DNA from: Catenovulum sediminis
GTDB lineage: Bacteria > Pseudomonadota > Gammaproteobacteria > Enterobacterales > Alteromonadaceae
DNA length: 64,000 bases
Direction: 5' to 3'
Assembly (NCBI RefSeq): GCF_007289895.1
Contig: NZ_CP041661.1
Coordinates: 62,001-126,000 of the forward strand
Positions 1-64,000 of this stretch are shown here, piece by piece. The position numbers were made by a program, and so were the translations under genes. Position 1 is the stretch's first letter, and every line of letters starts with the position of its first letter. The notes under the pieces are model-generated. The model saw only the letters and a program-made list of their open reading frames with translations, did not search any database and was not told the DNA's origin.

Positions 1-1576
1 AACCTAAGTTTTGGATTTCAAATAGTGAGCTACGCTCTGGGTAAATGACCACTTCAGCATTTTGTGCTGCTTTAAAAGTAATGGTTTTATGGACAGCCAA
101 TATTTTACGTGCGACATATTCGCCACTTGCTAACTCAATAACATCACCAGACTGTGCTTGTGCTAACGTCTCTGACAACACGCTATCTGCAGGTTTAACA
201 GCAATCACCTTTCCACTATCAAAAGATTTTTTCAGATCGGCTTTACTGTACCAGTTTGGACCTGCGTCATTTTTCTCTAATACTTTATCTAACTGTGCGC
301 CGTATTTGCCGCCCTTTAATACCAATAAGCCGTTTTTATCTTTGCGTAACGATACACTTTTCTTTTTAAGACCCTGTTTGATAGCAGAGGGCTCAAAGTT
401 GACTAAATTGTCAACAAAATCAATACCACTCATATCATCAAATACACTAAATGGTGACTTTTTGGTGTCATTTATAATTAGGTTATTTTTAAAACGAGAA
501 TCTTTAGGGGTTGCAGTGCGCTCACTGTCAGAACCTGCTCCTAAATAAATATTTTCAACGTTGATTAAAGTATTGTTTTCAACTACCGCATTAACCACTT
601 GGTGATAACGGTTAATTGGAGAATTAGGTACCCCATTCATGATAGTAAAGCCACTACCAAAACGATAACCGGTTAAACCTGATAAATAGTTATTACGCAC
701 CACTTGGTCTCGGTTAATTACACGAATACCACCGGTATGCTCAACACCATTGCCTAAAAAGACATTATTCTCAATAACGTTACCATTGCCGTGACGCAAA
801 GTTAATGTGCCACGCGATTCAAAAAATACGTTATTTTTAAGTTGGTTTTTACCTGACTTAACCGAAATAATTTCAACTTCACCATCGCATCGGTCAAAGT
901 AATTGTTTTCAACACGCGTGTACGAATCGGTTAATGAATAATGACTGGTACCAATGCGCAAAGTTTCACCGCCATTTGAGCCAAACGTCGGACGGGGCCC
1001 AAAATAGTTATGGTCAATTAAGTGATGGTTTTGCTGGCTTGCTTCAGTATTCAAGCGCACAGCCATCGTCACACCTTTATTTCTTTTGCCGCGCAAAAAT
1101 GAATGGTCAAAGCGGTTATTTTTACCATACAGCGCAACCCAATAATCAGATTCAAACCTGTCTGGATTACTGAATTCGTCAATGACAACTTCTGTTACAC
1201 GGCTATTATTTGCCAGTTCTTTATCGTTATATTTAAATGAAATAACAGAGTTGCTCGGCGTATAGCCGTCTTTAAAAACCAGTCCTGAAACGACTAGATA
1301 TTCACCGGCTAAACGTAAGTTAGATTGCCCAGTTAAAACCACTTTACCTTTTGTTTCGGCTGTTAATGTAATAGGTTTTTCTTTCGTGCCCTTTCCTTTA
1401 AATACGATTTCAAAGTTCTTCCATTCACCACTTGCCAAAATAACAGTATCACCTGCAGACAGTTTTTGAGCTGCAATTTCGTATTCTGACTGGTTTGCTA
1501 CTTTATATTGTGCTGCCAGCGCTAAACTACTCGCAGCGGATAATAGGATACCGAGTAGTAATTGGTGTACTTTCAT
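1..1576 (-). CDS. PL6 family alginate lyase (partial, 3' end beyond window)
   Basis: The minus strand is open from the ATG at 1576 to the window edge (about 525 residues). It begins with a Sec signal peptide (MKVHQLLLGILLSAASSLALA). The body is an Asn-rich right-handed beta-helix of the PL6/chondroitinase-B type. The catalytic pair of PL6 lyases is visible: Lys in EIISVKSGKN and Arg in LTLRHGNG, 21 residues apart, as in characterised alginate lyases. The reading frame continues into a second helix-like region, so this is probably the long two-domain form of about 700-750 residues. It would cut alginate by beta-elimination outside the inner membrane. It lies downstream of the TonB receptor, separated from it by a terminator. 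Plus-strand frames opposite it are shadows. The family is clear; subfamily and endo/exo mode are not. Confidence 0.93.
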   Translation of the reverse strand, partial: MKVHQLLLGILLSAASSLALAAQYKVANQSEYEIAAQKLSAGDTVILASGEWKNFEIVFKGKGTKEKPITLTAETKGKVVLTGQSNLRLAGEYLVVSGLVFKDGYTPSNSVISFKYNDKELANNSRVTEVVIDEFSNPDRFESDYWVALYGKNNRFDHSFLRGKRNKGVTMAVRLNTEASQQNHHLIDHNYFGPRPTFGSNGGETLRIGTSHYSLTDSYTRVENNYFDRCDGEVEIISVKSGKNQLKNNVFFESRGTLTLRHGNGNVIENNVFLGNGVEHTGGIRVINRDQVVRNNYLSGLTGYRFGSGFTIMNGVPNSPINRYHQVVNAVVENNTLINVENIYLGAGSDSERTATPKDSRFKNNLIINDTKKSPFSVFDDMSGIDFVDNLVNFEPSAIKQGLKKKSVSLRKDKNGLLVLKGGKYGAQLDKVLEKNDAGPNWYSKADLKKSFDSGKVIAVKPADSVLSETLAQAQSGDVIELASGEYVARKILAVHKTITFKAAQNAEVVIYPERSSLFEIQNLG

Positions 1577-1610
1577 AAAAACTCCGTTCTAACAAACAAT
1601 CTTCAGGCTT

Positions 1611-1649
1611 AAAAAAGGAGCGCACCTTAAGTAGGTAACGATGCGCTCC
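1611..1649 (-). terminator. Rho-independent terminator after the TonB receptor
   Basis: Read on the minus strand, an 8-bp perfect stem GGAGCGCA/TGCGCTCC (1642-1649 with 1617-1624) is followed by six T residues (1616-1611). It sits between the receptor stop (1697) and the PL6 start (1576). It should limit read-through, so the PL6 gene may need its own promoter or only attenuated read-through. Confidence 0.85.
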
Positions 1650-1696
1650 GAACACTCAAGTCAGTGCATCATGTCGATACACTGGCAGGGACAACA

Positions 1697-4600
1697 TTAA
1701 AATTTAGCTTTTAAGCTTAAGAAGTATTTAGGACCTGAACTTGAAATCAGGGTTGGTGTGGTTTGTGTACCACGCGTCATGTATTGCGCTTCATCCAGTA
1801 CGTTTTGCGCTTTAAAATACAAGGAGAAGTTTTTGTTAATCTTGTATTTTGCAGTTGCATCCACATACTCAAACGGTTCTACGTAACGGTTTGCACGCGC
1901 GCCCGAGTTTGGCTGGAAGTATTTTGAACGTGATTTGTACAACACACGGAATTCAAAATCACCGATATCCCAATATACAGAGCCCGAGAAAACATGTTTA
2001 GAGAAGCCAAAAACGTTAGCTGGGTCGATAAAATCGTAACCTTCCTGCTCTAACTCTCCATCGACGTTGTATACATCACCAAATTCACCATCTTCGTTTT
2101 CAAACGATGAAGATGCATAGTTATATGACACTTTAGTCCCCAAACCATTAAAAGGCTCTGGTAAAAATGCGTAGTTATGTTGATAAGACAACTCGATACC
2201 GCGTAAATAGGCAGGATCATCTGTATAAGTAAATGAATTTACGATTGCAGGAATATCCTGTCCATCAATGTTTAACGTTTCGTTTAACTCAACGCCGCGG
2301 AAATTCGCCGAGAATTTTTTAAAGTAATAAGCAGCCGATACATACATATCTTCTGACGGATACCACTCTAAAGACACATCCGCATTAGATGACATTAATG
2401 GATCCATGTAAGGGTTGTCACCATCAACACGTCTAATCAAGTCTGCGGGATCGGTAATGTCATTATCATCACTCACTTGAATAACTCGACCTGCACCTAA
2501 GTCTTGTAAATTCGGACGAGACATTGCTTTATATAAAGCACCACGTAACATCACATCATTATCTAAGTGGAAAGTAATATTCGCACTTGGCAGTACGCGA
2601 GTTGATTTATTGTCGCGAACGTAAACGTCGACCTCACCTTCATTGGTTTCCATTTTATAGTTTGTCGTGCCATCATCATTCAGGCTCGTAACTATTTCAT
2701 ATGAACCAGCATAACCGGTTGATTCAATGCTTGTTTCAACAACACGCACACCTACATTACCTGTTACATCGTAACCGAATAAGCTGGTATTAATGTTACT
2801 CATTGCGTATACCGCTAGGATATTTTCATCGATTAAATCATCACCCGCACTACGACGATCTTCATACGGACCAATGTCAACAAATGAATAAGTACCGTCT
2901 GGCTGTAATTCGCCTTGTTGCGAGATATTGGCAAAACCACAACGGCCATCAAACTGTGCCCATTGATTGGCTGGCGTTTCTTTACCGCTGTTGCCCGCAA
3001 TTGCAACACCATCTTCGCTCGACATCCATTCAGGATTTGACCAGTCTTTAAAACAATTTGCGATTAATAAATTACCTAACGCTTCATCATCAACGCGGTA
3101 TTCTGAAGTATCTTCGCCCGTCGTCGGGTCGATCGCTCTATCGTCATCATTATCCGAATATAGTGATTCTTCAGAGTAACGAACACCCGCTTTAACAGTT
3201 GAGATAAAACCATTATCTACAATATATTCAGCATCAAATTTAACCGCTTTGATTCTATCGAAACGCTCTTCCATTTCACGTTCATAGCGGTTTCGGGTTG
3301 CGCGGCCATTGTTATAACTGGTAGACCAAGATTCAGCACTGGTTGGATCAAATACACCAACACCTGTATACCCTGCTTCACCTTCTGCTTTACGGTTTTC
3401 GTCTAAGAAAGTGAGTGTAGGTAAACGCTCACCGCGTAAATCCAGTGAATAATTCCAATAATCGCCAGTAACCACGCGAGATTTCCAACTGGTACGGTTA
3501 CGATAAGATTTTGAATAAGATAAATCTAACTCAACACGCAAGCTATCATTTACATAATGCTCAATATTAATACCTGAACCGTTATAGGTTTCATCTTCTT
3601 CACGGTAATATCCTTGCGCTTCCATTTTAGCTTTGCCGGTCGCATATAAAAGCGCATGATCTTGACCTACAATTTGATCATCTAATTCGCGACGCGCACT
3701 GGTTAAAAGCAAATCATGTCGGTCTTCAAAATAGAAGTTATTTGAATATTCAACATCAACGTGAATATCCCAGTCGCCGCTTGGTTGCCACTGTAGCGTA
3801 CCAACAAATGCCTGGCGCTCATCTTCCTCTTCCTGATTTCGGAAAGTATAGCTAGAAGGGGTTAAATACACAGATGATAGGTCGTACTGATCAATATTAG
3901 AACGATCAACTGCTACACCTGGGTTTCTATCATCATCTTCACAATCGTTTGAAAATGGCGTTAATGGTGTGCCATCTGCCAATCGAGTTGCACACGAATA
4001 CATTGACGAGCTGGATAAAACACTCTCTTCAGGGTTAGAAGAATCTGATTCTTTATAACCGACTGAAACACCAATATCACCCATACCTGTATTGCGGTAT
4101 TGATCAACATAAGAAATACTAAACTCATGCCCTAACCCACTGTAACCGTCTTGACGCGCGGTATGAGAGTTATAGACACCTTCGATTTCTGCCTGAATTA
4201 AGCTTTTGCCATAATCAAGTGCTTTAAGGGGATCAACGTTGATCGTACCAGCAACACCCCCTTCAATTAAATCAGCTTGTTGTGATTTATACACAACAAC
4301 TTTATCACTTAATTCAGACGGGAATTTTTTAAAGTTAACCGCACGAGATGCACCCGCACTAGTTACTGTACGTTGGTTAAACGTGGCGAAACCTAAAAAC
4401 GGCCCTAAACCACGGATAGACATTTCAGAGGCACTACCTTTACCTCGGTGACCCGATACACTGGTAATGTTTTCGATAACGTCAGAAAGAGACAAACCTG
4501 GAAGTTCACCAAAATCTGCGGCAGCCATTGCATCAACAATTGCGACTGTATTTTTCTTTTCACTCAACGAGCGAGTCATAGTAGCACGCATACCAGTTAC

Positions 4601-4783
4601 CTGGATGGTCTCTGTTACTTCCTCGTTGACTTCATCATTATCTGTTGCTTCTTGTGCTTGAGCTGGAGCAACTGCAGATACAAATAAAGCACTTAAAATC
4701 GCTTTATTTAACGAGCTCATTTTAAAATGTTCTCCTGCATCCTTGTTAAAGAAATTGTTAATTTTTTTATTTAAGTTTTTCAT
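1697..4783 (-). CDS. TonB-dependent receptor, alginate oligosaccharide uptake
   Basis: 1028 residues. An N-terminal signal region (hydrophobic AILSALFVSAVAPAQA) is followed by a TonB-box-like ETIQVTG, a plug domain (about 60-190, with SEMSIRGLGP and the IEGGVAGTINV motif) and a long beta-barrel ending in an aromatic (SLKAKF), as outer-membrane barrels do. It resembles the Caulobacter-type TonB-dependent receptors common in marine carbohydrate loci. It imports ligands across the outer membrane using TonB energy. Being flanked by PL6 and PL7 lyases and transcribed divergently from a FadR regulator, alginate oligomers are the likely ligand (inference). The annotated ATG gives an unusually long leader before the hydrophobic stretch; the Met of MSSLNKAIL about 22 residues in is an alternative start. 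Confidence 0.93.
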   Translation of the reverse strand: MKNLNKKINNFFNKDAGEHFKMSSLNKAILSALFVSAVAPAQAQEATDNDEVNEEVTETIQVTGMRATMTRSLSEKKNTVAIVDAMAAADFGELPGLSLSDVIENITSVSGHRGKGSASEMSIRGLGPFLGFATFNQRTVTSAGASRAVNFKKFPSELSDKVVVYKSQQADLIEGGVAGTINVDPLKALDYGKSLIQAEIEGVYNSHTARQDGYSGLGHEFSISYVDQYRNTGMGDIGVSVGYKESDSSNPEESVLSSSSMYSCATRLADGTPLTPFSNDCEDDDRNPGVAVDRSNIDQYDLSSVYLTPSSYTFRNQEEEDERQAFVGTLQWQPSGDWDIHVDVEYSNNFYFEDRHDLLLTSARRELDDQIVGQDHALLYATGKAKMEAQGYYREEDETYNGSGINIEHYVNDSLRVELDLSYSKSYRNRTSWKSRVVTGDYWNYSLDLRGERLPTLTFLDENRKAEGEAGYTGVGVFDPTSAESWSTSYNNGRATRNRYEREMEERFDRIKAVKFDAEYIVDNGFISTVKAGVRYSEESLYSDNDDDRAIDPTTGEDTSEYRVDDEALGNLLIANCFKDWSNPEWMSSEDGVAIAGNSGKETPANQWAQFDGRCGFANISQQGELQPDGTYSFVDIGPYEDRRSAGDDLIDENILAVYAMSNINTSLFGYDVTGNVGVRVVETSIESTGYAGSYEIVTSLNDDGTTNYKMETNEGEVDVYVRDNKSTRVLPSANITFHLDNDVMLRGALYKAMSRPNLQDLGAGRVIQVSDDNDITDPADLIRRVDGDNPYMDPLMSSNADVSLEWYPSEDMYVSAAYYFKKFSANFRGVELNETLNIDGQDIPAIVNSFTYTDDPAYLRGIELSYQHNYAFLPEPFNGLGTKVSYNYASSSFENEDGEFGDVYNVDGELEQEGYDFIDPANVFGFSKHVFSGSVYWDIGDFEFRVLYKSRSKYFQPNSGARANRYVEPFEYVDATAKYKINKNFSLYFKAQNVLDEAQYMTRGTQTTPTLISSSGPKYFLSLKAKF

Positions 4784-4860
4784 GGTGCTTGAGCCTTCAG
4801 TTTGTTAACGACTGTGCGTATCAATAGGACTTACTTTACAAATTAACCAAACAACCAACA

Positions 4861-4873
4861 TTTGTCAAACAAA
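4861..4873. promoter_or_regulatory. putative FadR-type operator between receptor and regulator
   Basis: TTTGTCAAACAAA consists of palindromic arms TTTGT/ACAAA around CAA and fits the TNGTNNNACNA consensus of FadR-subfamily operators. It is in the divergent promoter region of the TonB receptor and the GntR gene. The exact 13-mer recurs in reverse orientation at 8003-8015 before kdgK. Binding by the adjacent regulator is inference. Confidence 0.55.
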
Positions 4874-4995
4874 AATTAAATCACATGACTTACAAAAAGA
4901 ACCCCATGTATGACAATGTTATTCAAATATTGATAAAAACATGTAAAATAGATTATAGTCAATTGATATAACTTTTTTACTTTTTAGGTATAACA

Positions 4996-5730
4996 ATGAA
5001 AAATAAAAGAATGTTTTGGAGTATAGTCGAAAAAATTGAAGCCAGAATTGATTCAGGTGAATTTCCGCTAGGCTCTAGATTACCGCCAGAACGAGAATTT
5101 GTTGAATGTTACAATGTAAGTCGTCCGACAATTCGCGAAGCAATTATTGCATTGGAAGTTCGCGGCCGTGTTGAAGTAAAAACAGGTTCTGGTGTCTATG
5201 TACTTACGCACAAAGAAGAGGAAGAACCAGAAGTAACCATTAGTGCATTTGAGCTAACTCAAGCTCGAGCTTTATTTGAAGGTGAAGCAGCCGCACTCGC
5301 AGCACTTTCAATTACAGACGATCAATTATCCGCCTTAGAAAAAACAGTTGAACAAATTGCACAAGGTAAAGATGTTGAAGAAGCCGATGAGACCTTTCAT
5401 TTAATCATCGCTAAAGCAACAAAAAATAAAGCGATACTGAAAGCCATTCTGGGTTTATGGAAAATTCGAACCACGCGTAGTGACGTCATACAGGCTTATG
5501 ACGACATCTGCAGCCAAAATCACGAAAAAACGCTACAAGAGCACAGTGAAATATTAGAAGCACTAAAAGAACGCGATACCAACAAAGCCAGAGCCGCCAT
5601 GCACAAGCATTTTCAAAGATTAATTAATGCATTGTTTGACGCGAGCGAAGCAAAAGCGCTGGAAAAAATTGAACAGCAAACGACACAAACACGTGGCTTA
5701 TATTCGTTAGATCATGTGATAAATCAGTAA
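4996..5730 (+). CDS. GntR/FadR-family transcriptional regulator
   Basis: 244 residues. An N-terminal winged helix (about 8-72: LPPEREFVECYNVSRPTIREA, then the wing with KTGSGVYV) is followed by an all-helical FCD effector domain (about 85-220). This layout is that of FadR-subfamily GntR repressors, which usually sense a sugar acid or its phosphate and release DNA. Position between the receptor and the PL7/kdgK genes makes it the probable repressor of the alginate locus, with KDG or DEH as plausible inducer (inference). The ATG at 4996 follows a short AT-rich leader; autoregulation is likely because its own promoter shares the 4861 site. Confidence 0.9.
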   Translation: MKNKRMFWSIVEKIEARIDSGEFPLGSRLPPEREFVECYNVSRPTIREAIIALEVRGRVEVKTGSGVYVLTHKEEEEPEVTISAFELTQARALFEGEAAALAALSITDDQLSALEKTVEQIAQGKDVEEADETFHLIIAKATKNKAILKAILGLWKIRTTRSDVIQAYDDICSQNHEKTLQEHSEILEALKERDTNKARAAMHKHFQRLINALFDASEAKALEKIEQQTTQTRGLYSLDHVINQ

Positions 5731-5901
5731 AAGAAAAACGATACCTAAAAGTAAAAAACAAATGGAAAATAAGTCGAAAATTAAGCTCGGTGTGAGGCGG
5801 CTACACAGAGCAATTTTCTTTATTTGTTAATCAACGGAATATGACCAATTCCAGTTTCCATCAGAATAAATTTTCTTGCCAACAAATCATTCACAATATA
5901 T

Positions 5902-5914
5902 TTTATCAAACAAT
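5902..5914. promoter_or_regulatory. weaker match to the same operator upstream of the PL7 gene
   Basis: TTTATCAAACAAT matches 11 of 13 positions of the 4861/8003 sites and lies about 24 bp before the PL7 start. It is a possible third regulon site; the divergence and AT-rich background lower confidence. Confidence 0.3.
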
Positions 5915-5937
5915 ATCAACTTACATGTAATACAAAT

Positions 5938-7734
5938 ATGAAAACACACAGTCAGTCAATTGCGCTATACAGCGCTTTAATTACAAGCATGCTTTTAGCC
6001 GCTTGTAGCTCAGACAAAAAAATAGATGTAGAACTAGAAGACACGCCAACGAACAACCTAGGTTTTGAACTCAATTGGCAAGATTGGCGTCACGCCGGGG
6101 ATGTTTCCATTTCTAATCAAGCGTATCAACACAACCTATCAGCCAAAATTTCGCAAGCATCTGGTTATTTTGAAACGGACATATCCGTTGATAAAAATAG
6201 CGACTATCAACTTTCCGCATTCACTAAAGGACATAGTAAAATAGGTATTAAGCTAGATAATGAAAATGGTGAAAGCCAAGCCCAATACAGCGTAAAGAAC
6301 GGTAGCGATAACTGGCAGCGACAAACATTACAGTTCAACTCACAAAATAGTTCAAAAGTTACAGTTTATGCAGCTTATCAAGACGGTGAGGCATGGTATG
6401 ATGCGTTTGAACTAAAAAAAATCAGTCCTCCTGCAGATACAACGGCATGTCAACAAAGATATAGCTTGCCAATACAAAGTGCGACATCTAATTCTCAATA
6501 TACAAATTATTCTGCTGAACTCGCAATTGACGACAACCTGTCTGACACCTCTAGATGGTCTGTATCTGACACACCTCAATACCTTATGTTGGATTTAGGT
6601 GAAATTAGTGTTACCCAATCTATCAGCACCTATTGGTACAATGCTGAATCGTTAACAACTCGGTTTGATCTTGTGACATCAGAAAATGGACAAGATTGGT
6701 ACTCGCACTTAACGAACGAAAACGCCTCACCTTCAAGTGCTTTTCAAACACTTGAAATAACAACGCATAAAGCGCGCTATGTTAAACTCATTATTCAGGA
6801 AACCAGTAGTATTCAAGACAATGGCATTGTCGAATTCAAACTTTATGGTTGCAACAGCTCTGGCCAGACTACAACTGATTTTGCTTTAAATCCAAACTTG
6901 CCGCCTTCTGGCAATTTTGACTTATTAGATTGGACCATTAGTGTACCGATAGATGAAGACGGCAATGGACGCTCTGATCACATTAAAGAACAAGAGCTGG
7001 CAAATGGCTATACTCACCCAGATTACTTTTTTACCGCAGAAGATGGCGGTATGGTCTTTAAAGCCACCGTCTCTGGTTATAAAACCTCCACAAACACCAG
7101 TTACACCCGTTCAGAATTAAGAGAAATGTTACGGCGTGGCGATACTCAAATAGATACACAAGGCATCAGTAAAAATAATTGGGGTTTTTCTACTTATAGT
7201 GAAAACGCCAAACAACAATATGGCGGCATAGATGGCACATTAACCGCGACATTAAAAGTCGATCATGTGACAACAACAGGAGAAGATTACCAAATAGGCC
7301 GAGTCATCATTGGTCAGATCCATGCTGCAGATGATGAGCCAGCGCGATTATACTATCGAAAATTGCCCAACAATAACAAAGGTTCGATTTATTTAGCCCA
7401 TGAAATAAGAGGCGGTGATGACCTGTATTTCGAAATGCTCGGCAGTCGCTCAAACACAGCTTCAGATCCAACAGACGGTATCGCACTGGGTGAGGTATTT
7501 AGTTATAAAATCCAAGTATCTGGACATGATTTAACGGTCACTATTATGCGTGAAGGAAAGCCCGATGTGGTGCAAAAAGTTGACATGTCTAATAGCGGCT
7601 ATCATCTAGCGGATGACGAGTATATGTATTTCAAAGCAGGAGCTTACAATCAGAATAACTCCGGAGATGACTTTGATTACGTGCAGACTACATTTTATCA
7701 ATTGCATAACAGTCATACAGGCTATGATTATTAA
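5938..7734 (+). CDS. PL7 alginate lyase lipoprotein with two carbohydrate-binding modules
   Basis: 598 residues. It starts with a lipoprotein signal (lipobox LLAAC). A CBM-like beta-sandwich follows (about 40-160), then an F5/8-type C/CBM32 module (about 170-305, with TSRWSVSD and ARYVKLI), then the PL7 catalytic domain (about 315-598). The PL7 signature strands are present: RSELREM, QIHAADD and YFKAGAYNQN, which carry the usual Arg, Gln, His and Tyr catalytic/binding residues. It is predicted to be anchored in the outer membrane and to cleave alginate endolytically, feeding the neighbouring receptor. A related CBM-like module is found in the PL6 lipoprotein at 47679-50888. Confidence 0.95.
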   Translation: MKTHSQSIALYSALITSMLLAACSSDKKIDVELEDTPTNNLGFELNWQDWRHAGDVSISNQAYQHNLSAKISQASGYFETDISVDKNSDYQLSAFTKGHSKIGIKLDNENGESQAQYSVKNGSDNWQRQTLQFNSQNSSKVTVYAAYQDGEAWYDAFELKKISPPADTTACQQRYSLPIQSATSNSQYTNYSAELAIDDNLSDTSRWSVSDTPQYLMLDLGEISVTQSISTYWYNAESLTTRFDLVTSENGQDWYSHLTNENASPSSAFQTLEITTHKARYVKLIIQETSSIQDNGIVEFKLYGCNSSGQTTTDFALNPNLPPSGNFDLLDWTISVPIDEDGNGRSDHIKEQELANGYTHPDYFFTAEDGGMVFKATVSGYKTSTNTSYTRSELREMLRRGDTQIDTQGISKNNWGFSTYSENAKQQYGGIDGTLTATLKVDHVTTTGEDYQIGRVIIGQIHAADDEPARLYYRKLPNNNKGSIYLAHEIRGGDDLYFEMLGSRSNTASDPTDGIALGEVFSYKIQVSGHDLTVTIMREGKPDVVQKVDMSNSGYHLADDEYMYFKAGAYNQNNSGDDFDYVQTTFYQLHNSHTGYDY

Positions 7735-7771
7735 CCCCAAATCTGTATAACAAAAAATCTGTAATGAAAAC

Positions 7772-7807
7772 GACAGAAAGTCTTATCTATTTTTAAGGCT
7801 TTCTGTC
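7772..7807. other. inverted repeat downstream of the PL7 gene
   Basis: GACAGAAAG and CTTTCTGTC form a 9-bp stem about 40 bp after the PL7 stop. There is no T-run after it, so it may be an mRNA-stabilising hairpin or a weak terminator. The rest of 7735-8108 is AT-rich promoter-like DNA leading to kdgK. Confidence 0.5.
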
Positions 7808-8002
7808 AAAACGGTTAGATTAAAATTTAAATTATTGTTAAAAATCCCAACACTAAGAACAGATAGCTGTCATATCTCAACTTAGAATTAAATTCTCATC
7901 CCTCATTTTTAAAATATCCCAGAACCACAAAAACTATAAAAATCAACAAATTAAAGCAAAAATGATATAAAAACAAACAAATTGTATAATAGATTAACCC
8001 TA

Positions 8003-8015
8003 TTTGTTTGACAAA
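8003..8015. promoter_or_regulatory. putative FadR-type operator upstream of kdgK
   Basis: TTTGTTTGACAAA is the exact reverse complement of the site at 4861-4873. It lies about 95 bp before the kdgK start. Sharing a 13-mer between two promoters of one locus supports co-regulation by the FadR-type protein at 4996. Confidence 0.55.
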
Positions 8016-8108
8016 AATGAAATGAATAATTATATTATGTCTTACATTGTGTTTTAATTTATTATTGTGAATCACAATAAAGCAGCATAACGAATAAAAA
8101 GGGTTTGT

Positions 8109-9068
8109 ATGTCACAGCAGCAAGCAGTAAACCAAAAAATTGCATTTATCGGCGAATGTATGATCGAGCTACAAGAAGATGCAAATGGCACGATCCACAA
8201 AAGCTTTGCTGGTGACACTCTAAATACCGCCCTGTATATGGCAAGGCTGCAAAATGTACATAGTGCACAAGTGCAATATGTAACTGGTTTGGGCACAGAC
8301 AAACTCAGCAACGCGATGATTGAAAATTGGCAAAGTGAAGGTATTCACTGTGATTTTATTCGCCGCTTTGCAGATAAATTGCCTGGCCTTTATTTTGTTG
8401 AAACCGACAGTTCAGGCGAACGTTATTTTCAGTACTGGAGAGGTCAATCGGCTGCAAAAGAATTATTTTCCGGCGATGATTTTGACGAACAATTAGCGGC
8501 AGTTGCACAATTTGATTATATCTATTTATCTGCAATTTCAGTGGCTATTTTGCCCACTGATGGTAAGAAAAAACTGGTTCAATGGTTGAAATCGGCTCGC
8601 CTACAAGGTGCGACCGTATGTTTTGACAACAATTATCGTCCTCAGCTTTGGCCTGATTTGAAAGATGCACAATATTGGTATCAGCAAGTTTTAGAAAACA
8701 CAGATTTAGCCTGTCATACATATGAAGATGATCAACTAATCTGGGGTGATAGCGACCCAAGCCAAACCTTCGCCCGTTTGGCGGGATTTGGCGTTAGCGA
8801 AATTGTTTTAAAGCGCGGTATAGAACCCTGCTTAATAGAAATAAATAAAGGTGAGCGTATCAGCGTCCCTGCGATGCCTGTTGCTAAAGACGAATTGGCA
8901 GATACCAATGCAGCCGGGGATTCTTTTAGTGCTGGGTACCTGAGTGCACGTTTAGCCGGTGCGACACCCGAAAGAGCGGCCAACATCGGACATCTAGTGG
9001 CTTCAACCGTAGTAAGACACCGTGGTGCGATTATTCCGAAAACGGCAATGCCAACCATAAAAATTTAA
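8109..9068 (+). CDS. kdgK: 2-keto-3-deoxygluconate kinase (PfkB family)
   Basis: 319 residues, ribokinase/PfkB fold. The N-terminal motif IAFIGECMIEL is followed by a sugar-binding GDTLNTALYMARL stretch. The C-terminal PfkB signature DTNAAGDSFSAGY carries the catalytic Asp and anion-hole glycines. The enzyme phosphorylates KDG to KDPG with ATP in the cytoplasm, the step after DEH reduction in alginate catabolism and after KduD in the other uronate branch. The next enzyme, KDPG aldolase, is not in the window. The gene stands alone on the plus strand with its own probable operator. Confidence 0.92.
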   Translation: MSQQQAVNQKIAFIGECMIELQEDANGTIHKSFAGDTLNTALYMARLQNVHSAQVQYVTGLGTDKLSNAMIENWQSEGIHCDFIRRFADKLPGLYFVETDSSGERYFQYWRGQSAAKELFSGDDFDEQLAAVAQFDYIYLSAISVAILPTDGKKKLVQWLKSARLQGATVCFDNNYRPQLWPDLKDAQYWYQQVLENTDLACHTYEDDQLIWGDSDPSQTFARLAGFGVSEIVLKRGIEPCLIEINKGERISVPAMPVAKDELADTNAAGDSFSAGYLSARLAGATPERAANIGHLVASTVVRHRGAIIPKTAMPTIKI

Positions 9069-9351
9069 TTTTACCTTTATTTGCGGCAGCAACAAAAGTC
9101 GCAATGCAAGTAAAGGATTGATGAATGTTTTCCGCCAAGCGGTCAATAATTCTTCGCCCCGTGGCCTGAAATTGAGTCGCGGACTTTAGTACATAGGCAA
9201 ACACCTGGGTAGATAGGAGTAGAGACATGTCTGAAGCTCTGATAACGAACTAATTTCAATTGTTTAGGGGTTGGAAAAGCATCGCTAACTCTACTCCGCA
9301 ATTTAACCACTTTATCTATACAACGATTAACATTAAGAAGAGATTATATTT

Positions 9352-10107
9352 ATGTCTAAAAAAATTGCTTTAATTACTGGCGCTACTGGTGGTATCGGTT
9401 TCCAAGTTGCTAAACGTTTAGGTCAAGATGGCTATACACTTGTTTTGAATGGTATTGAAGACGAGCAAGGCGCACAGCGTATTGCTGAACTAAAAGAAGC
9501 AGGTATTGAAGCTGAATACGTAGGTTTTGACGTAACTGACGATGTGGCTGTTACTGAAAACGTAACTGCTATCGGCGAAAAGTACGGTAAGTTAGATGTT
9601 GTTGTTAACAACGCTGGCGGTCTTGGTGGTCGTAGCCCAATTGAAGGTATGACAACTGAGTTCTTCCGTTTTGTTATGGCATTAAACTTTGACAGTGCAT
9701 TTTTCGTATCTCGCGCTGCGATCCCATTTTTGAAAAAATCTGAAAATGGTTCAATTATCAACTTTACATCAAACGCAGCTTGGAATGCAGGTGGTCCGGG
9801 TGCAGGTATCTATGGTACTTCTAAAGGTGCGGTTCATACTTTAACCCGTGCTTTAGCTAAAGAATTAGCGCCTGCCGGTATCCGTGTAAACGCGGTTTCT
9901 CCAGGTACAATTGATACGCCATTCCATGCGCAAATTAAAGCGACTAAACCAGAAGTATTTGCTTCTTGGAAAGACAGCATCATGTTAGGTCGCCTTGGCC
10001 AACCAGAAGAAGTTGCATCTGTAATTTCATTCTTGGTTAGTCAAGATGCTTCTTTCATCACAGCTGAAACTATCCAAATTGGTGGTGGTCAAGCTTTAGG
10101 TATCTAA
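9352..10107 (+). CDS. SDR oxidoreductase, probable DEH reductase
   Basis: 251 residues, classical short-chain dehydrogenase. Cofactor motif TGATGGIG, NNAG, catalytic Ser in FTSNAAWN and YGTSK (Tyr and Lys) are all present. Its position next to kdgK in an alginate locus fits the reductase that converts 4-deoxy-L-erythro-5-hexoseulose uronate to KDG. A generic 3-oxoacyl reductase is the main alternative by sequence. Codon use looks unusually uniform (many GGT, GCT and CGT codons), suggesting high expression. The 283 bp before it contain no recognisable gene. A strong bidirectional hairpin follows. Confidence 0.8.
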   Translation: MSKKIALITGATGGIGFQVAKRLGQDGYTLVLNGIEDEQGAQRIAELKEAGIEAEYVGFDVTDDVAVTENVTAIGEKYGKLDVVVNNAGGLGGRSPIEGMTTEFFRFVMALNFDSAFFVSRAAIPFLKKSENGSIINFTSNAAWNAGGPGAGIYGTSKGAVHTLTRALAKELAPAGIRVNAVSPGTIDTPFHAQIKATKPEVFASWKDSIMLGRLGQPEEVASVISFLVSQDASFITAETIQIGGGQALGI

Positions 10108-10128
10108 TTTAATTAGATACGACAATGA

Positions 10129-10179
10129 GAAAGCAAATCAAGCGCCGGCTGTCGGCGCGCCTGTCAACGATTTGCTTTC
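10129..10179. terminator. bidirectional terminator between convergent genes
   Basis: GAAAGCAAATC (10129-10139) pairs with GATTTGCTTTC (10169-10179), and a GC-rich inner palindrome (GCGCCGGC...GGCGCGCC) lies in the loop. It sits between the convergent SDR gene and the GH43-like gene, as a shared transcription barrier. Confidence 0.65.
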
Positions 10180-10205
10180 CCATTAATCTCCCATCACACT
10201 TCTTT

Positions 10206-11177
10206 TCAGTTGCCAAGTGCTAGCAATTTGTCCATTAAAGGCCTTACATTCTCGCTAATCGTCAGTACACTACCGTGGCGCATTCCTATAGGCATTTTCA
10301 ATTGATGTGATACGTCTTGCCAATTTTTAAAATCCCGTGTTTTGACGACACCATAATTATGCTCAATGTAAGCATCAAAATATACATAATACCAACCATC
10401 AATAGCTGCCATTGTAGGTCCTTCAACCCATAGATTTTCAGGTGAAAATGGCTTATCTTCAACCACCCAAGGCCCATCTAAAGATAAACTACGCGCCACT
10501 TTAAGGTTTTTGGCTGGCGGGTAACGGGTTTCGTCTTTCAAGATCATCAGGTATTCTTCGCCCTCTTTTATCAGAGTGGAATCAATTACGTTAAAATCGG
10601 GTTGAAAAAACAAAAAGGTATCGCTGTAGGATACAAAGTCTCGAGTCGTGGTGGCATATATTCGGTGATCCCAACCTTTATCCGCTTTTTCTTCAGTTTG
10701 CGGATACTTTCCGGGTATAGTCGACGCCCAATAAATAATATATTGTTGCTGGTGCTCATCATAAAAAATTTCAGGCGCCCATGCATTACGCGCGGTCGGG
10801 TAGTCAGCCATGGTTGGAATAAAGGTTTGCTCTGACCAGTTTATCAAATCTTTTGAATGCGCAATTCCTATCCCACCATCTTGCCAGCTACTTGTCCACA
10901 CCATATGAAAAACGCCCTCGGGTCCTCTGATGATGCAAGGATCACGCATTAATTTACCACCGACCTCAGGTTGTAATACACTTTTGTCTTGATTAATAGC
11001 CGTCCAATTTAAACCATCGTAACTATACGCCAAGTGCAAGCCGTCTTCTCCATTTCCTCTAAAAGAAGAAAATATATGGACTGGTTTTTCTTTCTTCTGC
11101 CACAACATCAACGGTGAGCACCCCACTAAAAACAAAATAAGCGAGAATACAGCGTATTTATTAATGCATATTTTCAT
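10206..11177 (-). CDS. GH43-like five-bladed propeller glycosidase, lipoprotein
   Basis: About 323 residues from the ATG at 11177, which has an AGGA ribosome site; a longer in-frame start upstream looks spurious. The signal ends in a lipobox (FLVGCS). Five-bladed propeller repeats are suggested by LAYSYDGLNWT, IAHSKDLINWS and TTRDFVSYS. Acidic residues in MRDPCII and in FNVIDSTLI are in the places expected for GH43/clan-F enzymes. It probably trims a neutral side-chain sugar such as arabinose or xylose. It is the last gene of a likely operon with the FadR regulator, kduD and kduI, so its substrate should release a uronate. Exact GH subfamily was not resolved. Confidence 0.75.
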   Translation of the reverse strand: MKICINKYAVFSLILFLVGCSPLMLWQKKEKPVHIFSSFRGNGEDGLHLAYSYDGLNWTAINQDKSVLQPEVGGKLMRDPCIIRGPEGVFHMVWTSSWQDGGIGIAHSKDLINWSEQTFIPTMADYPTARNAWAPEIFYDEHQQQYIIYWASTIPGKYPQTEEKADKGWDHRIYATTTRDFVSYSDTFLFFQPDFNVIDSTLIKEGEEYLMILKDETRYPPAKNLKVARSLSLDGPWVVEDKPFSPENLWVEGPTMAAIDGWYYVYFDAYIEHNYGVVKTRDFKNWQDVSHQLKMPIGMRHGSVLTISENVRPLMDKLLALGN

Positions 11178-11271
11178 ATCAACAAATCCTATATTAAAAA
11201 AAAGCCCCAAACCCAATCAATCTTCCTGACTGACAGATTTGAGGCCCACACACGAAGAAGGTTGGCGTTAA

Positions 11272-12114
11272 TTAAGTTAAATCGGCTGGTCCGTATTTGT
11301 CCATATCTGCATAATCTAAGTTTTCACCCGACATTCCCCAGACAAACGCGTAGTTTGAAGAACCCGCGCCGCTGTGAATAGACCAAGGTGGAGAAACAAC
11401 AACTTGCTCATTTTTCACCCAGATTACACGTGTTTCATGCGGCTCGCCCATAAAATGTGCAACAGCCTGATCCGCAGGTAAATCTAAATAAAGATAAACC
11501 TCCATTCGACGGTCATGTTGATGAGCTGGCATGGTATTCCAGACACTACCCGGTTTTAAAATTGTTAACCCCATTTGCAACTGACAGGTTTGCACGACTT
11601 CGCGCACAATGAGTTGATAAATCTCGCGCTGATTACAGGTTTCAGGGCTCCCCATTTTTAGCACGTTCGCTGTTTCTCGAGTGACTTTTTTATCAGGGAA
11701 CGCATGGTGTGCCGGCGCAGAATTTAAATAAAACTTAGCAGGTTTAGTCGCATCTTTGCTGGCAAACGTTACCTTTTTATCGCCAGCGCCCACATACAAG
11801 GCTTCTTTATTATCAAGCTCATGCTGCACACCGTCCACTTCAACAATACCGGCTCCGCCAACATTCACCACCCCCAATTCTCGGCGCGATAAAAAGAATT
11901 CACTTTTTAACGGGTCAATAGATGTCAACTCTAAAATTTCTTTAACTGGGACAGCACTGCCAACCATATGGCGTTCATAGTGTGTGTATACAAATTGTAT
12001 CTTCTCTGGTGTAAATAAATCTTGCAGTAAAAATGCATCTCTTAGTTTTTGCGTATCAAATGTTTTAGCTTCGTTCGGGCCAATCGCATAGCGGCTTTCG
12101 TATTGAATACTCAT
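11272..12114 (-). CDS. kduI: 5-dehydro-4-deoxy-D-glucuronate isomerase
   Basis: 280 residues, the usual length for KduI. The cupin metal site HQHDRRMEVYLY and the late HSGAGSS...FVWGMSGEN motif are conserved. It isomerises 4-deoxy-L-threo-5-hexosulose uronate to 2,5-diketo-3-deoxygluconate, the substrate of KduD. It follows kduD by 25 bp on the same strand, so the two are surely co-transcribed. This branch is typical of glucuronate- or galacturonate-derived unsaturated uronates rather than alginate DEH. Confidence 0.96.
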   Translation of the reverse strand: MSIQYESRYAIGPNEAKTFDTQKLRDAFLLQDLFTPEKIQFVYTHYERHMVGSAVPVKEILELTSIDPLKSEFFLSRRELGVVNVGGAGIVEVDGVQHELDNKEALYVGAGDKKVTFASKDATKPAKFYLNSAPAHHAFPDKKVTRETANVLKMGSPETCNQREIYQLIVREVVQTCQLQMGLTILKPGSVWNTMPAHQHDRRMEVYLYLDLPADQAVAHFMGEPHETRVIWVKNEQVVVSPPWSIHSGAGSSNYAFVWGMSGENLDYADMDKYGPADLT

Positions 12115-12139
12115 AATAAACTCTCTCTTATTCTGAAAA

Positions 12140-12907
12140 TTATCTGGCTAACCAGCCACCATCCACGGCTAAAATGTGCCCATTTACGTAATCACTTGCT
12201 GTACTTCCAAGAAAGATTGCAGCGCCGACTAATTGTTTAGGTTGGCCCCAAGCACCTGTCGGTATACGCTTTAAAATTTCTTGATTACGCTCTGGATTAT
12301 CTCGCAGTGCTTGTGTGTTATCGGTCGCAAAATAACCAGGTGCAATTGCGTTAACCTGAATGTTTTTTGCCGCCCATTCGTTCGCTAATGCCTTAGTTAA
12401 GCCCGCAATAGCATGTTTACTCGCGGTATAAGCAGGCACTGTTAATCCGCCGGTATACGAGAGCATTGACGCTATGTTGATAATTTTTCCATGCCCTGCT
12501 TCTATCATTTTCTGGCCAATGATCTGGCTAATTTGAAAAGCAGAATTTAAATTAACGTCTATTACTTTTTGAAACTCATCAAAAGGATATTCTGCCGCCG
12601 GAAAGCGCGAAATCGTACCACCGTTATTGATTAATATATCAATTTTGCCAAAACAGGCCAGCGCATCATGGGACATTTTAACAACTGCAGCATGATCAGA
12701 TAAATCTGCAAAAACCGATTTAACCGTACCACCTTGCTGCAAAATTAATTCTTCTGTTTTACGTGTACCGCCTTCTCTTGAGCTCGCACAAATAACCTTA
12801 GCTCCCGCTTTCGCAAAACCGACTGCCAGCGCCTGCCCGATGCCTCGACTTGCACCGGTAATCAAAACAACTTGGTCTTTTACCGAAAATAAATCTGAAT
12901 CTAACAT
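12140..12907 (-). CDS. kduD: 2-deoxy-D-gluconate 3-dehydrogenase/2,5-diketo-3-deoxygluconate reductase
   Basis: 255 residues, SDR fold. TGASRGIGQA binds the nucleotide, NNGGTIS replaces the usual NNAG, and YTASK carries the catalytic Tyr and Lys. It reduces the KduI product to KDG with NADH, joining the kdgK branch. It lies between the FadR-type regulator (82 bp upstream) and kduI (25 bp downstream). The gap before it holds CTTGTATGATAAG, an imperfect palindrome resembling FadR-type sites, as a possible operator. Confidence 0.93.
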   Translation of the reverse strand: MLDSDLFSVKDQVVLITGASRGIGQALAVGFAKAGAKVICASSREGGTRKTEELILQQGGTVKSVFADLSDHAAVVKMSHDALACFGKIDILINNGGTISRFPAAEYPFDEFQKVIDVNLNSAFQISQIIGQKMIEAGHGKIINIASMLSYTGGLTVPAYTASKHAIAGLTKALANEWAAKNIQVNAIAPGYFATDNTQALRDNPERNQEILKRIPTGAWGQPKQLVGAAIFLGSTASDYVNGHILAVDGGWLAR

Positions 12908-12989
12908 ACCACCTCCACCAATAACATATCACCTTATCATACAAGTAAACAAAAAGTTAAACCAGTCATAAATGTAACTAACTTATCAA

Positions 12990-13715
12990 TTAAAGATTTT
13001 CTATTTTGCGTTGATGACGCTGAATACTGTTTTCTAAATGTGCTTTAATGGCTGCACGAGCGTACTCTTGATCTTTAAGTTGAATCGCGCTGAGAATCTT
13101 TTGATGTTCAGCCTGAATCAACGACACATACTCGTTTCCGTTGACTTGCTGGCCTCCAGTAATAATTTCACGGGCAGGGATGACACCTGAACCAATAAAC
13201 TCAATAAACCTCAAGAAATAACGATTGCCGGAAGCTTCTGCTATTGCTTTGTGAAATTCAAAATCATCATTTAGCGTATCTTCACCAAATTCATTTTTCT
13301 TCGAAATATTATTATAGCTTGCTTCAATTTTTGCCAACTGCGCTTCAGTACGGCGGCTCGCTGCCATTGCGCACATTTCAATTTCAACGGCTTTGCGAAG
13401 CTCTAAAATCTGAATGGCTTCATGCACTGATTCAAACTCTGTACTATTAATACGAAAGCTGTTTGCTGCCTGCTTCTCTGCAACAAACACCCCTACGCCT
13501 TGTTTACTATATAAAATACCTTCAGCTTTTAATTGGGCGACCGCTTCACGTACCACGCTTCGACTAACGCCAACTTGTTCCTCGATATCTCTTGAAGCCG
13601 GTAATTTAGCACCAACTGGCAACTTACCTTGGTGTATTTGTTTTCGCAGTAAATCTGCCAACTCCGCGGTAAGGTTCTGTGACCTTTGAATCCGATTAAA
13701 TGCAAAATTATCCAA
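12990..13715 (-). CDS. GntR/FadR-family regulator of the kdu operon
   Basis: 241 residues with a winged helix (about 12-80, LPASRDIEEQVGVSRSVVREA) and an FCD helical domain with the FHKAIAEASGN metal/ligand helix. It is the first gene of the set regulator-kduD-kduI-GH43, all on the minus strand, so it probably represses this operon and responds to a uronate intermediate. It is clearly a different protein from the regulator at 4996. Confidence 0.9.
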   Translation of the reverse strand: MDNFAFNRIQRSQNLTAELADLLRKQIHQGKLPVGAKLPASRDIEEQVGVSRSVVREAVAQLKAEGILYSKQGVGVFVAEKQAANSFRINSTEFESVHEAIQILELRKAVEIEMCAMAASRRTEAQLAKIEASYNNISKKNEFGEDTLNDDFEFHKAIAEASGNRYFLRFIEFIGSGVIPAREIITGGQQVNGNEYVSLIQAEHQKILSAIQLKDQEYARAAIKAHLENSIQRHQRKIENL

Positions 13716-13880
13716 CTGACACTCTCACTATAGAAACATTCGAAACGCTAGAGTCCATTGAACTCTTATCAAGTAAAAATATTGTTATTTCAACTCTAGT
13801 GGAAGTTATATGATAACTGACATTTTAGTAAAACAACAAGATTCGGCTTAGCATCTTGTCAATTTATATAGATTACCTAG

Positions 13881-14846
13881 TTATTCGTAAGCTAGATACG
13901 CGTCAATTTCATTGGCTGAGCCCATTGCAACAGGAACACGTTGGTGCAACTCAGACGGCATTACATCTAGGATTGGCTGCCTCTCTGCATAGGCTTTACC
14001 ACCCGCATTTTCAACCAGCATCGCCATAGGGTTCGCTTCGTACAATAAGCGCAATTTAGCGGGCTGCCCCACATTACGGCTATCTCGTGGATATAAAAAT
14101 ATTCCCCCGCGACTTAACACTCGATGAACATCCCCCACCATGGCACCATTCCAGCGCATATTATAGCGTTTACCGCGTACCCCCTCTTCTCCTTGAAGTA
14201 AATCCTTAATGTAATTGCGTGTCGAGAGTGCCCAAAACCGCTCATTCGCTTGGTTCACAGCAAACTCTTGGGTGTTCGGCTCGATAGTCAGCTCAGGGGT
14301 GGTTAGCAAAAATCCACCATGCGTCGCATCTAAAGTGAAACAGCGTGTGGGCCCTCCTGTACTTAACACTAAAGTAGTAGAGGGTCCATAAAGCACATAA
14401 CCAGCAGCCAGTTGTCGACGGCCAGACTGTGTAAACTGTCTTGCGTCATCAGCCGAATATTCTCTCAATGCGGGGTAAATGGTAAAAATTGTTCCAATCT
14501 GGCCATTAATATCAATATTTGATGAACCATCTAACGGATCAAACGCCACTATATATTTACCTTTTGCATGACCTGCCACTGTGTATTCTTCTTCTTCGGA
14601 TGCAATTGACTTTACCGTCTCATCATTAAGCAACATGCCTTTTATCAACTGGTTCGCAATAACATCTAGTTTCTTTTGGGTTTCGCCCTGAATATTTTCA
14701 TCTAATGTAGAACCTAATACGCCAGAAAGTGCACCTTGACGAACGCGAAACGCAATCTCTTTGGTCGCAGCTAAAATTGTACGAATTAGCATAATAAGCT
14801 CTAATTCTACGTTATCTTTTTTGAGTGTCGCGATTAACCTTTGCAT
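13881..14846 (-). CDS. fbp: class I fructose-1,6-bisphosphatase
   Basis: 321 residues. The metal site FDPLDGSSNIDINGQIGTIF (positions about 115-135) and the C-terminal KLRLLYEANPMAMLVENAGG motif identify class I FBPase. It hydrolyses fructose-1,6-bisphosphate to fructose-6-phosphate in gluconeogenesis. Lying between sugar-acid genes and a DeoR regulator/FBP aldolase pair, it appears to be a locus-specific paralogue serving growth on rhamnose and uronates, which enter as trioses. The ATG at 14846 is the first good start. Confidence 0.94.
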   Translation of the reverse strand: MQRLIATLKKDNVELELIMLIRTILAATKEIAFRVRQGALSGVLGSTLDENIQGETQKKLDVIANQLIKGMLLNDETVKSIASEEEEYTVAGHAKGKYIVAFDPLDGSSNIDINGQIGTIFTIYPALREYSADDARQFTQSGRRQLAAGYVLYGPSTTLVLSTGGPTRCFTLDATHGGFLLTTPELTIEPNTQEFAVNQANERFWALSTRNYIKDLLQGEEGVRGKRYNMRWNGAMVGDVHRVLSRGGIFLYPRDSRNVGQPAKLRLLYEANPMAMLVENAGGKAYAERQPILDVMPSELHQRVPVAMGSANEIDAYLAYE

Positions 14847-14982
14847 TAAAATAAACTTCTATTTACCACTATAAAGATATCATGTTGTCATATAAGTGAA
14901 TTCATTTCAAGAGCGATTGTGACTGCTCTTGACTAAAAACTACTAAAGGTGAGGGAAGGAATGAGTGAAGGGAAGTGGCTGC

Positions 14983-15765
14983 TTAACAATCTGCAATGAT
15001 AATTTCTACCCCGTGCTTCTCGTATTGAGCCAAAATTTGACTGTCTGCTTCACTATCAGTAATCAACACATCGACATCTTTCAAGTTGCAAAATATAAAA
15101 CTGCTGCGTTTTTCTAATTTAGAACTATCCGCCAGAATAATAAGCTTCTCAGCTTGTTTTCTAAGTTTTTGTTCGGAACGAATCAACAATGCGTCCGACT
15201 CTGTAACACCAAACTCACTTATCCCCGGAGTCCCCATAAACATTTTACTGGCGCTGTAATGTTGTGTTGTGTCATTGTCATAAGCACTGAGAATAATACC
15301 CTGCTTACGATATATTTCTCCACCTGGCATAGAAATTTGATTTGTACTTAATTCAGCCAACTCCTGCGCTAAAACAAAAGAGTTAGTTAGGATGTTCATA
15401 TTCCTGTCACGTAAAAACTCTCCCATCATGTAAGTAGAGCTTCCACCATTAATGATGATCGACTCTCCTTCTTCGCATAATTCGCACGCTTTTTTGGCGA
15501 TTAAACGCTTGGCATCTGCTTTCGTTTCGCGAGAAACCCAAAATGCATCACCTGCAATATGTTTACGACTACTTTTTTGACTGGGTTCTTTAGCTTGTGC
15601 ACCACCATGCACACGCACCAATTTATTTTGTTTATCCAATTTAACTAAATCGCGGCGAATGGTTGCCTCGGAGCTTTTCAACAACTGCGTGAACTCTGCA
15701 ACGGTTACAAACTTTTTCTCATCTAATATGTCGAGTAAAAGCTGTTGTCTTTGTATTTCTAACAT
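14983..15765 (-). CDS. DeoR/GlpR-family transcriptional regulator
   Basis: 260 residues. An N-terminal DeoR helix-turn-helix (MLEIQRQQLLLDILDEKKFVT..., then SEATIRRDLVKLDKQ) is followed by a phosphosugar-sensing domain with the NGGSSTYMMGEFL phosphate loop and ILADSSK motif. Such proteins repress carbohydrate genes until a phosphorylated sugar binds. It is divergent from the FBP aldolase gene. The tandem decamers at 16059-16082 and 20831-20850 are candidate operators, making it the likely rhamnose regulator (inference). Confidence 0.9.
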   Translation of the reverse strand: MLEIQRQQLLLDILDEKKFVTVAEFTQLLKSSEATIRRDLVKLDKQNKLVRVHGGAQAKEPSQKSSRKHIAGDAFWVSRETKADAKRLIAKKACELCEEGESIIINGGSSTYMMGEFLRDRNMNILTNSFVLAQELAELSTNQISMPGGEIYRKQGIILSAYDNDTTQHYSASKMFMGTPGISEFGVTESDALLIRSEQKLRKQAEKLIILADSSKLEKRSSFIFCNLKDVDVLITDSEADSQILAQYEKHGVEIIIADC

Positions 15766-16108
15766 TCAAAATTCCAATTGTGTGTAAGTTGCCAGATAAG
15801 TATTTAATAACGAACCATTACCAAGCACATATAATCATTAACTCAAGAATTCTCTCATATCATGATAGTTTTCGCAAACGCTAGATACGATTAAAAAATT
15901 TAGAACTTTACGTTAAATACATTAATTTTCTTACCTGATAGCCGCAAACTGAGCGAAGTAATAGTATTACCATAAACTTTATTCAAAACTACACTCAACC
16001 ACAAACCAATCAACCAAATACATTTACATTGCAACAAATATCAAATTAGCGTTATTATAATCACACTCAATCACAACCAATCAAAAAATGATTTAACGGA
16101 GCGCAAAA
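15766..16108. promoter_or_regulatory. divergent promoter region with tandem decamer operator
   Basis: This 343-bp gap holds no gene. At 16059-16082 the minus strand reads as decamers GATTGGTTGT, GATTGAGTGT and GATTA in tandem, overlapping a TATAAT-like element (16056-16061). The same decamer pair occurs upstream of the rhamnose genes. A DeoR-family protein binding tandem repeats spaced one helical turn apart is the simplest reading. Confidence 0.5.
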
Positions 16109-17200
16109 ATGGCTAACCTCGCCGCAACATCAATTAAGCATATACAACCGGGTGTTATCACCGGATCAGATGTACAAACAATATTTAAGCATGCTAAAGA
16201 AAATGGCTATGCGTTGCCAGCGGTAAATGTTATAGGTACACATTCAATTAATGCAGCATTAGAAACCGCACAAAAAATTAAATCACCTATCATTATTCAA
16301 CTTAGTCATGGTGGCGCAACATTTTTTGCAGGCAAAGGTTTAACCACCAAAAGTCAACAACCTGCTATCGCAGGCGCAATTGCAGCCGCTCATTACGTCA
16401 GGCAAATGAGTCTGTTATATAATGTACCTGTTATATTACATACTGATCATGCTGCCCGGAAATTACTGCCGTGGATAGATGGCATGCTAGAAGCCTCTGA
16501 AGAGTTTTACAGGCAAACTGGCGAACCGCTTTTTAGCTCGCACATGATCGACTTATCTGAAGAACATTTAAATCAAAATATTCAAACCTGTTGCGCGTAT
16601 TTAGAGCGCATGCATAAAATCAACATGACGCTAGAAATTGAGTTAGGTTGTACTGGAGGTGAAGAAGACGGTGTTGATAATTCACATTTGGATAAATCCG
16701 CGTTATACACACAACCAGAAGATGTTGCATATGCTTATCAAGAACTGAGCAAAATAAGCCAACAATTTACCATCGCTGCATCTTTTGGCAATGTTCATGG
16801 TGTTTATAACCCCGGTAATGTCCAACTGACACCCCGCATACTAAAAAATTCTCAAAATTATGTCAGTGATAAATATAAACTTGAACAAAACGCTTTGAAT
16901 TTTGTATTTCATGGCGGATCGGGTTCAAGCATTGAAGAAATAAGAGAAGCAATCAGTTATGGCGTCATAAAAATGAATATAGATACGGATACCCAATGGG
17001 CTTTCTGGCAAGGTATCTTGAACTATTACCAAGAAAATAGAGAGTACCTACATAGTCAATTAGGCAACCCTAGTGGTGAATACAAGCCTAATAAAAAGTA
17101 CTACGACCCCCGAGTTTGGCTACGCCATGCTGAAACATCAATGATCAATCGCTTAAGCGAATCATTTGAAGCATTAAACTGCAAAAATCGATACCGGTAA
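16109..17200 (+). CDS. fbaA: class II fructose-bisphosphate aldolase
   Basis: 363 residues, E. coli FbaA-like class IIA. It has the zinc-site motif HTDHA, the Glu-rich EIELGCTGGEEDGVDNS loop, NVHGVY and FHGGSGSS, with zinc-ligand histidines in HTDHA, NVHG and FHGG. It joins DHAP and glyceraldehyde-3-P to FBP (or the reverse). Next to rhamnose genes its likely role is recycling DHAP made by rhamnulose-1-P aldolase into hexose phosphate with the FBPase at 13881. GGAG lies 5-10 bp before the ATG. Confidence 0.95.
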   Translation: MANLAATSIKHIQPGVITGSDVQTIFKHAKENGYALPAVNVIGTHSINAALETAQKIKSPIIIQLSHGGATFFAGKGLTTKSQQPAIAGAIAAAHYVRQMSLLYNVPVILHTDHAARKLLPWIDGMLEASEEFYRQTGEPLFSSHMIDLSEEHLNQNIQTCCAYLERMHKINMTLEIELGCTGGEEDGVDNSHLDKSALYTQPEDVAYAYQELSKISQQFTIAASFGNVHGVYNPGNVQLTPRILKNSQNYVSDKYKLEQNALNFVFHGGSGSSIEEIREAISYGVIKMNIDTDTQWAFWQGILNYYQENREYLHSQLGNPSGEYKPNKKYYDPRVWLRHAETSMINRLSESFEALNCKNRYR

Positions 17201-17259
17201 GCTAAAATTTAAAACGGTATAGGGAATAATCGCCTATACCGTATTTGGATAGGATTTAC

Positions 17260-18552
17260 CTAAACGATACCTGAGCCATTTCCACCGCTGTTGGGTCGCT
17301 GTTTAGCAACAGTCGCACGGTAGGCGCTTTGTCGATAAGTGCGAATTGGATCGATTGCACCGCCTTTACGCGCTCTTGCCATCGCTAAGATAGGTGTAAC
17401 ATCGGTATGAAATGCCTCTTTTAATGTGTTACTTGCCATCAGCGCATCATTGTTTAACTGGTAATCGGTCAAAGCAGGACGGTTTACCAATAGCGCCGCA
17501 ACATACGAACGCTGTACGCTAGCAGCAGAATTAATTAAGCTCTCGATCGGGTCTGTGACATTGTGAGACTGGTCTAACATGTAGTTAGGATTAAAACCTT
17601 CCTGTTTACGATACTGAGCATCTACTAGTTCGTTAAAAATTAGAAATTGCTGGTACGGATGTAAGCTCCCACTATCAAGATCGTCATCGCCGTATTTACT
17701 GTCATTAAAATGAAATCCACCTAATTTTTTAAACTGAATCAACCGCGAGACAATCATTTCAATATTAACATTTGGCGCGTGGTGACCCAGATCGACCAAA
17801 GATTTAGCCTGTGGCCCCAGCTCCATAGCAGCAAGAATATTACTTCCCCAGTCTTGAATGACAGTTGAATAAAAAGCAGGTTCAAACATTTTATGTTCTA
17901 TGTGTAGCTCCCAATCGGCAGGCAGTTCCGCATAGATCTTTTTCATACTATTTAAATAACGCTCAAATGCATGTTGAAAGTGCTGTTGTCCAGGGTGATT
18001 AGAGCCATCCCCCACCCACACAGTTAAGGTTTTAGAACCTAAAATTTTTCCCCATTTGATACATTCAATATTATGCTCAATGGCTTGCTCACGTGCAGCC
18101 TCGGAAGTATTGCTCAAGCTTCCATATTTATATGAATGCTGTTGATCTTGTTGATCTTGAAAAGTGTTTGAATTTATCGAGTCCCACTTTAAATTCAAAC
18201 TATCGGAATATTGTTTAAGCTCTTTAAAATCATCTACTTTATCCCAAGGAAAATGCGGAGATACACGCTCGGTCGCCTGTGATAAATCATTAATCACCGC
18301 GCTATCTTCAAGCTTTTCAAAAATATTCCGGGGTTCACCCTCGCCTGGAAAACGCGCAAAGCGCGTTCCACCGGTTCCGGTTCCCCAAGAAGGAATAGCA
18401 ATTTGAAAGAGCTCTGCTTGTTTTGTTATCCGCTCAATATCAATATCTTGCCGGGCTAACTTTCTAGCTAACGCATCATAATCTTCTAGCAAAGCAGGCA
18501 TTAATTTATCATTTTGTTCTGCGATTAACGCTTTATCAATTCGTTGTGTCAT
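17260..18552 (-). CDS. rhaI: L-rhamnose isomerase (RhaI type)
   Basis: 430 residues, xylose-isomerase-like TIM barrel of the Pseudomonas/Rhizobium L-rhamnose isomerase type. The metal ligands are recognisable in LHIEHKMFEPAFY, VDLGHHAPNVN and GGFHFNDSKYGDDDLDSG. It converts L-rhamnose to L-rhamnulose in the cytoplasm. It lies 34 bp downstream of the aldolase/dehydrogenase gene on the same strand, so the two form an operon driven from the divergent promoter near 20800-21080. Confidence 0.94.
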   Translation of the reverse strand: MTQRIDKALIAEQNDKLMPALLEDYDALARKLARQDIDIERITKQAELFQIAIPSWGTGTGGTRFARFPGEGEPRNIFEKLEDSAVINDLSQATERVSPHFPWDKVDDFKELKQYSDSLNLKWDSINSNTFQDQQDQQHSYKYGSLSNTSEAAREQAIEHNIECIKWGKILGSKTLTVWVGDGSNHPGQQHFQHAFERYLNSMKKIYAELPADWELHIEHKMFEPAFYSTVIQDWGSNILAAMELGPQAKSLVDLGHHAPNVNIEMIVSRLIQFKKLGGFHFNDSKYGDDDLDSGSLHPYQQFLIFNELVDAQYRKQEGFNPNYMLDQSHNVTDPIESLINSAASVQRSYVAALLVNRPALTDYQLNNDALMASNTLKEAFHTDVTPILAMARARKGGAIDPIRTYRQSAYRATVAKQRPNSGGNGSGIV

Positions 18553-18586
18553 ATGTTAAATCCTCTTCGATTTACTTATTTGATGC

Positions 18587-20782
18587 TTAGCGCAAGAAAG
18601 CTTCGTGTAAACCACCATCTACACTTATAATTTGACCCGTTGTTTTACTTAACTGACCCGATATCATCAAATATGCAGCTTCGGCTTGATCTTCCGGAGT
18701 AATGGGCTGTTTTGTTAACGTTCGCTGAGCATAAAACAAAGCTAGTTTATCTCTCAACTCATCATCAGACTCATCTTCGGTAAACGAAACACTGTATTTA
18801 GTGAGTGACGCTATCACTCTGTCTCGAGGAAACATTGTGCTACCTTTTACCACCGTTGCTGGGGCTAAACCATTCACGTTTACAAGCGGGCTTAGCTCAA
18901 CAGCTAACTCTCTGACTAAATGATTCGCTGCTGCTTTACTGGTGTCATAAGCCAGCGAACCTTTTTTTGAAACTGCCGCATTTACACTGGTTGTGATTAC
19001 TAATGCACCCGGTAACTGTTGCGCCTGCCAAATTTTGTTCGCTTCAGTTGCAACGATATAACCCCCTTTCACGTTTACCGCGAAACTCACATCAAACATT
19101 TTGTCTTCACTTATACTATTCTGGCCCGGGGCTAAAAACACGCCTGCAGTTAGTATGACTTTATCAATGCCACCGTATGCCAACAAGACTTTCTGAAACA
19201 TTTTTGAAACACTATCTCTGTCTGTAATGTCTGTTTGTACAGCGATAGCTGGGCCACAACTTGAGATATCAGAGCCTGATACGCCAATCCCTACCCCATA
19301 AACAGATGTTAATTCATCAGCAGTTTGTTGTGCTGCCTCCAATCGCAAATCGGCACACACTACGTGCGCGCCTTCTATAGCAACACGATGTGCAGTTGCT
19401 TTTCCAATGCCATCTCCCGCGCCAATTACAACAACCACTTCACGTGCCAAAGGTTTCTCTTTTGGCATGCGTTTCAGCTTTGCTTCTTCAAGTAACCAAT
19501 ATTCAATATCAAAAGCTTCTTGTTGTGGCAAAGCAATATATTCATCAATCGCTTCTGCACCCCGCATCACTTCAACGGCACAGTTATAAAACTCTGCAGT
19601 CACACGTGATTCACTCTTATTTTTACCCCAAGCAATCATACCAATACCCGGAATCAAACAAATCGAAGGTGAAGAGGCTCGTTGGTTAGGAGAATTATCA
19701 TGCTTGCATGTCGCATAATATTGGCTGTAGTCTGCTTTGTATTGCTCTATCCCTTCACTTAACATCAATTTTAATTGCTCAACTGAATCTTTGGCTGGAT
19801 CCCATGCAACATACAAAGGTTTGATTTTGGTTCGTAAGAAGTGGTCTGGGCAAGATGTGCCTAAATCCGCTAAGCGTGGCGCATCTTGAGAATTAACAAA
19901 ACGCAATATACTTTCATCATACTGAACTGTACCCACTAATTTAGCTTCGCCTGAGACTAAACCTCTTAAATAAGGTAATATCTCTGCAAGAACTTGATTC
20001 CGATTTTCAGCGTCCAAGCGAATATATTTTTGCCCACCAAAAGTATCTTCACCTTTATCGTGCGCTTCAATATAACGTGCGGCTTTCTCGATAATCTCTA
20101 AGCTTAATGCATAACACGCTTGGTTGTCGTTCGCCCAGTTAATCACCCCGTGACCGGCCAAAATTGCGCCTTTCGCATTAGGATAATCTTTACAAATGGA
20201 CTGTAATTTGAGACCGAGATCAAATCCCGGACGCTGCCATTCGGTCCAAATAAGCTCATCACCCCAAATTTTTTCGGTCAACGCTTTTGAGTTTTTACTG
20301 GCCGCAACCGCAATAACAGAATTTGGGTGCATATGATCAACATGTTTGTATGGAATAAATGCATGAAGGGGGGTATCTATCGACGTTGCCCTAGGATTTA
20401 AATTAAATGTCGCGTGCCGATACATTTCAACCATATCATCTTCTATTTGAGTCTTTGCACCGACTTCATCGGCTTGATAATAGCGGTCCTGTAATGCGAG
20501 TAAACGGTCCATATACAATGAAGAAAAATTTTCAGCTGTAGATGTCCGCAAATCACCGCCGGAGCCTTTAACCCATAAAACTTCCACTTCTTTACCTGTT
20601 AAAGGGTCAATTTCAATACCTTTGGCTGAAGTGTTGCCGCCCCCTGTATTCGTGATGCGTTGATCACTACCTAAAAGATTAGAGCGATATACCAAACCAT
20701 CAAGTGTAGAGTTAAATTGAGCTGTTTTCTCATCATCCCACGCGTAATTAATATGCTGAAATGTATCGTTACTGTTTGACAT
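18587..20782 (-). CDS. rhaEW: bifunctional rhamnulose-1-phosphate aldolase / short-chain dehydrogenase
   Basis: 731 residues. The N-terminal class II aldolase/adducin domain (about 20-420) has zinc-binding HMHPNS and GHGVINW. A C-terminal SDR (about 445-731) has VVIGAGDGIGKA and YDTSKAAANH. This fusion cleaves L-rhamnulose-1-P to DHAP and L-lactaldehyde and oxidises the aldehyde to lactate, as known for the COG3347 family. It starts the rhaEW-rhaI operon, divergent from the kinase gene. Confidence 0.93.
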   Translation of the reverse strand: MSNSNDTFQHINYAWDDEKTAQFNSTLDGLVYRSNLLGSDQRITNTGGGNTSAKGIEIDPLTGKEVEVLWVKGSGGDLRTSTAENFSSLYMDRLLALQDRYYQADEVGAKTQIEDDMVEMYRHATFNLNPRATSIDTPLHAFIPYKHVDHMHPNSVIAVAASKNSKALTEKIWGDELIWTEWQRPGFDLGLKLQSICKDYPNAKGAILAGHGVINWANDNQACYALSLEIIEKAARYIEAHDKGEDTFGGQKYIRLDAENRNQVLAEILPYLRGLVSGEAKLVGTVQYDESILRFVNSQDAPRLADLGTSCPDHFLRTKIKPLYVAWDPAKDSVEQLKLMLSEGIEQYKADYSQYYATCKHDNSPNQRASSPSICLIPGIGMIAWGKNKSESRVTAEFYNCAVEVMRGAEAIDEYIALPQQEAFDIEYWLLEEAKLKRMPKEKPLAREVVVVIGAGDGIGKATAHRVAIEGAHVVCADLRLEAAQQTADELTSVYGVGIGVSGSDISSCGPAIAVQTDITDRDSVSKMFQKVLLAYGGIDKVILTAGVFLAPGQNSISEDKMFDVSFAVNVKGGYIVATEANKIWQAQQLPGALVITTSVNAAVSKKGSLAYDTSKAAANHLVRELAVELSPLVNVNGLAPATVVKGSTMFPRDRVIASLTKYSVSFTEDESDDELRDKLALFYAQRTLTKQPITPEDQAEAAYLMISGQLSKTTGQIISVDGGLHEAFLR

Positions 20783-21090
20783 TAGATAATCCTATATGTT
20801 TATTAATGGATTCATTAAACCACTACAAACAATCACATTCAATCACTTTCTTGCATTTAATTTAACTTAACAGTATTCTGTTAACATAAATATAATTAAT
20901 TTCTTTTATTACAAACAAACAAACTCAAAAACGTTCATTGTTTTATATAAAGGGGTACTAAGTATTGCGATCTGTATACTCAAAATAGATATTTAATGGG
21001 CACTCAAGCGGAGTCTGTTATATTTTTGTGTCAGCAACTGACAGGCGATCACTAACAATAAAAACAAGCTGAAAAATAGGAAACGGCGAT
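20783..21090. promoter_or_regulatory. divergent rhamnose promoter region with tandem decamers
   Basis: At 20831-20850 the minus strand reads GATTGAATGT followed by GATTGTTTGT, two tandem decamers like those before fbaA. The remainder is AT-rich and contains no gene. The position fits control of both rhaEW-rhaI (minus) and the kinase/esterase genes (plus). Confidence 0.5.
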
Positions 21091-22481
21091 ATGTATACTT
21101 TTATTTTCGATATAGGTAAAACCAACATCAAAGGACATGTATTAGACCCATTAGGTGACTCAGTTTGGAGTGACTCGATGGAGAATTACAGCATAAAAGG
21201 TAAAGATTATAACTATGTTGATGTTATTGAGATAGAAAAATGGCTATTAACCACGCTACGCAGAACAACTCAGTTATATGATATTACAGCGATAAATGTC
21301 ACTACGCATGGAGCCTGTGCAGTACTATTAAATCACGAAGGTAAGTTATGTCTGCCAGTAATGGATTATGAATGCGACATCGTCGAAGAAATATCAGCAG
21401 ACTATAATAGTGTGCGACCTGATTACCACAAAACTTATTCCCCCAACTTATCCATGGGGCTTAATTTGGGTCGTCAACTTTATTGGCTAAAGCATAAATA
21501 CCCTAAACAATTCAAACAAACGCACCTTGTATTAATGTATCCTCAATATTGGGTTTGGCGACTGACAAACATTGCTATTACTGAAGTTACATCGCTTGGC
21601 TGTCATACCGACTTATGGTATCCACAACAAGCAAGCTACTCATCGCTTATTGATACATTAAATATTCGACATGCGATGCCCCCCTGAAAGAAGCTCAGGC
21701 CGAGATAGGAATTCCAAGCGAAACCGTTCGCTCACAGACCGGGTTGTCTGAAAACTGCAAAGTGTATGCAGGAATTCATGATTCTAACGCGAGTTTTGCC
21801 CGTTACTTGTCAAATAACCAAAAACAACCGTTTAACGTTGTTAGCACAGGAACATGGATTATTACCATGGCGATGGGTGCTGATTTAAAAAACCTGAGTG
21901 AAGATAAAGACATGCTGGCCAACGTCTGCATCTTAAATACCCCAGTTGCTTGTGCTCGCTTTATGGGTGGACGGGAATTTGAACATATCTGTCAGTTGAC
22001 TGGCGCAAAAATAACAGATCAGGTCAGCAATTCTGACATTCAAAAAATTATCGACAATGAGATTTACGCATTGCCTGCATTTGAAAATAACAGTGGTCCA
22101 TTTAAAGGGCATCCGGCAAAAATAACGCGTAACCCACATAATGGCAAAGCGCTAGCGACATTATACTTAGCTTTAATGATTGACTTAGAGCTTTCATTAT
22201 TATCTGCAACTGGAGATATCATATTTGGCAGCACATCAAAAAAGAATCCACAAATGTGCCAAATAGTTGCACAACTTAACCCACAACAAAACATTGTTTT
22301 ATCCGGTGACAGTGCAAGTACCGTAAAAGGGGCATGGATTATGACACGCTGGTCAGATTGGCGTCAGCAAACCGACATAAAAACTCAGATAGCAAAACCT
22401 CTGGGCCTTGAAAATTTAGCCGCATATAAAAATAAGTGGTTACAACAACTCAAAGTAACAAATCAGGAGATATGTTTATGA
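21091..22481 (+). pseudogene. rhaB: rhamnulokinase-like FGGY kinase, frameshifted
   Basis: Two frames together make one FGGY kinase. Residues 1-198 come from 21091-21687 (IFDIGKTNIKGHV phosphate loop) and the rest from 21744-22481 (GIHDSNASFARY, STGTWI, SGDSAST). The break is at a run of six C residues (21679-21684). One extra C would restore PLKEAQAEIGIPSE... and join the two halves exactly. The kinase would make L-rhamnulose-1-P, the substrate of the aldolase at 18587. Either a sequencing/assembly indel, a phase-variable or decaying gene, or programmed slippage; the otherwise intact sequence favours an error or recent event. Confidence 0.85.
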
Positions 22482-23719
22482 GATTATGTATTATTTGCTT
22501 TAGGCTACTTGCTTGCATTGCAAGTGCATTAATGTCAGCGTCACTTTATGCTTCTGAGATATTTGATATCAATTTCGACAATCTCAGTCAACCAAACAAC
22601 TATACCCAACGGCGCGGGTTTGGTTTAGATAGTTTTGCTAACAGCAATGAACACGCCTTTTCGGTAAAAATACCCGAAGGTCATTATAAAATAAAACTCC
22701 AAGTTAAAGGCAAACAATCGTCAACAGAGTACCTCGTTTTCAGTGAAGACAGACGAGTGATGACAACAACACGTCAAATCAATAAAAACGAAATACAACA
22801 TTTGGAATTTTACGTTAATGTTAAATACCCCAACTTAACTCAAGCCGAGCACGATGCAGATAACCAGCCAAGTGTCAGGTTAAGAGGTGATGAACATATA
22901 TCCAGAAACTGGGATGAAAAGTTGACCATTTCATTGTCAAATAGAAATGTTGAATTTCACAGATTGCAAATAGAGCCGACCAACACGGCAAAAATTTTAT
23001 TGGCAGGCGACTCAACCGTTGCCGATCAAGCTTCGCATGACTACGCGAGTTGGGGGCAATTTTTACCGGCTCAGATAACCAACAGATTGGTTATCAACCA
23101 TGCAAGAAGCGGAGAAACCCTAAAATCATTTATTTTTTCACTGCGTTGGGACAAATTGTTAAGTCAAACACAAAAAGACGATATTGTATTAATTCAGTTT
23201 GCCCACAATGATGAAAAGAAACAGTGGCCACGCACCTATTCGGCAGCAGACGGTGCCTATCCTGCGTACTTACAAGCCTTTATCGCAGATGTTCGGCAAA
23301 AAGGCGCTTTCCCAATATTAGTGAGCCCAGTCGCGCGCCGTATTTACAACACACAAAATGAATTGCTAAATACCCATGCGGGATATGATCGGGCTGTTAG
23401 GGAGGTGGCTGAAAAAACGCAAGTTCCGATAATAGATCTAACCGCACACACCACACATTTGTATCAGTATTTAGGCCATAATCAAGCCGCCAAAGCATTT
23501 GCTGCCGGTGGTAAAGATAAAACACACCACAACCATTATGGTGCCTGGTTAATTGCAAATTTTGTCAGCCAGCAATTAAAATTAATTTACCCTGAATATA
23601 TTCAATTGTCTGATAGGTTATTTAATCTCGCTCAACCGCCTCTGCCGGCCGAAAAAATATATAGTCCGTCACTTTGGCCTGACATGCGTCCGGTTAAAGT
23701 GTCTATATCCGGATCTTAA
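22478..23719 (+). CDS. CE12-type rhamnogalacturonan/glycan acetylesterase
   Basis: About 413 residues from the ATG at 22478, which overlaps the kinase stop as ATGA and has GGAG 8 bp upstream; the longer in-frame start is unlikely. Signal peptide, then a beta-sandwich (about 30-160), then an SGNH hydrolase domain. SGNH blocks are visible: LLAGDSTVADQ (Ser), NHARSGETL (Gly), QFAHND (Asn), DKTHHNHYGAW (Asp/His). Family members remove acetyl groups from pectic or hemicellulosic glycans. Coupling to the rhamnose kinase suggests an acetylated rhamnose-containing substrate. Confidence 0.88.
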   Translation: MRLCIICFRLLACIASALMSASLYASEIFDINFDNLSQPNNYTQRRGFGLDSFANSNEHAFSVKIPEGHYKIKLQVKGKQSSTEYLVFSEDRRVMTTTRQINKNEIQHLEFYVNVKYPNLTQAEHDADNQPSVRLRGDEHISRNWDEKLTISLSNRNVEFHRLQIEPTNTAKILLAGDSTVADQASHDYASWGQFLPAQITNRLVINHARSGETLKSFIFSLRWDKLLSQTQKDDIVLIQFAHNDEKKQWPRTYSAADGAYPAYLQAFIADVRQKGAFPILVSPVARRIYNTQNELLNTHAGYDRAVREVAEKTQVPIIDLTAHTTHLYQYLGHNQAAKAFAAGGKDKTHHNHYGAWLIANFVSQQLKLIYPEYIQLSDRLFNLAQPPLPAEKIYSPSLWPDMRPVKVSISGS

Positions 23720-23810
23720 CGTTAAAACGCTCAGCGCAAGCAATAGTGGTTGGCTGAGCAGCACATTTTTGGGTGGATGTTAACGAGCCTAGCAGCCACC
23801 CACCTGATTT

Positions 23811-26387
23811 CTAGTAACAACTTTTATCTGTCGCCGGGTAAATCATAACTTGGTCAAATACGATCCCCGTTTGATTAACAGCAAATTTTAGTTCATGCGA
23901 CAGATTTGGCTTATCTATGGTGATGTCAAAATGTCTGACGAGTGCATTGCTCAAAACACCTTGCTTCCACGCCTGTGTTCTGCCTTTCGTATTTAAATTA
24001 ACTTCTGATATTTTTTGATCATCTAAATACAAGGTAACTTGATGATCAAACTTATTAGCGTGTGTAGGCAAAGTTCGCAGCTCTACAATATACTGCCCGG
24101 CGTTTTCAACATTTAAGCGATAGGTTAAATTGGGTTTACTTTCATGAAAGTACTGTTGCGTGAATGGAAACAAAGTTACCGCCTGTTTGGCGTTCCCTAA
24201 CCCTTCAATTAATTTCCAACGGTAATCTTTAGCAGACTGTTGGTTTGCAAAATCAGACGCATTTATTACCCATATATTTTCGATATTGCAGTCCAGAGTT
24301 TGGAGTTTCTGCGGAACATTAAAATCAGGCGCTTTAAACGCTGGTAAATTTCTCGGAGCCATCGACATCATATGCTGCCATTTACCTTGGCTGGTTTTCC
24401 GGTTGTAGTGTTCTGTTAAGATTTCTATTTGACGATAAGCTTCTGTCGATAACAACTTGAAACGTGCTTTGTCGTCTGCATTTTTAGCATAAGCAAACAA
24501 ATCACGATAAAGAAATTTAAAGTTCATTAACGCCGCCCCTTTAATCGGGTATTCGATTAGTTGAAACCAAGCATCACGGTGAGTCGACGCTATTTTTGTG
24601 CTTAAGCGTTCGACTTCTTCGACCAAGCGTTGATATGCATTAATTCGCTGCTCAATTTGCTCTTTAGAAAAAGCCGTTAACTGTGTTTGAGTCGTTGGCT
24701 CTGTTTGACTCCACCCCATAAATTCGGGTTTTCGTTTATGCGCCAAATGATAATGTTGGAGCATTACCTCGCTGACCTCACCGCCAATCAACTGGCCAAA
24801 TTCACGTTGAGCCCAGGCTGTTAAATGAGATGATATTGAACTGGCGTCAACGATATTAATATTCCAAGCTAAATCAAGAAAAAACTCCGTTTGATATTCT
24901 GCCGGCTTAATATCACCCACATTTACAATCCATATTTTCTGTGCGCCGTTTTGATATGCTTTATTCATTTCATACCAAATTAAAGCAGGTGATGTTGTGC
25001 TCAGCCATAAATAATCGTGTGGTCGTCCCCAATAACTAATATGATAATAAACACCACTGCCACCTGCTCTTTGTTGCTCCATTTCATTACTTAAACGGCG
25101 GATATAGCCATAGTTATCGTCTGTCCATACCAAGGTGACATCATCTGGTATTTGTAATCCATTGTTATATAATTCAAGTACTTCTTTGTAGGGAATAAAA
25201 ACTTGAGGTATTTCTGCCAACGGTGCACTTATTTGTTGATCAAGCATTTTTCGCTGTTCGCTAATAATGCTATCTAATAACCTTATCCCTTCACCAACAG
25301 ATTTAACACCTTGCATTTTACTATCGTGTACACCGCGCATCCCGAGTGTAAAAATAGATTTGTTGTTCGAATCTTGTACTTCTTTTACTCTGTTTAACCA
25401 ATAACGCTTTATTTGGGGTGCGTTTGTCAGATAATTGTATTCTCCCATCGTTGATTTATCCCACTCTCCTACATTATTGCGTAACATAGGTTCGGCGTGC
25501 GAGCTACCAACATAGATATGATATTTACTCGCCATTTCTTGATTACCGGGCACGGTAAAAAACGCTTGTGTGGTATCGTGCATAGCGGGCCAAATTGTGT
25601 TGGCTTTTAAACGCAACATTAATTGAAATATTTTTTCGTAAGTTTTGGGTCCAATATCATGCACATCTGGTTCAAAGGTTTTAGCTGCCCAAGGTTGTAA
25701 ACCCCAATCTTCATCATTTAAAAATATGCCGCGATATTCTACCGACGGTGCAGCATAAATACCGCTTTCCGGTAAATGTAAAACCAGTTTGTCTTGCCTA
25801 CGGTTATGCACATCCGCCCACCATTTCCATGGTGATACACCCAGACGCTCTGCTAATTCAAATATCGCATACACAGTGCCTCTGACGTCACTACCACTTA
25901 CAACCAGTTGGTTTTGCTGTCGCATAATTGAAAAGTTTTCCCACTGTCCGATTAATTTTTTCCGCACCTCTGTGGGTAATAAAGCACTACCATCAAACAA
26001 GTCATCACTTATCTGTCCAATATAGATCCCCGCCCCAGCCTGATACGCTGTAACAGGCTTGACTGATAGTGATTGTCCAGACAATTCGTGTACATCCTGC
26101 ACAAAAGTTTCAACTGCCCATAAAATCAAAGGGTCTGATGCTGCACTAATATAAATAGTAGGTTGATGGCTTGCAGAAGCCACCACAAAGCCATCAGTAG
26201 AATGTGTTACCTTAACCTTCTCTGTCATTTTTTTAGAATCAACTGAATCTATATTTTCAGATTGACCTTGCAGATTACAACCAGACAGACAGAAAAAAAT
26301 GGCAATAATAACGAGCTTGCTCGTTAGACGTTTGCTCAGTATTTTTACTACTTTTTGTATTTTCAAGCTCACAGCTCCCTTTAACAT
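23811..26387 (-). CDS. GH115 alpha-glucuronidase lipoprotein
   Basis: 858 residues with a lipobox near residue 35 (CLSGC). The GH115 core is clear: EYRGIFLNDEDWGLQPW, LRLKANTIWPAMHD, VWTDDNYGYIRRL and YHISYWGRPHDYLWL. A C-terminal beta-sandwich (about 700-858) is probably carbohydrate-binding. GH115 enzymes release terminal (4-O-methyl-)glucuronic acid from xylan or arabinogalactan-like chains. With kduI/kduD, rhamnose catabolism and the CE12 esterase it points to a glucuronate- and rhamnose-bearing polysaccharide. It is convergent with the esterase gene. Upstream, 26388-26629 is noncoding and AT-rich. Confidence 0.95.
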   Translation of the reverse strand: MLKGAVSLKIQKVVKILSKRLTSKLVIIAIFFCLSGCNLQGQSENIDSVDSKKMTEKVKVTHSTDGFVVASASHQPTIYISAASDPLILWAVETFVQDVHELSGQSLSVKPVTAYQAGAGIYIGQISDDLFDGSALLPTEVRKKLIGQWENFSIMRQQNQLVVSGSDVRGTVYAIFELAERLGVSPWKWWADVHNRRQDKLVLHLPESGIYAAPSVEYRGIFLNDEDWGLQPWAAKTFEPDVHDIGPKTYEKIFQLMLRLKANTIWPAMHDTTQAFFTVPGNQEMASKYHIYVGSSHAEPMLRNNVGEWDKSTMGEYNYLTNAPQIKRYWLNRVKEVQDSNNKSIFTLGMRGVHDSKMQGVKSVGEGIRLLDSIISEQRKMLDQQISAPLAEIPQVFIPYKEVLELYNNGLQIPDDVTLVWTDDNYGYIRRLSNEMEQQRAGGSGVYYHISYWGRPHDYLWLSTTSPALIWYEMNKAYQNGAQKIWIVNVGDIKPAEYQTEFFLDLAWNINIVDASSISSHLTAWAQREFGQLIGGEVSEVMLQHYHLAHKRKPEFMGWSQTEPTTQTQLTAFSKEQIEQRINAYQRLVEEVERLSTKIASTHRDAWFQLIEYPIKGAALMNFKFLYRDLFAYAKNADDKARFKLLSTEAYRQIEILTEHYNRKTSQGKWQHMMSMAPRNLPAFKAPDFNVPQKLQTLDCNIENIWVINASDFANQQSAKDYRWKLIEGLGNAKQAVTLFPFTQQYFHESKPNLTYRLNVENAGQYIVELRTLPTHANKFDHQVTLYLDDQKISEVNLNTKGRTQAWKQGVLSNALVRHFDITIDKPNLSHELKFAVNQTGIVFDQVMIYPATDKSCY

Positions 26388-26629
26388 GAATTACAAGAAT
26401 AACTAAAACATCAACAAAATAACCATAATAAATCAACATAAACCCATATAAAACCAAAAACAACCAATATCAATCATTAAGTGAGAAAAAATATAAACAT
26501 ATTAGGTAAAGGCGTCATTCCGCACCTAGTTTTTAATTAATCTTGGTGTTTTTTCTTCAGTTGATCGCATTATTTCAAAAAGCCTTGACCTAGATCCCAG
26601 ATCTTGATCTATTACTCTCTTTTGAGAGT

Positions 26630-26896
26630 GCTGCCTAAAGTACTAAACAAACTGAGAGGAACAGAAACTGACATGAAAACAATGTGTTAAAAACATCGAA
26701 CGAAAGCGGTCTAGTGACACTCGCCTTGAAAAAAGTCAGCCATGACGACAAACCTATTTATTTCCTTATATAAGCAGAACTCAACACCGGGCTTGTGGCG
26801 TGCAAGGATGCACTAATGCCATGACTGCAGGACGCAGAGAAACGGTCCAACAATAGGATTAAGTTGCGGCTGCGCGCAACATATCCTTATTTATTA
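26630..26896 (+). repeat. IS91-related 3'-end repeat, copy A
   Basis: About 267 bp nearly identical to the region 3' of the transposase remnants at 61437-61713 and 62875-63160. It ends in a conserved hairpin GTTGCG/CGCAAC (26863-26880) followed by CATATCCTTATTTATTA. The copy ends 24 bp beyond the stop of the deaminase gene. No transposase sequence remains here. Probably the ori-type end of an IS91-like element left by partial transposition or deletion. Confidence 0.75.
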
Positions 26897-26919
26897 TGTA
26901 CAGCATGGCTAAACAAAAT

Positions 26920-27378
26920 TTAACCACTTAGATGGTGACGACAATTATGTTTTTGTACGTAATGATTTAGTAGGTCTTGAGACTGATGCGCTAAAACACC
27001 TGGTACGACGTTTTGGAGCTTTTTATAATAGTATTCATTAGTTTTTAAAGCATCAATAGCCCCAACATATTTGTCTTGAGCTCCATACACCAACTGAGCA
27101 ATACCTACATTAACCAAAGCTCCGGCGCACATCGCACAGGGCTCTAACGTAGAGTAGATAACTGCTTTTCTTTTGTTTCTAACTAGAATATCTGTTACAC
27201 GCTGTATCGCAGACATTTCCGCATGCATTAGATCACTCTTTAAAGAATCAACTTCATTATGCGCTTTAGAAATTACCTCTTCATCTAGAACTATACACGC
27301 ACCAATAGGAATATTTCCTTTGTCTAAAGCAATCTTAGCTTCAGATAAAGCGATCTCCATATATTTTTCATGTTTCAT
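26920..27378 (-). CDS. nucleoside/tRNA-adenosine deaminase-like protein (CDA fold)
   Basis: 152 residues. Zinc-binding motifs of the cytidine/deoxycytidylate deaminase superfamily are intact: HAE (in DLMHAEMSA) and PCAMC. The order and length fit a stand-alone guanine/tRNA-adenosine-type deaminase. It lies between two copies of an IS91-related repeat, as an isolated cassette-like gene, so it is likely acquired rather than the housekeeping TadA. Substrate is not determinable here. Confidence 0.8.
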   Translation of the reverse strand: MKHEKYMEIALSEAKIALDKGNIPIGACIVLDEEVISKAHNEVDSLKSDLMHAEMSAIQRVTDILVRNKRKAVIYSTLEPCAMCAGALVNVGIAQLVYGAQDKYVGAIDALKTNEYYYKKLQNVVPGVLAHQSQDLLNHYVQKHNCRHHLSG

Positions 27379-27401
27379 TTAGATATTTCTCTACATGGAC
27401 A

Positions 27402-27680
27402 GTCATGGTAGAACGCCCCATTACACCTAATACCAATCTACCGCGATCAGCCGTTTGCTGACCCGTAGTGGTTTAATTTAAAAATAGCCTAACATATCTT
27501 TAAACCCATGCCAGTTAAAACTCTGTCTTTGACTGCGGCTATTTATTTCCTTAATAAGCAGAACCCAACACCGGACTTGTGACGTGCAAGGATGCACTAA
27601 TGCCGTGACTGAAGGATGCAGAGAAACGATCCAACAATAGGATTAAGTTGCGACTTCGCGCAACATATCCTTATTTATTA
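27402..27680 (+). repeat. IS91-related repeat, copy B: mini-element with both ends and no transposase
   Basis: The left part (27402-27545) matches the left part of the longer element at 62099-62340, and the right part (27541-27680) matches the 3'-end repeat. They are joined at a shared CTATTTA. The right end carries the GTTGCG/CGCAAC hairpin and its last three bases are the TAA stop of the next gene on the minus strand. It looks like an internally deleted, non-autonomous derivative. Confidence 0.7.
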
Positions 27681-27986
27681 TATTTTGTTTTGCACGACTC
27701 TATCGTGATATGAAGTAATTTGGTCATTCACTTCACGTAAACTTGTATCTAAATCGGCAACTTTTTCTCGAACAGCTTGCATTCCACTGGAACTAGATGG
27801 AAGTGTTTCTGCCAATTTATACTGATGTTCTATAAGCTTCAGATAGTGCTCTTTCATAGCTAGTAGAGCATTAAGTCTACCAATGTCGTTCGCTCGCTTT
27901 GCTTGATTGGCTGACCACCTCGCATATAAAGCAGATAGACTTCCCGCGACTAAAGCTATAATTGATACCAAAAGAGAAGTTTCCAT
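27678..27986 (-). CDS. small membrane-anchored protein, unknown function
   Basis: About 103 residues from the METSLLVS start. One N-terminal transmembrane helix (LLVSIIALVAGSLSALYA) is followed by a charged, probably coiled-coil tail (AVREKVADLDTSLREVNDQI). The stop codon is formed by the end of repeat copy B. Not recognised as a named family. An attC-like site lies just upstream, so it is probably a gene cassette. Confidence 0.6.
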   Translation of the reverse strand: METSLLVSIIALVAGSLSALYARWSANQAKRANDIGRLNALLAMKEHYLKLIEHQYKLAETLPSSSSGMQAVREKVADLDTSLREVNDQITSYHDRVVQNKI

Positions 27987-28008
27987 ACGCTTAAGTTCCA
28001 ATAAAAAC

Positions 28009-28064
28009 ATAACGCTTAGTATTCATACACACCTAGTTTGTGTGAATGAATCATTTGTTGAACG
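28009..28064 (-). other. attC-like site (integron recombination site)
   Basis: On the minus strand it begins with GTTCAAC (fits RYYYAAC) and ends with GCGTTATG. In between ATTCAT-CACAC pairs with GTGTG-ATGAAT as an imperfect hairpin. It precedes the cassette-like gene at 27678-27986, the position expected for the attC of the preceding cassette. R' departs slightly from GTTRRRY. Confidence 0.45.
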
Positions 28065-28545
28065 GGCAAACGACACTGTTGTTTGCATTTTATCAATCCA
28101 TTTAATTTGAGTTTGCGCGTTAAATTAGCTGCAATTTAAGCTAATTTAGTCGTTTTTTGCAATTTTATTTTTAATATGCACAGCAAGGTCTGTGCCCAAC
28201 CCAACACGCTTTGTTTTTTATTGATTTTATTACCTGTCAGTTTTTAGCCTGTTAGTATCGGCTCTATTAACTTTCGGCTTGGCATTAAATACTGACCAGT
28301 TTAAGTTCGCCTAATTTGCAATTAGTGCAGGGCCAATGCTTTTCTTTGTCTGGCTTTGGCTTTGGCTTTGGTTTTACTGTGCTGGTTTTCTCTGTTTTAT
28401 ACTGCGCTTTTATCCATTTTACTTTGCGCCTGCACACGCATTGGCTAAAAAACCATAGTGGCGCACTCGCTCGCATACCCAGCAAATAATCAACAGACTA
28501 TTTGCTAGGTATGTTTAAAACGGAATGATTGCAACCTAAAGTGTG
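28065..28545. other. intergenic stretch, possibly eroded mobile DNA
   Basis: No convincing gene. A 66-codon minus-strand frame (28285-28485) encodes a basic stretch with KPKPKPKP and a CTNCKLG zinc-ribbon-like end, reminiscent of transposase C-termini; it may be an IS remnant. A GGCTTT tandem (around 28353-28372) makes the Lys-Pro run. The stretch separates the cassette-like DNA from the sulfatase operon. Confidence 0.35.
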
Positions 28546-30414
28546 TTAATGAACTTGAATGGTGATTTTGTCCTGCACTCCTTGAGTTAAAAATTCAACT
28601 TTACGATTGTCTGCCATCGGTTTGGCATCGTGCCAAGAGTAAACTGAAATTTCGACTTGACCTTTTTGGTGTGCGGTTATTTCGCCAAATTTATTGATAC
28701 TGGCAATGTTTGGATCGCTTGAATGCCAGATAACCCCATCGCGGGTTGTATTCAAAGGGTATACCTGTGCGTCAATATCAAAGGTTTCACCAACAGACAT
28801 GACCTTTTTATCTGCAATAATTTTTACATCAGTAACCGCTTTAATTTGCCGTGCATCGACGACGCTTTTTAAGCGCAACATGGCATCATATTGCTCTGGC
28901 GTTAAACTTTGTAAATCTAAACCAGAATAACGGCGCACACCAAATCTAAGCTCAACAAAACGTTCGCCTTGCGTTTCGTATCTGTCGGTTCGTAAATCGA
29001 AAAAGCGCCCTTGCGGGTAATAAACACTGGGCCCGTAATATTTGAAGTTTTTGTCAAACGCGAATCGAATTTTACGCGGGTCGTTTATTTCATCATAAAC
29101 ACCATTACCAATATACCAGCTGTAAATATGCGATCTGTGCTCGCTGTTTTTCCCCATTATTTGCGGCCAAAAACTAATGCCATCTGGTTTAGTTTCTTCG
29201 GGTACGGGTGTGCCTGTCGCTTCTAACATTGTCGGTAAAACATCGGTTAAGTAGGTTAAACCGTCATAACTTCTCACACTATTCGCATTGTTTTGCTGAT
29301 TAGCTGCTGGCACTGTGCCGGGCTGATTAACAACCATACCGACATGCAACCCCGTATCTGCATTGCCACCTTTACGCGCCGGATATACAGAGCCGTCTGG
29401 CATTACATGATGGAATATCTCTTTTGTACCGTTATCGCCCATCACAATAATCAGGGTTTCTTCCCGCAGGTTCAGTTCATTTAACTTATTAACGACCTTA
29501 CCTATCAATTTGTCTGTATATTCGATCATATCTACTATGTATTTGGGATCATCACCTGTATGGCCGTTTCGACTATGTGGTGTTTCATCAAAATTATCAA
29601 ACAAACTATTGGGTTTAGTATCCGGTGTTGGTTTGTGATCATCATGTACTAACGCCATTGGATAGTATAAGAAAAATGGATTTTGCTGGTTCTGTTCAAT
29701 AAATTTCAGCGCAGCACGATTATACATATCCGGCCCGTACCAACGTCTGCCCGTTTCTGGATCGACGTCAGTTCGCCCTTCATAATTGGTTATTGTGCCA
29801 TTTTCAACTAGATTAGGATTGATAAAACGCTGCCCTTCGGTGACAACATCAAACGCTAAATAATCATCCCAGCCAAATTCTGATATATATTTTTCACCCG
29901 GGATCTGTTGTGTGCCCCGTGTTTGTTTCCACTTTCCATACATGCCCGTGGTGTATCCAGCACGCTTAAAAATATCGCCGAAAGTGATATCCGAATGGTG
30001 CTGTGATTTTGGTTTCAAATAATTACGGTCGTTTTGTTTACCGCTCATCAAGGCGATTCGTGTATTTTCACAAATCGGATGGGTAAAAGCATTTTCAACC
30101 CGTAAACCGGTGCGCGCCAATTCATCAATATTTGGCGTTGCAAAAGTCATATCTTCAAACTGACCTCTTGCAGATCGGATTATATTTGAGCCGTACGTTG
30201 TCATGCCGTAATGACTGAGATCATCAATCAGTATCAATACCACGTTAGGTTGTTTACCGGCTTTTACCAGCGGGCTTTGCCACTTTGCTTGATATTCAGC
30301 CGATTTAGTTTGTTCATTTTTAAGCTTTTTATCAGCAAACTGATGGTCGGCAGAATTTTGACTGCAGGCCGCTAACAACGCGGCGGTGCAGATAAGTGAT
30401 AATATTTTTTTCAT
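28546..30414 (-). CDS. S1-type sulfatase lipoprotein with degenerate active-site motif and Ig-like domain
   Basis: About 622 residues from the ATG at 30414, which has GAGGA 5 bp upstream; the longer frame start overlaps the GH2 gene. Lipobox LLAAC. The sulfatase fold is clear: VLILIDDLSHYG, IVMGDNGTKEIFHH. The Cys that should become formylglycine lies in HPICENTRIALMSGK, where CENTR replaces the usual C-x-P-S-R, so maturation may fail or differ. A C-terminal Big2-like Ig domain (about 535-610, ending WHSSDPNIASINKFGEI) is present. Last gene of the eight-gene operon, 7 bp after GH2. Confidence 0.85.
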   Translation of the reverse strand: MKKILSLICTAALLAACSQNSADHQFADKKLKNEQTKSAEYQAKWQSPLVKAGKQPNVVLILIDDLSHYGMTTYGSNIIRSARGQFEDMTFATPNIDELARTGLRVENAFTHPICENTRIALMSGKQNDRNYLKPKSQHHSDITFGDIFKRAGYTTGMYGKWKQTRGTQQIPGEKYISEFGWDDYLAFDVVTEGQRFINPNLVENGTITNYEGRTDVDPETGRRWYGPDMYNRAALKFIEQNQQNPFFLYYPMALVHDDHKPTPDTKPNSLFDNFDETPHSRNGHTGDDPKYIVDMIEYTDKLIGKVVNKLNELNLREETLIIVMGDNGTKEIFHHVMPDGSVYPARKGGNADTGLHVGMVVNQPGTVPAANQQNNANSVRSYDGLTYLTDVLPTMLEATGTPVPEETKPDGISFWPQIMGKNSEHRSHIYSWYIGNGVYDEINDPRKIRFAFDKNFKYYGPSVYYPQGRFFDLRTDRYETQGERFVELRFGVRRYSGLDLQSLTPEQYDAMLRLKSVVDARQIKAVTDVKIIADKKVMSVGETFDIDAQVYPLNTTRDGVIWHSSDPNIASINKFGEITAHQKGQVEISVYSWHDAKPMADNRKVEFLTQGVQDKITIQVH

Positions 30415-30421
30415 TTTGTCC

Positions 30422-33655
<3,234 letters not shown>

Positions 33656-33759
33656 TTACCAAAAGATCGCTTACAAATATCAATATTTACACATGCAGCA
33701 ATTAAATCATATATAAATCTTAATATCCATATTTGATAGCAATTTCTTTTACAAAACCG

Positions 33760-35682
33760 TCAATGAAGTGTTAAAAGTTTAAACTCGAGCGCCCAATCGG
33801 TTGATTTTTCAGTTAATAAGTTAACCAGCTTTAGTGGCTGTCCATTTCGAATTTCAATGGTTTGCGCTGCATTTTCCCATTGACCTTTTTTCCATTGACC
33901 TTTACGGGGTGAATAAAGACGAAGCGCGTATTGACCATCAGGTAGATCAAATGCCAGTTTTTCGTCCCAACCGCTTGGTAAATACACCAGTGCCCTGTCA
34001 GCTGTCTGAGTCGTTAAACAATATGCCTTGCTGTTAAATCTCGCTGAACAAAAATAATTTAACTGGTGCAGATCGCTTTGTTCAAAAAATTGTTTCGCAT
34101 ACTTAGTTTGTTGCCAAAGCTTATGACGCGAGCGCCAATCTTCAGCGTTTAAATCGTTATGGGCAAACCGGTAACCAAAATACCATTCTATCCCGCTGGC
34201 TTTTTTAAACATTGAAGGCCATAAAACTTGGGTGCGCATATCGTCATGCGTTGGATTGTCTGCATCGGGTCTTGCACCTGTATGCCAAATACCGATTTCA
34301 TCCATGGATATTGCCCATTGATGGCCAGCAGCAAGGGATTTATCACGCCAAATCTGAATATCACGTGCTGCTCGATGCGGCTGATCCACTTGCAAAGAAA
34401 TACCATCAATACTCACTTCGCCTAACAAACCGGTTAATGTTTCTTCTTTGTGTTTTGCGCTGGCATGGCTATGGACTAATACAGGGTGGCGATATGGGTC
34501 ATTCTTTTTAATAAAACGCGCCATTTGTTTAACCTGCTCGGGAGTTTGCCCGTTTGGTGACCACTTTACCGGGCCATTTTCTTCGCCTATGTTCCAGATT
34601 ATGCCGGGAAAATGTGCAAATCTGGCAATCATTTCGCGTAAATACAAGTTGCGCTGATCGCCCATATCACCATTGTCTAATAACAATTCGTTTTCAGTTT
34701 CCTGCAAAATAATATGCATCAACAAACCTTTTTCCTGCATATGGGCAAATACCGCCTGCCATTGCTCTAGTTTGCTCACATCAAAACGGTTAAAAGATGT
34801 ATGATCTAAGTATGGCCAGCTGTCTTTACCGTCGCCACCTATATTCATAGTGATGAAATAAACCGAATTCATATCTTGCGCAGCTAAATAGTTAAGCGCG
34901 CCAACAAGGCCTTTTCCTTTACCGTTTTGCCACGTTAAATCTCCGCTTTGCCAGTCTTTTATATGCGGTGCATATTGGTGTAATTGTTTATCTTGCGCTT
35001 TACCTTCGTCTTTTGTGTCAGGTTGTATTCGGTATGTGCCATCAAAATCCTGATAGCCAAGCAGGTTTTCCGGGCTGTTCGCACCCACTTTTAAAACGGG
35101 CTGATTATCTATCGATGAATAAAAGTAACCGTTTTGCACGGTTAAAAAGCCAATTTGTCGATTTGCTTTGTTTGCTTTGTATGCTTTATTTGCTGCTGTG
35201 TTCGTTGAAACTTTCTGCTCGCTAACCCAAAAGCGACCTTGCAAACCGTCAAATGCAGTCGCTTCCCCTTCAATTAAATTGTTTGATAAAGCGATGTTTT
35301 CTCCGCTATCAAAATGCACTTTATATTGCCATTGACCCGTTAGCTGCGGGGTAAACTTAACACGCCAAATATTGCCAGCTTGTGCAGACGTTTCGCCGGC
35401 ATTCCCATCAGCTGCATAATAACCCCGCACTATCTTTTTTTGTTGGGGGTGGATGAATTCAACCAATACGCGGTAATCGGTAAACGGATTAAGCTGCCCG
35501 TTTTCCTGACTGTCCGGCCCTGTAATATCCAAAGTAAAGGTGTCTAATTTGGCAATTTCAGGTTGTGCTGTGCCAATAGAAAAATTTGCACAAGCACTGA
35601 GCCCCAAGGTTGCACAAAAAAGAATTAAGCAAGAAAGCAGTTTGCTATTGTTTACCCATTTTTTATCGTCATTTGTAAACAT
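33760..35682 (-). CDS. DUF5060-containing putative glycoside hydrolase, lipoprotein
   Basis: 640 residues. Lipobox LSACA. The N-terminal beta-sandwich (about 40-130, FTDYRVLVEFIHPQ and WQYKVHFDSG) is the DUF5060 module. A TIM-barrel-like middle (about 240-530) has GIIWNIGEENG and QWAISMDEIGIWHTG, where the two Glu/Asp-Glu positions look like a clan-A acid/base and nucleophile. A C-terminal beta domain follows. Substrate unknown; genomic context suggests a sulfated galactan. It lies 12 bp downstream of a sulfatase gene. Confidence 0.75.
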   Translation of the reverse strand: MFTNDDKKWVNNSKLLSCLILFCATLGLSACANFSIGTAQPEIAKLDTFTLDITGPDSQENGQLNPFTDYRVLVEFIHPQQKKIVRGYYAADGNAGETSAQAGNIWRVKFTPQLTGQWQYKVHFDSGENIALSNNLIEGEATAFDGLQGRFWVSEQKVSTNTAANKAYKANKANRQIGFLTVQNGYFYSSIDNQPVLKVGANSPENLLGYQDFDGTYRIQPDTKDEGKAQDKQLHQYAPHIKDWQSGDLTWQNGKGKGLVGALNYLAAQDMNSVYFITMNIGGDGKDSWPYLDHTSFNRFDVSKLEQWQAVFAHMQEKGLLMHIILQETENELLLDNGDMGDQRNLYLREMIARFAHFPGIIWNIGEENGPVKWSPNGQTPEQVKQMARFIKKNDPYRHPVLVHSHASAKHKEETLTGLLGEVSIDGISLQVDQPHRAARDIQIWRDKSLAAGHQWAISMDEIGIWHTGARPDADNPTHDDMRTQVLWPSMFKKASGIEWYFGYRFAHNDLNAEDWRSRHKLWQQTKYAKQFFEQSDLHQLNYFCSARFNSKAYCLTTQTADRALVYLPSGWDEKLAFDLPDGQYALRLYSPRKGQWKKGQWENAAQTIEIRNGQPLKLVNLLTEKSTDWALEFKLLTLH

Positions 35683-35694
35683 GTGTTTTCCTTT

Positions 35695-37683
35695 TTAGTG
35701 ACCTAAATATTCTATGTATAGATAAAACGCGGCTTTTTCATGCGTTAACTGTACCCGGTCGTTCGTAAACCAAGCGCTCACTTTCTGTTGTCCAGCTTGT
35801 GCATCAACAACTATCTCGCAGTAAGATGCTCTGCCATAGACGTTTTCAGTGTAGGTTTTATCACCTAGTTTTATAGCACAATATTGGGTGTTTATCGGTG
35901 TACCTGCCGGTTTGTCATGATAATAGGCACGAATTCGATAGCGCCCTGATTGCTCGACATTAATATACCAAGGCAAAGCTGTGTATTTGTCTTCTTCGCC
36001 TAACCAGTGTACATAGTCATATTCGGGCGCAGCTGGCTGATGTCCAATAAACCAAGGCACGGGCTGCCCTTTCGGCACCTCCATCCAATCCATGGCATTT
36101 AAGCGAGCCGGATTTTCTGCTGGGTTACCAACGTTAATAAATCTGTCTTTAAAACCAGCTTGCGCCAGTGCAGCAAACCAATTTACACGCGTTTGATTCA
36201 TCTGTTGTGCGATTTTTATCATCTCACTTTCAACTTGCAGATTAGGTTTATCTTCGTGATTAAAATTTAACCCTTGTAACAAATTCTGTTTTTGTAATGG
36301 GTCTTTTTCAATATGATAAAGTTCGGCTTTTTGCCCACTTGTAATGTAACGCCATGGGCCTTTTAATACTGCGGTTGGCCTTTTGATACTCGGGTCATAT
36401 ACTCTTTGATTCGTGACAACCACGCTGCGGTTTTTTAATGCGGGTTGCTGTCCTTGGGTTAACAAAGGTTTTAAGCTAACCCCATCTATTTCGCTGTCGC
36501 TGACATTACTGCCAATTAAATCTAATAAGGTTGGCAATACATCATAATGGGCGGTTAATTGGTTAAAGTTCTGCTTTTTTAAATTTCCATTTGGATAATA
36601 AATTAAAAAAGGTACTCTATGCCCACCTTCATATACCTGACCTTTGTAGCCAGAATAGCCGTTGTTAGGCACCCAGTTCGGAAATTTTTCCGCAATTTTT
36701 TGCCCACGCGGCGTGAGCTTGCCACTGTGAGTGGGGCGATAAGAACTGCCATTATCTGTCATATAGATAAATATTGTGTTCTCTTCCTGACCTGTTTTTC
36801 TTAATGTTTCTCTTAATCGTTCAACTTGCTCGTCAATGTAGGTGATCATGCCGTAAAAGGTTGCGACCTCATTGGATAACCCCATATCTTCATACTGGCT
36901 GACATATTCCGTTGGCGCTCGATACGGCCCGTGCGGTGCGTTAAGTGCAATATAGGCAAAATAAGGTTGCTCTTGTGGTTGCTGAATAAAATTGATTGCT
37001 TCGTCAAACCACACTTTAGTTGCATAACCTGAAAAAAACTCCGGCTTACCGTTACGATAATAAACATCATCAAATTGCGTATTGCCCCAATAATCCGGTG
37101 TTTGTCCAACGCCGCCACCGCCGTGTATGACGGATAAATCAAATCCTTGATCTTGTGGCCGATACGGATAGTTATCGCCTAAATGCCATTTGCCGAAAAT
37201 TGCGGTTTGATAACCATTATCTTTAAGTTCTTCTGCTAATGTTTGATGTTCTGGCCCCAGCATATAGCGGCCCAGAATGGTATGCCAGACGCCGGCTTTT
37301 AATGAATGTTTACCCGTTAATAAAGCCGCACGTGTCGGCGAGCAGGTTGGGTCAACATGAAAATTGGTTAAAGCTGTCGATTGTTGCGCAAGTTTATCTA
37401 AATTAGGCGTTTTAATAATCGGGTTTTGGTTAAAGCCAATATCTCCTATCCCTTGATCATCTGTCACAATTAACACGATATTCGGTTTTTGTACGTTACT
37501 TTTTCTAATATGGGCTGCATTGTTATTTGCGCTGGAGTTGCGACTATCCACGCCGGAATGAGCCGTGCCAGAATTAGCCACGCCGGAATTAGCCGCGTTG
37601 ACCGGTATATTTAAACAGGCTGCCAGACAAACCAGCAGGCTGGTTATCATCCATATCTTAAATTTATTATGATTTTTGTTCAT
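35695..37683 (-). CDS. S1-family sulfatase, secreted
   Basis: 662 residues. Signal peptide, then a low-complexity Asn/Ser/Gly/Ala linker, then the sulfatase core. Metal-binding NIVLIVTDDQGIGD, formylglycine motif CSPTRAALLTGKH (canonical CxPxR) and MTDNGSSYRP are present. A C-terminal domain of about 130 residues (from about 540) looks like an extra beta-sandwich. It should remove sulfate esters from glycans in the periplasm, given an FGE-type activator elsewhere. Operon with DUF1501 upstream and DUF5060 downstream. Confidence 0.93.
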   Translation of the reverse strand: MNKNHNKFKIWMITSLLVCLAACLNIPVNAANSGVANSGTAHSGVDSRNSSANNNAAHIRKSNVQKPNIVLIVTDDQGIGDIGFNQNPIIKTPNLDKLAQQSTALTNFHVDPTCSPTRAALLTGKHSLKAGVWHTILGRYMLGPEHQTLAEELKDNGYQTAIFGKWHLGDNYPYRPQDQGFDLSVIHGGGGVGQTPDYWGNTQFDDVYYRNGKPEFFSGYATKVWFDEAINFIQQPQEQPYFAYIALNAPHGPYRAPTEYVSQYEDMGLSNEVATFYGMITYIDEQVERLRETLRKTGQEENTIFIYMTDNGSSYRPTHSGKLTPRGQKIAEKFPNWVPNNGYSGYKGQVYEGGHRVPFLIYYPNGNLKKQNFNQLTAHYDVLPTLLDLIGSNVSDSEIDGVSLKPLLTQGQQPALKNRSVVVTNQRVYDPSIKRPTAVLKGPWRYITSGQKAELYHIEKDPLQKQNLLQGLNFNHEDKPNLQVESEMIKIAQQMNQTRVNWFAALAQAGFKDRFINVGNPAENPARLNAMDWMEVPKGQPVPWFIGHQPAAPEYDYVHWLGEEDKYTALPWYINVEQSGRYRIRAYYHDKPAGTPINTQYCAIKLGDKTYTENVYGRASYCEIVVDAQAGQQKVSAWFTNDRVQLTHEKAAFYLYIEYLGH

Positions 37684-37812
37684 TTTTACTCTGATTTTTT
37701 CTAGTTATTCGGCATTCAAACTGCACTTTATTTATATATGGATGTTACATTTTAAATACAATTCCGTAAAGTCTAAATGCCGAATTTCAGAGTAAAGTTA
37801 TGCGAGTGAAAC

Positions 37813-39234
37813 CTATGCCAATATATCTTTGATGATCTTGCCATGTACATCGGTTAAACGAAATCTACGCCCTTGATATTTAAAGGTTAATTTTTCGTGT
37901 TCGACCCCCATCAAATGCAGCAAAGTGGCTTGAAAATCATGAACATGGACAGGATCTTTAGTCACGTTATAGCCAAAATCATCCGATTCACCATAACTCA
38001 TACCCGGTTTCACACCGCCACCGGCCATCCACATCGTAAAACACCCCGGATGATGATCGCGCCCATAGTTGCTTTCGGTCAGTTTTCCTTGCGAGTAATT
38101 AGTTCGGCCGAATTCTCCACCCCAAACCACTAATGTGTCGTCTAATAACCCGCGTTGTTTTAAGTCAGTCACCAAAGCAGCCGAAGCCTGATCGGTTTTT
38201 TCACACTGGTTTTTAATGCCTCCCGGCAAATTGTCATGCTGATCCCAGCCTTGGTGGTACAATTGTATAAATTTGACGTTTCGTTCAGCTAAACGACGGG
38301 CCAGTAAACAGTTCGCAGCATAAGTGCCCGGATTACGCGAATCTGGGCCATATAAATCAAACACCCAATCTGGCTCGTCTGAAAAATCAGTGACATCTGG
38401 TACGGAAGATTGCATACGTTCGGCCATTTCGTACTGGGCAATACGTGATTTAATTTCTTCATCATGCCACTTAGCATATTCTGCTTCATTCAGCTTACGC
38501 AAATGCTGCATCAAATCTTTACGTATACTCAAATCTAAACCTTTCGGGTTATTTAAATACAATACAGGTTCTTTTCCCCCTCTAAATTGCACCCCCTGAT
38601 GAATTGACGGTAAAAAGCCGTTACCCCATAAACGCGAATATAACGGCTGGCCACCTGAGTTTTTTGAAACCATCACAATAAACCCCGGTAAATTCGGGTT
38701 ATCCGTGCCAAGTGCATAATTCAGCCACGCACCCATGCTGGGGCGACCCGCTATCGGAAAGCCGGTTTGTAAAAATGTAATCGCCGGATCGTGGTTAATT
38801 TGATCTGTGTGCATTGATTTAACAAAACACAAATCGTCAACGATTTTAGCCGTGTGTGGTAATAACTCACTGACCCAAGCACCGGATTCTCCATGCTGAT
38901 TAAAATTATAAATAGAGCCGGCCAAAGGCAGTGACGATTGCTGCGCACTCATACCGGTTAGAACCTGATCGCCTCTGACTTCAGCGGGTAATTCCTGCCC
39001 CTGCATTTTGTTCAACAATGGTTTGTAGTCAAAAGTTTCTAATTGAGATGGCCCGCCACTTTGAAATAAATAAATCACACGTTTGGCTTTGGCCGGTTTA
39101 TGCGGCGCACCTAAAATACCGTTTGAAGCTAAACCGGATAAATCTTTCGCCATCGCGAAATTAGGTACCTGTGATAAAGCTGCAGCGCTTAAACCACCCG
39201 CCGTATTACGTAAAAATTGTCGTCTGTTCATCAT
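37813..39234 (-). CDS. DUF1501 protein, Tat-exported
   Basis: 473 residues. The N-terminus MNRRQFLRNTAGGLSAAAL is a twin-arginine signal. The body matches DUF1501, a branch of the alkaline phosphatase/sulfatase superfamily (YLFQSGGPSQLETFDYKP, VVWGGEFGRTNYSQG, GRDHHPGCFTMWMAGGGVKPG). DUF1501 genes usually pair with DUF1549/DUF1553 genes in Planctomycetes, as here (36 bp after it). Biochemical function is unknown. Tat export implies folding, perhaps with metal, in the cytoplasm. Confidence 0.9.
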   Translation of the reverse strand: MMNRRQFLRNTAGGLSAAALSQVPNFAMAKDLSGLASNGILGAPHKPAKAKRVIYLFQSGGPSQLETFDYKPLLNKMQGQELPAEVRGDQVLTGMSAQQSSLPLAGSIYNFNQHGESGAWVSELLPHTAKIVDDLCFVKSMHTDQINHDPAITFLQTGFPIAGRPSMGAWLNYALGTDNPNLPGFIVMVSKNSGGQPLYSRLWGNGFLPSIHQGVQFRGGKEPVLYLNNPKGLDLSIRKDLMQHLRKLNEAEYAKWHDEEIKSRIAQYEMAERMQSSVPDVTDFSDEPDWVFDLYGPDSRNPGTYAANCLLARRLAERNVKFIQLYHQGWDQHDNLPGGIKNQCEKTDQASAALVTDLKQRGLLDDTLVVWGGEFGRTNYSQGKLTESNYGRDHHPGCFTMWMAGGGVKPGMSYGESDDFGYNVTKDPVHVHDFQATLLHLMGVEHEKLTFKYQGRRFRLTDVHGKIIKDILA

Positions 39235-39270
39235 CTTTTTCCTGCAGTCTGACTTTAGGTTGCACTGCTT

Positions 39271-42200
39271 TTAGCGCTTTATAACGGCAGCATCATGGCT
39301 GACCAACATATTGCTAACTGAACTTAATGCGGCCAATTGAATCGCATCTAATTTTGTATCCGCTGCACTTTCGCCGATTGCTAATAACGAATGTGCTTTT
39401 TCCGGATGCGTGCTAAAACTTTGGTAGACATCCTGATACATCTCTAACAGCACTTTTTGTTGTGCTGCGCTGGGCATGCGACTGGTCAGCATTTTAAATA
39501 GTTGAGTGAGCTGATTTGCTGGACGCTTTTCGTGCAGCATCACCTTTTCGGCAAGCACTCGGCTGGCTTCAACGATTTGCGGATCGTTTAACAAAGTTAA
39601 AGCTTGCAAAGGTGTATTGGTTTGCTGGCGCTGGCCAATACTGTGTCCGCGCATTGGCGCATCAAAGTTGGTCATATTCGGCGGCGGTGCGCTGCGTTTG
39701 TATATGGTATATAGGCTGCGTCGATATAACTCATCGCCACTGCCCTGCTGGTAATCCATATTATTCATTTTCCAAATACCATCCGGTTGATATGGATGGA
39801 CACTTTTACCGCCAATTTTATCCACCAATAAACCACTGACTGCCAGTATGTTGTCTCGTAGCATTTCAGCCGTTAATCGCTGCGCAGACATTCGGGCAAA
39901 TAAAGTATTCTCCGGATCTTTTTGCAGCAATTTTTCACTGGTTTTTGAAGATTGTTGATAGGTTGCAGACGTCACCATTAATTTGACCAGATGTTTAAGA
40001 TCCCAGCCTGATTCAATAAACTCAACCGCTAACCAATCTAACAACGCCGGATGTGTTGGTCTTTTGCCCTGATTCCCAAAATCTTCAGGTGTACGTACAA
40101 TGCCGTTACCGTAAAACATCTGCCAATAACGATTAACCAACACTCTTGAAACCAACGGATTATTTTTATCGGTTAGCCACTTAGCTAACCCCAAACGATT
40201 TTTCGGCCAGCTCGGATCAAAAGGCAATATTGTTTCAGGCACACCCGGCTCAACGGGCTCACCGTGATTAGCATATCCCCCCCGCAGCAAAATATAGGCT
40301 TGTCGTGGTGTTTTCATTTCTTGCATAACCATCACTTCCTGCACTTGCTCTTGCGTTTCATTTAAACGCAAACGCGTTGCTGTTAACTGTGCTTTTTGCT
40401 GTTTAAAATCATCGTTATGACGCAGGTTGTAATGTGCCAGTAAAACTGCTTCGGGCAGCTGTTTTAGCTTGTTTAATGGTTTATCTGTGGTTATTGCCAT
40501 TAACTCTAATGGGCTGAGTTGGTCCTGATAAACTTTTAAATTATCCACCATTGCACCGGCCACTCCGCGGCTTCGCCAGCGTGCGCCCACTTTAAATGCA
40601 ATCTCTTTTAATACATTGGCTTTGCTGTGTTTAATTTCTTTGTACAGATTATCGCGCTCAACCTGCATCTCAACAGGTTTACCATTGATGTAAAATTGCA
40701 CGCCCGCCGCTTTTGACGAGCCATCATAAGAAAACGCAATATTTAGCCATTGTTCTCTCGCAACCGGTTTGCGTGATTTAAGTGAAATCGCATTGTAGGG
40801 GTAAGTATGCGCCAGACGCACATGCCAGTGGTTGTTCTCTATGCCAACATCAAACCCTTTGTAGTTATATAAAATGCCTGCTTTGTTGTAATGAAATAAC
40901 ACACCTTCTTGCAAATCGTCCGGCAACCAAGCTTGGATACTGACCGCAAAACTTTGACCGCGTTTAAAGTCATTTAAGTGTGGAAAATACAGCGCATCAT
41001 CACCATTGAGTTTAATCGCTTCGCGGCCTGTGCTCTGCTCGCTGAAATATTGCATTTTGGGGCCATCTTTTTTGTTGATATTGGCACCAAAAATAACTTT
41101 ACCTAACTGCGCATCTGAGCCTGCGGTTGCCCGTTTATTGTGTATTTTGCGGTTATTGTCTTGTTTAGAAAAAGGATAATCTGCCAACAGCAGCGACTGG
41201 CCGCTAAAATCAACCTGTTGCGTCTCTAAATTTTTATACCATTTTTGATAACCGGACGATTTCGCCGAGATTTGCTCAATTTTTTTAAGTGCTTGCAGTT
41301 GCTCAGCCTCTTGTCTTCTTAAATCATTTAACAACTGCTTTTGGTTTTCATCTGGTAGTAACATAGTTGGCACGGGCATATCATTCGCATCGTAAGATAT
41401 CTGCCCGGACTCATCTATATTGTTGAAAAAGGCGGTGGTTTGATAATATTCTTTGGCTGATATCGGATCATATTTATGATCATGACATTGTGCACAATGC
41501 ATGGTTAAACCTAACAAACCGGTTCCTAACGTTTGTACTCTGTCTTTTACATACTCAACTCTGAATTCTTCATTGACGATACCACCTTCACCGTTTTGTG
41601 CATGTACCCGGTTAAAGGCCGTTGCTAACCTTTGTTCAACACTGGGTTCAGGATATAAATCGCCGGCAATTTGCCAACTAATAAACTGATCAAATGGCAT
41701 ATTACGGTTAAAACTTTTGATAACCCAATCACGATAAGGCGACATGTCACGATAATAATCTGTGCTGTACCCATGGGTATCGGCGTATCGCGCAACATCT
41801 AACCATTCTTGTGCCATACGTTCACCAAAAGCCGGACTCGCCAATAAACGATCGACTACTTTTTGATAGGCGTTTTTATCCTTATCCTGAACAAAATTTT
41901 CGACTTCTTGTGGTGTTGGCGGCAAGCCCGTTAAATCAAAGGTGATACGCCTTATTAAACTCACTTTGTCAGCCACTTCGTTGGGCGCAAACTGATTATC
42001 TTCGATACGCTTTAAAATAAACTGATCTATCGGATTTTTAACCCACTGTGTTTGTTTTACATTTGGTAACGGCTGCTTTTCAGGCTGAATATACGCCCAG
42101 TGTTGTTTGTATTCTGCACCTTGCTCGATCCACTTTTTGATAATCGCTTTATCTCGTGCCGACAATTTAAGGTTGGAGCTTGGCGGTGGCATGATAAAGT

Positions 42201-42516
42201 TTTCATCATCTGACATTATGCGCAAAAATGCTTCAGATTGTGTTGGTTCGCCCGGTGTAATTGCGGCCATTTTAAGATCGGTCATATGCTGGGTAGCATG
42301 TTCAAAGGTATCTAAACTTAAACCGGCTTTCGCGTTAGGTTTGTCAGGCCCATGACATAAAAAACAGGTATCAGATAATATAGGCTTTACATCAAAGTTA
42401 AAGTCGACAACATCCGGTATCGGTTGCTCAAACGCTTGTTGCTTTGATTCCGGTTCACTAAAACAGCCGCTCAAGGCAAGCAGCATTGCACAAGGTAAAA
42501 ATAACTTAGCTCGCAT
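39271..42516 (-). CDS. PSCyt1-DUF1549-LamG-DUF1553 cytochrome lipoprotein
   Basis: 1081 residues. Lipobox LSGCF. A planctomycete-type cytochrome c domain (about 40-110) has the haem motif CFLCH. DUF1549 follows (about 150-360), with a second CAQCH motif at MHCAQCHDHKYDPIS. A LamG/concanavalin-like insert (about 470-660) precedes DUF1553 (about 740-1050). This architecture is hallmark of Planctomycetes and Verrucomicrobia. Two CxxCH motifs indicate haem c binding in the periplasm. Role in glycan breakdown is unknown; electron transfer or oxidative cleavage is a possibility (speculation). Confidence 0.92.
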   Translation of the reverse strand: MRAKLFLPCAMLLALSGCFSEPESKQQAFEQPIPDVVDFNFDVKPILSDTCFLCHGPDKPNAKAGLSLDTFEHATQHMTDLKMAAITPGEPTQSEAFLRIMSDDENFIMPPPSSNLKLSARDKAIIKKWIEQGAEYKQHWAYIQPEKQPLPNVKQTQWVKNPIDQFILKRIEDNQFAPNEVADKVSLIRRITFDLTGLPPTPQEVENFVQDKDKNAYQKVVDRLLASPAFGERMAQEWLDVARYADTHGYSTDYYRDMSPYRDWVIKSFNRNMPFDQFISWQIAGDLYPEPSVEQRLATAFNRVHAQNGEGGIVNEEFRVEYVKDRVQTLGTGLLGLTMHCAQCHDHKYDPISAKEYYQTTAFFNNIDESGQISYDANDMPVPTMLLPDENQKQLLNDLRRQEAEQLQALKKIEQISAKSSGYQKWYKNLETQQVDFSGQSLLLADYPFSKQDNNRKIHNKRATAGSDAQLGKVIFGANINKKDGPKMQYFSEQSTGREAIKLNGDDALYFPHLNDFKRGQSFAVSIQAWLPDDLQEGVLFHYNKAGILYNYKGFDVGIENNHWHVRLAHTYPYNAISLKSRKPVAREQWLNIAFSYDGSSKAAGVQFYINGKPVEMQVERDNLYKEIKHSKANVLKEIAFKVGARWRSRGVAGAMVDNLKVYQDQLSPLELMAITTDKPLNKLKQLPEAVLLAHYNLRHNDDFKQQKAQLTATRLRLNETQEQVQEVMVMQEMKTPRQAYILLRGGYANHGEPVEPGVPETILPFDPSWPKNRLGLAKWLTDKNNPLVSRVLVNRYWQMFYGNGIVRTPEDFGNQGKRPTHPALLDWLAVEFIESGWDLKHLVKLMVTSATYQQSSKTSEKLLQKDPENTLFARMSAQRLTAEMLRDNILAVSGLLVDKIGGKSVHPYQPDGIWKMNNMDYQQGSGDELYRRSLYTIYKRSAPPPNMTNFDAPMRGHSIGQRQQTNTPLQALTLLNDPQIVEASRVLAEKVMLHEKRPANQLTQLFKMLTSRMPSAAQQKVLLEMYQDVYQSFSTHPEKAHSLLAIGESAADTKLDAIQLAALSSVSNMLVSHDAAVIKR

Positions 42517-42517
42517 A

Positions 42518-43681
42518 TTAAACCCGTTCTAACTTGATTGGATAAGCTTGATTGGCGTTCCATTGGCCAACATACAAATTTTCATTCTCATCCACACACA
42601 CAGCATGACAATGGTTAAATACGTCAAAGGTGCTTTGCATAGGCTGAAGAATGCCATTTTTATAAACGGGCTCAGTGCCTCCCGGATTCGATACCACCCG
42701 ATTGTTTTTATCTAATATGGTGATAAACCCTGAATTTTGCGTGCGTTTGCCATCCACTTGCGACCAACAGACGGGCGCGTAAAAGTGCTCGCCTTTGTAA
42801 ACCGGGCCGCCGACATAAGCGCCGGGTAAATTTAGGTTAGAGCGAAACTTTCCGTCCATCGAAAAAGATTTTAACTGTCTGTGTTCGCGTGAACTGACCA
42901 GTAAATGCGGGTCGTTCGGATTACGTAAATCAACGCCAATACCATGTGTATTAACTAAATTCATATTGGCATCTGTATTATTGCGCCCGCCCCAATGACG
43001 TATATAACGACCGTGCGTATCGTACTGAATCACATAGTCTGAACCATAACCGTCAGTGACATATAAATCCCCATTAGGTGCAATTGCGATATCTGTTGGA
43101 TTAAATGGCATACCCGGTTTATATATACCGATGTGCATTGGATGGCCTAGGGTGTAAATTAATTTACCGTCAATGGTTAATTTAGACACAAAACCGGTTT
43201 GTTTAACCCACTTGCCTTTCCATTGATTACTGGTGCGGTGACGGTTGAGTATCCAGCCGCCGTCAACGATATAAATGACGTCTTCGCCATTTTCGTTAAC
43301 CACTTTGACCGAATGCGCGCCCGGGTGTTGTGTTCCCCAAGCATCTAGCAGCTTGCCGTCTTTGTTATAAACAATAAAATTATTAACATCACTGTCGGTG
43401 CACATAATAATGCGCCCTTTAGAGTCCACCGCTAATCCATGGGTATTTTCAACCGGATGTGTATGTGGGTTTAGATCGCCCCAGTGATAATTTACTTTGT
43501 ATTTAAAATCACCATGACCAATTATTTGACCATGCGCACTGCGCAGTGCCGACTCCGGCGGATGTTTTTTATCAGGCTCGTGCGCAGAGACCTTAAGCGC
43601 CGCACCTGAAATAAAGGCACTGGCGCCCAGCACGGATGCACCTTTGATAAAATCACGTTTGCTGGTTTGAATGTCCGTCAT
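42518..43681 (-). CDS. NHL-type six-bladed beta-propeller, Tat-exported
   Basis: 387 residues. Tat-like signal (SKRDFIKGASVLGASAF). Repeats of the NHL/SMP-30-like propeller occur throughout: HGLAVDSKGRIIMCTDSD, FNPTDIAIAPNGDLYVTDGYG and HAVCVDENENLYVGQW. Start overlaps the upstream stop (ATGA at 43678-43681), and the next gene begins 1 bp later, so translation is coupled. Could be a carbohydrate-binding or lyase/lactonase-like propeller; function not identifiable. Confidence 0.82.
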   Translation of the reverse strand: MTDIQTSKRDFIKGASVLGASAFISGAALKVSAHEPDKKHPPESALRSAHGQIIGHGDFKYKVNYHWGDLNPHTHPVENTHGLAVDSKGRIIMCTDSDVNNFIVYNKDGKLLDAWGTQHPGAHSVKVVNENGEDVIYIVDGGWILNRHRTSNQWKGKWVKQTGFVSKLTIDGKLIYTLGHPMHIGIYKPGMPFNPTDIAIAPNGDLYVTDGYGSDYVIQYDTHGRYIRHWGGRNNTDANMNLVNTHGIGVDLRNPNDPHLLVSSREHRQLKSFSMDGKFRSNLNLPGAYVGGPVYKGEHFYAPVCWSQVDGKRTQNSGFITILDKNNRVVSNPGGTEPVYKNGILQPMQSTFDVFNHCHAVCVDENENLYVGQWNANQAYPIKLERV

Positions 43682-45123
43682 AATGATTCTCTTTCTTTAA
43701 AAGGTAAATTAAAAGGTAAATTAGCAGGTGAATTAGCAGGTGAATTAGAGGGCAAGGCTGCAATCACATTGATATGTTGTTTGGCTTGTGTTTCTAGCCA
43801 ATTTTGCAACGCAGTTGCGCTAACGTTAGATTCGGCTAAATAAAGCTGTTTTAAAGATTTAAACTGGCTGAGTATCGCCAGTGCGCCGTCGTCGACCTGA
43901 GTTTGATACAAATTTAAATAGCTTAGATGCGGTAATTGGCTTAACCCTGTCAGTGCGTTGCTGCTGATCGGGTTCTTCTCTAAACGTAATTTTATTAGGT
44001 TCGTCAGTTGACTGAGCTGTGCGACTTGCACATCGCTTACTTGGCTGTTTGCCAGATTTAACCAAACAACATAATCTTTAGCTTTTAACAACGCCTGCAT
44101 CGCTTGCTTACTCAATGCCCGACGCGCAACTGAATAATCTAAATCGATATACTGCACATCGTGTGAAATCTGCTTGACGATAAATCCGGCCTGTGTCAAT
44201 TCAGTCGCAATAGCTTGCGGCAGTGGCGAAATATCATCCAGTGGCCATGCGTCTTTACCCTTTTGCAAACCCAGTGTTCTTGCTAGAACCTGTTTATCTT
44301 TATCTGCTAAGTTAAACTCAGATAGCAGCCCACTGGCCGGTGCTCCTTGCTTAATCCACCACGCTATTGATGCGATTTGCGTATCGCTTAACGGCGGTTT
44401 CCCCCCTGCCGGCATAAACTTTTTATCATGGCTGTCTAAACTGATTCGCACGAACAATTCACTGGCCTGCGCGTCACCAGGCACAATCGTGTTACCTGAT
44501 TGCCCACCTTTTAATACTAAATCATAGTGACTTAAATCCAGCTTACCTTTGCTTTTATCCGAGTTATGGCAAGCAACGCAACGCTTTTGCAAAATGGGTT
44601 GCACAACATCTAAATACACATCTGCATCTTCCAGTTTACTGACCGCCGCGCGGGGTTTTGCATGCGGTTCAAGGCCCGCTAAGCTGCGTATCGGATTCGG
44701 TGCATAATCAAACAAATAAGTGGAACCGTGAGTCATATTTGCGCCGTAATGACCTGTTGAAAATAAAAGAAATAATTGACAGGTGCATAACGCAGTTACC
44801 AATGTCGCAGGTAAATTTTTCTGCGAAAAATTTGAGAAAAGTATCCAACAGATCAAAGCACAAGCAATGACTGCAAATGCGAACATTTTGTGGATCCACA
44901 CTGCCTCATCACTATACCCACCACTCAGCGACAACATATACCCCAACACTGCCGCAGCAGCAGCTGATAACAGCCCCCATAACCAAATAGTATTTAATGT
45001 ATTGCTTCGCTGCTTTTTGAAAAATAAGCAATTAAGTTCTAAAACGGCTGCCATCAGTAAGATACCAATCGGCAAATGCAAAACCAGAACATGGAAGCGA
45101 CCGAAAAATTGAATTAGGTCCAT
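43678..45123 (-). CDS. membrane c-type cytochrome with leucine-rich repeats
   Basis: 481 residues. Four or more N-terminal transmembrane helices (about 10-155, DUF2231-like: FHVLVLHLPIGILLMAAVLEL) precede a planctomycete-type cytochrome c domain with haem motif CVACH (PILQKRCVACHNSDKSKG). Leucine-rich repeats follow (about 345-450: LTNLIKLRLEKNPISSNAL). It ends in a short NSPANSPANLPFNLPF tail encoded by tandem 12-mers. First gene of the operon, so perhaps the membrane electron-transfer partner of the cytochrome lipoprotein at 39271. Confidence 0.88.
   Translation of the reverse strand: MDLIQFFGRFHVLVLHLPIGILLMAAVLELNCLFFKKQRSNTLNTIWLWGLLSAAAAAVLGYMLSLSGGYSDEAVWIHKMFAFAVIACALICWILFSNFSQKNLPATLVTALCTCQLFLLFSTGHYGANMTHGSTYLFDYAPNPIRSLAGLEPHAKPRAAVSKLEDADVYLDVVQPILQKRCVACHNSDKSKGKLDLSHYDLVLKGGQSGNTIVPGDAQASELFVRISLDSHDKKFMPAGGKPPLSDTQIASIAWWIKQGAPASGLLSEFNLADKDKQVLARTLGLQKGKDAWPLDDISPLPQAIATELTQAGFIVKQISHDVQYIDLDYSVARRALSKQAMQALLKAKDYVVWLNLANSQVSDVQVAQLSQLTNLIKLRLEKNPISSNALTGLSQLPHLSYLNLYQTQVDDGALAILSQFKSLKQLYLAESNVSATALQNWLETQAKQHINVIAALPSNSPANSPANLPFNLPFKERESL
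43700..43747 (-). repeat. four tandem 12-bp repeats at the 3' end of the cytochrome gene
   Basis: On the plus strand, two copies of AAAGGTAAATTA are followed by two of GCAGGTGAATTA, 48 bp in all. They encode the repeated N-(L/S)-P-(F/A) tail of the cytochrome/LRR protein. Copy number could vary by slippage in units of four residues without changing frame. Confidence 0.9.
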
Positions 45124-45658
45124 AACCCCTCAAAAACGTTGAATTAGCACAACATGCAAATTATTAGTTGAACAAAATGTTAATGCGAGGGCATAAGATT
45201 AACAATTGAGTAATTTGATTTTAATTTGGAAAAATTTGATATTTAGACTTAAAGACAGCTGAAAATAAACTTTATTTGAGAACATAACTTTTTATATATA
45301 ATTTATCGCACAAGATCGTTATTATTTAGCTGAAGCACATTTATCCGACATACGGCTCTTTAAACGACAATATTTAAATGCCATTAATTAAAGAGAAAAA
45401 CGAAGTCTGGTGTCGTTTTATAACAGCTTAAATAAATCGCTTCGCTAAACTTCGAAAAGCGTTTGCACACTCAAATCTTACACAGAAAAGAAACCTTACA
45501 TATAAAAACAACCTTGCATATAAAAACCATTTAATTTAGATTATATGTTATTTTGTTATCATTCATTTGTTACCTGTTGTTTGTTATCTATTTACTATTT
45601 TAAAAATTCGATATCAACAACCGAATATCAACAATACATTTTTATTTAACCAAAAGAG
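45124..45658. promoter_or_regulatory. long AT-rich intergenic region between divergent transcription units
   Basis: No gene seen. It must hold the promoter of the eight-gene minus-strand operon and that of the plus-strand lipoprotein. An 18-bp unit AACCTTACATATAAAAAC is tandemly repeated with one change (45492-45527). Near 45545-45595 several TTGTTAYC/TTTGTTA motifs recur. No operator could be assigned. Confidence 0.4.
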
Positions 45659-45664
45659 GTGGCC

Positions 45665-46267
45665 ATGCCTAACTTAAAGTTTGATTTACCCGTATTTGTT
45701 TTCATCAGTAGTTTTCTTTTAGGCTGTGGCGCTACATCGCAAACTGCAACCCCGTCTGCTCCAGTAAAAAACAAAACAGTTAAAACACAAAATACAGCGC
45801 AAAATTTACTGGCCTACGCCAATGTTGGATTTGAAAAACCGCTGGATGGCCAATTTCCAAAAGCACGCACTGATGCAGGGCAAATTAACAAAGCAGAATT
45901 TGGCTTAATGCAAGAAGCTGCTAAATCAGGTAAATTCGGCTTAGGGGTCGTTTTAGAAAAAGGTGACTTTAAAGTCCAATACGGTATTTGGCGACTCAAA
46001 AATAAAATTGATGCGAGTAAAAAATACCGATTTGAGTTCGACGTATTTTTGTTATCGGGTCACGCGCAGTTTTTTTCGCAAGTTGATAACTCTCCTTGGC
46101 AACGCTCACCTATTCAGCCATTAGCGCAATGGCAAGTGGTTGGTACAACAATCGATGGTCAGTTTTTAACAAAGGGCAAACCGTTAAATATGCACATAGA
46201 CAATATAAAAGGTAAAGAGCCCGGTGTATTGCTGGTTGATAATGTGCGCTTATATGAAATCAACTAA
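45665..46267 (+). CDS. small lipoprotein with CBM-like beta-sandwich
   Basis: About 200 residues from the ATG at 45665, preceded by AGAGG; a GTG 6 bp upstream is an alternative. Lipobox LLGCG. After a linker, residues about 50-200 resemble a jelly-roll carbohydrate-binding fold (NVGFEKPLDGQFPK, KYRFEFDVFLLSG, LLVDNVRLYEI), similar in style to CBM4/CBM9 modules. No catalytic motif. Placed just before the AraC gene; probably surface glycan binding. Confidence 0.6.
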   Translation: MPNLKFDLPVFVFISSFLLGCGATSQTATPSAPVKNKTVKTQNTAQNLLAYANVGFEKPLDGQFPKARTDAGQINKAEFGLMQEAAKSGKFGLGVVLEKGDFKVQYGIWRLKNKIDASKKYRFEFDVFLLSGHAQFFSQVDNSPWQRSPIQPLAQWQVVGTTIDGQFLTKGKPLNMHIDNIKGKEPGVLLVDNVRLYEIN

Positions 46268-46370
46268 CATTTTAAGCTTTAACTGACAGCACTGACCTTG
46301 CAGGTTTGACAATTTATATATACAAACCCTATTATCAATCTGAAATATATCGTTTGTAAGGTTTGTTGCA

Positions 46371-47237
46371 TTGATTAAGCCCGAAAAATTTGAAACCGGA
46401 TCAGGTGGTTTTGTTTGGCAAAATATTTCATCTGATTCGATATTTTCAGACTTAAGAATGCATTTGTATTATGCCTATTATATGCAAACCGATAGTAGCT
46501 GGGCTGGCAGCCAATTTGTTAACCATTACAACCGCATCTATTACGTCGAATCAGGCGAAGCTGAATTATATTTTAATAAACAAAGTATAAAAATGCGGCC
46601 TGGGCATTTGTATTTAATCCCGCCCTACACTTTAAACTCCCACACTTGTAGCGGTAAACTTAATTTTTACTGGGCACATTTTCATGCACTGGTCAGCGGC
46701 GATTTAGATTTATTTTCATTGTTTGCAGAGCCGAAAGAAATTAAAGCAAACGATCCGGCAGCGGTACAAAGTCAGTTTGATAACTTAGTCGAATCGGTTG
46801 CTCGGCACCCGGATAAACCCAGTGAAATTTTCAACCGAAATAGCCTGTTAAACCAATTATTACTCCCTTTTATAAACGATATGGGAGAACGTTTATCACA
46901 AGCTGATTATGTCGGCTACACGCAATTTTTACCCGTGTTACAGCACATTCAGAACAATCTGGCATCCTCGCTCAAAGTTGGCGAATTGGCTGAACTCGCC
47001 AATATGAGTTTAGAGCATTTTTCCAGACGGTTTAAATACGAATTTAATATCTCGCCTAAACGCTACATTTTACAAAAACGCATGGGGCTTGCGAAACAAC
47101 TCTTATTGTTAAGTGGGTTATCAATCAGTCAGATTGCTACAAGTTGTGGTTTTCCGGATGTATATCACTTCTCTAAAACTTTTAGCCATGAAATGGGACG
47201 ATCACCAAAAAGTTATCGTTTAAACTACAAAAAGTAA
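46371..47237 (+). CDS. AraC-family transcriptional regulator
   Basis: 288 residues. N-terminal cupin-like sensing domain (about 30-160, YYVESGEAELYFNKQ and GHLYLIPPY) and a C-terminal double helix-turn-helix (about 190-288, ELAELANMSLEHFSRRFK and CGFPDVYHFSKTFSHEMG). The start is TTG at 46371. Such regulators usually activate adjacent glycan genes upon sugar binding; both the divergent sulfatase operon and the downstream PL6/VCBS genes are candidates. Confidence 0.88.
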   Translation: MIKPEKFETGSGGFVWQNISSDSIFSDLRMHLYYAYYMQTDSSWAGSQFVNHYNRIYYVESGEAELYFNKQSIKMRPGHLYLIPPYTLNSHTCSGKLNFYWAHFHALVSGDLDLFSLFAEPKEIKANDPAAVQSQFDNLVESVARHPDKPSEIFNRNSLLNQLLLPFINDMGERLSQADYVGYTQFLPVLQHIQNNLASSLKVGELAELANMSLEHFSRRFKYEFNISPKRYILQKRMGLAKQLLLLSGLSISQIATSCGFPDVYHFSKTFSHEMGRSPKSYRLNYKK

Positions 47238-47678
47238 TAAAACCTATGTAACCCCTTTGTTAATTTTCTCGCACAGAATATGTCTTACACAACCAGACAG
47301 CAACCCTGAAATCCATCTTACAGAAAGATACAAAGCCAATACAAGCCACAAAAAAAATAATTTTAACAAAATAAAAATACAATTTGAGAACCAACGCACG
47401 CCCTGTCAAAAAACAAACTACCCCTTTAATTTCAATACGATAAAACAACCAAACGAAACAATATTACAAAAACAAATTAAATGTAATACCAATGTGTCAT
47501 ATTAATTATGTAAAAAACATTGAATATTGTTTAACCTTTGTTATATTTTATCAGCGCTAACAATTTTATATTTTGAAAAAAATCAGATTTAACCAGCACT
47601 CCCACGTCGGCCAAAATGACCATTAGCACACAAGTGCACTTAAGGGAGTAAAAAAATGACAAGCATAAGGAGAATCGA
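47238..47678. promoter_or_regulatory. AT-rich leader region of the PL6 lipoprotein gene with mini-ORF
   Basis: No full-length gene in 441 bp. Near its end an 8-codon ORF (MTSIRRIE, 47656-47682) has its own GGGAG site, and its TGA stop overlaps the GTG start at 47679 as GTGA. This suggests translational coupling of the PL6 gene. The rest is poly-A-rich on the plus strand. Confidence 0.4.
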
Positions 47679-50600
47679 GTGAACCGTAAACTAATAAAGA
47701 AAAACATGATCACCCTGTCAATGATGATGTCGCTGGCTGCGTGTGTTGAATTCGATATCAATGATGATACAAATGAAGAAAATACCCCCGCAGTTATCAC
47801 AGGCGAAGATACCAAATCACTTAGTGTAGACGTTTCACAAGATTTAACCGGCTCTCTTTATGTGACGGATGATGACGAGGGTGAGGCTTATTTTAAAGAA
47901 TTAAACGGCGAAATAACCACCTACGGTCATTTTTCAATCTCAAAACAAGGTTCATGGACTTACACATTAGATACCAGCCATCCAGACGTCAGCACGCTAG
48001 ATTCAAAAACTGATTCAATCATCGATACGATTACCGTAACGTCTGCTGACGGAAGCAGTCATCAAATCATGATTACCATTGTTGGGGTAGACAAACCAAC
48101 AAATACCCCAGCTTCAATTTCAGGTTTAGAAAAAACCATCACAAATACACAATCAGACGAAGTTGAAGGTGAAATTTACATTCATGATGCCGACAGCGAT
48201 GACGAAGAAGCCGCTATCGCTGAAACTGATATCACCACAACCTACGGCACATTCTCTATTAACGTCGAGGGTGAGTGGACATATAAATTAGATACAACTG
48301 AAAGCTCTGTTGCGGCTTTGGCATCGGCAAGTGAAACGCTAACCGACAAAATAACAGTCAGCTCAGTAGATGGCACAACGGCTGAATTAGTGATCACCAT
48401 TACCGGCGTTGATCCGGTCGTAGTTGATACAACACCGGTTTCTGGTGGAGACAGCGTACCTGATGTCAATTGTACTCAAGTGGTCAGTTCAATTTCAGCA
48501 CTAGAAGATGCGGCGGAAGATTTAGTCGCCGGTGATACTTTATGTTTAGCCGATGGTACTTATACAGGTGATCTTGAATTACGGGTAGAAGGCATAGGTA
48601 CAAAAGCACAACCGATTACGGTAGCAGCAGAGAATCCGGGTCAGGCAATTATTACCGGCGGCGAAATATCTGCGCGTTTAGGTGGCGAATACATCGTATT
48701 ACAAGGTTTTGTTTTTCGGGACGGAGAATCAGGCAGCTCCATTATAAAATTTGAAAAAGAAACCGAATGTAGCTACTGCCGCGTAACAGAGGTCTCGATT
48801 ATTGATATGGATGGCGGCGACTATAGTAGCTCAAAATGGATTGAATTTTATGGCCATCATAATCGTGTTGACCATAGTTGGTTTTCGGGTAAAGAGTCGC
48901 GTGGTGCACTCATGGTACTGCCCCGCTGGACCTCAGAAAGTGATTTTAATACAAATGGCTTCCCTGCTGATTACGCGCAAATAGACCACAACTATTTTGG
49001 TGATCGTCCACCCGCGTTTGGTCAAGCCTATGCAGGCAGCAGTGATAACGAATACGAAGGCATTCGTTTAGGTTTAAGCACCACACATTCAGCCCCTTCT
49101 TATTCTATTGTAGAAAACAATTACTTTGAGCGCATTCAGGGTGAAGCTGAAATCATTTCAAACAAATCGGCCAATAATATTATTCGTAACAACACGGTAC
49201 GCGATAGTAACGGTTCAATCGTAACCCGCCACGGTGCAGAAGCCACCATCAGTAACAATTTTATTTTTGGTGATGACAACCCGTTCGCTGGTGGTATTCG
49301 ATTAGTTGATGACGGCCATATCGTAACCAACAACTATATAGAAGGTGCGCGCTATTTAAGTTCAAACTGGAACGGAGGCATCGTTTTAACCACAGGCGAT
49401 GGAGCAGGTGACACAGATAATGGTTACCAAAATGTCGAGAATGTATTTATTGCCCACAACACCATAGTAGACAGTGTAAACAGTTTGAATGTCTACGGTG
49501 GTAAAAATGACGAAGCCCCTGAAAATATTTATTTTGTAAATAATATTATTGCAGATGCAATTGGCCCAGTGATTCGAACGAATGGCGAAGATATGCCCGC
49601 CAACTCTACTTATGATGGCAACTATGTGTTTGGCCAATCTTTAACCGACCAAGACACCTTAACTGCCATTTCGGGTTTTGTTGAAGTCGATGCTGAGTTA
49701 GAAAAAAGCACAGATGGTTTATATCGCCCCACTACAAATAGCCCAAGTTTAACGGCCGCAATTATAAATACCGGTGATTTTACGATGCCAACATCCGATA
49801 TGGACGGACAACCCCGTTCAGCCGCGGTTGCACTTCGCGCCGGTGCGGATGAAATTTCTTCTGATGCGATTTTGCTGGCTCCCAAAAGCCCAGCGGATGT
49901 AGGCCCAAAAAACTATCGCCCAACCCCAGGCAAGATTTATGTCGAAAACGTCAATATTGTAAATCACGATTTTGACACGGGTGATTTTACCGGTTGGACA
50001 AACAATGGTGCGACCATTACCACAGCAAGCGACGAAGTTTTTTCTCGCGGCAAAAGCTTAAAACTAGATAGCAGCGCAGCCAACGTGACCCAAACAGTAA
50101 ACTTGCACGCCAATACAAATTATACCTTGTCTGCATTTATGAAAGGTGCAGCAAAACTCGCCATTACGGTAGATGGGCAAACGTATGCAGCAGAAAGAAG
50201 TTCAACGTCTTATGGTTTTGAAGCGGTAAGCTTTAATTCAGGTAATGCAACTTCGGCCGTGATTACCGCCATGGTTGATGATTTTGTCACCAATAAAGCG
50301 CCGATTATCAACCCGAATTTCGATGAAGACCAAGACGACTGGATTGTCGTAGAAGGTAGAGGTTTAGGTCAGGTTCAAGATTCAAGCAACTCAGCAGGCG
50401 GCGCAGATGGCTCTATTAAGTTTAAATGGAACGCCGGTGAAGATACCGGAACGCCGCATAATCCGTATATCGCCCAAACCATCGCAGTAGAGTCAAACAC
50501 TGATTATAGTCTGTCAATTTACAACCTTTACAAAGAAGATGACAACGATTCTTCGATCGTCTTTGGGGCTTCTACCGATGCGGATATCAGCAACACAACC

Positions 50601-50888
50601 GCTTGGCTTGCCAATAAAGAATCTGTTTATTCTGCGCTAAAAAGTGCCGGAACAGATAAAGGTGATGATAGTTTTTATCAAGATACCCTTAACTTTAATA
50701 GTGGTGCAAATACCGCATTAACGGTATTTGCACAATTTAAATCGACCAACGGAACTGAGATCCGTGTTGACCAATTTGAACTCAGTTATCTCGGCGCGCC
50801 GGCGGAAGGTACAGAAGCATTTTTCGATAACATTAGATTAGTTTCGCATCCTTTGTCTCCGGCGGAGTCGGAAGCGGCACAAGATTAA
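47679..50888 (+). CDS. VCBS-repeat PL6 alginate lyase lipoprotein with C-terminal CBMs
   Basis: 1069 residues, GTG start with AAGGAG 6 bp upstream. Lipobox SLAAC. Two VCBS/cadherin-like repeats (about 35-250; YGTFSINVEGEWTYKLD) lead to a PL6 beta-helix (about 260-720). The catalytic Lys in EIISNKSANN and Arg in VTRHGAE are 21 residues apart, exactly as in the PL6 gene at 1-1576. Two CBM-like beta-sandwiches follow (about 765-860 and 875-1060). Predicted surface-anchored alginate (or related uronan) lyase. Confidence 0.92.
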   Translation: MNRKLIKKNMITLSMMMSLAACVEFDINDDTNEENTPAVITGEDTKSLSVDVSQDLTGSLYVTDDDEGEAYFKELNGEITTYGHFSISKQGSWTYTLDTSHPDVSTLDSKTDSIIDTITVTSADGSSHQIMITIVGVDKPTNTPASISGLEKTITNTQSDEVEGEIYIHDADSDDEEAAIAETDITTTYGTFSINVEGEWTYKLDTTESSVAALASASETLTDKITVSSVDGTTAELVITITGVDPVVVDTTPVSGGDSVPDVNCTQVVSSISALEDAAEDLVAGDTLCLADGTYTGDLELRVEGIGTKAQPITVAAENPGQAIITGGEISARLGGEYIVLQGFVFRDGESGSSIIKFEKETECSYCRVTEVSIIDMDGGDYSSSKWIEFYGHHNRVDHSWFSGKESRGALMVLPRWTSESDFNTNGFPADYAQIDHNYFGDRPPAFGQAYAGSSDNEYEGIRLGLSTTHSAPSYSIVENNYFERIQGEAEIISNKSANNIIRNNTVRDSNGSIVTRHGAEATISNNFIFGDDNPFAGGIRLVDDGHIVTNNYIEGARYLSSNWNGGIVLTTGDGAGDTDNGYQNVENVFIAHNTIVDSVNSLNVYGGKNDEAPENIYFVNNIIADAIGPVIRTNGEDMPANSTYDGNYVFGQSLTDQDTLTAISGFVEVDAELEKSTDGLYRPTTNSPSLTAAIINTGDFTMPTSDMDGQPRSAAVALRAGADEISSDAILLAPKSPADVGPKNYRPTPGKIYVENVNIVNHDFDTGDFTGWTNNGATITTASDEVFSRGKSLKLDSSAANVTQTVNLHANTNYTLSAFMKGAAKLAITVDGQTYAAERSSTSYGFEAVSFNSGNATSAVITAMVDDFVTNKAPIINPNFDEDQDDWIVVEGRGLGQVQDSSNSAGGADGSIKFKWNAGEDTGTPHNPYIAQTIAVESNTDYSLSIYNLYKEDDNDSSIVFGASTDADISNTTAWLANKESVYSALKSAGTDKGDDSFYQDTLNFNSGANTALTVFAQFKSTNGTEIRVDQFELSYLGAPAEGTEAFFDNIRLVSHPLSPAESEAAQD

Positions 50889-50977
50889 TTAAAAAACGAT
50901 TCATTTTTAAATGATTAATAAACCCTGACACAACACTAACAAATATTCCGTAGCGGAAAAAAGTAGAGGAACAAACG

Positions 50978-52423
50978 ATGGAAATGAAAAAAAACCTAAT
51001 CACACTGGCTATGATTGTTTCACTTTCAGCCTGTAGTTTGGATATTGGCGGCGACGATGATGATAATGACAATGGCGACGACAATCAAAATCCACCAGTT
51101 AATACCCCGGCTGTTATTTCTGGTCAGTTATCCGGCTCAATTGCAGTCGATGCAAGTGCGGATTTAACGGGTGCTTTAACCGTAACAGATGTTGACGCAG
51201 ATGAAGACAAAGCGACGGCTCAATCTGCAACGGCAACCAGCTACGGTACATTTAGTTTAGCTGAAGATGGTAGCTGGAGTTATACACTAGATACCAGCAA
51301 TACGGCAGTTGCGGCACTTTCCAGCGCAAGTGAAACGTTAACAGATAGCATTACTGTTACATCTGTTGATGGTACCGCAGCCACCATTAAAGTGACTATT
51401 TCTGGTGTTGATACCACGCCAGTCAATACCGCCGCAACATTTGCCGGCGATTTAGCCGCAACAATTGTCAATGACACAAGTGCAGATATTACCGGTACGG
51501 TAGCAGTAACGGATCCTGATTCTGGCGAAGCGACCATTGTAAGCCAGGTCAGTCAAGGCACAACTTATGGTACATTTTCAATAGATGATAATGGTGCTTG
51601 GGTTTATACCTTAACCACCAGCCATACTGATGTTGCAGCTTTAGCATCACAATCTGATACTTTAACAGACAGCATCACAATTGAATCTGCAGATGGCACA
51701 AGCACTGCAATGGTAGTCACCATTACCGGCCCAACGGTTACTTCAACAACCAGCAAAGTCGCCAAAATAACCGACACGGAAGACGGTGATACCGGTGAGC
51801 TACGTCTTAAATTAGCAGATGTTGACATCGACCCAATTGTGGCTGGTAAATTAACCCTTTCGTTTAGAAAAGAAGCCGGTGCACAAAATAACAACCCGAA
51901 TGACAACGACACTGATTTTAAAGACGCATATATTGGTTTGTACGGCAGCTCTGTCAGCACGGGTAAAGATTTAATTGAACTGCGCATGAATGAAGGTACT
52001 TACGAAATCCGTAATCAGGATGACATTGATGTTGCGGCCACATTCACCGGTGACGAATGGGTTGATGTTGAATTCACCTGGGATGCAACCAATGCCAGTG
52101 ATACAGTGCAGCCAATGATTACCGCTAAAATTAACGGTGTTGCTGTGACCCCAGCTGCATTTGCTGCTGCGTCGACTGATCTTTCGTTAACGAAAGATGG
52201 TTTGCAATATTTAAGCTTCAAACTGGCAGATAACGATGCCACAGTACCAACAGCGTTTTATATTGATGATGTTAAATTATATTCTGATATCGCAGGAACA
52301 ACCCTAGTGCTTGACGAAGATTTTGAAAAATACACAACAGATAAAACGTTAGAATCAACTAACGACGAATCGCCTTATCACTCAAATACCAATGAAGTGA
52401 TGGTCGTTGAAATCACTAAATAA
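50978..52423 (+). CDS. VCBS-repeat lipoprotein with C-terminal beta-sandwich, glycan-binding candidate
   Basis: 481 residues. Lipobox SLSAC. Two VCBS repeats (about 40-250) are close paralogues of those in the preceding PL6 protein. The C-terminal 230 residues (KVAKITDTEDGDTGELRLKL onward, with YIGLYGSS, WVDVEFTWDA and AFYIDDVKLYSD) look like a jelly-roll binding or lyase domain, but no known catalytic motif was recognised. It follows the PL6 gene by 89 bp with its own AGAGGA site, probably one operon, and ends at a strong terminator. Confidence 0.7.
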   Translation: MEMKKNLITLAMIVSLSACSLDIGGDDDDNDNGDDNQNPPVNTPAVISGQLSGSIAVDASADLTGALTVTDVDADEDKATAQSATATSYGTFSLAEDGSWSYTLDTSNTAVAALSSASETLTDSITVTSVDGTAATIKVTISGVDTTPVNTAATFAGDLAATIVNDTSADITGTVAVTDPDSGEATIVSQVSQGTTYGTFSIDDNGAWVYTLTTSHTDVAALASQSDTLTDSITIESADGTSTAMVVTITGPTVTSTTSKVAKITDTEDGDTGELRLKLADVDIDPIVAGKLTLSFRKEAGAQNNNPNDNDTDFKDAYIGLYGSSVSTGKDLIELRMNEGTYEIRNQDDIDVAATFTGDEWVDVEFTWDATNASDTVQPMITAKINGVAVTPAAFAAASTDLSLTKDGLQYLSFKLADNDATVPTAFYIDDVKLYSDIAGTTLVLDEDFEKYTTDKTLESTNDESPYHSNTNEVMVVEITK

Positions 52424-52460
52424 TTTAGTAGTCCCCTGAATAAAACTGGTTAACCCAAAA

Positions 52461-52483
52461 GCGCCTTATTGGCGCTTTTTTTT
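52461..52483 (+). terminator. Rho-independent terminator
   Basis: GCGCC-TTATT-GGCGC stem (52461-52475) followed by eight T residues. A second GGCGC and T-run follow at once. It ends the PL6/VCBS unit, which is convergent with the sulfatase gene beyond. Confidence 0.85.
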
Positions 52484-52567
52484 TGGCGCTTTTTTTGATT
52501 ATTGAATTTAATCTCGCCTTTTATTGCTTCAAACTAGTACTTCAAATTAGTACTTCAAACGAGTACG

Positions 52568-54469
52568 TCAAAAAGGTATTAGGTGTTGTGGGATATTTAG
52601 TTTTTTGTCATCTGCCCCTTTTGCAAAATTGGATACCACGTAGTGGTTTTCTTGTGACCAGTCTGCTTCAATCCGTCCATCACCTAAAACAATATTGCCT
52701 AATTTTTGCCTGAACCATTTAGCAAGTGGCTTATATTCAGGATCGTAGGCAAGGTTATTACGCTCTAAAGGATCTTTTGCTAAATCATATAACGCCATGT
52801 CTACCTCTGCGTCGTCAGCTTCTAATCCCCATTTAATATTTTTACCAATATCGCTATCTGGCACAGCTTGGTAGTAAGGCCGGGTACGCATTGAAAAGCG
52901 GAATCGTTTAGAATGCAAATACGCACGCGGACCACTCACGACACTGGTTTCGCCCAGAATGTATTCTCGTTTTAAGGCGTTTTTGTTGGCAACCTCGATT
53001 AAGTTTTGTCCGTCCAAATAATTATATTCAGCTTGTTTAATATTAATTCCAGCCAGTGACATCATAGTGGGTGCAAAGTCTACAAATTCCACCAAATCCC
53101 GATTCACTGTGCCTTGAGGCAATAATGATTTATCTGACGCAGCCATAATCACGGCGTTGGCGACAGATTGCTGCCATGGTCCTGTTTTACCGGCGATCCC
53201 ATTTTCCCCCAAATGCCAGCCATGATCCCCTATCGTATAAATAATAACCCACTCTTGATTATGTTTACGACTATAGTCTTTAAACGCCTTAACCGCTTCA
53301 CCAATGAGCTCATCACCATGTGCAGCAAAAGCGTAATAGTCTTGAATGGCTTGTTGTTTTTCTTCATCCGTGATGCCATCTATCTTCATAGCACGATAAA
53401 TTTTTTGTAACTGAAGTGGTAGCTTGTTAAATTCAGCTTCATCAAATTCTGGCAACTTATACTTTTTATTACTAAAACGTGCTCTGATTGATTTTGGCGG
53501 TAAAACTGGGGTGTGAGGTAAATGCAATCCAAGGTTTAAAAACAAAGGTTTTGATGAATCAACGCCCTTTCGCGGGTGGCCTGCTAATGTGTTGTATTGC
53601 TGATTTTCATTTTGTAAAAAGTGTCTTAATTCACGTACAATTTTTGCATCAATTGTATCGTTTTTCGGGTTCGGATTAACGCCACCAATAATGGTTTTAT
53701 TGCTGCCTCGGGTGTAAGCTCGCAATATATCGAACTCTTCATCTGTTTGTTTTATATGCGCTAAATCATCTGCGGTTAAATCCGTATTATTGCGGCGGAC
53801 ATGATATTGCCGTATTGAACCATCCGCATATTGCACGACTTCCGTTAAGCCAGTGATGGCTAGTTTGCCGTCTATTTTGTCGTAGCCCGCTTTTACATAT
53901 ATATCGCCAAGTTCATATTTTTGAATGTCGTGTTTAAAATGCACTCGGGTATCAAACAATTCATCAATATTATAAAAGCCCTGACCCGGCCCCCATCTAA
54001 ATACATAATGATCATCTTTACCAAAGACCGCAGCGCCATAACCGGCTGATTTAAGGTGTTGTGATACAAGTGGTTTAACAAAATCGGGCCCCTGGTGCGA
54101 CATTTCGAATGCTAATCGGCTTTGCCGAAATGGATAACGACCTGAATGCATCGAAGCTCGAGACGGGGCACAAACAGGTGAGTTAGAAAAGGCATTAGTA
54201 AACAACACACCTTCGGCTGCCAAGCGATCTGTATTGGGTGATTCTACATAACCTAACGGGCTGTCATCTTGATTATATACCGCGCGGTTATAAGCTCGGA
54301 TAGAATCGGGGCGGTGATCGTCCGTGATGATCCACAAAATATTGGGTGGCTGTTTGTTTTTATTGGCCTGAATCTCTTTGCTTGGCTCATCGATAATATT
54401 TTGACTACAAGCCGTCAGCGCGAGCAAACCGATAACAAACAGCATTTTTTGTTTAAGGCATTTTGCCAT
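52568..54469 (-). CDS. S1-family sulfatase lipoprotein
   Basis: 633 residues. Lipobox ALTACS. Metal-site ILWIITDDHRPDS, canonical formylglycine motif CAPSRASMHSGRYP, and YTIGDHGWHLGE are present, resembling the iduronate-2-sulfatase/choline-sulfatase-like branch of S1. It would desulfate a glycan in the periplasm. It stands alone on the minus strand, convergent with the VCBS gene. Confidence 0.92.
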   Translation of the reverse strand: MAKCLKQKMLFVIGLLALTACSQNIIDEPSKEIQANKNKQPPNILWIITDDHRPDSIRAYNRAVYNQDDSPLGYVESPNTDRLAAEGVLFTNAFSNSPVCAPSRASMHSGRYPFRQSRLAFEMSHQGPDFVKPLVSQHLKSAGYGAAVFGKDDHYVFRWGPGQGFYNIDELFDTRVHFKHDIQKYELGDIYVKAGYDKIDGKLAITGLTEVVQYADGSIRQYHVRRNNTDLTADDLAHIKQTDEEFDILRAYTRGSNKTIIGGVNPNPKNDTIDAKIVRELRHFLQNENQQYNTLAGHPRKGVDSSKPLFLNLGLHLPHTPVLPPKSIRARFSNKKYKLPEFDEAEFNKLPLQLQKIYRAMKIDGITDEEKQQAIQDYYAFAAHGDELIGEAVKAFKDYSRKHNQEWVIIYTIGDHGWHLGENGIAGKTGPWQQSVANAVIMAASDKSLLPQGTVNRDLVEFVDFAPTMMSLAGINIKQAEYNYLDGQNLIEVANKNALKREYILGETSVVSGPRAYLHSKRFRFSMRTRPYYQAVPDSDIGKNIKWGLEADDAEVDMALYDLAKDPLERNNLAYDPEYKPLAKWFRQKLGNIVLGDGRIEADWSQENHYVVSNFAKGADDKKLNIPQHLIPF

Positions 54470-54694
54470 TTTAATACTCCAACCTTTTTACTTTTAATAA
54501 AATGCAATTAATAAAGCACTGTTAATAAAGCGCTATTAGTAAAACATATGGAGTATTTGTTATGAGCGGCGCGATCTGACACATTTTTTTATGAGCAATA
54601 GAAGAATCATAAAGCCATAAGTTAAATAAAACCGTTCTAATTTCCATGTATGGTAGGTTGGCATGAGCCTAGACGAATCCCAACATTTGGCATA

Positions 54695-55213
54695 TTAAAT
54701 AAAAGTTTGTGGAGGAAGGTTAAAGCGCTCTGATAGTTTACGAATATGATTTAGGTTCAATGGGCGCTTTCCATTTAATATCATTGAAACAAGACTTTTT
54801 TTACCAATTTCATTTTCAAAATCGGTAGTATTAAGTTTGTACTGATCCATTAAAACAGATAACGCCGCAACGCCTGAATTCAGTTGTTTCAATTCGTCAT
54901 TAAACGCTTGAAACTCGTCGGCTGTATTTTCATATTTTTCAATGCTCATGGATAGCATATCAATTAGTGGCTCGTGCCGATCATAATCAGGGTGATTAAC
55001 GACATGTTTGACAAACATCTTACCGGCCCTAAATTCAATAAATACCATTAACCGAATGTTATTGCCTGATATATCGATCACATACCATTTATCTTTATAT
55101 TTGAAGTTGTCTAAACTACTAAAGTACTGCTTTAACTCTTCTGGCGTTTTGCATTCAACCTTTCTTAAAACATCATAAGCTTGAATGATTGCCTTGGCAT
55201 ACTTAGGGTATTT
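54695..55213 (-). pseudogene. fused HigB toxin-HigA antitoxin remnant
   Basis: One minus-strand frame reads as the body of a HigB-like toxin (KTPEELKQYFSSLDNFKY, WYVIDISGNNIRLMVFIEF, KHVVNHPDYDR). It runs without a stop straight into a HigA-like antitoxin (VAALSVLMDQYKLNTTDFEN and the helix-turn-helix with ILNGKRPLNLNHIRKL). The usual separate stop and start are gone. The toxin N-terminus is missing: an in-frame TAG (55214-55216) precedes KYPKYAKAII. The longest start-containing frame (GTG at 55081) begins inside the toxin. Probably a non-functional toxin with a possibly surviving DNA-binding part. Confidence 0.7.
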
Positions 55214-55275
55214 CTAACCAATGCTTTTCGATATGAACAATATGAAACCCTCGTTTACCTAATATTGGCAAAAAA

Positions 55276-55370
55276 GCTACTCGACCTTTCCCAATCTCTG
55301 CAGGACGCAGAGAAACGGTCCAACAATAGGATTATTAAGTTGCGGCTTCGCAACTTATCCTTGTTTATTA
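55276..55370 (+). repeat. IS91-related repeat, copy C (truncated, chimeric)
   Basis: 55299-55370 matches the 3'-end repeat, with the hairpin GTTGCG-GCTT-CGCAAC. Its last three bases form the TAA stop of the DUF2071 gene. The 24 bp before it (55276-55299) are identical to 59332-59355 inside the DUF4350-like gene, so two unrelated sequences are joined here. Confidence 0.75.
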
Positions 55371-56153
55371 TTTCACCACTTTAGGCGGCAAATAAATAGT
55401 AAATTCATTTATTGGTTCAACAAGTACGCTATGTGCAATTTGTTGCTCCTCTTCAGTCACTAAGCCTAAACGAGTTAACAAACCAAAATTTGCTGACTTC
55501 AGGTTTGCTGAAGAAACCTCTAGCTGTTTGTGCCAAACACGATAAGTTCCCAATTTACCATCGCGACGATGGTAAAAACCAGCCAATGGGTGAGTTAAAT
55601 ACACAAGCCCTGTTTCAGTATCTGGAAACCCTTCAAGCTTAATTTCAGCACCTGTTGTTTGAGACAACTCGACATTGGCAGGCGCCCAGCTAGCATCCGT
55701 TGTCATTTTATATTTACGGTAAATTCTTTGCGATTCATCGAAATCACAGTCGAATTTAACTTCACCTGAATACCAAGGTAAGTTCCATAAAATTCTTGGA
55801 ACTGCTAGCGTCCATGAATCCAATGTTGTGCCTAGAAACCAAACACAGCGTTCGTTTGTTTCGTTATCGATTATATAGATTCGATAATTGGTTTGACCCA
55901 TAGTAAATTTTGGAAATGGATAAACAGCGGAAGTAAAATCAACATCGATGAATGGGACAACTGAAATTAGAGCTTTTTCTACTCCATTAATTTCGACAGT
56001 ATCCAACTTAAAACGATCTGGGAAAAGCCCATCAAACCTTGAAGGATCTACTGCGTAAGTAATTATCGCAAAGTGCTTAAGTTTACATAGAACATCAATC
56101 CCTTTTGGTGAAGGTCTTGAATGTAGGTAATCGCTTAACTTTAGTGAATCCAA
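55368..56153 (-). CDS. DUF2071 (YqjF/COG3361-like) protein
   Basis: 261 residues. The DUF2071/acetoacetate-decarboxylase-like fold is indicated by LKHFAIITYAVDP, FPDRFKLD, the TNYRIYI strand and YLTHPLAGFYHRRDG. Function of the family is unclear. The only early start is TTG at 56153, lying inside the GCGTTGG end of an attC-like site, typical of a gene cassette. Its stop is donated by repeat copy C. Confidence 0.8.
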   Translation of the reverse strand: MDSLKLSDYLHSRPSPKGIDVLCKLKHFAIITYAVDPSRFDGLFPDRFKLDTVEINGVEKALISVVPFIDVDFTSAVYPFPKFTMGQTNYRIYIIDNETNERCVWFLGTTLDSWTLAVPRILWNLPWYSGEVKFDCDFDESQRIYRKYKMTTDASWAPANVELSQTTGAEIKLEGFPDTETGLVYLTHPLAGFYHRRDGKLGTYRVWHKQLEVSSANLKSANFGLLTRLGLVTEEEQQIAHSVLVEPINEFTIYLPPKVVK

Positions 56154-56256
56154 CGCCTAATCCCCCTAGAAATATAGCGCTTAACATATAGAGATTTTAT
56201 AAGCGCTTTGGCCGAAGGCCAGCGAGTAAAATTCCCACCATGATGTTTTTGTTATA
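56148..56256 (-). other. attC-like site
   Basis: Minus strand runs from TATAACA (56256) to GCGTTGGAT (56148), matching R'' and R' (GTTRRRY) core sites about 109 bp apart, with internal palindromes (GGCC/GGCC, GCGCTTA/TAAGCGC). Its TAA provides the stop of the preceding 62-codon gene. Confidence 0.6.
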
Positions 56257-56440
56257 AAACACTGCTGCTAGCAGTAGCATCTTTATATCCTTCTGAAACC
56301 CCTGATATAAAATCTTCACCAGCTAAACCAATTAGCAGCACTATTGATGCTAAAAGCATAATGTTTCGTTTGTTTGCTTTATACCCGATGAACATTAAAA
56401 CAACGAACAATACAAAACTAATAATTTCTACCCAATACAT
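56252..56440 (-). CDS. small two-helix membrane protein, unknown
   Basis: 62 residues with two predicted transmembrane helices (IISFVLFVVLMFIGYKA and IMLLASIVLLIGLAG). AGGAAG lies 5 bp before the ATG. The TAA stop is part of the following attC-like site, so it is a probable gene cassette. Not recognised. Confidence 0.6.
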   Translation of the reverse strand: MYWVEIISFVLFVVLMFIGYKANKRNIMLLASIVLLIGLAGEDFISGVSEGYKDATASSSVL

Positions 56441-56483
56441 TTAACTTCCTTTTTAATTTCAACATAATTTAACTTTGCTTTAA

Positions 56484-56535
56484 GATAGGCAGATAATGAT
56501 TTTTATCTAAATATTCATAATGAACTTTCTCAATG
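56484..56535 (-). pseudogene. 5' fragment of the gene duplicated at 60556-61068
   Basis: 56484-56542 is identical to 61034-61092 except for one base (59-bp match) and includes the ATG and first codons encoding MNIY-KIIICL. The homology ends abruptly, so a second copy of this cassette gene has been truncated after about 15 codons, next to the 62-codon membrane-protein gene. Confidence 0.75.
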
Positions 56536-56606
56536 CTAACGCCAAACTCACCGGTAAATTGGGAGCGTAGCGAGTAATTTTATTCGCGTGCTGCTTTTTG
56601 TTATAC
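56536..56606 (-). other. attC-like site
   Basis: Minus strand begins TATAACAAAAAGCAGC and ends TTTGGCGTTAG. About 70 bp with internal inverted segments (ATTACTCGC around the centre). The TAA of TATAACA is the stop of the DinB-like gene. It strongly resembles other sites at 63657-63722 and 56148-56256. Confidence 0.7.
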
Positions 56607-57143
56607 ATGAGTTTCCTCCGGAATCAGAGCCAATAGGTCAGTAACTCCAACTTCCGCACCCGCTTGTGATAATAAAACAGAAACTTGCCCTCGATGGTGG
56701 GCCTGATGGTTAAAAAAGTGGAGAACAAGACTCGAATATCGCTTGTTGGCCGAAACCCCTTTGGTGTTGTGGTAGCAGAGAACGAAATTCAGATCACCTT
56801 CGGTTAGCCCGGCTACCCAGCTGATAATCTGTCGGTCAAGCCAAGCCCGATGTTCAGATAAACGAGCAATATCCTCAAACATTATCTGGCTTAGGCTTGT
56901 CGGATTTGGAAGGTTAGCGACCTCCTGCAACGACCCTACACAGGATGGATGGGTGGCAAACCGCTTCAGCCAGATGGTGTCACCAACGATGATGTGATTC
57001 AGAGTTCCAAGAATAGAACCGAAAAAAGCGCCACGATCCGCAGTTAAGTCTGTTGCAGAGAGCGAACTTGCAGACTCGTAAATTTTAGAATTCATCCATT
57101 GATTGTATATGGACAGCAATTCAAAGTGATCTTTCAGGCTCAT
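56601..57143 (-). CDS. DinB/DUF664-family protein
   Basis: 180 residues, four-helix DinB-like bundle. Metal-binding histidines are seen in LGTLNHIIVGD and HFFNHQAHHRGQ. Such proteins are putative thiol-dependent S-transferases or of unknown role. Cassette-borne: the stop comes from the attC-like site downstream. Confidence 0.82.
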   Translation of the reverse strand: MSLKDHFELLSIYNQWMNSKIYESASSLSATDLTADRGAFFGSILGTLNHIIVGDTIWLKRFATHPSCVGSLQEVANLPNPTSLSQIMFEDIARLSEHRAWLDRQIISWVAGLTEGDLNFVLCYHNTKGVSANKRYSSLVLHFFNHQAHHRGQVSVLLSQAGAEVGVTDLLALIPEETHV

Positions 57144-57326
57144 CTGAGTTCCCTCTCATGTATAACATGCTTAATCATTAGTAGAGCGTATAGAACTTTT
57201 TAAAATTGAGTTTATGAACTCCATTCCAATTAGTTTTAAATTAATGATTTCATAAACTTAAGCCTTGTTTGACTAAAATGCAACAATATTTTAGGACAGA
57301 AACCAAGCCAAATCGACAAAGCTACA

Positions 57327-57530
57327 TTAACCATTCCCAGCACTTGCAATCGATTGTTGATATTCTTTAGGTGTTTTGCCCGTTTGTTTTTTAAATACAG
57401 TCGAAAAATAGGCTGAGTTATTAAAGCCTACTTCAAATGCGGTTTCTGTTACCGACATGGTTATTAGTAAATCCTTAGATTTGTTTATACGCACATCAAT
57501 TAAATACTGGTTGATAGAACACCTTGTCAT
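57327..57530 (-). pseudogene. C-terminal fragment of an AraC-family regulator
   Basis: 67 codons matching only the second helix-turn-helix of AraC proteins (SINQYLIDVRINKSKDLL, VTETAFEVGFNNSAYFSTVF, FKKQTGKTPKEYQQ). The N-terminal part is absent; the preceding DNA is the DUF6176-like gene. One residue before MSV appears missing. A leftover, not a working regulator. Confidence 0.75.
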
Positions 57531-57756
57531 GCGAAACTTTGCTCATTGCCTATTCTTGAAAGATCAAAAAGTAACGTCGCTTCTTTTCCACCCAACCATG
57601 TTTCTTTTTTAAACGCTTTATGCACTTGATCAATTTGTGAGACCGAAGTTTTAACAGCCTCTTGTGCATTAGACATTGAAGGCGCACGCATATAACCAAT
57701 TGATCTGATCCAATACTTTTGGACACCACGCTAAGTGAGTAAAATGACTTAACGAG

Positions 57757-58047
57757 GTGAATATGACAACTAAAAAGATCCGCAAGACTTACACCGCTGA
57801 ATTTAAAGCAGAAGCACTGAAACTAGCCGAACGAGTTGGTGTTGCTGAAGCGGCTAGGCAACTTAAAATCTATGAATCGCAACTCTATAGCTGGCGAACT
57901 GCCACTGTGAAAAAGTCCACAATTAGCCAACGCGAATCCGAGCTTGCAGCTGAAGTTGCTAAGTTAAAACGCCAATTGGCTGATCAAGCCGAGGATTTAG
58001 ACATCCTAAAAAAGGCGGCCACCTACTTCGCGAAAAATCAAAAATAA
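57757..58047 (+). CDS. IS3-family transposase OrfA
   Basis: 96 residues. N-terminal helix-turn-helix (YTAEFKAEALKLAERVG, AARQLKIYESQLYSWR) and a leucine-zipper-like helix (ESELAAEVAKLKRQLADQAEDL). It binds the IS ends and, after frameshift, is fused to OrfB. The ATG at 57757 lies about 55 bp inside the left end; ATG at 57763 is also possible. Confidence 0.92.
   Translation: MNMTTKKIRKTYTAEFKAEALKLAERVGVAEAARQLKIYESQLYSWRTATVKKSTISQRESELAAEVAKLKRQLADQAEDLDILKKAATYFAKNQK
58008..58014 (+). promoter_or_regulatory. programmed -1 frameshift heptamer
   Basis: A-AAA-AAG in the OrfA frame (Leu-Lys-Lys codons). Slippage by -1 leads into a frame with no stop that runs straight into OrfB, giving the OrfAB transposase. 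Typical of IS3-family elements. Confidence 0.85.
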
Positions 58048-58061
58048 GCCGATTCGAATTT

Positions 58062-58913
58062 ATGCTCGAACACCAGCACCAGTTTCGCCTAAAATCAATG
58101 GCGACTGTGCTTGGTGTGACGCGAAGTGGGTATTATGCGTGGCGAAAGTCAAGCAAAGAGCCGAGTGCGCGATTACTCAAACAGCAAAGCCGTGATGAGC
58201 AAATCAAAGCTCTTTTTGTCCAGAGCAAAGAACGCTCGGGCGCTCGACGTATTCAAGTCGACCTCGCGGAAGATGGGAATTACGCAGACTTAAAAACGAT
58301 TATGAACAGCATGAGTAGACAAAATTTAGTGGCAAAAGCAGCGCGTAAATTCAAGACAACCACTGACAGCGATCACCAGCTTCCTGTAGCGCCAAACCTG
58401 TTGGAGCAGAACTTCGATGCCACGGGCCCTAACCAAAAATGGGTCGGTGATATCACCTATCTGATGACAAGTGAAGGTTGGTTATATCTGGCAGTGATTA
58501 TCGATTTGTATTCACGTACTGTCATTGGCTGGTCGATGAGTAATCGAATGACGGCTCAGTTGGCTTGTGACGCGTTGACTATGGCACTGTATCGTCGTGG
58601 TTTTCCAAAAAAAGTCATCGTCCATAGTGATAGGGGCAGCCAGTATTGTTCTCATGCGTATCGAGATCTGATTAAAAAATATCAGCTTATCCAAAGCATG
58701 AGCCGCAAAGCTTGTTGCTGGGACAACGCTTGTGCAGAGAGTTTCTTCCATTCACTGAAGGTTGAAGCTATTCAGTACGAGCCAATCATGGACCGCGAAA
58801 CCATGAAACAAGCTGTTTTTGAGTACATTGAAGTTGATTATAACAAAACAAGAAGGCATAGTTCACTCGGCTATTTAAGCCCAGAGAATTTTGAATTGAA
58901 AAATAATGCTTAG
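58062..58913 (+). CDS. IS3-family transposase OrfB (DDE integrase domain)
   Basis: 283 residues. HTH_21-like N-terminus (VLGVTRSGYYAWR) and rve integrase core. DDE residues: Asp in WVGDITYL, Asp in IVHSDRGSQYCS, Glu in NACAESFFHSLK. It catalyses cut-and-copy transposition as an OrfAB fusion. Appears intact. Confidence 0.95.
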   Translation: MLEHQHQFRLKSMATVLGVTRSGYYAWRKSSKEPSARLLKQQSRDEQIKALFVQSKERSGARRIQVDLAEDGNYADLKTIMNSMSRQNLVAKAARKFKTTTDSDHQLPVAPNLLEQNFDATGPNQKWVGDITYLMTSEGWLYLAVIIDLYSRTVIGWSMSNRMTAQLACDALTMALYRRGFPKKVIVHSDRGSQYCSHAYRDLIKKYQLIQSMSRKACCWDNACAESFFHSLKVEAIQYEPIMDRETMKQAVFEYIEVDYNKTRRHSSLGYLSPENFELKNNA

Positions 58914-59192
58914 TTAAGTGTCCAGAGTTAGCGGATCAGATCAAATCAAGTAGTCGACACCCCCAATATCTATTAAAAAGAAACTCTCTATCGTTACTTT
59001 TTCATGTGCCAAAGTAGCTATAGCCTCTTCTTCGTTAGCTAAAATAAAATTAGCCCACTCTTGTACTTTTTCTAAGCTACCACTTTTAAGTTCAATTAAA
59101 ACACAACTTAATTCCATTTTATCCCCTATTGTTGACACATAGACATAATGACTCCCTAGCAAAGCCAAAGCCATAATCAGTGCGTAAATTAA

Positions 59193-60152
59193 CTAAATAG
59201 CGCCAGCAAGCCACCCCATAACGTTCAATAAAAATCGTTCATTTTGTTCAGCGCCGATAGAAGCAAAGCCAAATGTTTTCCCTGTTTTAGTATCTATTTG
59301 AGATGAAAACATCATACCCTCAGCAAATACTGCTACTCGACCTTTCCCAATCTCTAATACAGCACCTTGACTCCAACCACGCATAGAAACTCTGGGAGTA
59401 TCAGGGTTAACTTGAAAAGGTACATCAGGGACAATAGAAACAGCTTTTTCTCCAAGAGTTAACAATGATTTAGCCTCAGATGGTGATTTGAAAGCTGAAC
59501 CGCCAAATGTTCTAACTTGCTTTATGGGGTTTGGTTGCAAAGCTCCCCAGGTAATGCTGGTCAGCTCGCTGGGTAGATATAAGTTTTGTTTTTCTCGCTT
59601 TACTCCTGAAGTGATAGCATGGTCACCGAGCGTTTTGTCCTTATCGCGAAACATCGCGTTACCAACGTGACCATTACTGAATTTGAAGCCAAATTCGTCA
59701 GCTAAATTTTCGATAGCTTTAGGAAATGGAGTATGGTCGGCAACTAAAAAAAGCGAACCGCCCTTTAATACCCAGTTTTTAATAGCTGACACTTCTTCAT
59801 TGGTTAAGGCTTCAGCAAAAGGAGGATTCCAGTTATTTCTTTTTTTGTCCAATGCATTAGCAATAACCAGTATATCAACGCCATCCAAATTGCCTGATGA
59901 AAATCGACTTTTGTTGGATTTTACTATGTAACCATCACTCTTAAGAACTTGAACAAACGGCCTATATCGGCCACTTGCCGTCAGAAAATTGTTGTGAGCT
60001 TCGTCGATAAATACAACAGGGCTATTCGCCCCCGTAAAAGTTCTGTGGGTATTTTGAGGGGTAAAGTTTGGGTCAGCTTGTTGGAGGCTGTCTGAGCAAG
60101 CCAATAGCCCAATCAAAAATAATCCAAGAAAACTCACTTTGAAAAAATTCAT
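59193..60152 (-). CDS. lipoprotein with class I glutamine amidotransferase-like (DUF4350-like) domain
   Basis: About 319 residues from MNFFKVSF (ATG at 60152 with GGAAA upstream). Lipobox LLACS. The body has a Rossmann-like fold with VVFIDEAHNNF, DILVIANALDK, GGSLFLVADHTPFPK and GKGRVAVFAEGMMFSS, as in DUF4350/ThuA-like proteins. No catalytic Cys seen. A 24-bp piece of it is also found at 55276-55299. Confidence 0.65.
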   Translation of the reverse strand: MNFFKVSFLGLFLIGLLACSDSLQQADPNFTPQNTHRTFTGANSPVVFIDEAHNNFLTASGRYRPFVQVLKSDGYIVKSNKSRFSSGNLDGVDILVIANALDKKRNNWNPPFAEALTNEEVSAIKNWVLKGGSLFLVADHTPFPKAIENLADEFGFKFSNGHVGNAMFRDKDKTLGDHAITSGVKREKQNLYLPSELTSITWGALQPNPIKQVRTFGGSAFKSPSEAKSLLTLGEKAVSIVPDVPFQVNPDTPRVSMRGWSQGAVLEIGKGRVAVFAEGMMFSSQIDTKTGKTFGFASIGAEQNERFLLNVMGWLAGAI

Positions 60153-60223
60153 TTTTATTTCCATTTTTTTACGTTTAAACGCGTGTTAATCGCATGGCAC
60201 GACAAAAATCAACATCAATTTAA

Positions 60224-60493
60224 ACAACAGGTACGCATTATAACCAAAAAACTGATTTAGATAGTGCTATCCGAGACCTTTTAGAAGATCCTTATTTAGG
60301 TGAACAGAAAAAAGGCGACTTATCATTTCTTCGTGTGTGCAAGTTTAAAATGGAAAAACAACTAACATTACTTGGTTACAGTTATGAAGATGGTACTGTC
60401 ACTTTAGAATTAATAGCGTTTGGGTCACACGCTGTCATGCCTGCCATATGCGGAAAAATTGCAGTTAGTTATTTCGTAGTAGCACAACGCTAA
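60224..60493 (+). pseudogene. broken RelE/ParE-family toxin
   Basis: The plus frame between stops encodes DLDSAIRDLLEDPYLGEQKK, then GDLSFLRVCKFKM, QLTLLGYSYEDG and LELIAFGSH. This is the conserved core and end of a RelE/ParE toxin subfamily that normally continues ENFYRDLKR. Here GSH is followed by unrelated AVMPAICG. An in-frame TAA (60221-60223) and lack of a start remove the N-terminus. No antitoxin gene adjoins. It lies opposite in direction to its cassette neighbours. Confidence 0.65.
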
Positions 60494-60555
60494 GCCACAA
60501 AAGAAACGACGAAAAGTTTGTCCAGCCAGCTTGCTGGCGATGCGTGATGGCATTA

Positions 60556-61068
60556 TTAGCATTTTGACTCTGCAATTACCTCAAAGTACTCTTTCATTAT
60601 TTTCAATTTTCCCTCCTTATTAAATTTCACAACCAGATAAAAGCTAGAATCTGTATAGCATGATTTTACTGAGTACCGATCTGCACTAATTCGAAATCCG
60701 TTATCAATTTTTATAAAGCTTGCATTTGAGAACGTAATTTTATCACCAGTATTTCTTGACATCCATAGTGCCGCGCTCGCTGATTTCTTCCACTCCTTAC
60801 CTGTAAGCTCTCCAAATTTTTCTAAACCGTGCGCGTGTTCTGTATATCCCAGTATTTGAGCACTATCAGAATATAGTTCAATTACCTTTTCATCATACAT
60901 CTGAATGAATATCGCATACTGTCGAAAAAACTCCACAGGGTGCTCATCGGAAATATCTGGATTGAAACCTCTATAATTATTGTATTCATTGTCGGCTACC
61001 TCCTCCGAATTTACAGCGATTGAAATAACCAAGGATAGGCAGATAATGATTTTTATATAAATATTCAT
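60556..61068 (-). CDS. small secreted protein, unknown (cassette-borne)
   Basis: About 170 residues from ATG 61068. Signal peptide IKIIICLSLVISIAVNSEE, then a compact domain (FFRQYAIFIQMYDEKVIELYS, ISADRYSVKSCYTDSSFYLV) reminiscent of the NTF2-like/DUF4440 fold by pattern only. The frame's upstream TTG start lies in an attC-like end. The first 15 codons are duplicated at 56484-56535. Confidence 0.6.
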   Translation of the reverse strand: MNIYIKIIICLSLVISIAVNSEEVADNEYNNYRGFNPDISDEHPVEFFRQYAIFIQMYDEKVIELYSDSAQILGYTEHAHGLEKFGELTGKEWKKSASAALWMSRNTGDKITFSNASFIKIDNGFRISADRYSVKSCYTDSSFYLVVKFNKEGKLKIMKEYFEVIAESKC

Positions 61069-61085
61069 AATGAACTTTCTCAATG

Positions 61086-61161
61086 CTAACGCTCTGCTCT
61101 GCTCTGCGGCTGGAAAAGTGGAGGCGAAGCCGGAATTTTTGCCAGTCCGACAGCAGCCTCT
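61086..61161 (-). other. attC-like site, interrupted at its R'' end
   Basis: Minus strand ends GAGCGTTAGC just before the gene at 60556. Inside, CTGGCAAAA pairs with TTTTCCAG, and CTGCTG with CAG-CAG elements. The expected TATAACA at the far end is replaced by a sequence with group II intron character (from about 61162), consistent with insertion after TTGT on the attC bottom strand. Confidence 0.5.
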
Positions 61162-61220
61162 TGTGTACGCCCGACATGGGTATTAACTAATGAGGTGAAA
61201 GTCCTCTGTAGAAAGATCAC
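61162..61220 (+). other. probable group II intron 5' fragment
   Basis: From GTGTACGCCCGACATGGG onward, with the domain-I-like stem GAGG-TGAAAGT-CCTC (61192-61206), the sequence resembles the 5' end of bacterial group II introns. It begins next to the TTGT of an attC-like site, the known target of group IIC-attC introns. The rest of the intron, with its reverse transcriptase, is absent. Based on motif memory only. Confidence 0.4.
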
Positions 61221-61265
61221 CGTTTAAATAACTAACTGTTATTAAACGATAACTACTAGCGAATG

Positions 61266-61436
61266 GCAAGTTGGATAGCAGATTGTCAGCATGTCGGGCA
61301 AGATGAACAGGCGCTCATTTATTTATCTCGTTATTTATATCACGGCGTGATTGCTGAAAAAAATATTCTAGCGCGTGATAAAACACACCCTACCCAAAGG
61401 GTTTCGCCGCAGTCGCAATATTGGTTTGCTGCATGG
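61266..61436 (+). pseudogene. IS91-like transposase fragment (copy D)
   Basis: About 57 codons (SWIADCQHVGQDEQALIYLS, RYLYHGVIAEKNILARDKTH) nearly identical to codons in the fragment at 62348-62824, including the YLSRY tyrosine region. It ends at GCTGCATGG (61428-61436), a direct repeat that flanks 152 bp present in copy E and absent here. Confidence 0.8.
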
Positions 61437-61713
61437 AGGATGGCTCACCTAAAGCATTAAACAAACTGACAGGAGAAACAAAAACTAACATGAAAACAAT
61501 GCGTTAAAAATCACGGCCGACAACGGTCTAGCTTCACTCGCCTTGAAAAAAGTCAGCCATGACGACAAACCGATTTATTTCCTTATATAAGAAGAACTCA
61601 ACACCGGGCTTGTGACGTGCAAGGATGCACTAATGCCGTGACTGCAGGATGCAGAGAAACGGTCCAACAATAGGATTAAGGTGCGGCTTCGCGCAACATA
61701 TCCTTATTTATTA
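61437..61713 (+). repeat. IS91-related 3'-end repeat, copy D
   Basis: About 277 bp, nearly identical to copies A and E. Hairpin arm carries a T-to-G change (GGTGCG/CGCAAC). Last three bases (61711-61713) are the TAA stop of the next minus-strand gene. Confidence 0.8.
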
Positions 61714-62082
61714 GCTGTATGTTATTCCGTAGTAACTCATTGCTGCAATTATAAAAAATAATAACCATGATAAATGTTTACCACGAGAAAACAACAATGA
61801 AACAATGCCACTTAAAGCAAATACTACGGTAATTATTATAAGGATTTCATTTTTAACATTTACGCTTGGAGTTGATAAAACATACAAAATAGCAGCAAAG
61901 CCCCACCAAGCTAGAGTAGTTAAGTGCCACGCAAATCTTAGAACACGTTTAGTGAACCAATCACTTCCAAGTAATTTAGGTAAATCTTCACGTCGAAATA
62001 AACGAATTAATATGTATTTTTCGCCTAAATAGGAGTGAATAAGGCCAATGATTAAAAGTAAGATAGTTCCGATTATCAACAT
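61711..62082 (-). CDS. four-helix membrane protein, unknown (cassette-like)
   Basis: About 123 residues from MLIIGTILLLI (62082; GGAAG 5 bp upstream). Four hydrophobic helices are evident (IIGTILLLIIGLIHSYL, LTTLAWWGFAAILYVL, EILIIITVVFALSGIVSLL, SWLLFFIIAAMSYYGI). Not recognised. It is squeezed between an IS91-related repeat that supplies its stop and a group-II-intron-like 3' sequence upstream. Confidence 0.65.
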   Translation of the reverse strand: MLIIGTILLLIIGLIHSYLGEKYILIRLFRREDLPKLLGSDWFTKRVLRFAWHLTTLAWWGFAAILYVLSTPSVNVKNEILIIITVVFALSGIVSLLFSRGKHLSWLLFFIIAAMSYYGITYS

Positions 62083-62100
62083 ACCGCTTCCATACAGCGT

Positions 62101-62184
62101 CATGGTAGAACGACCCATTGCTGGGCCGCCCCCATACAGATCCGGACGTGCCCTAATGTTGAAAATAGCACCGTATCCGGCTCT
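62101..62184 (-). other. group II intron domain V/VI-like remnant
   Basis: Minus strand starts GAGCCGGATACGGTGC and continues GCACGTCCGGATCTG, the paired arms expected of domain V, then GGGGGCGGCCCAGCAATGG, a domain VI-like stem, ending TTCTACCATG. The domain V loop is enlarged and non-GNRA, so it is degenerate. The last part of the same sequence occurs upstream of the deaminase gene (27402-27420). Confidence 0.35.
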
Positions 62185-62347
62185 TCATTAATATCATTGC
62201 CCGTGTAAAACACAAAGCCCCCTAATACCAATCTACCGAGATCTGCCGATTGCTGACCCGTAGTGGTTTTATTTGAAAATACTTTAACATATCTTTAAAA
62301 CCCCGCCAGTTAAAGCTGTGCCTTTGACTGCGCCTATTTAACCATTT

Positions 62348-62824
62348 GTGTCGCTCGTGTTACATACCCATTCTCGCCAACTTGAATTTCATCCGCATGT
62401 TCATTGTATCGTGCCTGCGCTGGCTCTGGATAAATCCGGGCAACTGATTAAACAAAAACGCGGACGTTATTTGTTTAATGCCCAAAATTTAGCCAAAGTC
62501 TTTAGAGGTAAAATGCACCAAGCCTTAACCGATGCAAAACTCAAAGTACCACGCTCACCTAAAAGCTGGATAGCAGATTGTCAGCATGTCGGGCAAGGTG
62601 AAAAGGCGCTCATTTATTTATCTCGTTATTTATATCGCGGCGTGATTGCTGAAAAAAATATTCTAGCGCGTGATAAAACACACCTTACCCAAAGGGTTTC
62701 GCCGCAGTCGCAATATTGGATTGCTGCATGGCAATGCCAAACTCAAACGGCGCAAAATTACGAACACCAAGGCCGAAGGTTACTTGCCCGTGCTGCCATC
62801 ATGAAATGGTGCGCGCAGGCGTGA
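62348..62824 (+). pseudogene. IS91-family (Y2 HUH) transposase, truncated
   Basis: 158 codons. The HUH motif is HPHVHCIVPAL and the twin-tyrosine region is YLSRYLYRGVIAEKNI, diagnostic of IS91/ISCR rolling-circle transposases. The N-terminal zinc-binding part is missing and the C-terminus stops early (KWCAQA), whereas full proteins exceed 350 residues. GTG start is formal only. It probably lost activity; a complete copy elsewhere may act in trans. Confidence 0.85.
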
Positions 62825-62874
62825 TACGCAAACGGATGAATGTTGTGACGAGTTAAAACAAGGAAGTGTTTACG

Positions 62875-63160
62875 GCTGCATGGATGATGGCTCACCTAAA
62901 GCATTAAACAAACTGACAGGAGAAACAAAAACTAACATGAAAACAATGCTTTAAAAATCACGGCCGAAAACGGTCTAGCTTCACTCGCCTTGAAAAAAGT
63001 CAGCCATGACGACAAACCTATTTATTTCCCTATATAAGCAGAACTCAACACCGGGCTTGTGACGTGCAAGGATGCACTAATGCCGTGATTGCAGGATGCA
63101 AAGAAACGGTCCAACAATAGGATTAAGTTGCGGGTTCGCGCAACATATCCTTATTTATTA
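62875..63160 (+). repeat. IS91-related 3'-end repeat, copy E
   Basis: About 286 bp downstream of the transposase fragment, where IS91 elements keep their ori end. Hairpin GTTGCG/CGCAAC near the terminus. Final TTA (63158-63160) forms the stop of the next minus-strand gene. Confidence 0.8.
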
Positions 63161-63649
63161 GGGCTTTAACCTTCCCTGTATGTTTGACCACACTAAATCT
63201 ACAGGGTCTTTATACGCAGTTAGATTGCATGAGGGAACACCACCACCCACTAAATGATCATTCATTCTTCGTACAAATTTACTTGAAAATTTACCGTCAT
63301 ATTTGGTTTTTAAAACGAGCCAATGGGCTGTTGCGCCACGATATACCGGCTGCTCAACTACATCAACACTTAAGATGTCAGACCATGGAATAAATTCGGA
63401 GGTCAAATCCTCTATCAGCAATCCCTTATGACTTAGAAAAATTCTATTTTTCGATGTTTTATAAAGCCTATAAATTACGAACATAAAGAAAGCCGATACA
63501 GGGAAAATATAAACAGCGACCTCCATGGCCCTTGTAGTAACTCCAGCAATAAAAAGCGGCCACAAAAAAATGCTGGCGGGAAGTGCCATTACTACAGACA
63601 AAACAATCAGATGACCGCTATCTTTTTTGTGAATAATATCCGATTCCAT
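63158..63649 (-). CDS. membrane protein with PH-like domain, unknown
   Basis: About 163 residues from MESDIIHKK (ATG at 63649); the longer frame runs into the attC-like site and is not used. Two transmembrane helices (about 14-65) precede a domain with FLSHKGLLIEDLTSEFIPWS and VDVVEQPVY, like bacterial PH domains in YcxB/DUF-type membrane proteins. Cassette-like: attC upstream, IS91 repeat at the stop. Confidence 0.6.
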   Translation of the reverse strand: MESDIIHKKDSGHLIVLSVVMALPASIFLWPLFIAGVTTRAMEVAVYIFPVSAFFMFVIYRLYKTSKNRIFLSHKGLLIEDLTSEFIPWSDILSVDVVEQPVYRGATAHWLVLKTKYDGKFSSKFVRRMNDHLVGGGVPSCNLTAYKDPVDLVWSNIQGRLKP

Positions 63650-63656
63650 GGGGCCC

Positions 63657-63722
63657 CTAACGCCCCAATATGCCGACGAAACGAGCGCAGCGAGTTGAGG
63701 TCGGAGTAATTGGATTGTTATA
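63657..63722 (-). other. attC-like site
   Basis: Minus strand TATAACAATCCAATTACTCCGAC pairs with GTCGGCATATTGGGGCGTTAG: arms CTCCGAC/GTCGG and CCAAT/ATTGG around a loop with GCTGCGCTCG. About 66 bp, a textbook integron attC outline. This is the best of the five sites. Confidence 0.75.
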
Positions 63723-63729
63723 CGCAAAT

Positions 63730-64000
63730 TTATTCACGACTTTTAAACTTGTGAAGTAAATAGTTAAAATTGGATTTGGCTATACCTAAAGCTTGGAAAA
63801 GCTGAACCGATAGAATTCCGTAAACTAGAGATAAACCAAGTAAGTAAACCAAACCACTATTCAAACCGTAACCCCAAAGCAAAAATGGCGCGGAAGTAAT
63901 TACGGCAACTAGTGCATATAAATTTGGTTTGTTTCTAATAAGATAAACAGTAAAAAGTCCTGCCACTACCGATAAAAATATAGAAGTAAAAAGACCAACA
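63730..64000 (-). CDS. small hydrophobic membrane protein (partial, 5' end beyond window)
   Basis: The frame is open to the window edge (at least 90 codons). It is mostly hydrophobic (FLSVVAGLFTVYL, LYALVAVITSAPFLLWGYG, GLVYLLGLSLVYGILSVQL) with a basic tail (HKFKSRE). Three helices are likely. A formal GTG start at 63966 lies inside the first helix, so the true start is probably beyond 64000. First visible cassette of the array. Confidence 0.55.
   Translation of the reverse strand, partial: VGLFTSIFLSVVAGLFTVYLIRNKPNLYALVAVITSAPFLLWGYGLNSGLVYLLGLSLVYGILSVQLFQALGIAKSNFNYLLHKFKSRE

Follow-up and report, generated by a model that had tools for sequence, protein, structure and literature searches.

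A conserved four-gene haem-protein module, possibly a periplasmic redox complex, in a sulfatase and glycosidase locus of Catenovulum sediminis

Results

Gene content and transcription of the locus

The window analysed here is a stretch of 64,000 nucleotides of the Catenovulum sediminis genome (contig NZ_CP041661.1, positions 62,001 to 126,000), and positions are counted from its first letter. An initial annotation had described eight tightly packed minus-strand genes at 28546-45123. The window's list of open reading frames contains exactly eight on that strand in this interval, and the domains initially assigned agree with Pfam for all of them. From the upstream end, they encode a membrane cytochrome with DUF2231-like, PSCyt1 and LRR domains (43678..45123; Pfam and hydrophobic segments), a Tat-type NHL propeller protein (42518..43681; Pfam and aligned residues), a PSCyt1-DUF1549-LamG-DUF1553 lipoprotein (39271..42516; Pfam and haem motifs) and a DUF1501 protein predicted to be Tat-exported (37813..39234; Pfam, AF2 and Foldseek). 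These are followed by a cargo of four genes: a sulfatase with the motif CSPTR (35695..37683; Pfam), a putative DUF5060 glycoside hydrolase (33760..35682; Pfam), a GH2 LacZ-type beta-galactosidase that exceeds the NCBIfam beta_gal_Bga2A cut-off (30422..33649; Pfam and NCBIfam) and a sulfatase with a Big_2 domain (28546..30468; Pfam), whose motif, CENTR, departs from C-x-P-x-R. Pfam detected no SusC/SusD pair, as sought for a SusCD-type polysaccharide utilization locus, among the eight genes.

Junction lengths calculated from the coordinates show that five of the seven junctions are tight: the cytochrome and NHL genes overlap by 4 bp, the NHL/DUF1549, DUF1549/DUF1501 and sulfatase/DUF5060 gaps are 1, 36 and 12 bp, and the GH2 gene overlaps the last sulfatase gene by 47 bp, with an uncertain start codon. 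The DUF1501/sulfatase and DUF5060/GH2 gaps are larger (129 and 110 bp). Neither gap has a listed terminator-like site on the minus strand, and the first contains one promoter-like site (37777-37749). Because terminator-like and promoter-like sites occur about as often as in shuffled sequences, the cargo may be transcribed apart from the upstream genes. On the plus strand lie an AraC-type regulator (46371..47237; Pfam HTH_AraC) and, between it and the block, a small predicted lipoprotein with no Pfam match (45659..46267).

A conserved module and a variable cargo

The eight-gene block is composed of two units: a conserved module of four genes (37813-45123), which runs from the membrane/haem-c/LRR protein through the NHL propeller and the dihaem DUF1549-LamG-DUF1553 lipoprotein to the Tat-type DUF1501 protein, and a cargo, here two sulfatases, DUF5060 and GH2, that varies between loci. 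The earlier view of the eight genes as one system does not survive this comparison; only four are conserved, and the glycan genes differ from locus to locus, which rules out the whole block as a single system. The comparison comprised 42 loci selected by PF07583, so that DUF1549 is present in all 42 by construction. DUF1501 occurs in 41 of them, a PSCyt1-LRR or short PSCyt1 protein in 38, and the NHL gene in 33 by phmmer or 35 by BLAST clustering. Since this core recurs at many loci, the gene block is not a chance arrangement. Two of the loci (L037 and L038) are close kin, and two others (L062 and L075) overlap.

Among 395 Alteromonadaceae genomes, 20 have PF07583 above its cut-off, with one to six matches each; the figures are 3 of 394 for the order and, for the class, a single genome of 274, the window's own. 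A close relative of the AraC-type regulator is found in the stretch at 10 of the 14 other loci of the window's type (type A), and in nine of these ten it is directly divergent from the module.

Proteins of the module

The membrane cytochrome has a DUF2231-like domain with four hydrophobic segments, whose Pfam match (20.5 bits) lies below the cut-off of 26.4. It carries a single CxxCH motif, at C182. In 25 aligned sequences, four histidines of the transmembrane domain (H11, H16, H78 and H125) are invariant and H132 is present in 92%; M237 is a candidate ligand of haem c. A BLAST cluster of cytochrome b561 proteins has members at every one of the 15 type-B loci and at two further loci. Of 137 neighbour ORFs at type-B loci, 117 were scanned with Pfam, and 14 of these, from 14 loci, matched PF01292; for the 93 neighbour ORFs of other types, Pfam was applied to single proteins. 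Cytochrome b561 is a separate gene in these sister modules, and in one MAG (L022) it is fused to PSCyt1-LRR. We propose that the membrane cytochrome is an electron carrier between membrane and periplasm, in one direction or the other.

The lipoprotein, with the lipobox LSGC, has the Pfam order PSCyt1-DUF1549-Laminin_G_3-DUF1553, and its DUF1549 (295.5 bits, cut-off 29.8) and DUF1553 (336.1 bits, cut-off 28.5) matches place it in the PSCyt2/PSD1 family. Two CxxCH motifs start at residues 51 and 341. The DUF1549 motif, CAQCHDHKYD in the window, has the form CxxCHxHxxD in all 52 aligned sequences, with H822 (92%) and H139 (90%) as candidate sixth ligands; M109 is present in 98% of the 46 sequences having the first haem motif. 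When the AF2 model (pLDDT 85.6) was used to search the PDB, all 50 matches listed were, by name, lectin-like jelly rolls of the kind expected for LamG, with TM-scores to the query of only 0.14-0.16 (Arabinanase domain 4 was second in the list), and the fold search therefore did not assign the fold of the haem core. A PDB search by sequence gave one weak match, to FoxE (E 0.024), over the first haem. We propose that this lipoprotein is the catalytic subunit, a putative dihaem protein as judged from its motifs.

In 27 aligned sequences of the NHL protein, H81, H123, H246, H359, Y212 and R265 are invariant, and a loose DGY-H-R pattern is found in 35 of 35. Y212, H246 and R265 align with Y163, H199 and R215 of the chain 3fvz of PAL, the lyase domain of peptidylglycine alpha-amidating monooxygenase, which we take to be its catalytic tyrosine, a zinc-ligand histidine and an arginine; H123 and H359 match PAL by blade position only, and H81 stands where PAL presumably has an arginine. 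The similarity to PAL reached E 2e-6 with a single sequence and 2e-16 with a profile, and TRIM NHL domains, which are not known to be enzymes, score as well or better. Unlike PHM/PAL, the module contains no copper monooxygenase domain. We propose that the propeller is a metal-dependent lyase or a partner protein.

These residues bear on an explanation that we consider unlikely, in which the module acts as a haem oxygenase or peroxygenase. Electrons from quinol would reach the DUF1549 haem, which would activate O2 or H2O2 and hydroxylate a C-H bond beside O or N on the glycan, for instance in an O-methyl or N-acyl group; the PAL-like propeller would then dealkylate the product, in the manner of PHM and PAL in peptide amidation. 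The PAL-like residues favour such a scheme, as does the fact that cytochrome b561 often moves electrons from the quinol or ascorbate pool. Against it, the dihaem protein has no demonstrated oxygen-binding feature and no CCP_MauG match (Pfam, E 0.001), and PAL does not rank first by score among the NHL relatives. The peptide amidation chemistry of PHM/PAL described in excerpts of PMC6529398, and the greater density of PSCyt genes in epilimnion genomes given in those of PMC5615132, are also consistent with it.

The DUF1501 protein (526 bits in Pfam) begins with a twin-arginine sequence. Its AF2 model (pLDDT 82.9) matches the sulfatase fold in Foldseek with E-values of 3e-7 to 3e-5 and a probability of 1.00, at TM-scores of only 0.29-0.40, and the protein models as a sulfatase/alkaline-phosphatase-type fold. 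In contrast to S1 sulfatases, which it resembles in modelled fold, the formylglycine motif [CS]xPxR is found in the first 130 residues of none of 50 aligned DUF1501 sequences. We therefore rejected the possibility that DUF1501 is an ordinary sulfatase. Residues of the predicted pockets are strictly conserved in both the NHL and DUF1501 proteins.

Association with glycan genes

The link between the module and glycan genes is real but not obligatory. Of the 15 loci of the window's type, the window included, 7 have a sulfatase in the stretch and 4 a GH2; among the 14 other loci, six have a sulfatase, best matched in five by that at 35695..37683. Over all loci, phmmer (window sulfatases as queries, E 1e-8) and BLAST clustering placed a sulfatase in 14 of the 42 stretches, against 6.0 expected from per-genome PF00884 counts at E 1e-15 (P about 0.001). 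The window sulfatases matched none of 20 random regions, 17 of which come from four genomes and all of which were compared with the window's proteins only. Because some loci are close kin or overlap, and because catabolic genes cluster generally, the probabilities quoted are too small. Measured against the refuting condition set by the initial annotation, that the block occur mostly away from glycan genes, the outcome is mixed: the module is enriched beside sulfatases, but no sulfatase was found in 28 of the 42 stretches, and one genome (G499) has the module and no sulfatase at E 1e-15.

The sulfatase-free loci are compatible with an electron-transfer or structural envelope complex that performs no glycan chemistry itself and hitchhikes in catabolic islands, whether as a respiratory branch, as a surface scaffold or in the intracellular-membrane role once suggested for the DUF1501 module of PVC bacteria. 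LRR, LamG and NHL domains are interaction modules too. We nevertheless judge this explanation improbable: the AraC-type regulator is kept at 10 of the 14 other type-A loci, the module is enriched beside sulfatases and PF06439, the pocket residues are strictly conserved, and the module occurs in Alteromonadaceae, which are not known to have intracellular membranes of the PVC kind. The preference of the DUF1501 module for PVC bacteria with such membranes, as given in excerpts of PMC4452313, speaks in its favour.

A second neighbour is PF06439, the 3-keto-disaccharide hydrolase family. In Alteromonadaceae, 10 genes lie within 10 kb of 43 module sites (at 9 sites), against 1.2-1.3 expected, and 2 lie within 5 kb, against 0.6 expected (P 0.12). 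This count used the 125 strongest of 147 rows; among the other 22, all below 60 bits, row G425:C2, which at 21 bits does not reach the cut-off, is located about 5.5 kb from a module. A single BLAST cluster, identified as PF06439 through its L037 member, occurs beside modules of type A (L037, L039 and L052), type B (L033) and a third type (L055). A PDB search with a PF06439 relative of about 300 residues returned no match. In Bacteroidota, none of the 150 best rows lies within 10 kb, against 1.1 expected for 63 module sites, with a genome size of 4.8 Mb taken throughout and further pieces of the same gene omitted. With no significant enrichment within 5 kb and, among these rows, no neighbours in Bacteroidota, PF06439 was rejected as a universal partner.

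The enrichment within 10 kb and the cluster shared across module types, together with the cytochrome b561 partner, suggest a cytochrome-linked sugar dehydrogenase, in which the dihaem protein would draw electrons from a sugar hydroxyl and pass them to quinone, and PF06439 enzymes or the NHL protein would cut the resulting 3-keto-glycoside. We hold this to be rather doubtful. The Bacteroidota and 5-kb results weigh against it, Pfam finds neither PF06439 in the eight-gene block nor a flavin or NAD domain in the module, and haem alone is seldom a sugar dehydrogenase. The nearest precedent is LacABC with DUF1080, whose genetics (excerpts of PMC9007349) describe a similar periplasmic, membrane-linked sugar oxidation; the module shares its PF06439 neighbours and differs in having only haem proteins, with no flavin (GMC) domain.

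Phylogenetic origin

The initial annotation called these kinds of protein typical of planctomycetes and asked whether they nest among them, and the families are indeed repeated in some of these bacteria (PF07583 matches number 119, 59 and 2 in three planctomycete genomes, and 1-9 in six Bacteroidota genomes). However, the DUF1549/1553 and DUF1501 trees both place the window copies with Bacteroidota and do not support planctomycetes as the immediate source of the window's type. The module, acquired from distant bacteria, comes in several separate lineages, and its other types look separately acquired.

Discussion

How might such a module work? Our best reading, to which we give an even chance, is that it forms a haem enzyme complex of the periplasm, linked to quinone, which modifies carbohydrates by oxidation and is parked here in a sulfated-polysaccharide operon. 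A periplasmic redox step had been suggested initially, and the cytochrome b561 partner strengthens it. The analysis establishes the gene set and its conservation, the motifs, the cytochrome b561 partner and fusion, the predicted folds, the alignment of PAL residues and the occurrence in several lineages; from these we infer haem binding, the direction of electron flow, the substrate and every reaction step. First, a b-type cytochrome of the membrane (here the DUF2231-like four-histidine domain, and in sister modules cytochrome b561) would exchange electrons with the quinone pool. Second, electrons would pass, in either direction, between the PSCyt1 haem of the membrane cytochrome and the PSCyt1 haem (His/Met) of the lipoprotein. 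Third, the DUF1549 haem would carry out chemistry on a sugar gripped by the LamG domain. The NHL propeller, whose pocket residues resemble those of PAL, may cleave the activated bond, and the sulfatase-fold DUF1501 protein would process or bind the product.

Parts of this arrangement have been reported before, so the description as an undescribed system is too strong. In Verrucomicrobia, He et al. 2017 (excerpts of PMC5615132) noted PSCyt with LamG next to sulfatases, and excerpts of PMC4452313, PMC4960237 and PMC5122149 attribute a DUF1501 genomic module of PVC bacteria to Kamneva et al. 2012. As excerpted in PMC5615132 and PMC2754498, the PSCyt/PSD genes of Rhodopirellula and freshwater Verrucomicrobia share PF07635, PF07583 and PF07587 with our module, as well as a PSCyt2 gene usually standing beside an uncharacterised gene family, the LamG fusion and the sulfatase neighbours. 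The module differs in its Alteromonadaceae host, in having the NHL protein and membrane cytochrome in the unit, in the AraC-type regulator nearby and in the number of PF07583 matches, from one to six in each genome. The PVC DUF1501 module, linked to intracellular membranes, is similar by description, gene lists aside, in its conserved cluster around DUF1501 and its signal peptides. The role itself was rightly called undescribed: excerpts of the literature naming PSCyt, DUF1549/1553 or DUF1501 (PMC5615132, PMC2754498, PMC4452313, PMC4982196, PMC4960237, PMC11495043 and PMC5122149) and of PMC5673643 yielded no function for these domains.

We speculate further, and with little confidence, that the module is a haem-built bacterial counterpart of the peptide-amidating pair PHM/PAL, in which a quinol-fed DUF1549/1553 haem oxidises a carbon of a glycan or of its substituent and a PAL-like NHL metal lyase breaks the bond. 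If true, the module would cleave or trim glycans oxidatively, and this would account for the PSCyt/PSD/DUF1501 genes of some planctomycetes, which number from tens to just over a hundred and whose redundancy hides their function. The window offers a small, regulator-linked module in culturable marine Gammaproteobacteria, and the cytochrome b561 partner and fusion, together with the PAL-like propeller, point to an electron route that can be tested.

The four-gene core and its distribution

ORF calling and Pfam and NCBIfam searches of the window bore out the eight minus-strand ORFs of the initial annotation (28546-45123), together with their domain assignments. Four of them form a core (37813-45123) that encodes, in the order of transcription, a membrane cytochrome (PSCyt1-LRR), an NHL protein, a predicted dihaem lipoprotein (DUF1549-LamG-DUF1553) and a DUF1501 protein. 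How widespread is this core? PF07583 (DUF1549) scored above the cut-off in 20 of 395 genomes of the family Alteromonadaceae, in 3 of 394 genomes of the order and in 1 of 274 genomes in the class sample, the last being the window's own genome. Among named genomes, plasmid pG7 of Gayadomonas joobiniege (a 769-kb contig) encodes the protein closest to the DUF1549/1553 protein of the window (71% identity), followed at 59-63% identity by relatives in Paraglaciecola, Catenovulum, Agaribacter, Colwellia, Pseudocolwellia and Alteromonas.

We compared 42 neighbourhoods picked by PF07583 (39 fetched, two from the same genome as the window, and the window), so that DUF1549/1553 is present in all 42 by construction. 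By phmmer, DUF1501 was found in 41 neighbourhoods, either a PSCyt1-LRR protein or a short PSCyt1 one in 38, and NHL in 33; by BLAST cluster, NHL was found in 35. The 15 type-A loci, including the window, carry the membrane cytochrome, NHL, DUF1549/1553 and DUF1501; of the 14 loci other than the window, 10 also have an AraC-type gene. All 15 type-B loci carry DUF1549/1553, DUF1501, a short PSCyt1 protein and a separate cytochrome b561 gene beside the latter. Twelve of them also have NHL, and eight have an AraC-type gene whose N-terminal part is long. Two Bacteroidota loci (L011 and L018) contain all four core genes. The genome of the window (4.87 Mb in two contigs; the window is C2:62001-126000 of the 759-kb contig C2) has two other module copies that look damaged (L034, G000:C2:319050-319663; L033, G000:C2:380408-381681): one has stops in DUF1549, and the DUF1501 of the other is spread over two reading frames.

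Ancestry

The initial annotation raised the possibility that the window copy nests inside Planctomycetes; instead, both DUF1549/1553 and DUF1501 group with Bacteroidota in trees (FastTree, 119 rows, and quick IQ-TREE, 83 rows, respectively) that were midpoint-rooted and in which long branches were flagged. In the DUF1549/1553 tree, the type-A rows form a single clade (support 100) that joins eight Bacteroidota rows, seven of them distinct, including Flavihumibacter and Dyadobacter (support 100). The type-B rows also form a single clade, in another part of the tree, beside a planctomycete row (support 90). The 12 remaining Alteromonadaceae rows require seven label changes. The DUF1501 tree is concordant, type A being one clade (99) nested in a group (96) that otherwise consists of eight Bacteroidota rows and a single further Alteromonadaceae row. 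The topology of the two trees suggests several acquisitions of the module family, with Bacteroidota as the nearest kin of the window copy outside Gammaproteobacteria.

Association with glycan genes

Outside the block, the window encodes alginate-lyase-2-type and chondroitinase-B-type lyases, GH43, GH115, a GDSL esterase, a third sulfatase, an aldolase/dehydrogenase and a xylose-isomerase-like gene, a content that, going by the usual make-up of such pathways, would fit a rhamnose- and uronate-rich sulfated polysaccharide as candidate substrate. A chondroitinase-B-type lyase (47679-50888) is a secreted protein with cadherin-like repeats, which also occur in a second secreted protein (50978-52423). 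The sulfatase at 28546-30468 has the motif CENTR in place of C-x-P-x-R. By eye, the adjacent plus-strand ORFs 21091-21687 and 21744-22481 look like halves of one sugar kinase gene, presumably of the rhamnulo/fuculo type, which suggests a frameshift or sequencing error. Transposase-like ORFs, also assigned by eye, lie beyond the island (IS3 OrfB-like, 58062-58913; IS91-like, 62348-62824).

Does the module keep such company elsewhere? The co-occurrence with sulfatases and GH2 considered in the initial annotation held as an enrichment of sulfatases, which are present in 14 of the 42 loci against 5.97 expected under an even spread per genome (P ~0.001), but not as a constant association: within type A, window included, sulfatases occur in 7 of 15 loci and GH2 in 4 of 15. 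The window sulfatases matched nothing in 20 control regions of 20 kb drawn at random, of which 17 came from four long-contig genomes. In one module-bearing genome (G499) no sulfatase was found at E 1e-15. Among the commoner Pfam families in the tally of neighbours were sulfatase, GH2, GH43, GH78, GH88 and PF06439 (3-keto-disaccharide hydrolase). In Alteromonadaceae, 10 PF06439 genes lay no more than 10 kb from the module, where 1.2-1.3 were expected; for a distance of 5 kb the count was only two, with 0.6 expected. Because the 10-kb test in Bacteroidota (best 150 rows) gave 0 against 1.1 expected, this link is not general.

One BLAST cluster adjoins three different module types (L033:3688-4620, L037:3531-4445, L039:4143-5099, L052:2681-3550 and L055:16790-18517); its L037 member has PF06439 and found no relative in a PDB search. 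A tryptophan-halogenase-family flavoprotein is near the module in three loci (L033:14049-15575 by Pfam; L039 and L055 by BLAST cluster).

Predicted haem proteins and their partners

In the DUF1549/1553 protein, the PSCyt1 haem motif is accompanied by a conserved Met in 98% of the 46 sequences having the motif. The second motif, CxxCHxHxxD, is present in 52 of 52 sequences and is the constant one, because the first is missing from the tested stretch in 6 of 52. By conservation, H822 (92%) and H139 (90%) are candidate sixth ligands of the DUF1549 haem. The AlphaFold model is confident (pLDDT 85.6). Its listed PDB matches are, by name, lectin-like jelly rolls, with domain 4 of the arabinanase AbnA second, as the LamG part would give; none of these matches is a structural relative of the haem core.

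The type-A membrane cytochrome has four hydrophobic segments. An alignment of 25 sequences shows no variation at H11, H16, H78, H125 and M237 or in the haem c motif; H132 is at 92%. In a sediment gammaproteobacterial MAG (L022), PSCyt1 and LRR are fused in one protein with a b561 domain (102 bits). This fusion and the b561 substitution in type B are the best evidence for an exchange of electrons between the module and the membrane.

The NHL protein matches the lyase (PAL) of peptidylglycine amidating monooxygenase (3fvz, E 2e-6), its Y212, H246 and R265 falling on a Tyr, a His and an Arg of PAL, which we take to be the catalytic Tyr654, the zinc ligand His690 and Arg706. Across 27 NHL proteins, with identities as low as 21%, the residues H81, H123, H246, H359, D210, Y212, R253 and R265 never vary, and 35 of 35 sequences show a loose DGY-H-R pattern. 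Against this likeness, TRIM-family NHL domains score equal to or above PAL. The DGY-H-R signature recurs in a solo NHL protein of a random control region (L152:18802-19875); by eye, this protein has cytochrome-c-like ORFs and a b561-like ORF nearby, and the stretch has no DUF1549 match.

The DUF1501 model (pLDDT 82.9) matches sulfatases at E 3e-7 to 3e-5 (TM 0.29-0.40), and S63, D69, H148, D331, H333, E374, D393 and H394 are conserved at 98-100%. The formylglycine motif, however, occurs within the first 130 residues in 0 of 50 DUF1501 sequences; by sequence and predicted structure, DUF1501 is sulfatase-like but not a formylglycine sulfatase. According to PMC5122149, DUF1501 is paired with DUF1800 beside the chitin synthases of Dickeya and Pectobacterium, another carbohydrate context.

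Relation to previous work and proposed mechanism

He et al. 2017 (PMC5615132) describe, for Verrucomicrobia, PSCyt genes that carry LamG-type modules and neighbour sulfatases, note a family of unknown genes as the usual neighbour of PSCyt2 genes, and state that nothing was known of what these genes do; a Rhodopirellula study (PMC2754498) puts the copy number at 41 and proposes a role in redox reactions. The DUF1501 genomic module of Kamneva et al. 2012, as relayed in PMC4452313, PMC4960237 and PMC5122149, is mainly found in PVC bacteria with intracellular membranes. In the literature searched, we found no report of the four-gene unit in Alteromonadaceae or its Bacteroidota kinship, of a cytochrome b561 partner or fusion for the module, or of PAL-like residues in NHL or a sulfatase fold of DUF1501.

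We propose that an electron path would link a membrane b-type cytochrome, by way of the PSCyt1-LRR haem and the PSCyt1 haem of the lipoprotein, with the DUF1549 haem, beside a LamG domain that would bind the sugar. After the haem step, a PAL-like lyase would act, with DUF1501 as a sulfatase-fold hydrolase or binder. Electrons might leave the sugar, the module then being a dehydrogenase on a 3-keto route, or might be delivered to oxygen, the module then being an oxygenase on a route like that of the peptide-amidating pair PHM/PAL; we give the two routes equal weight.
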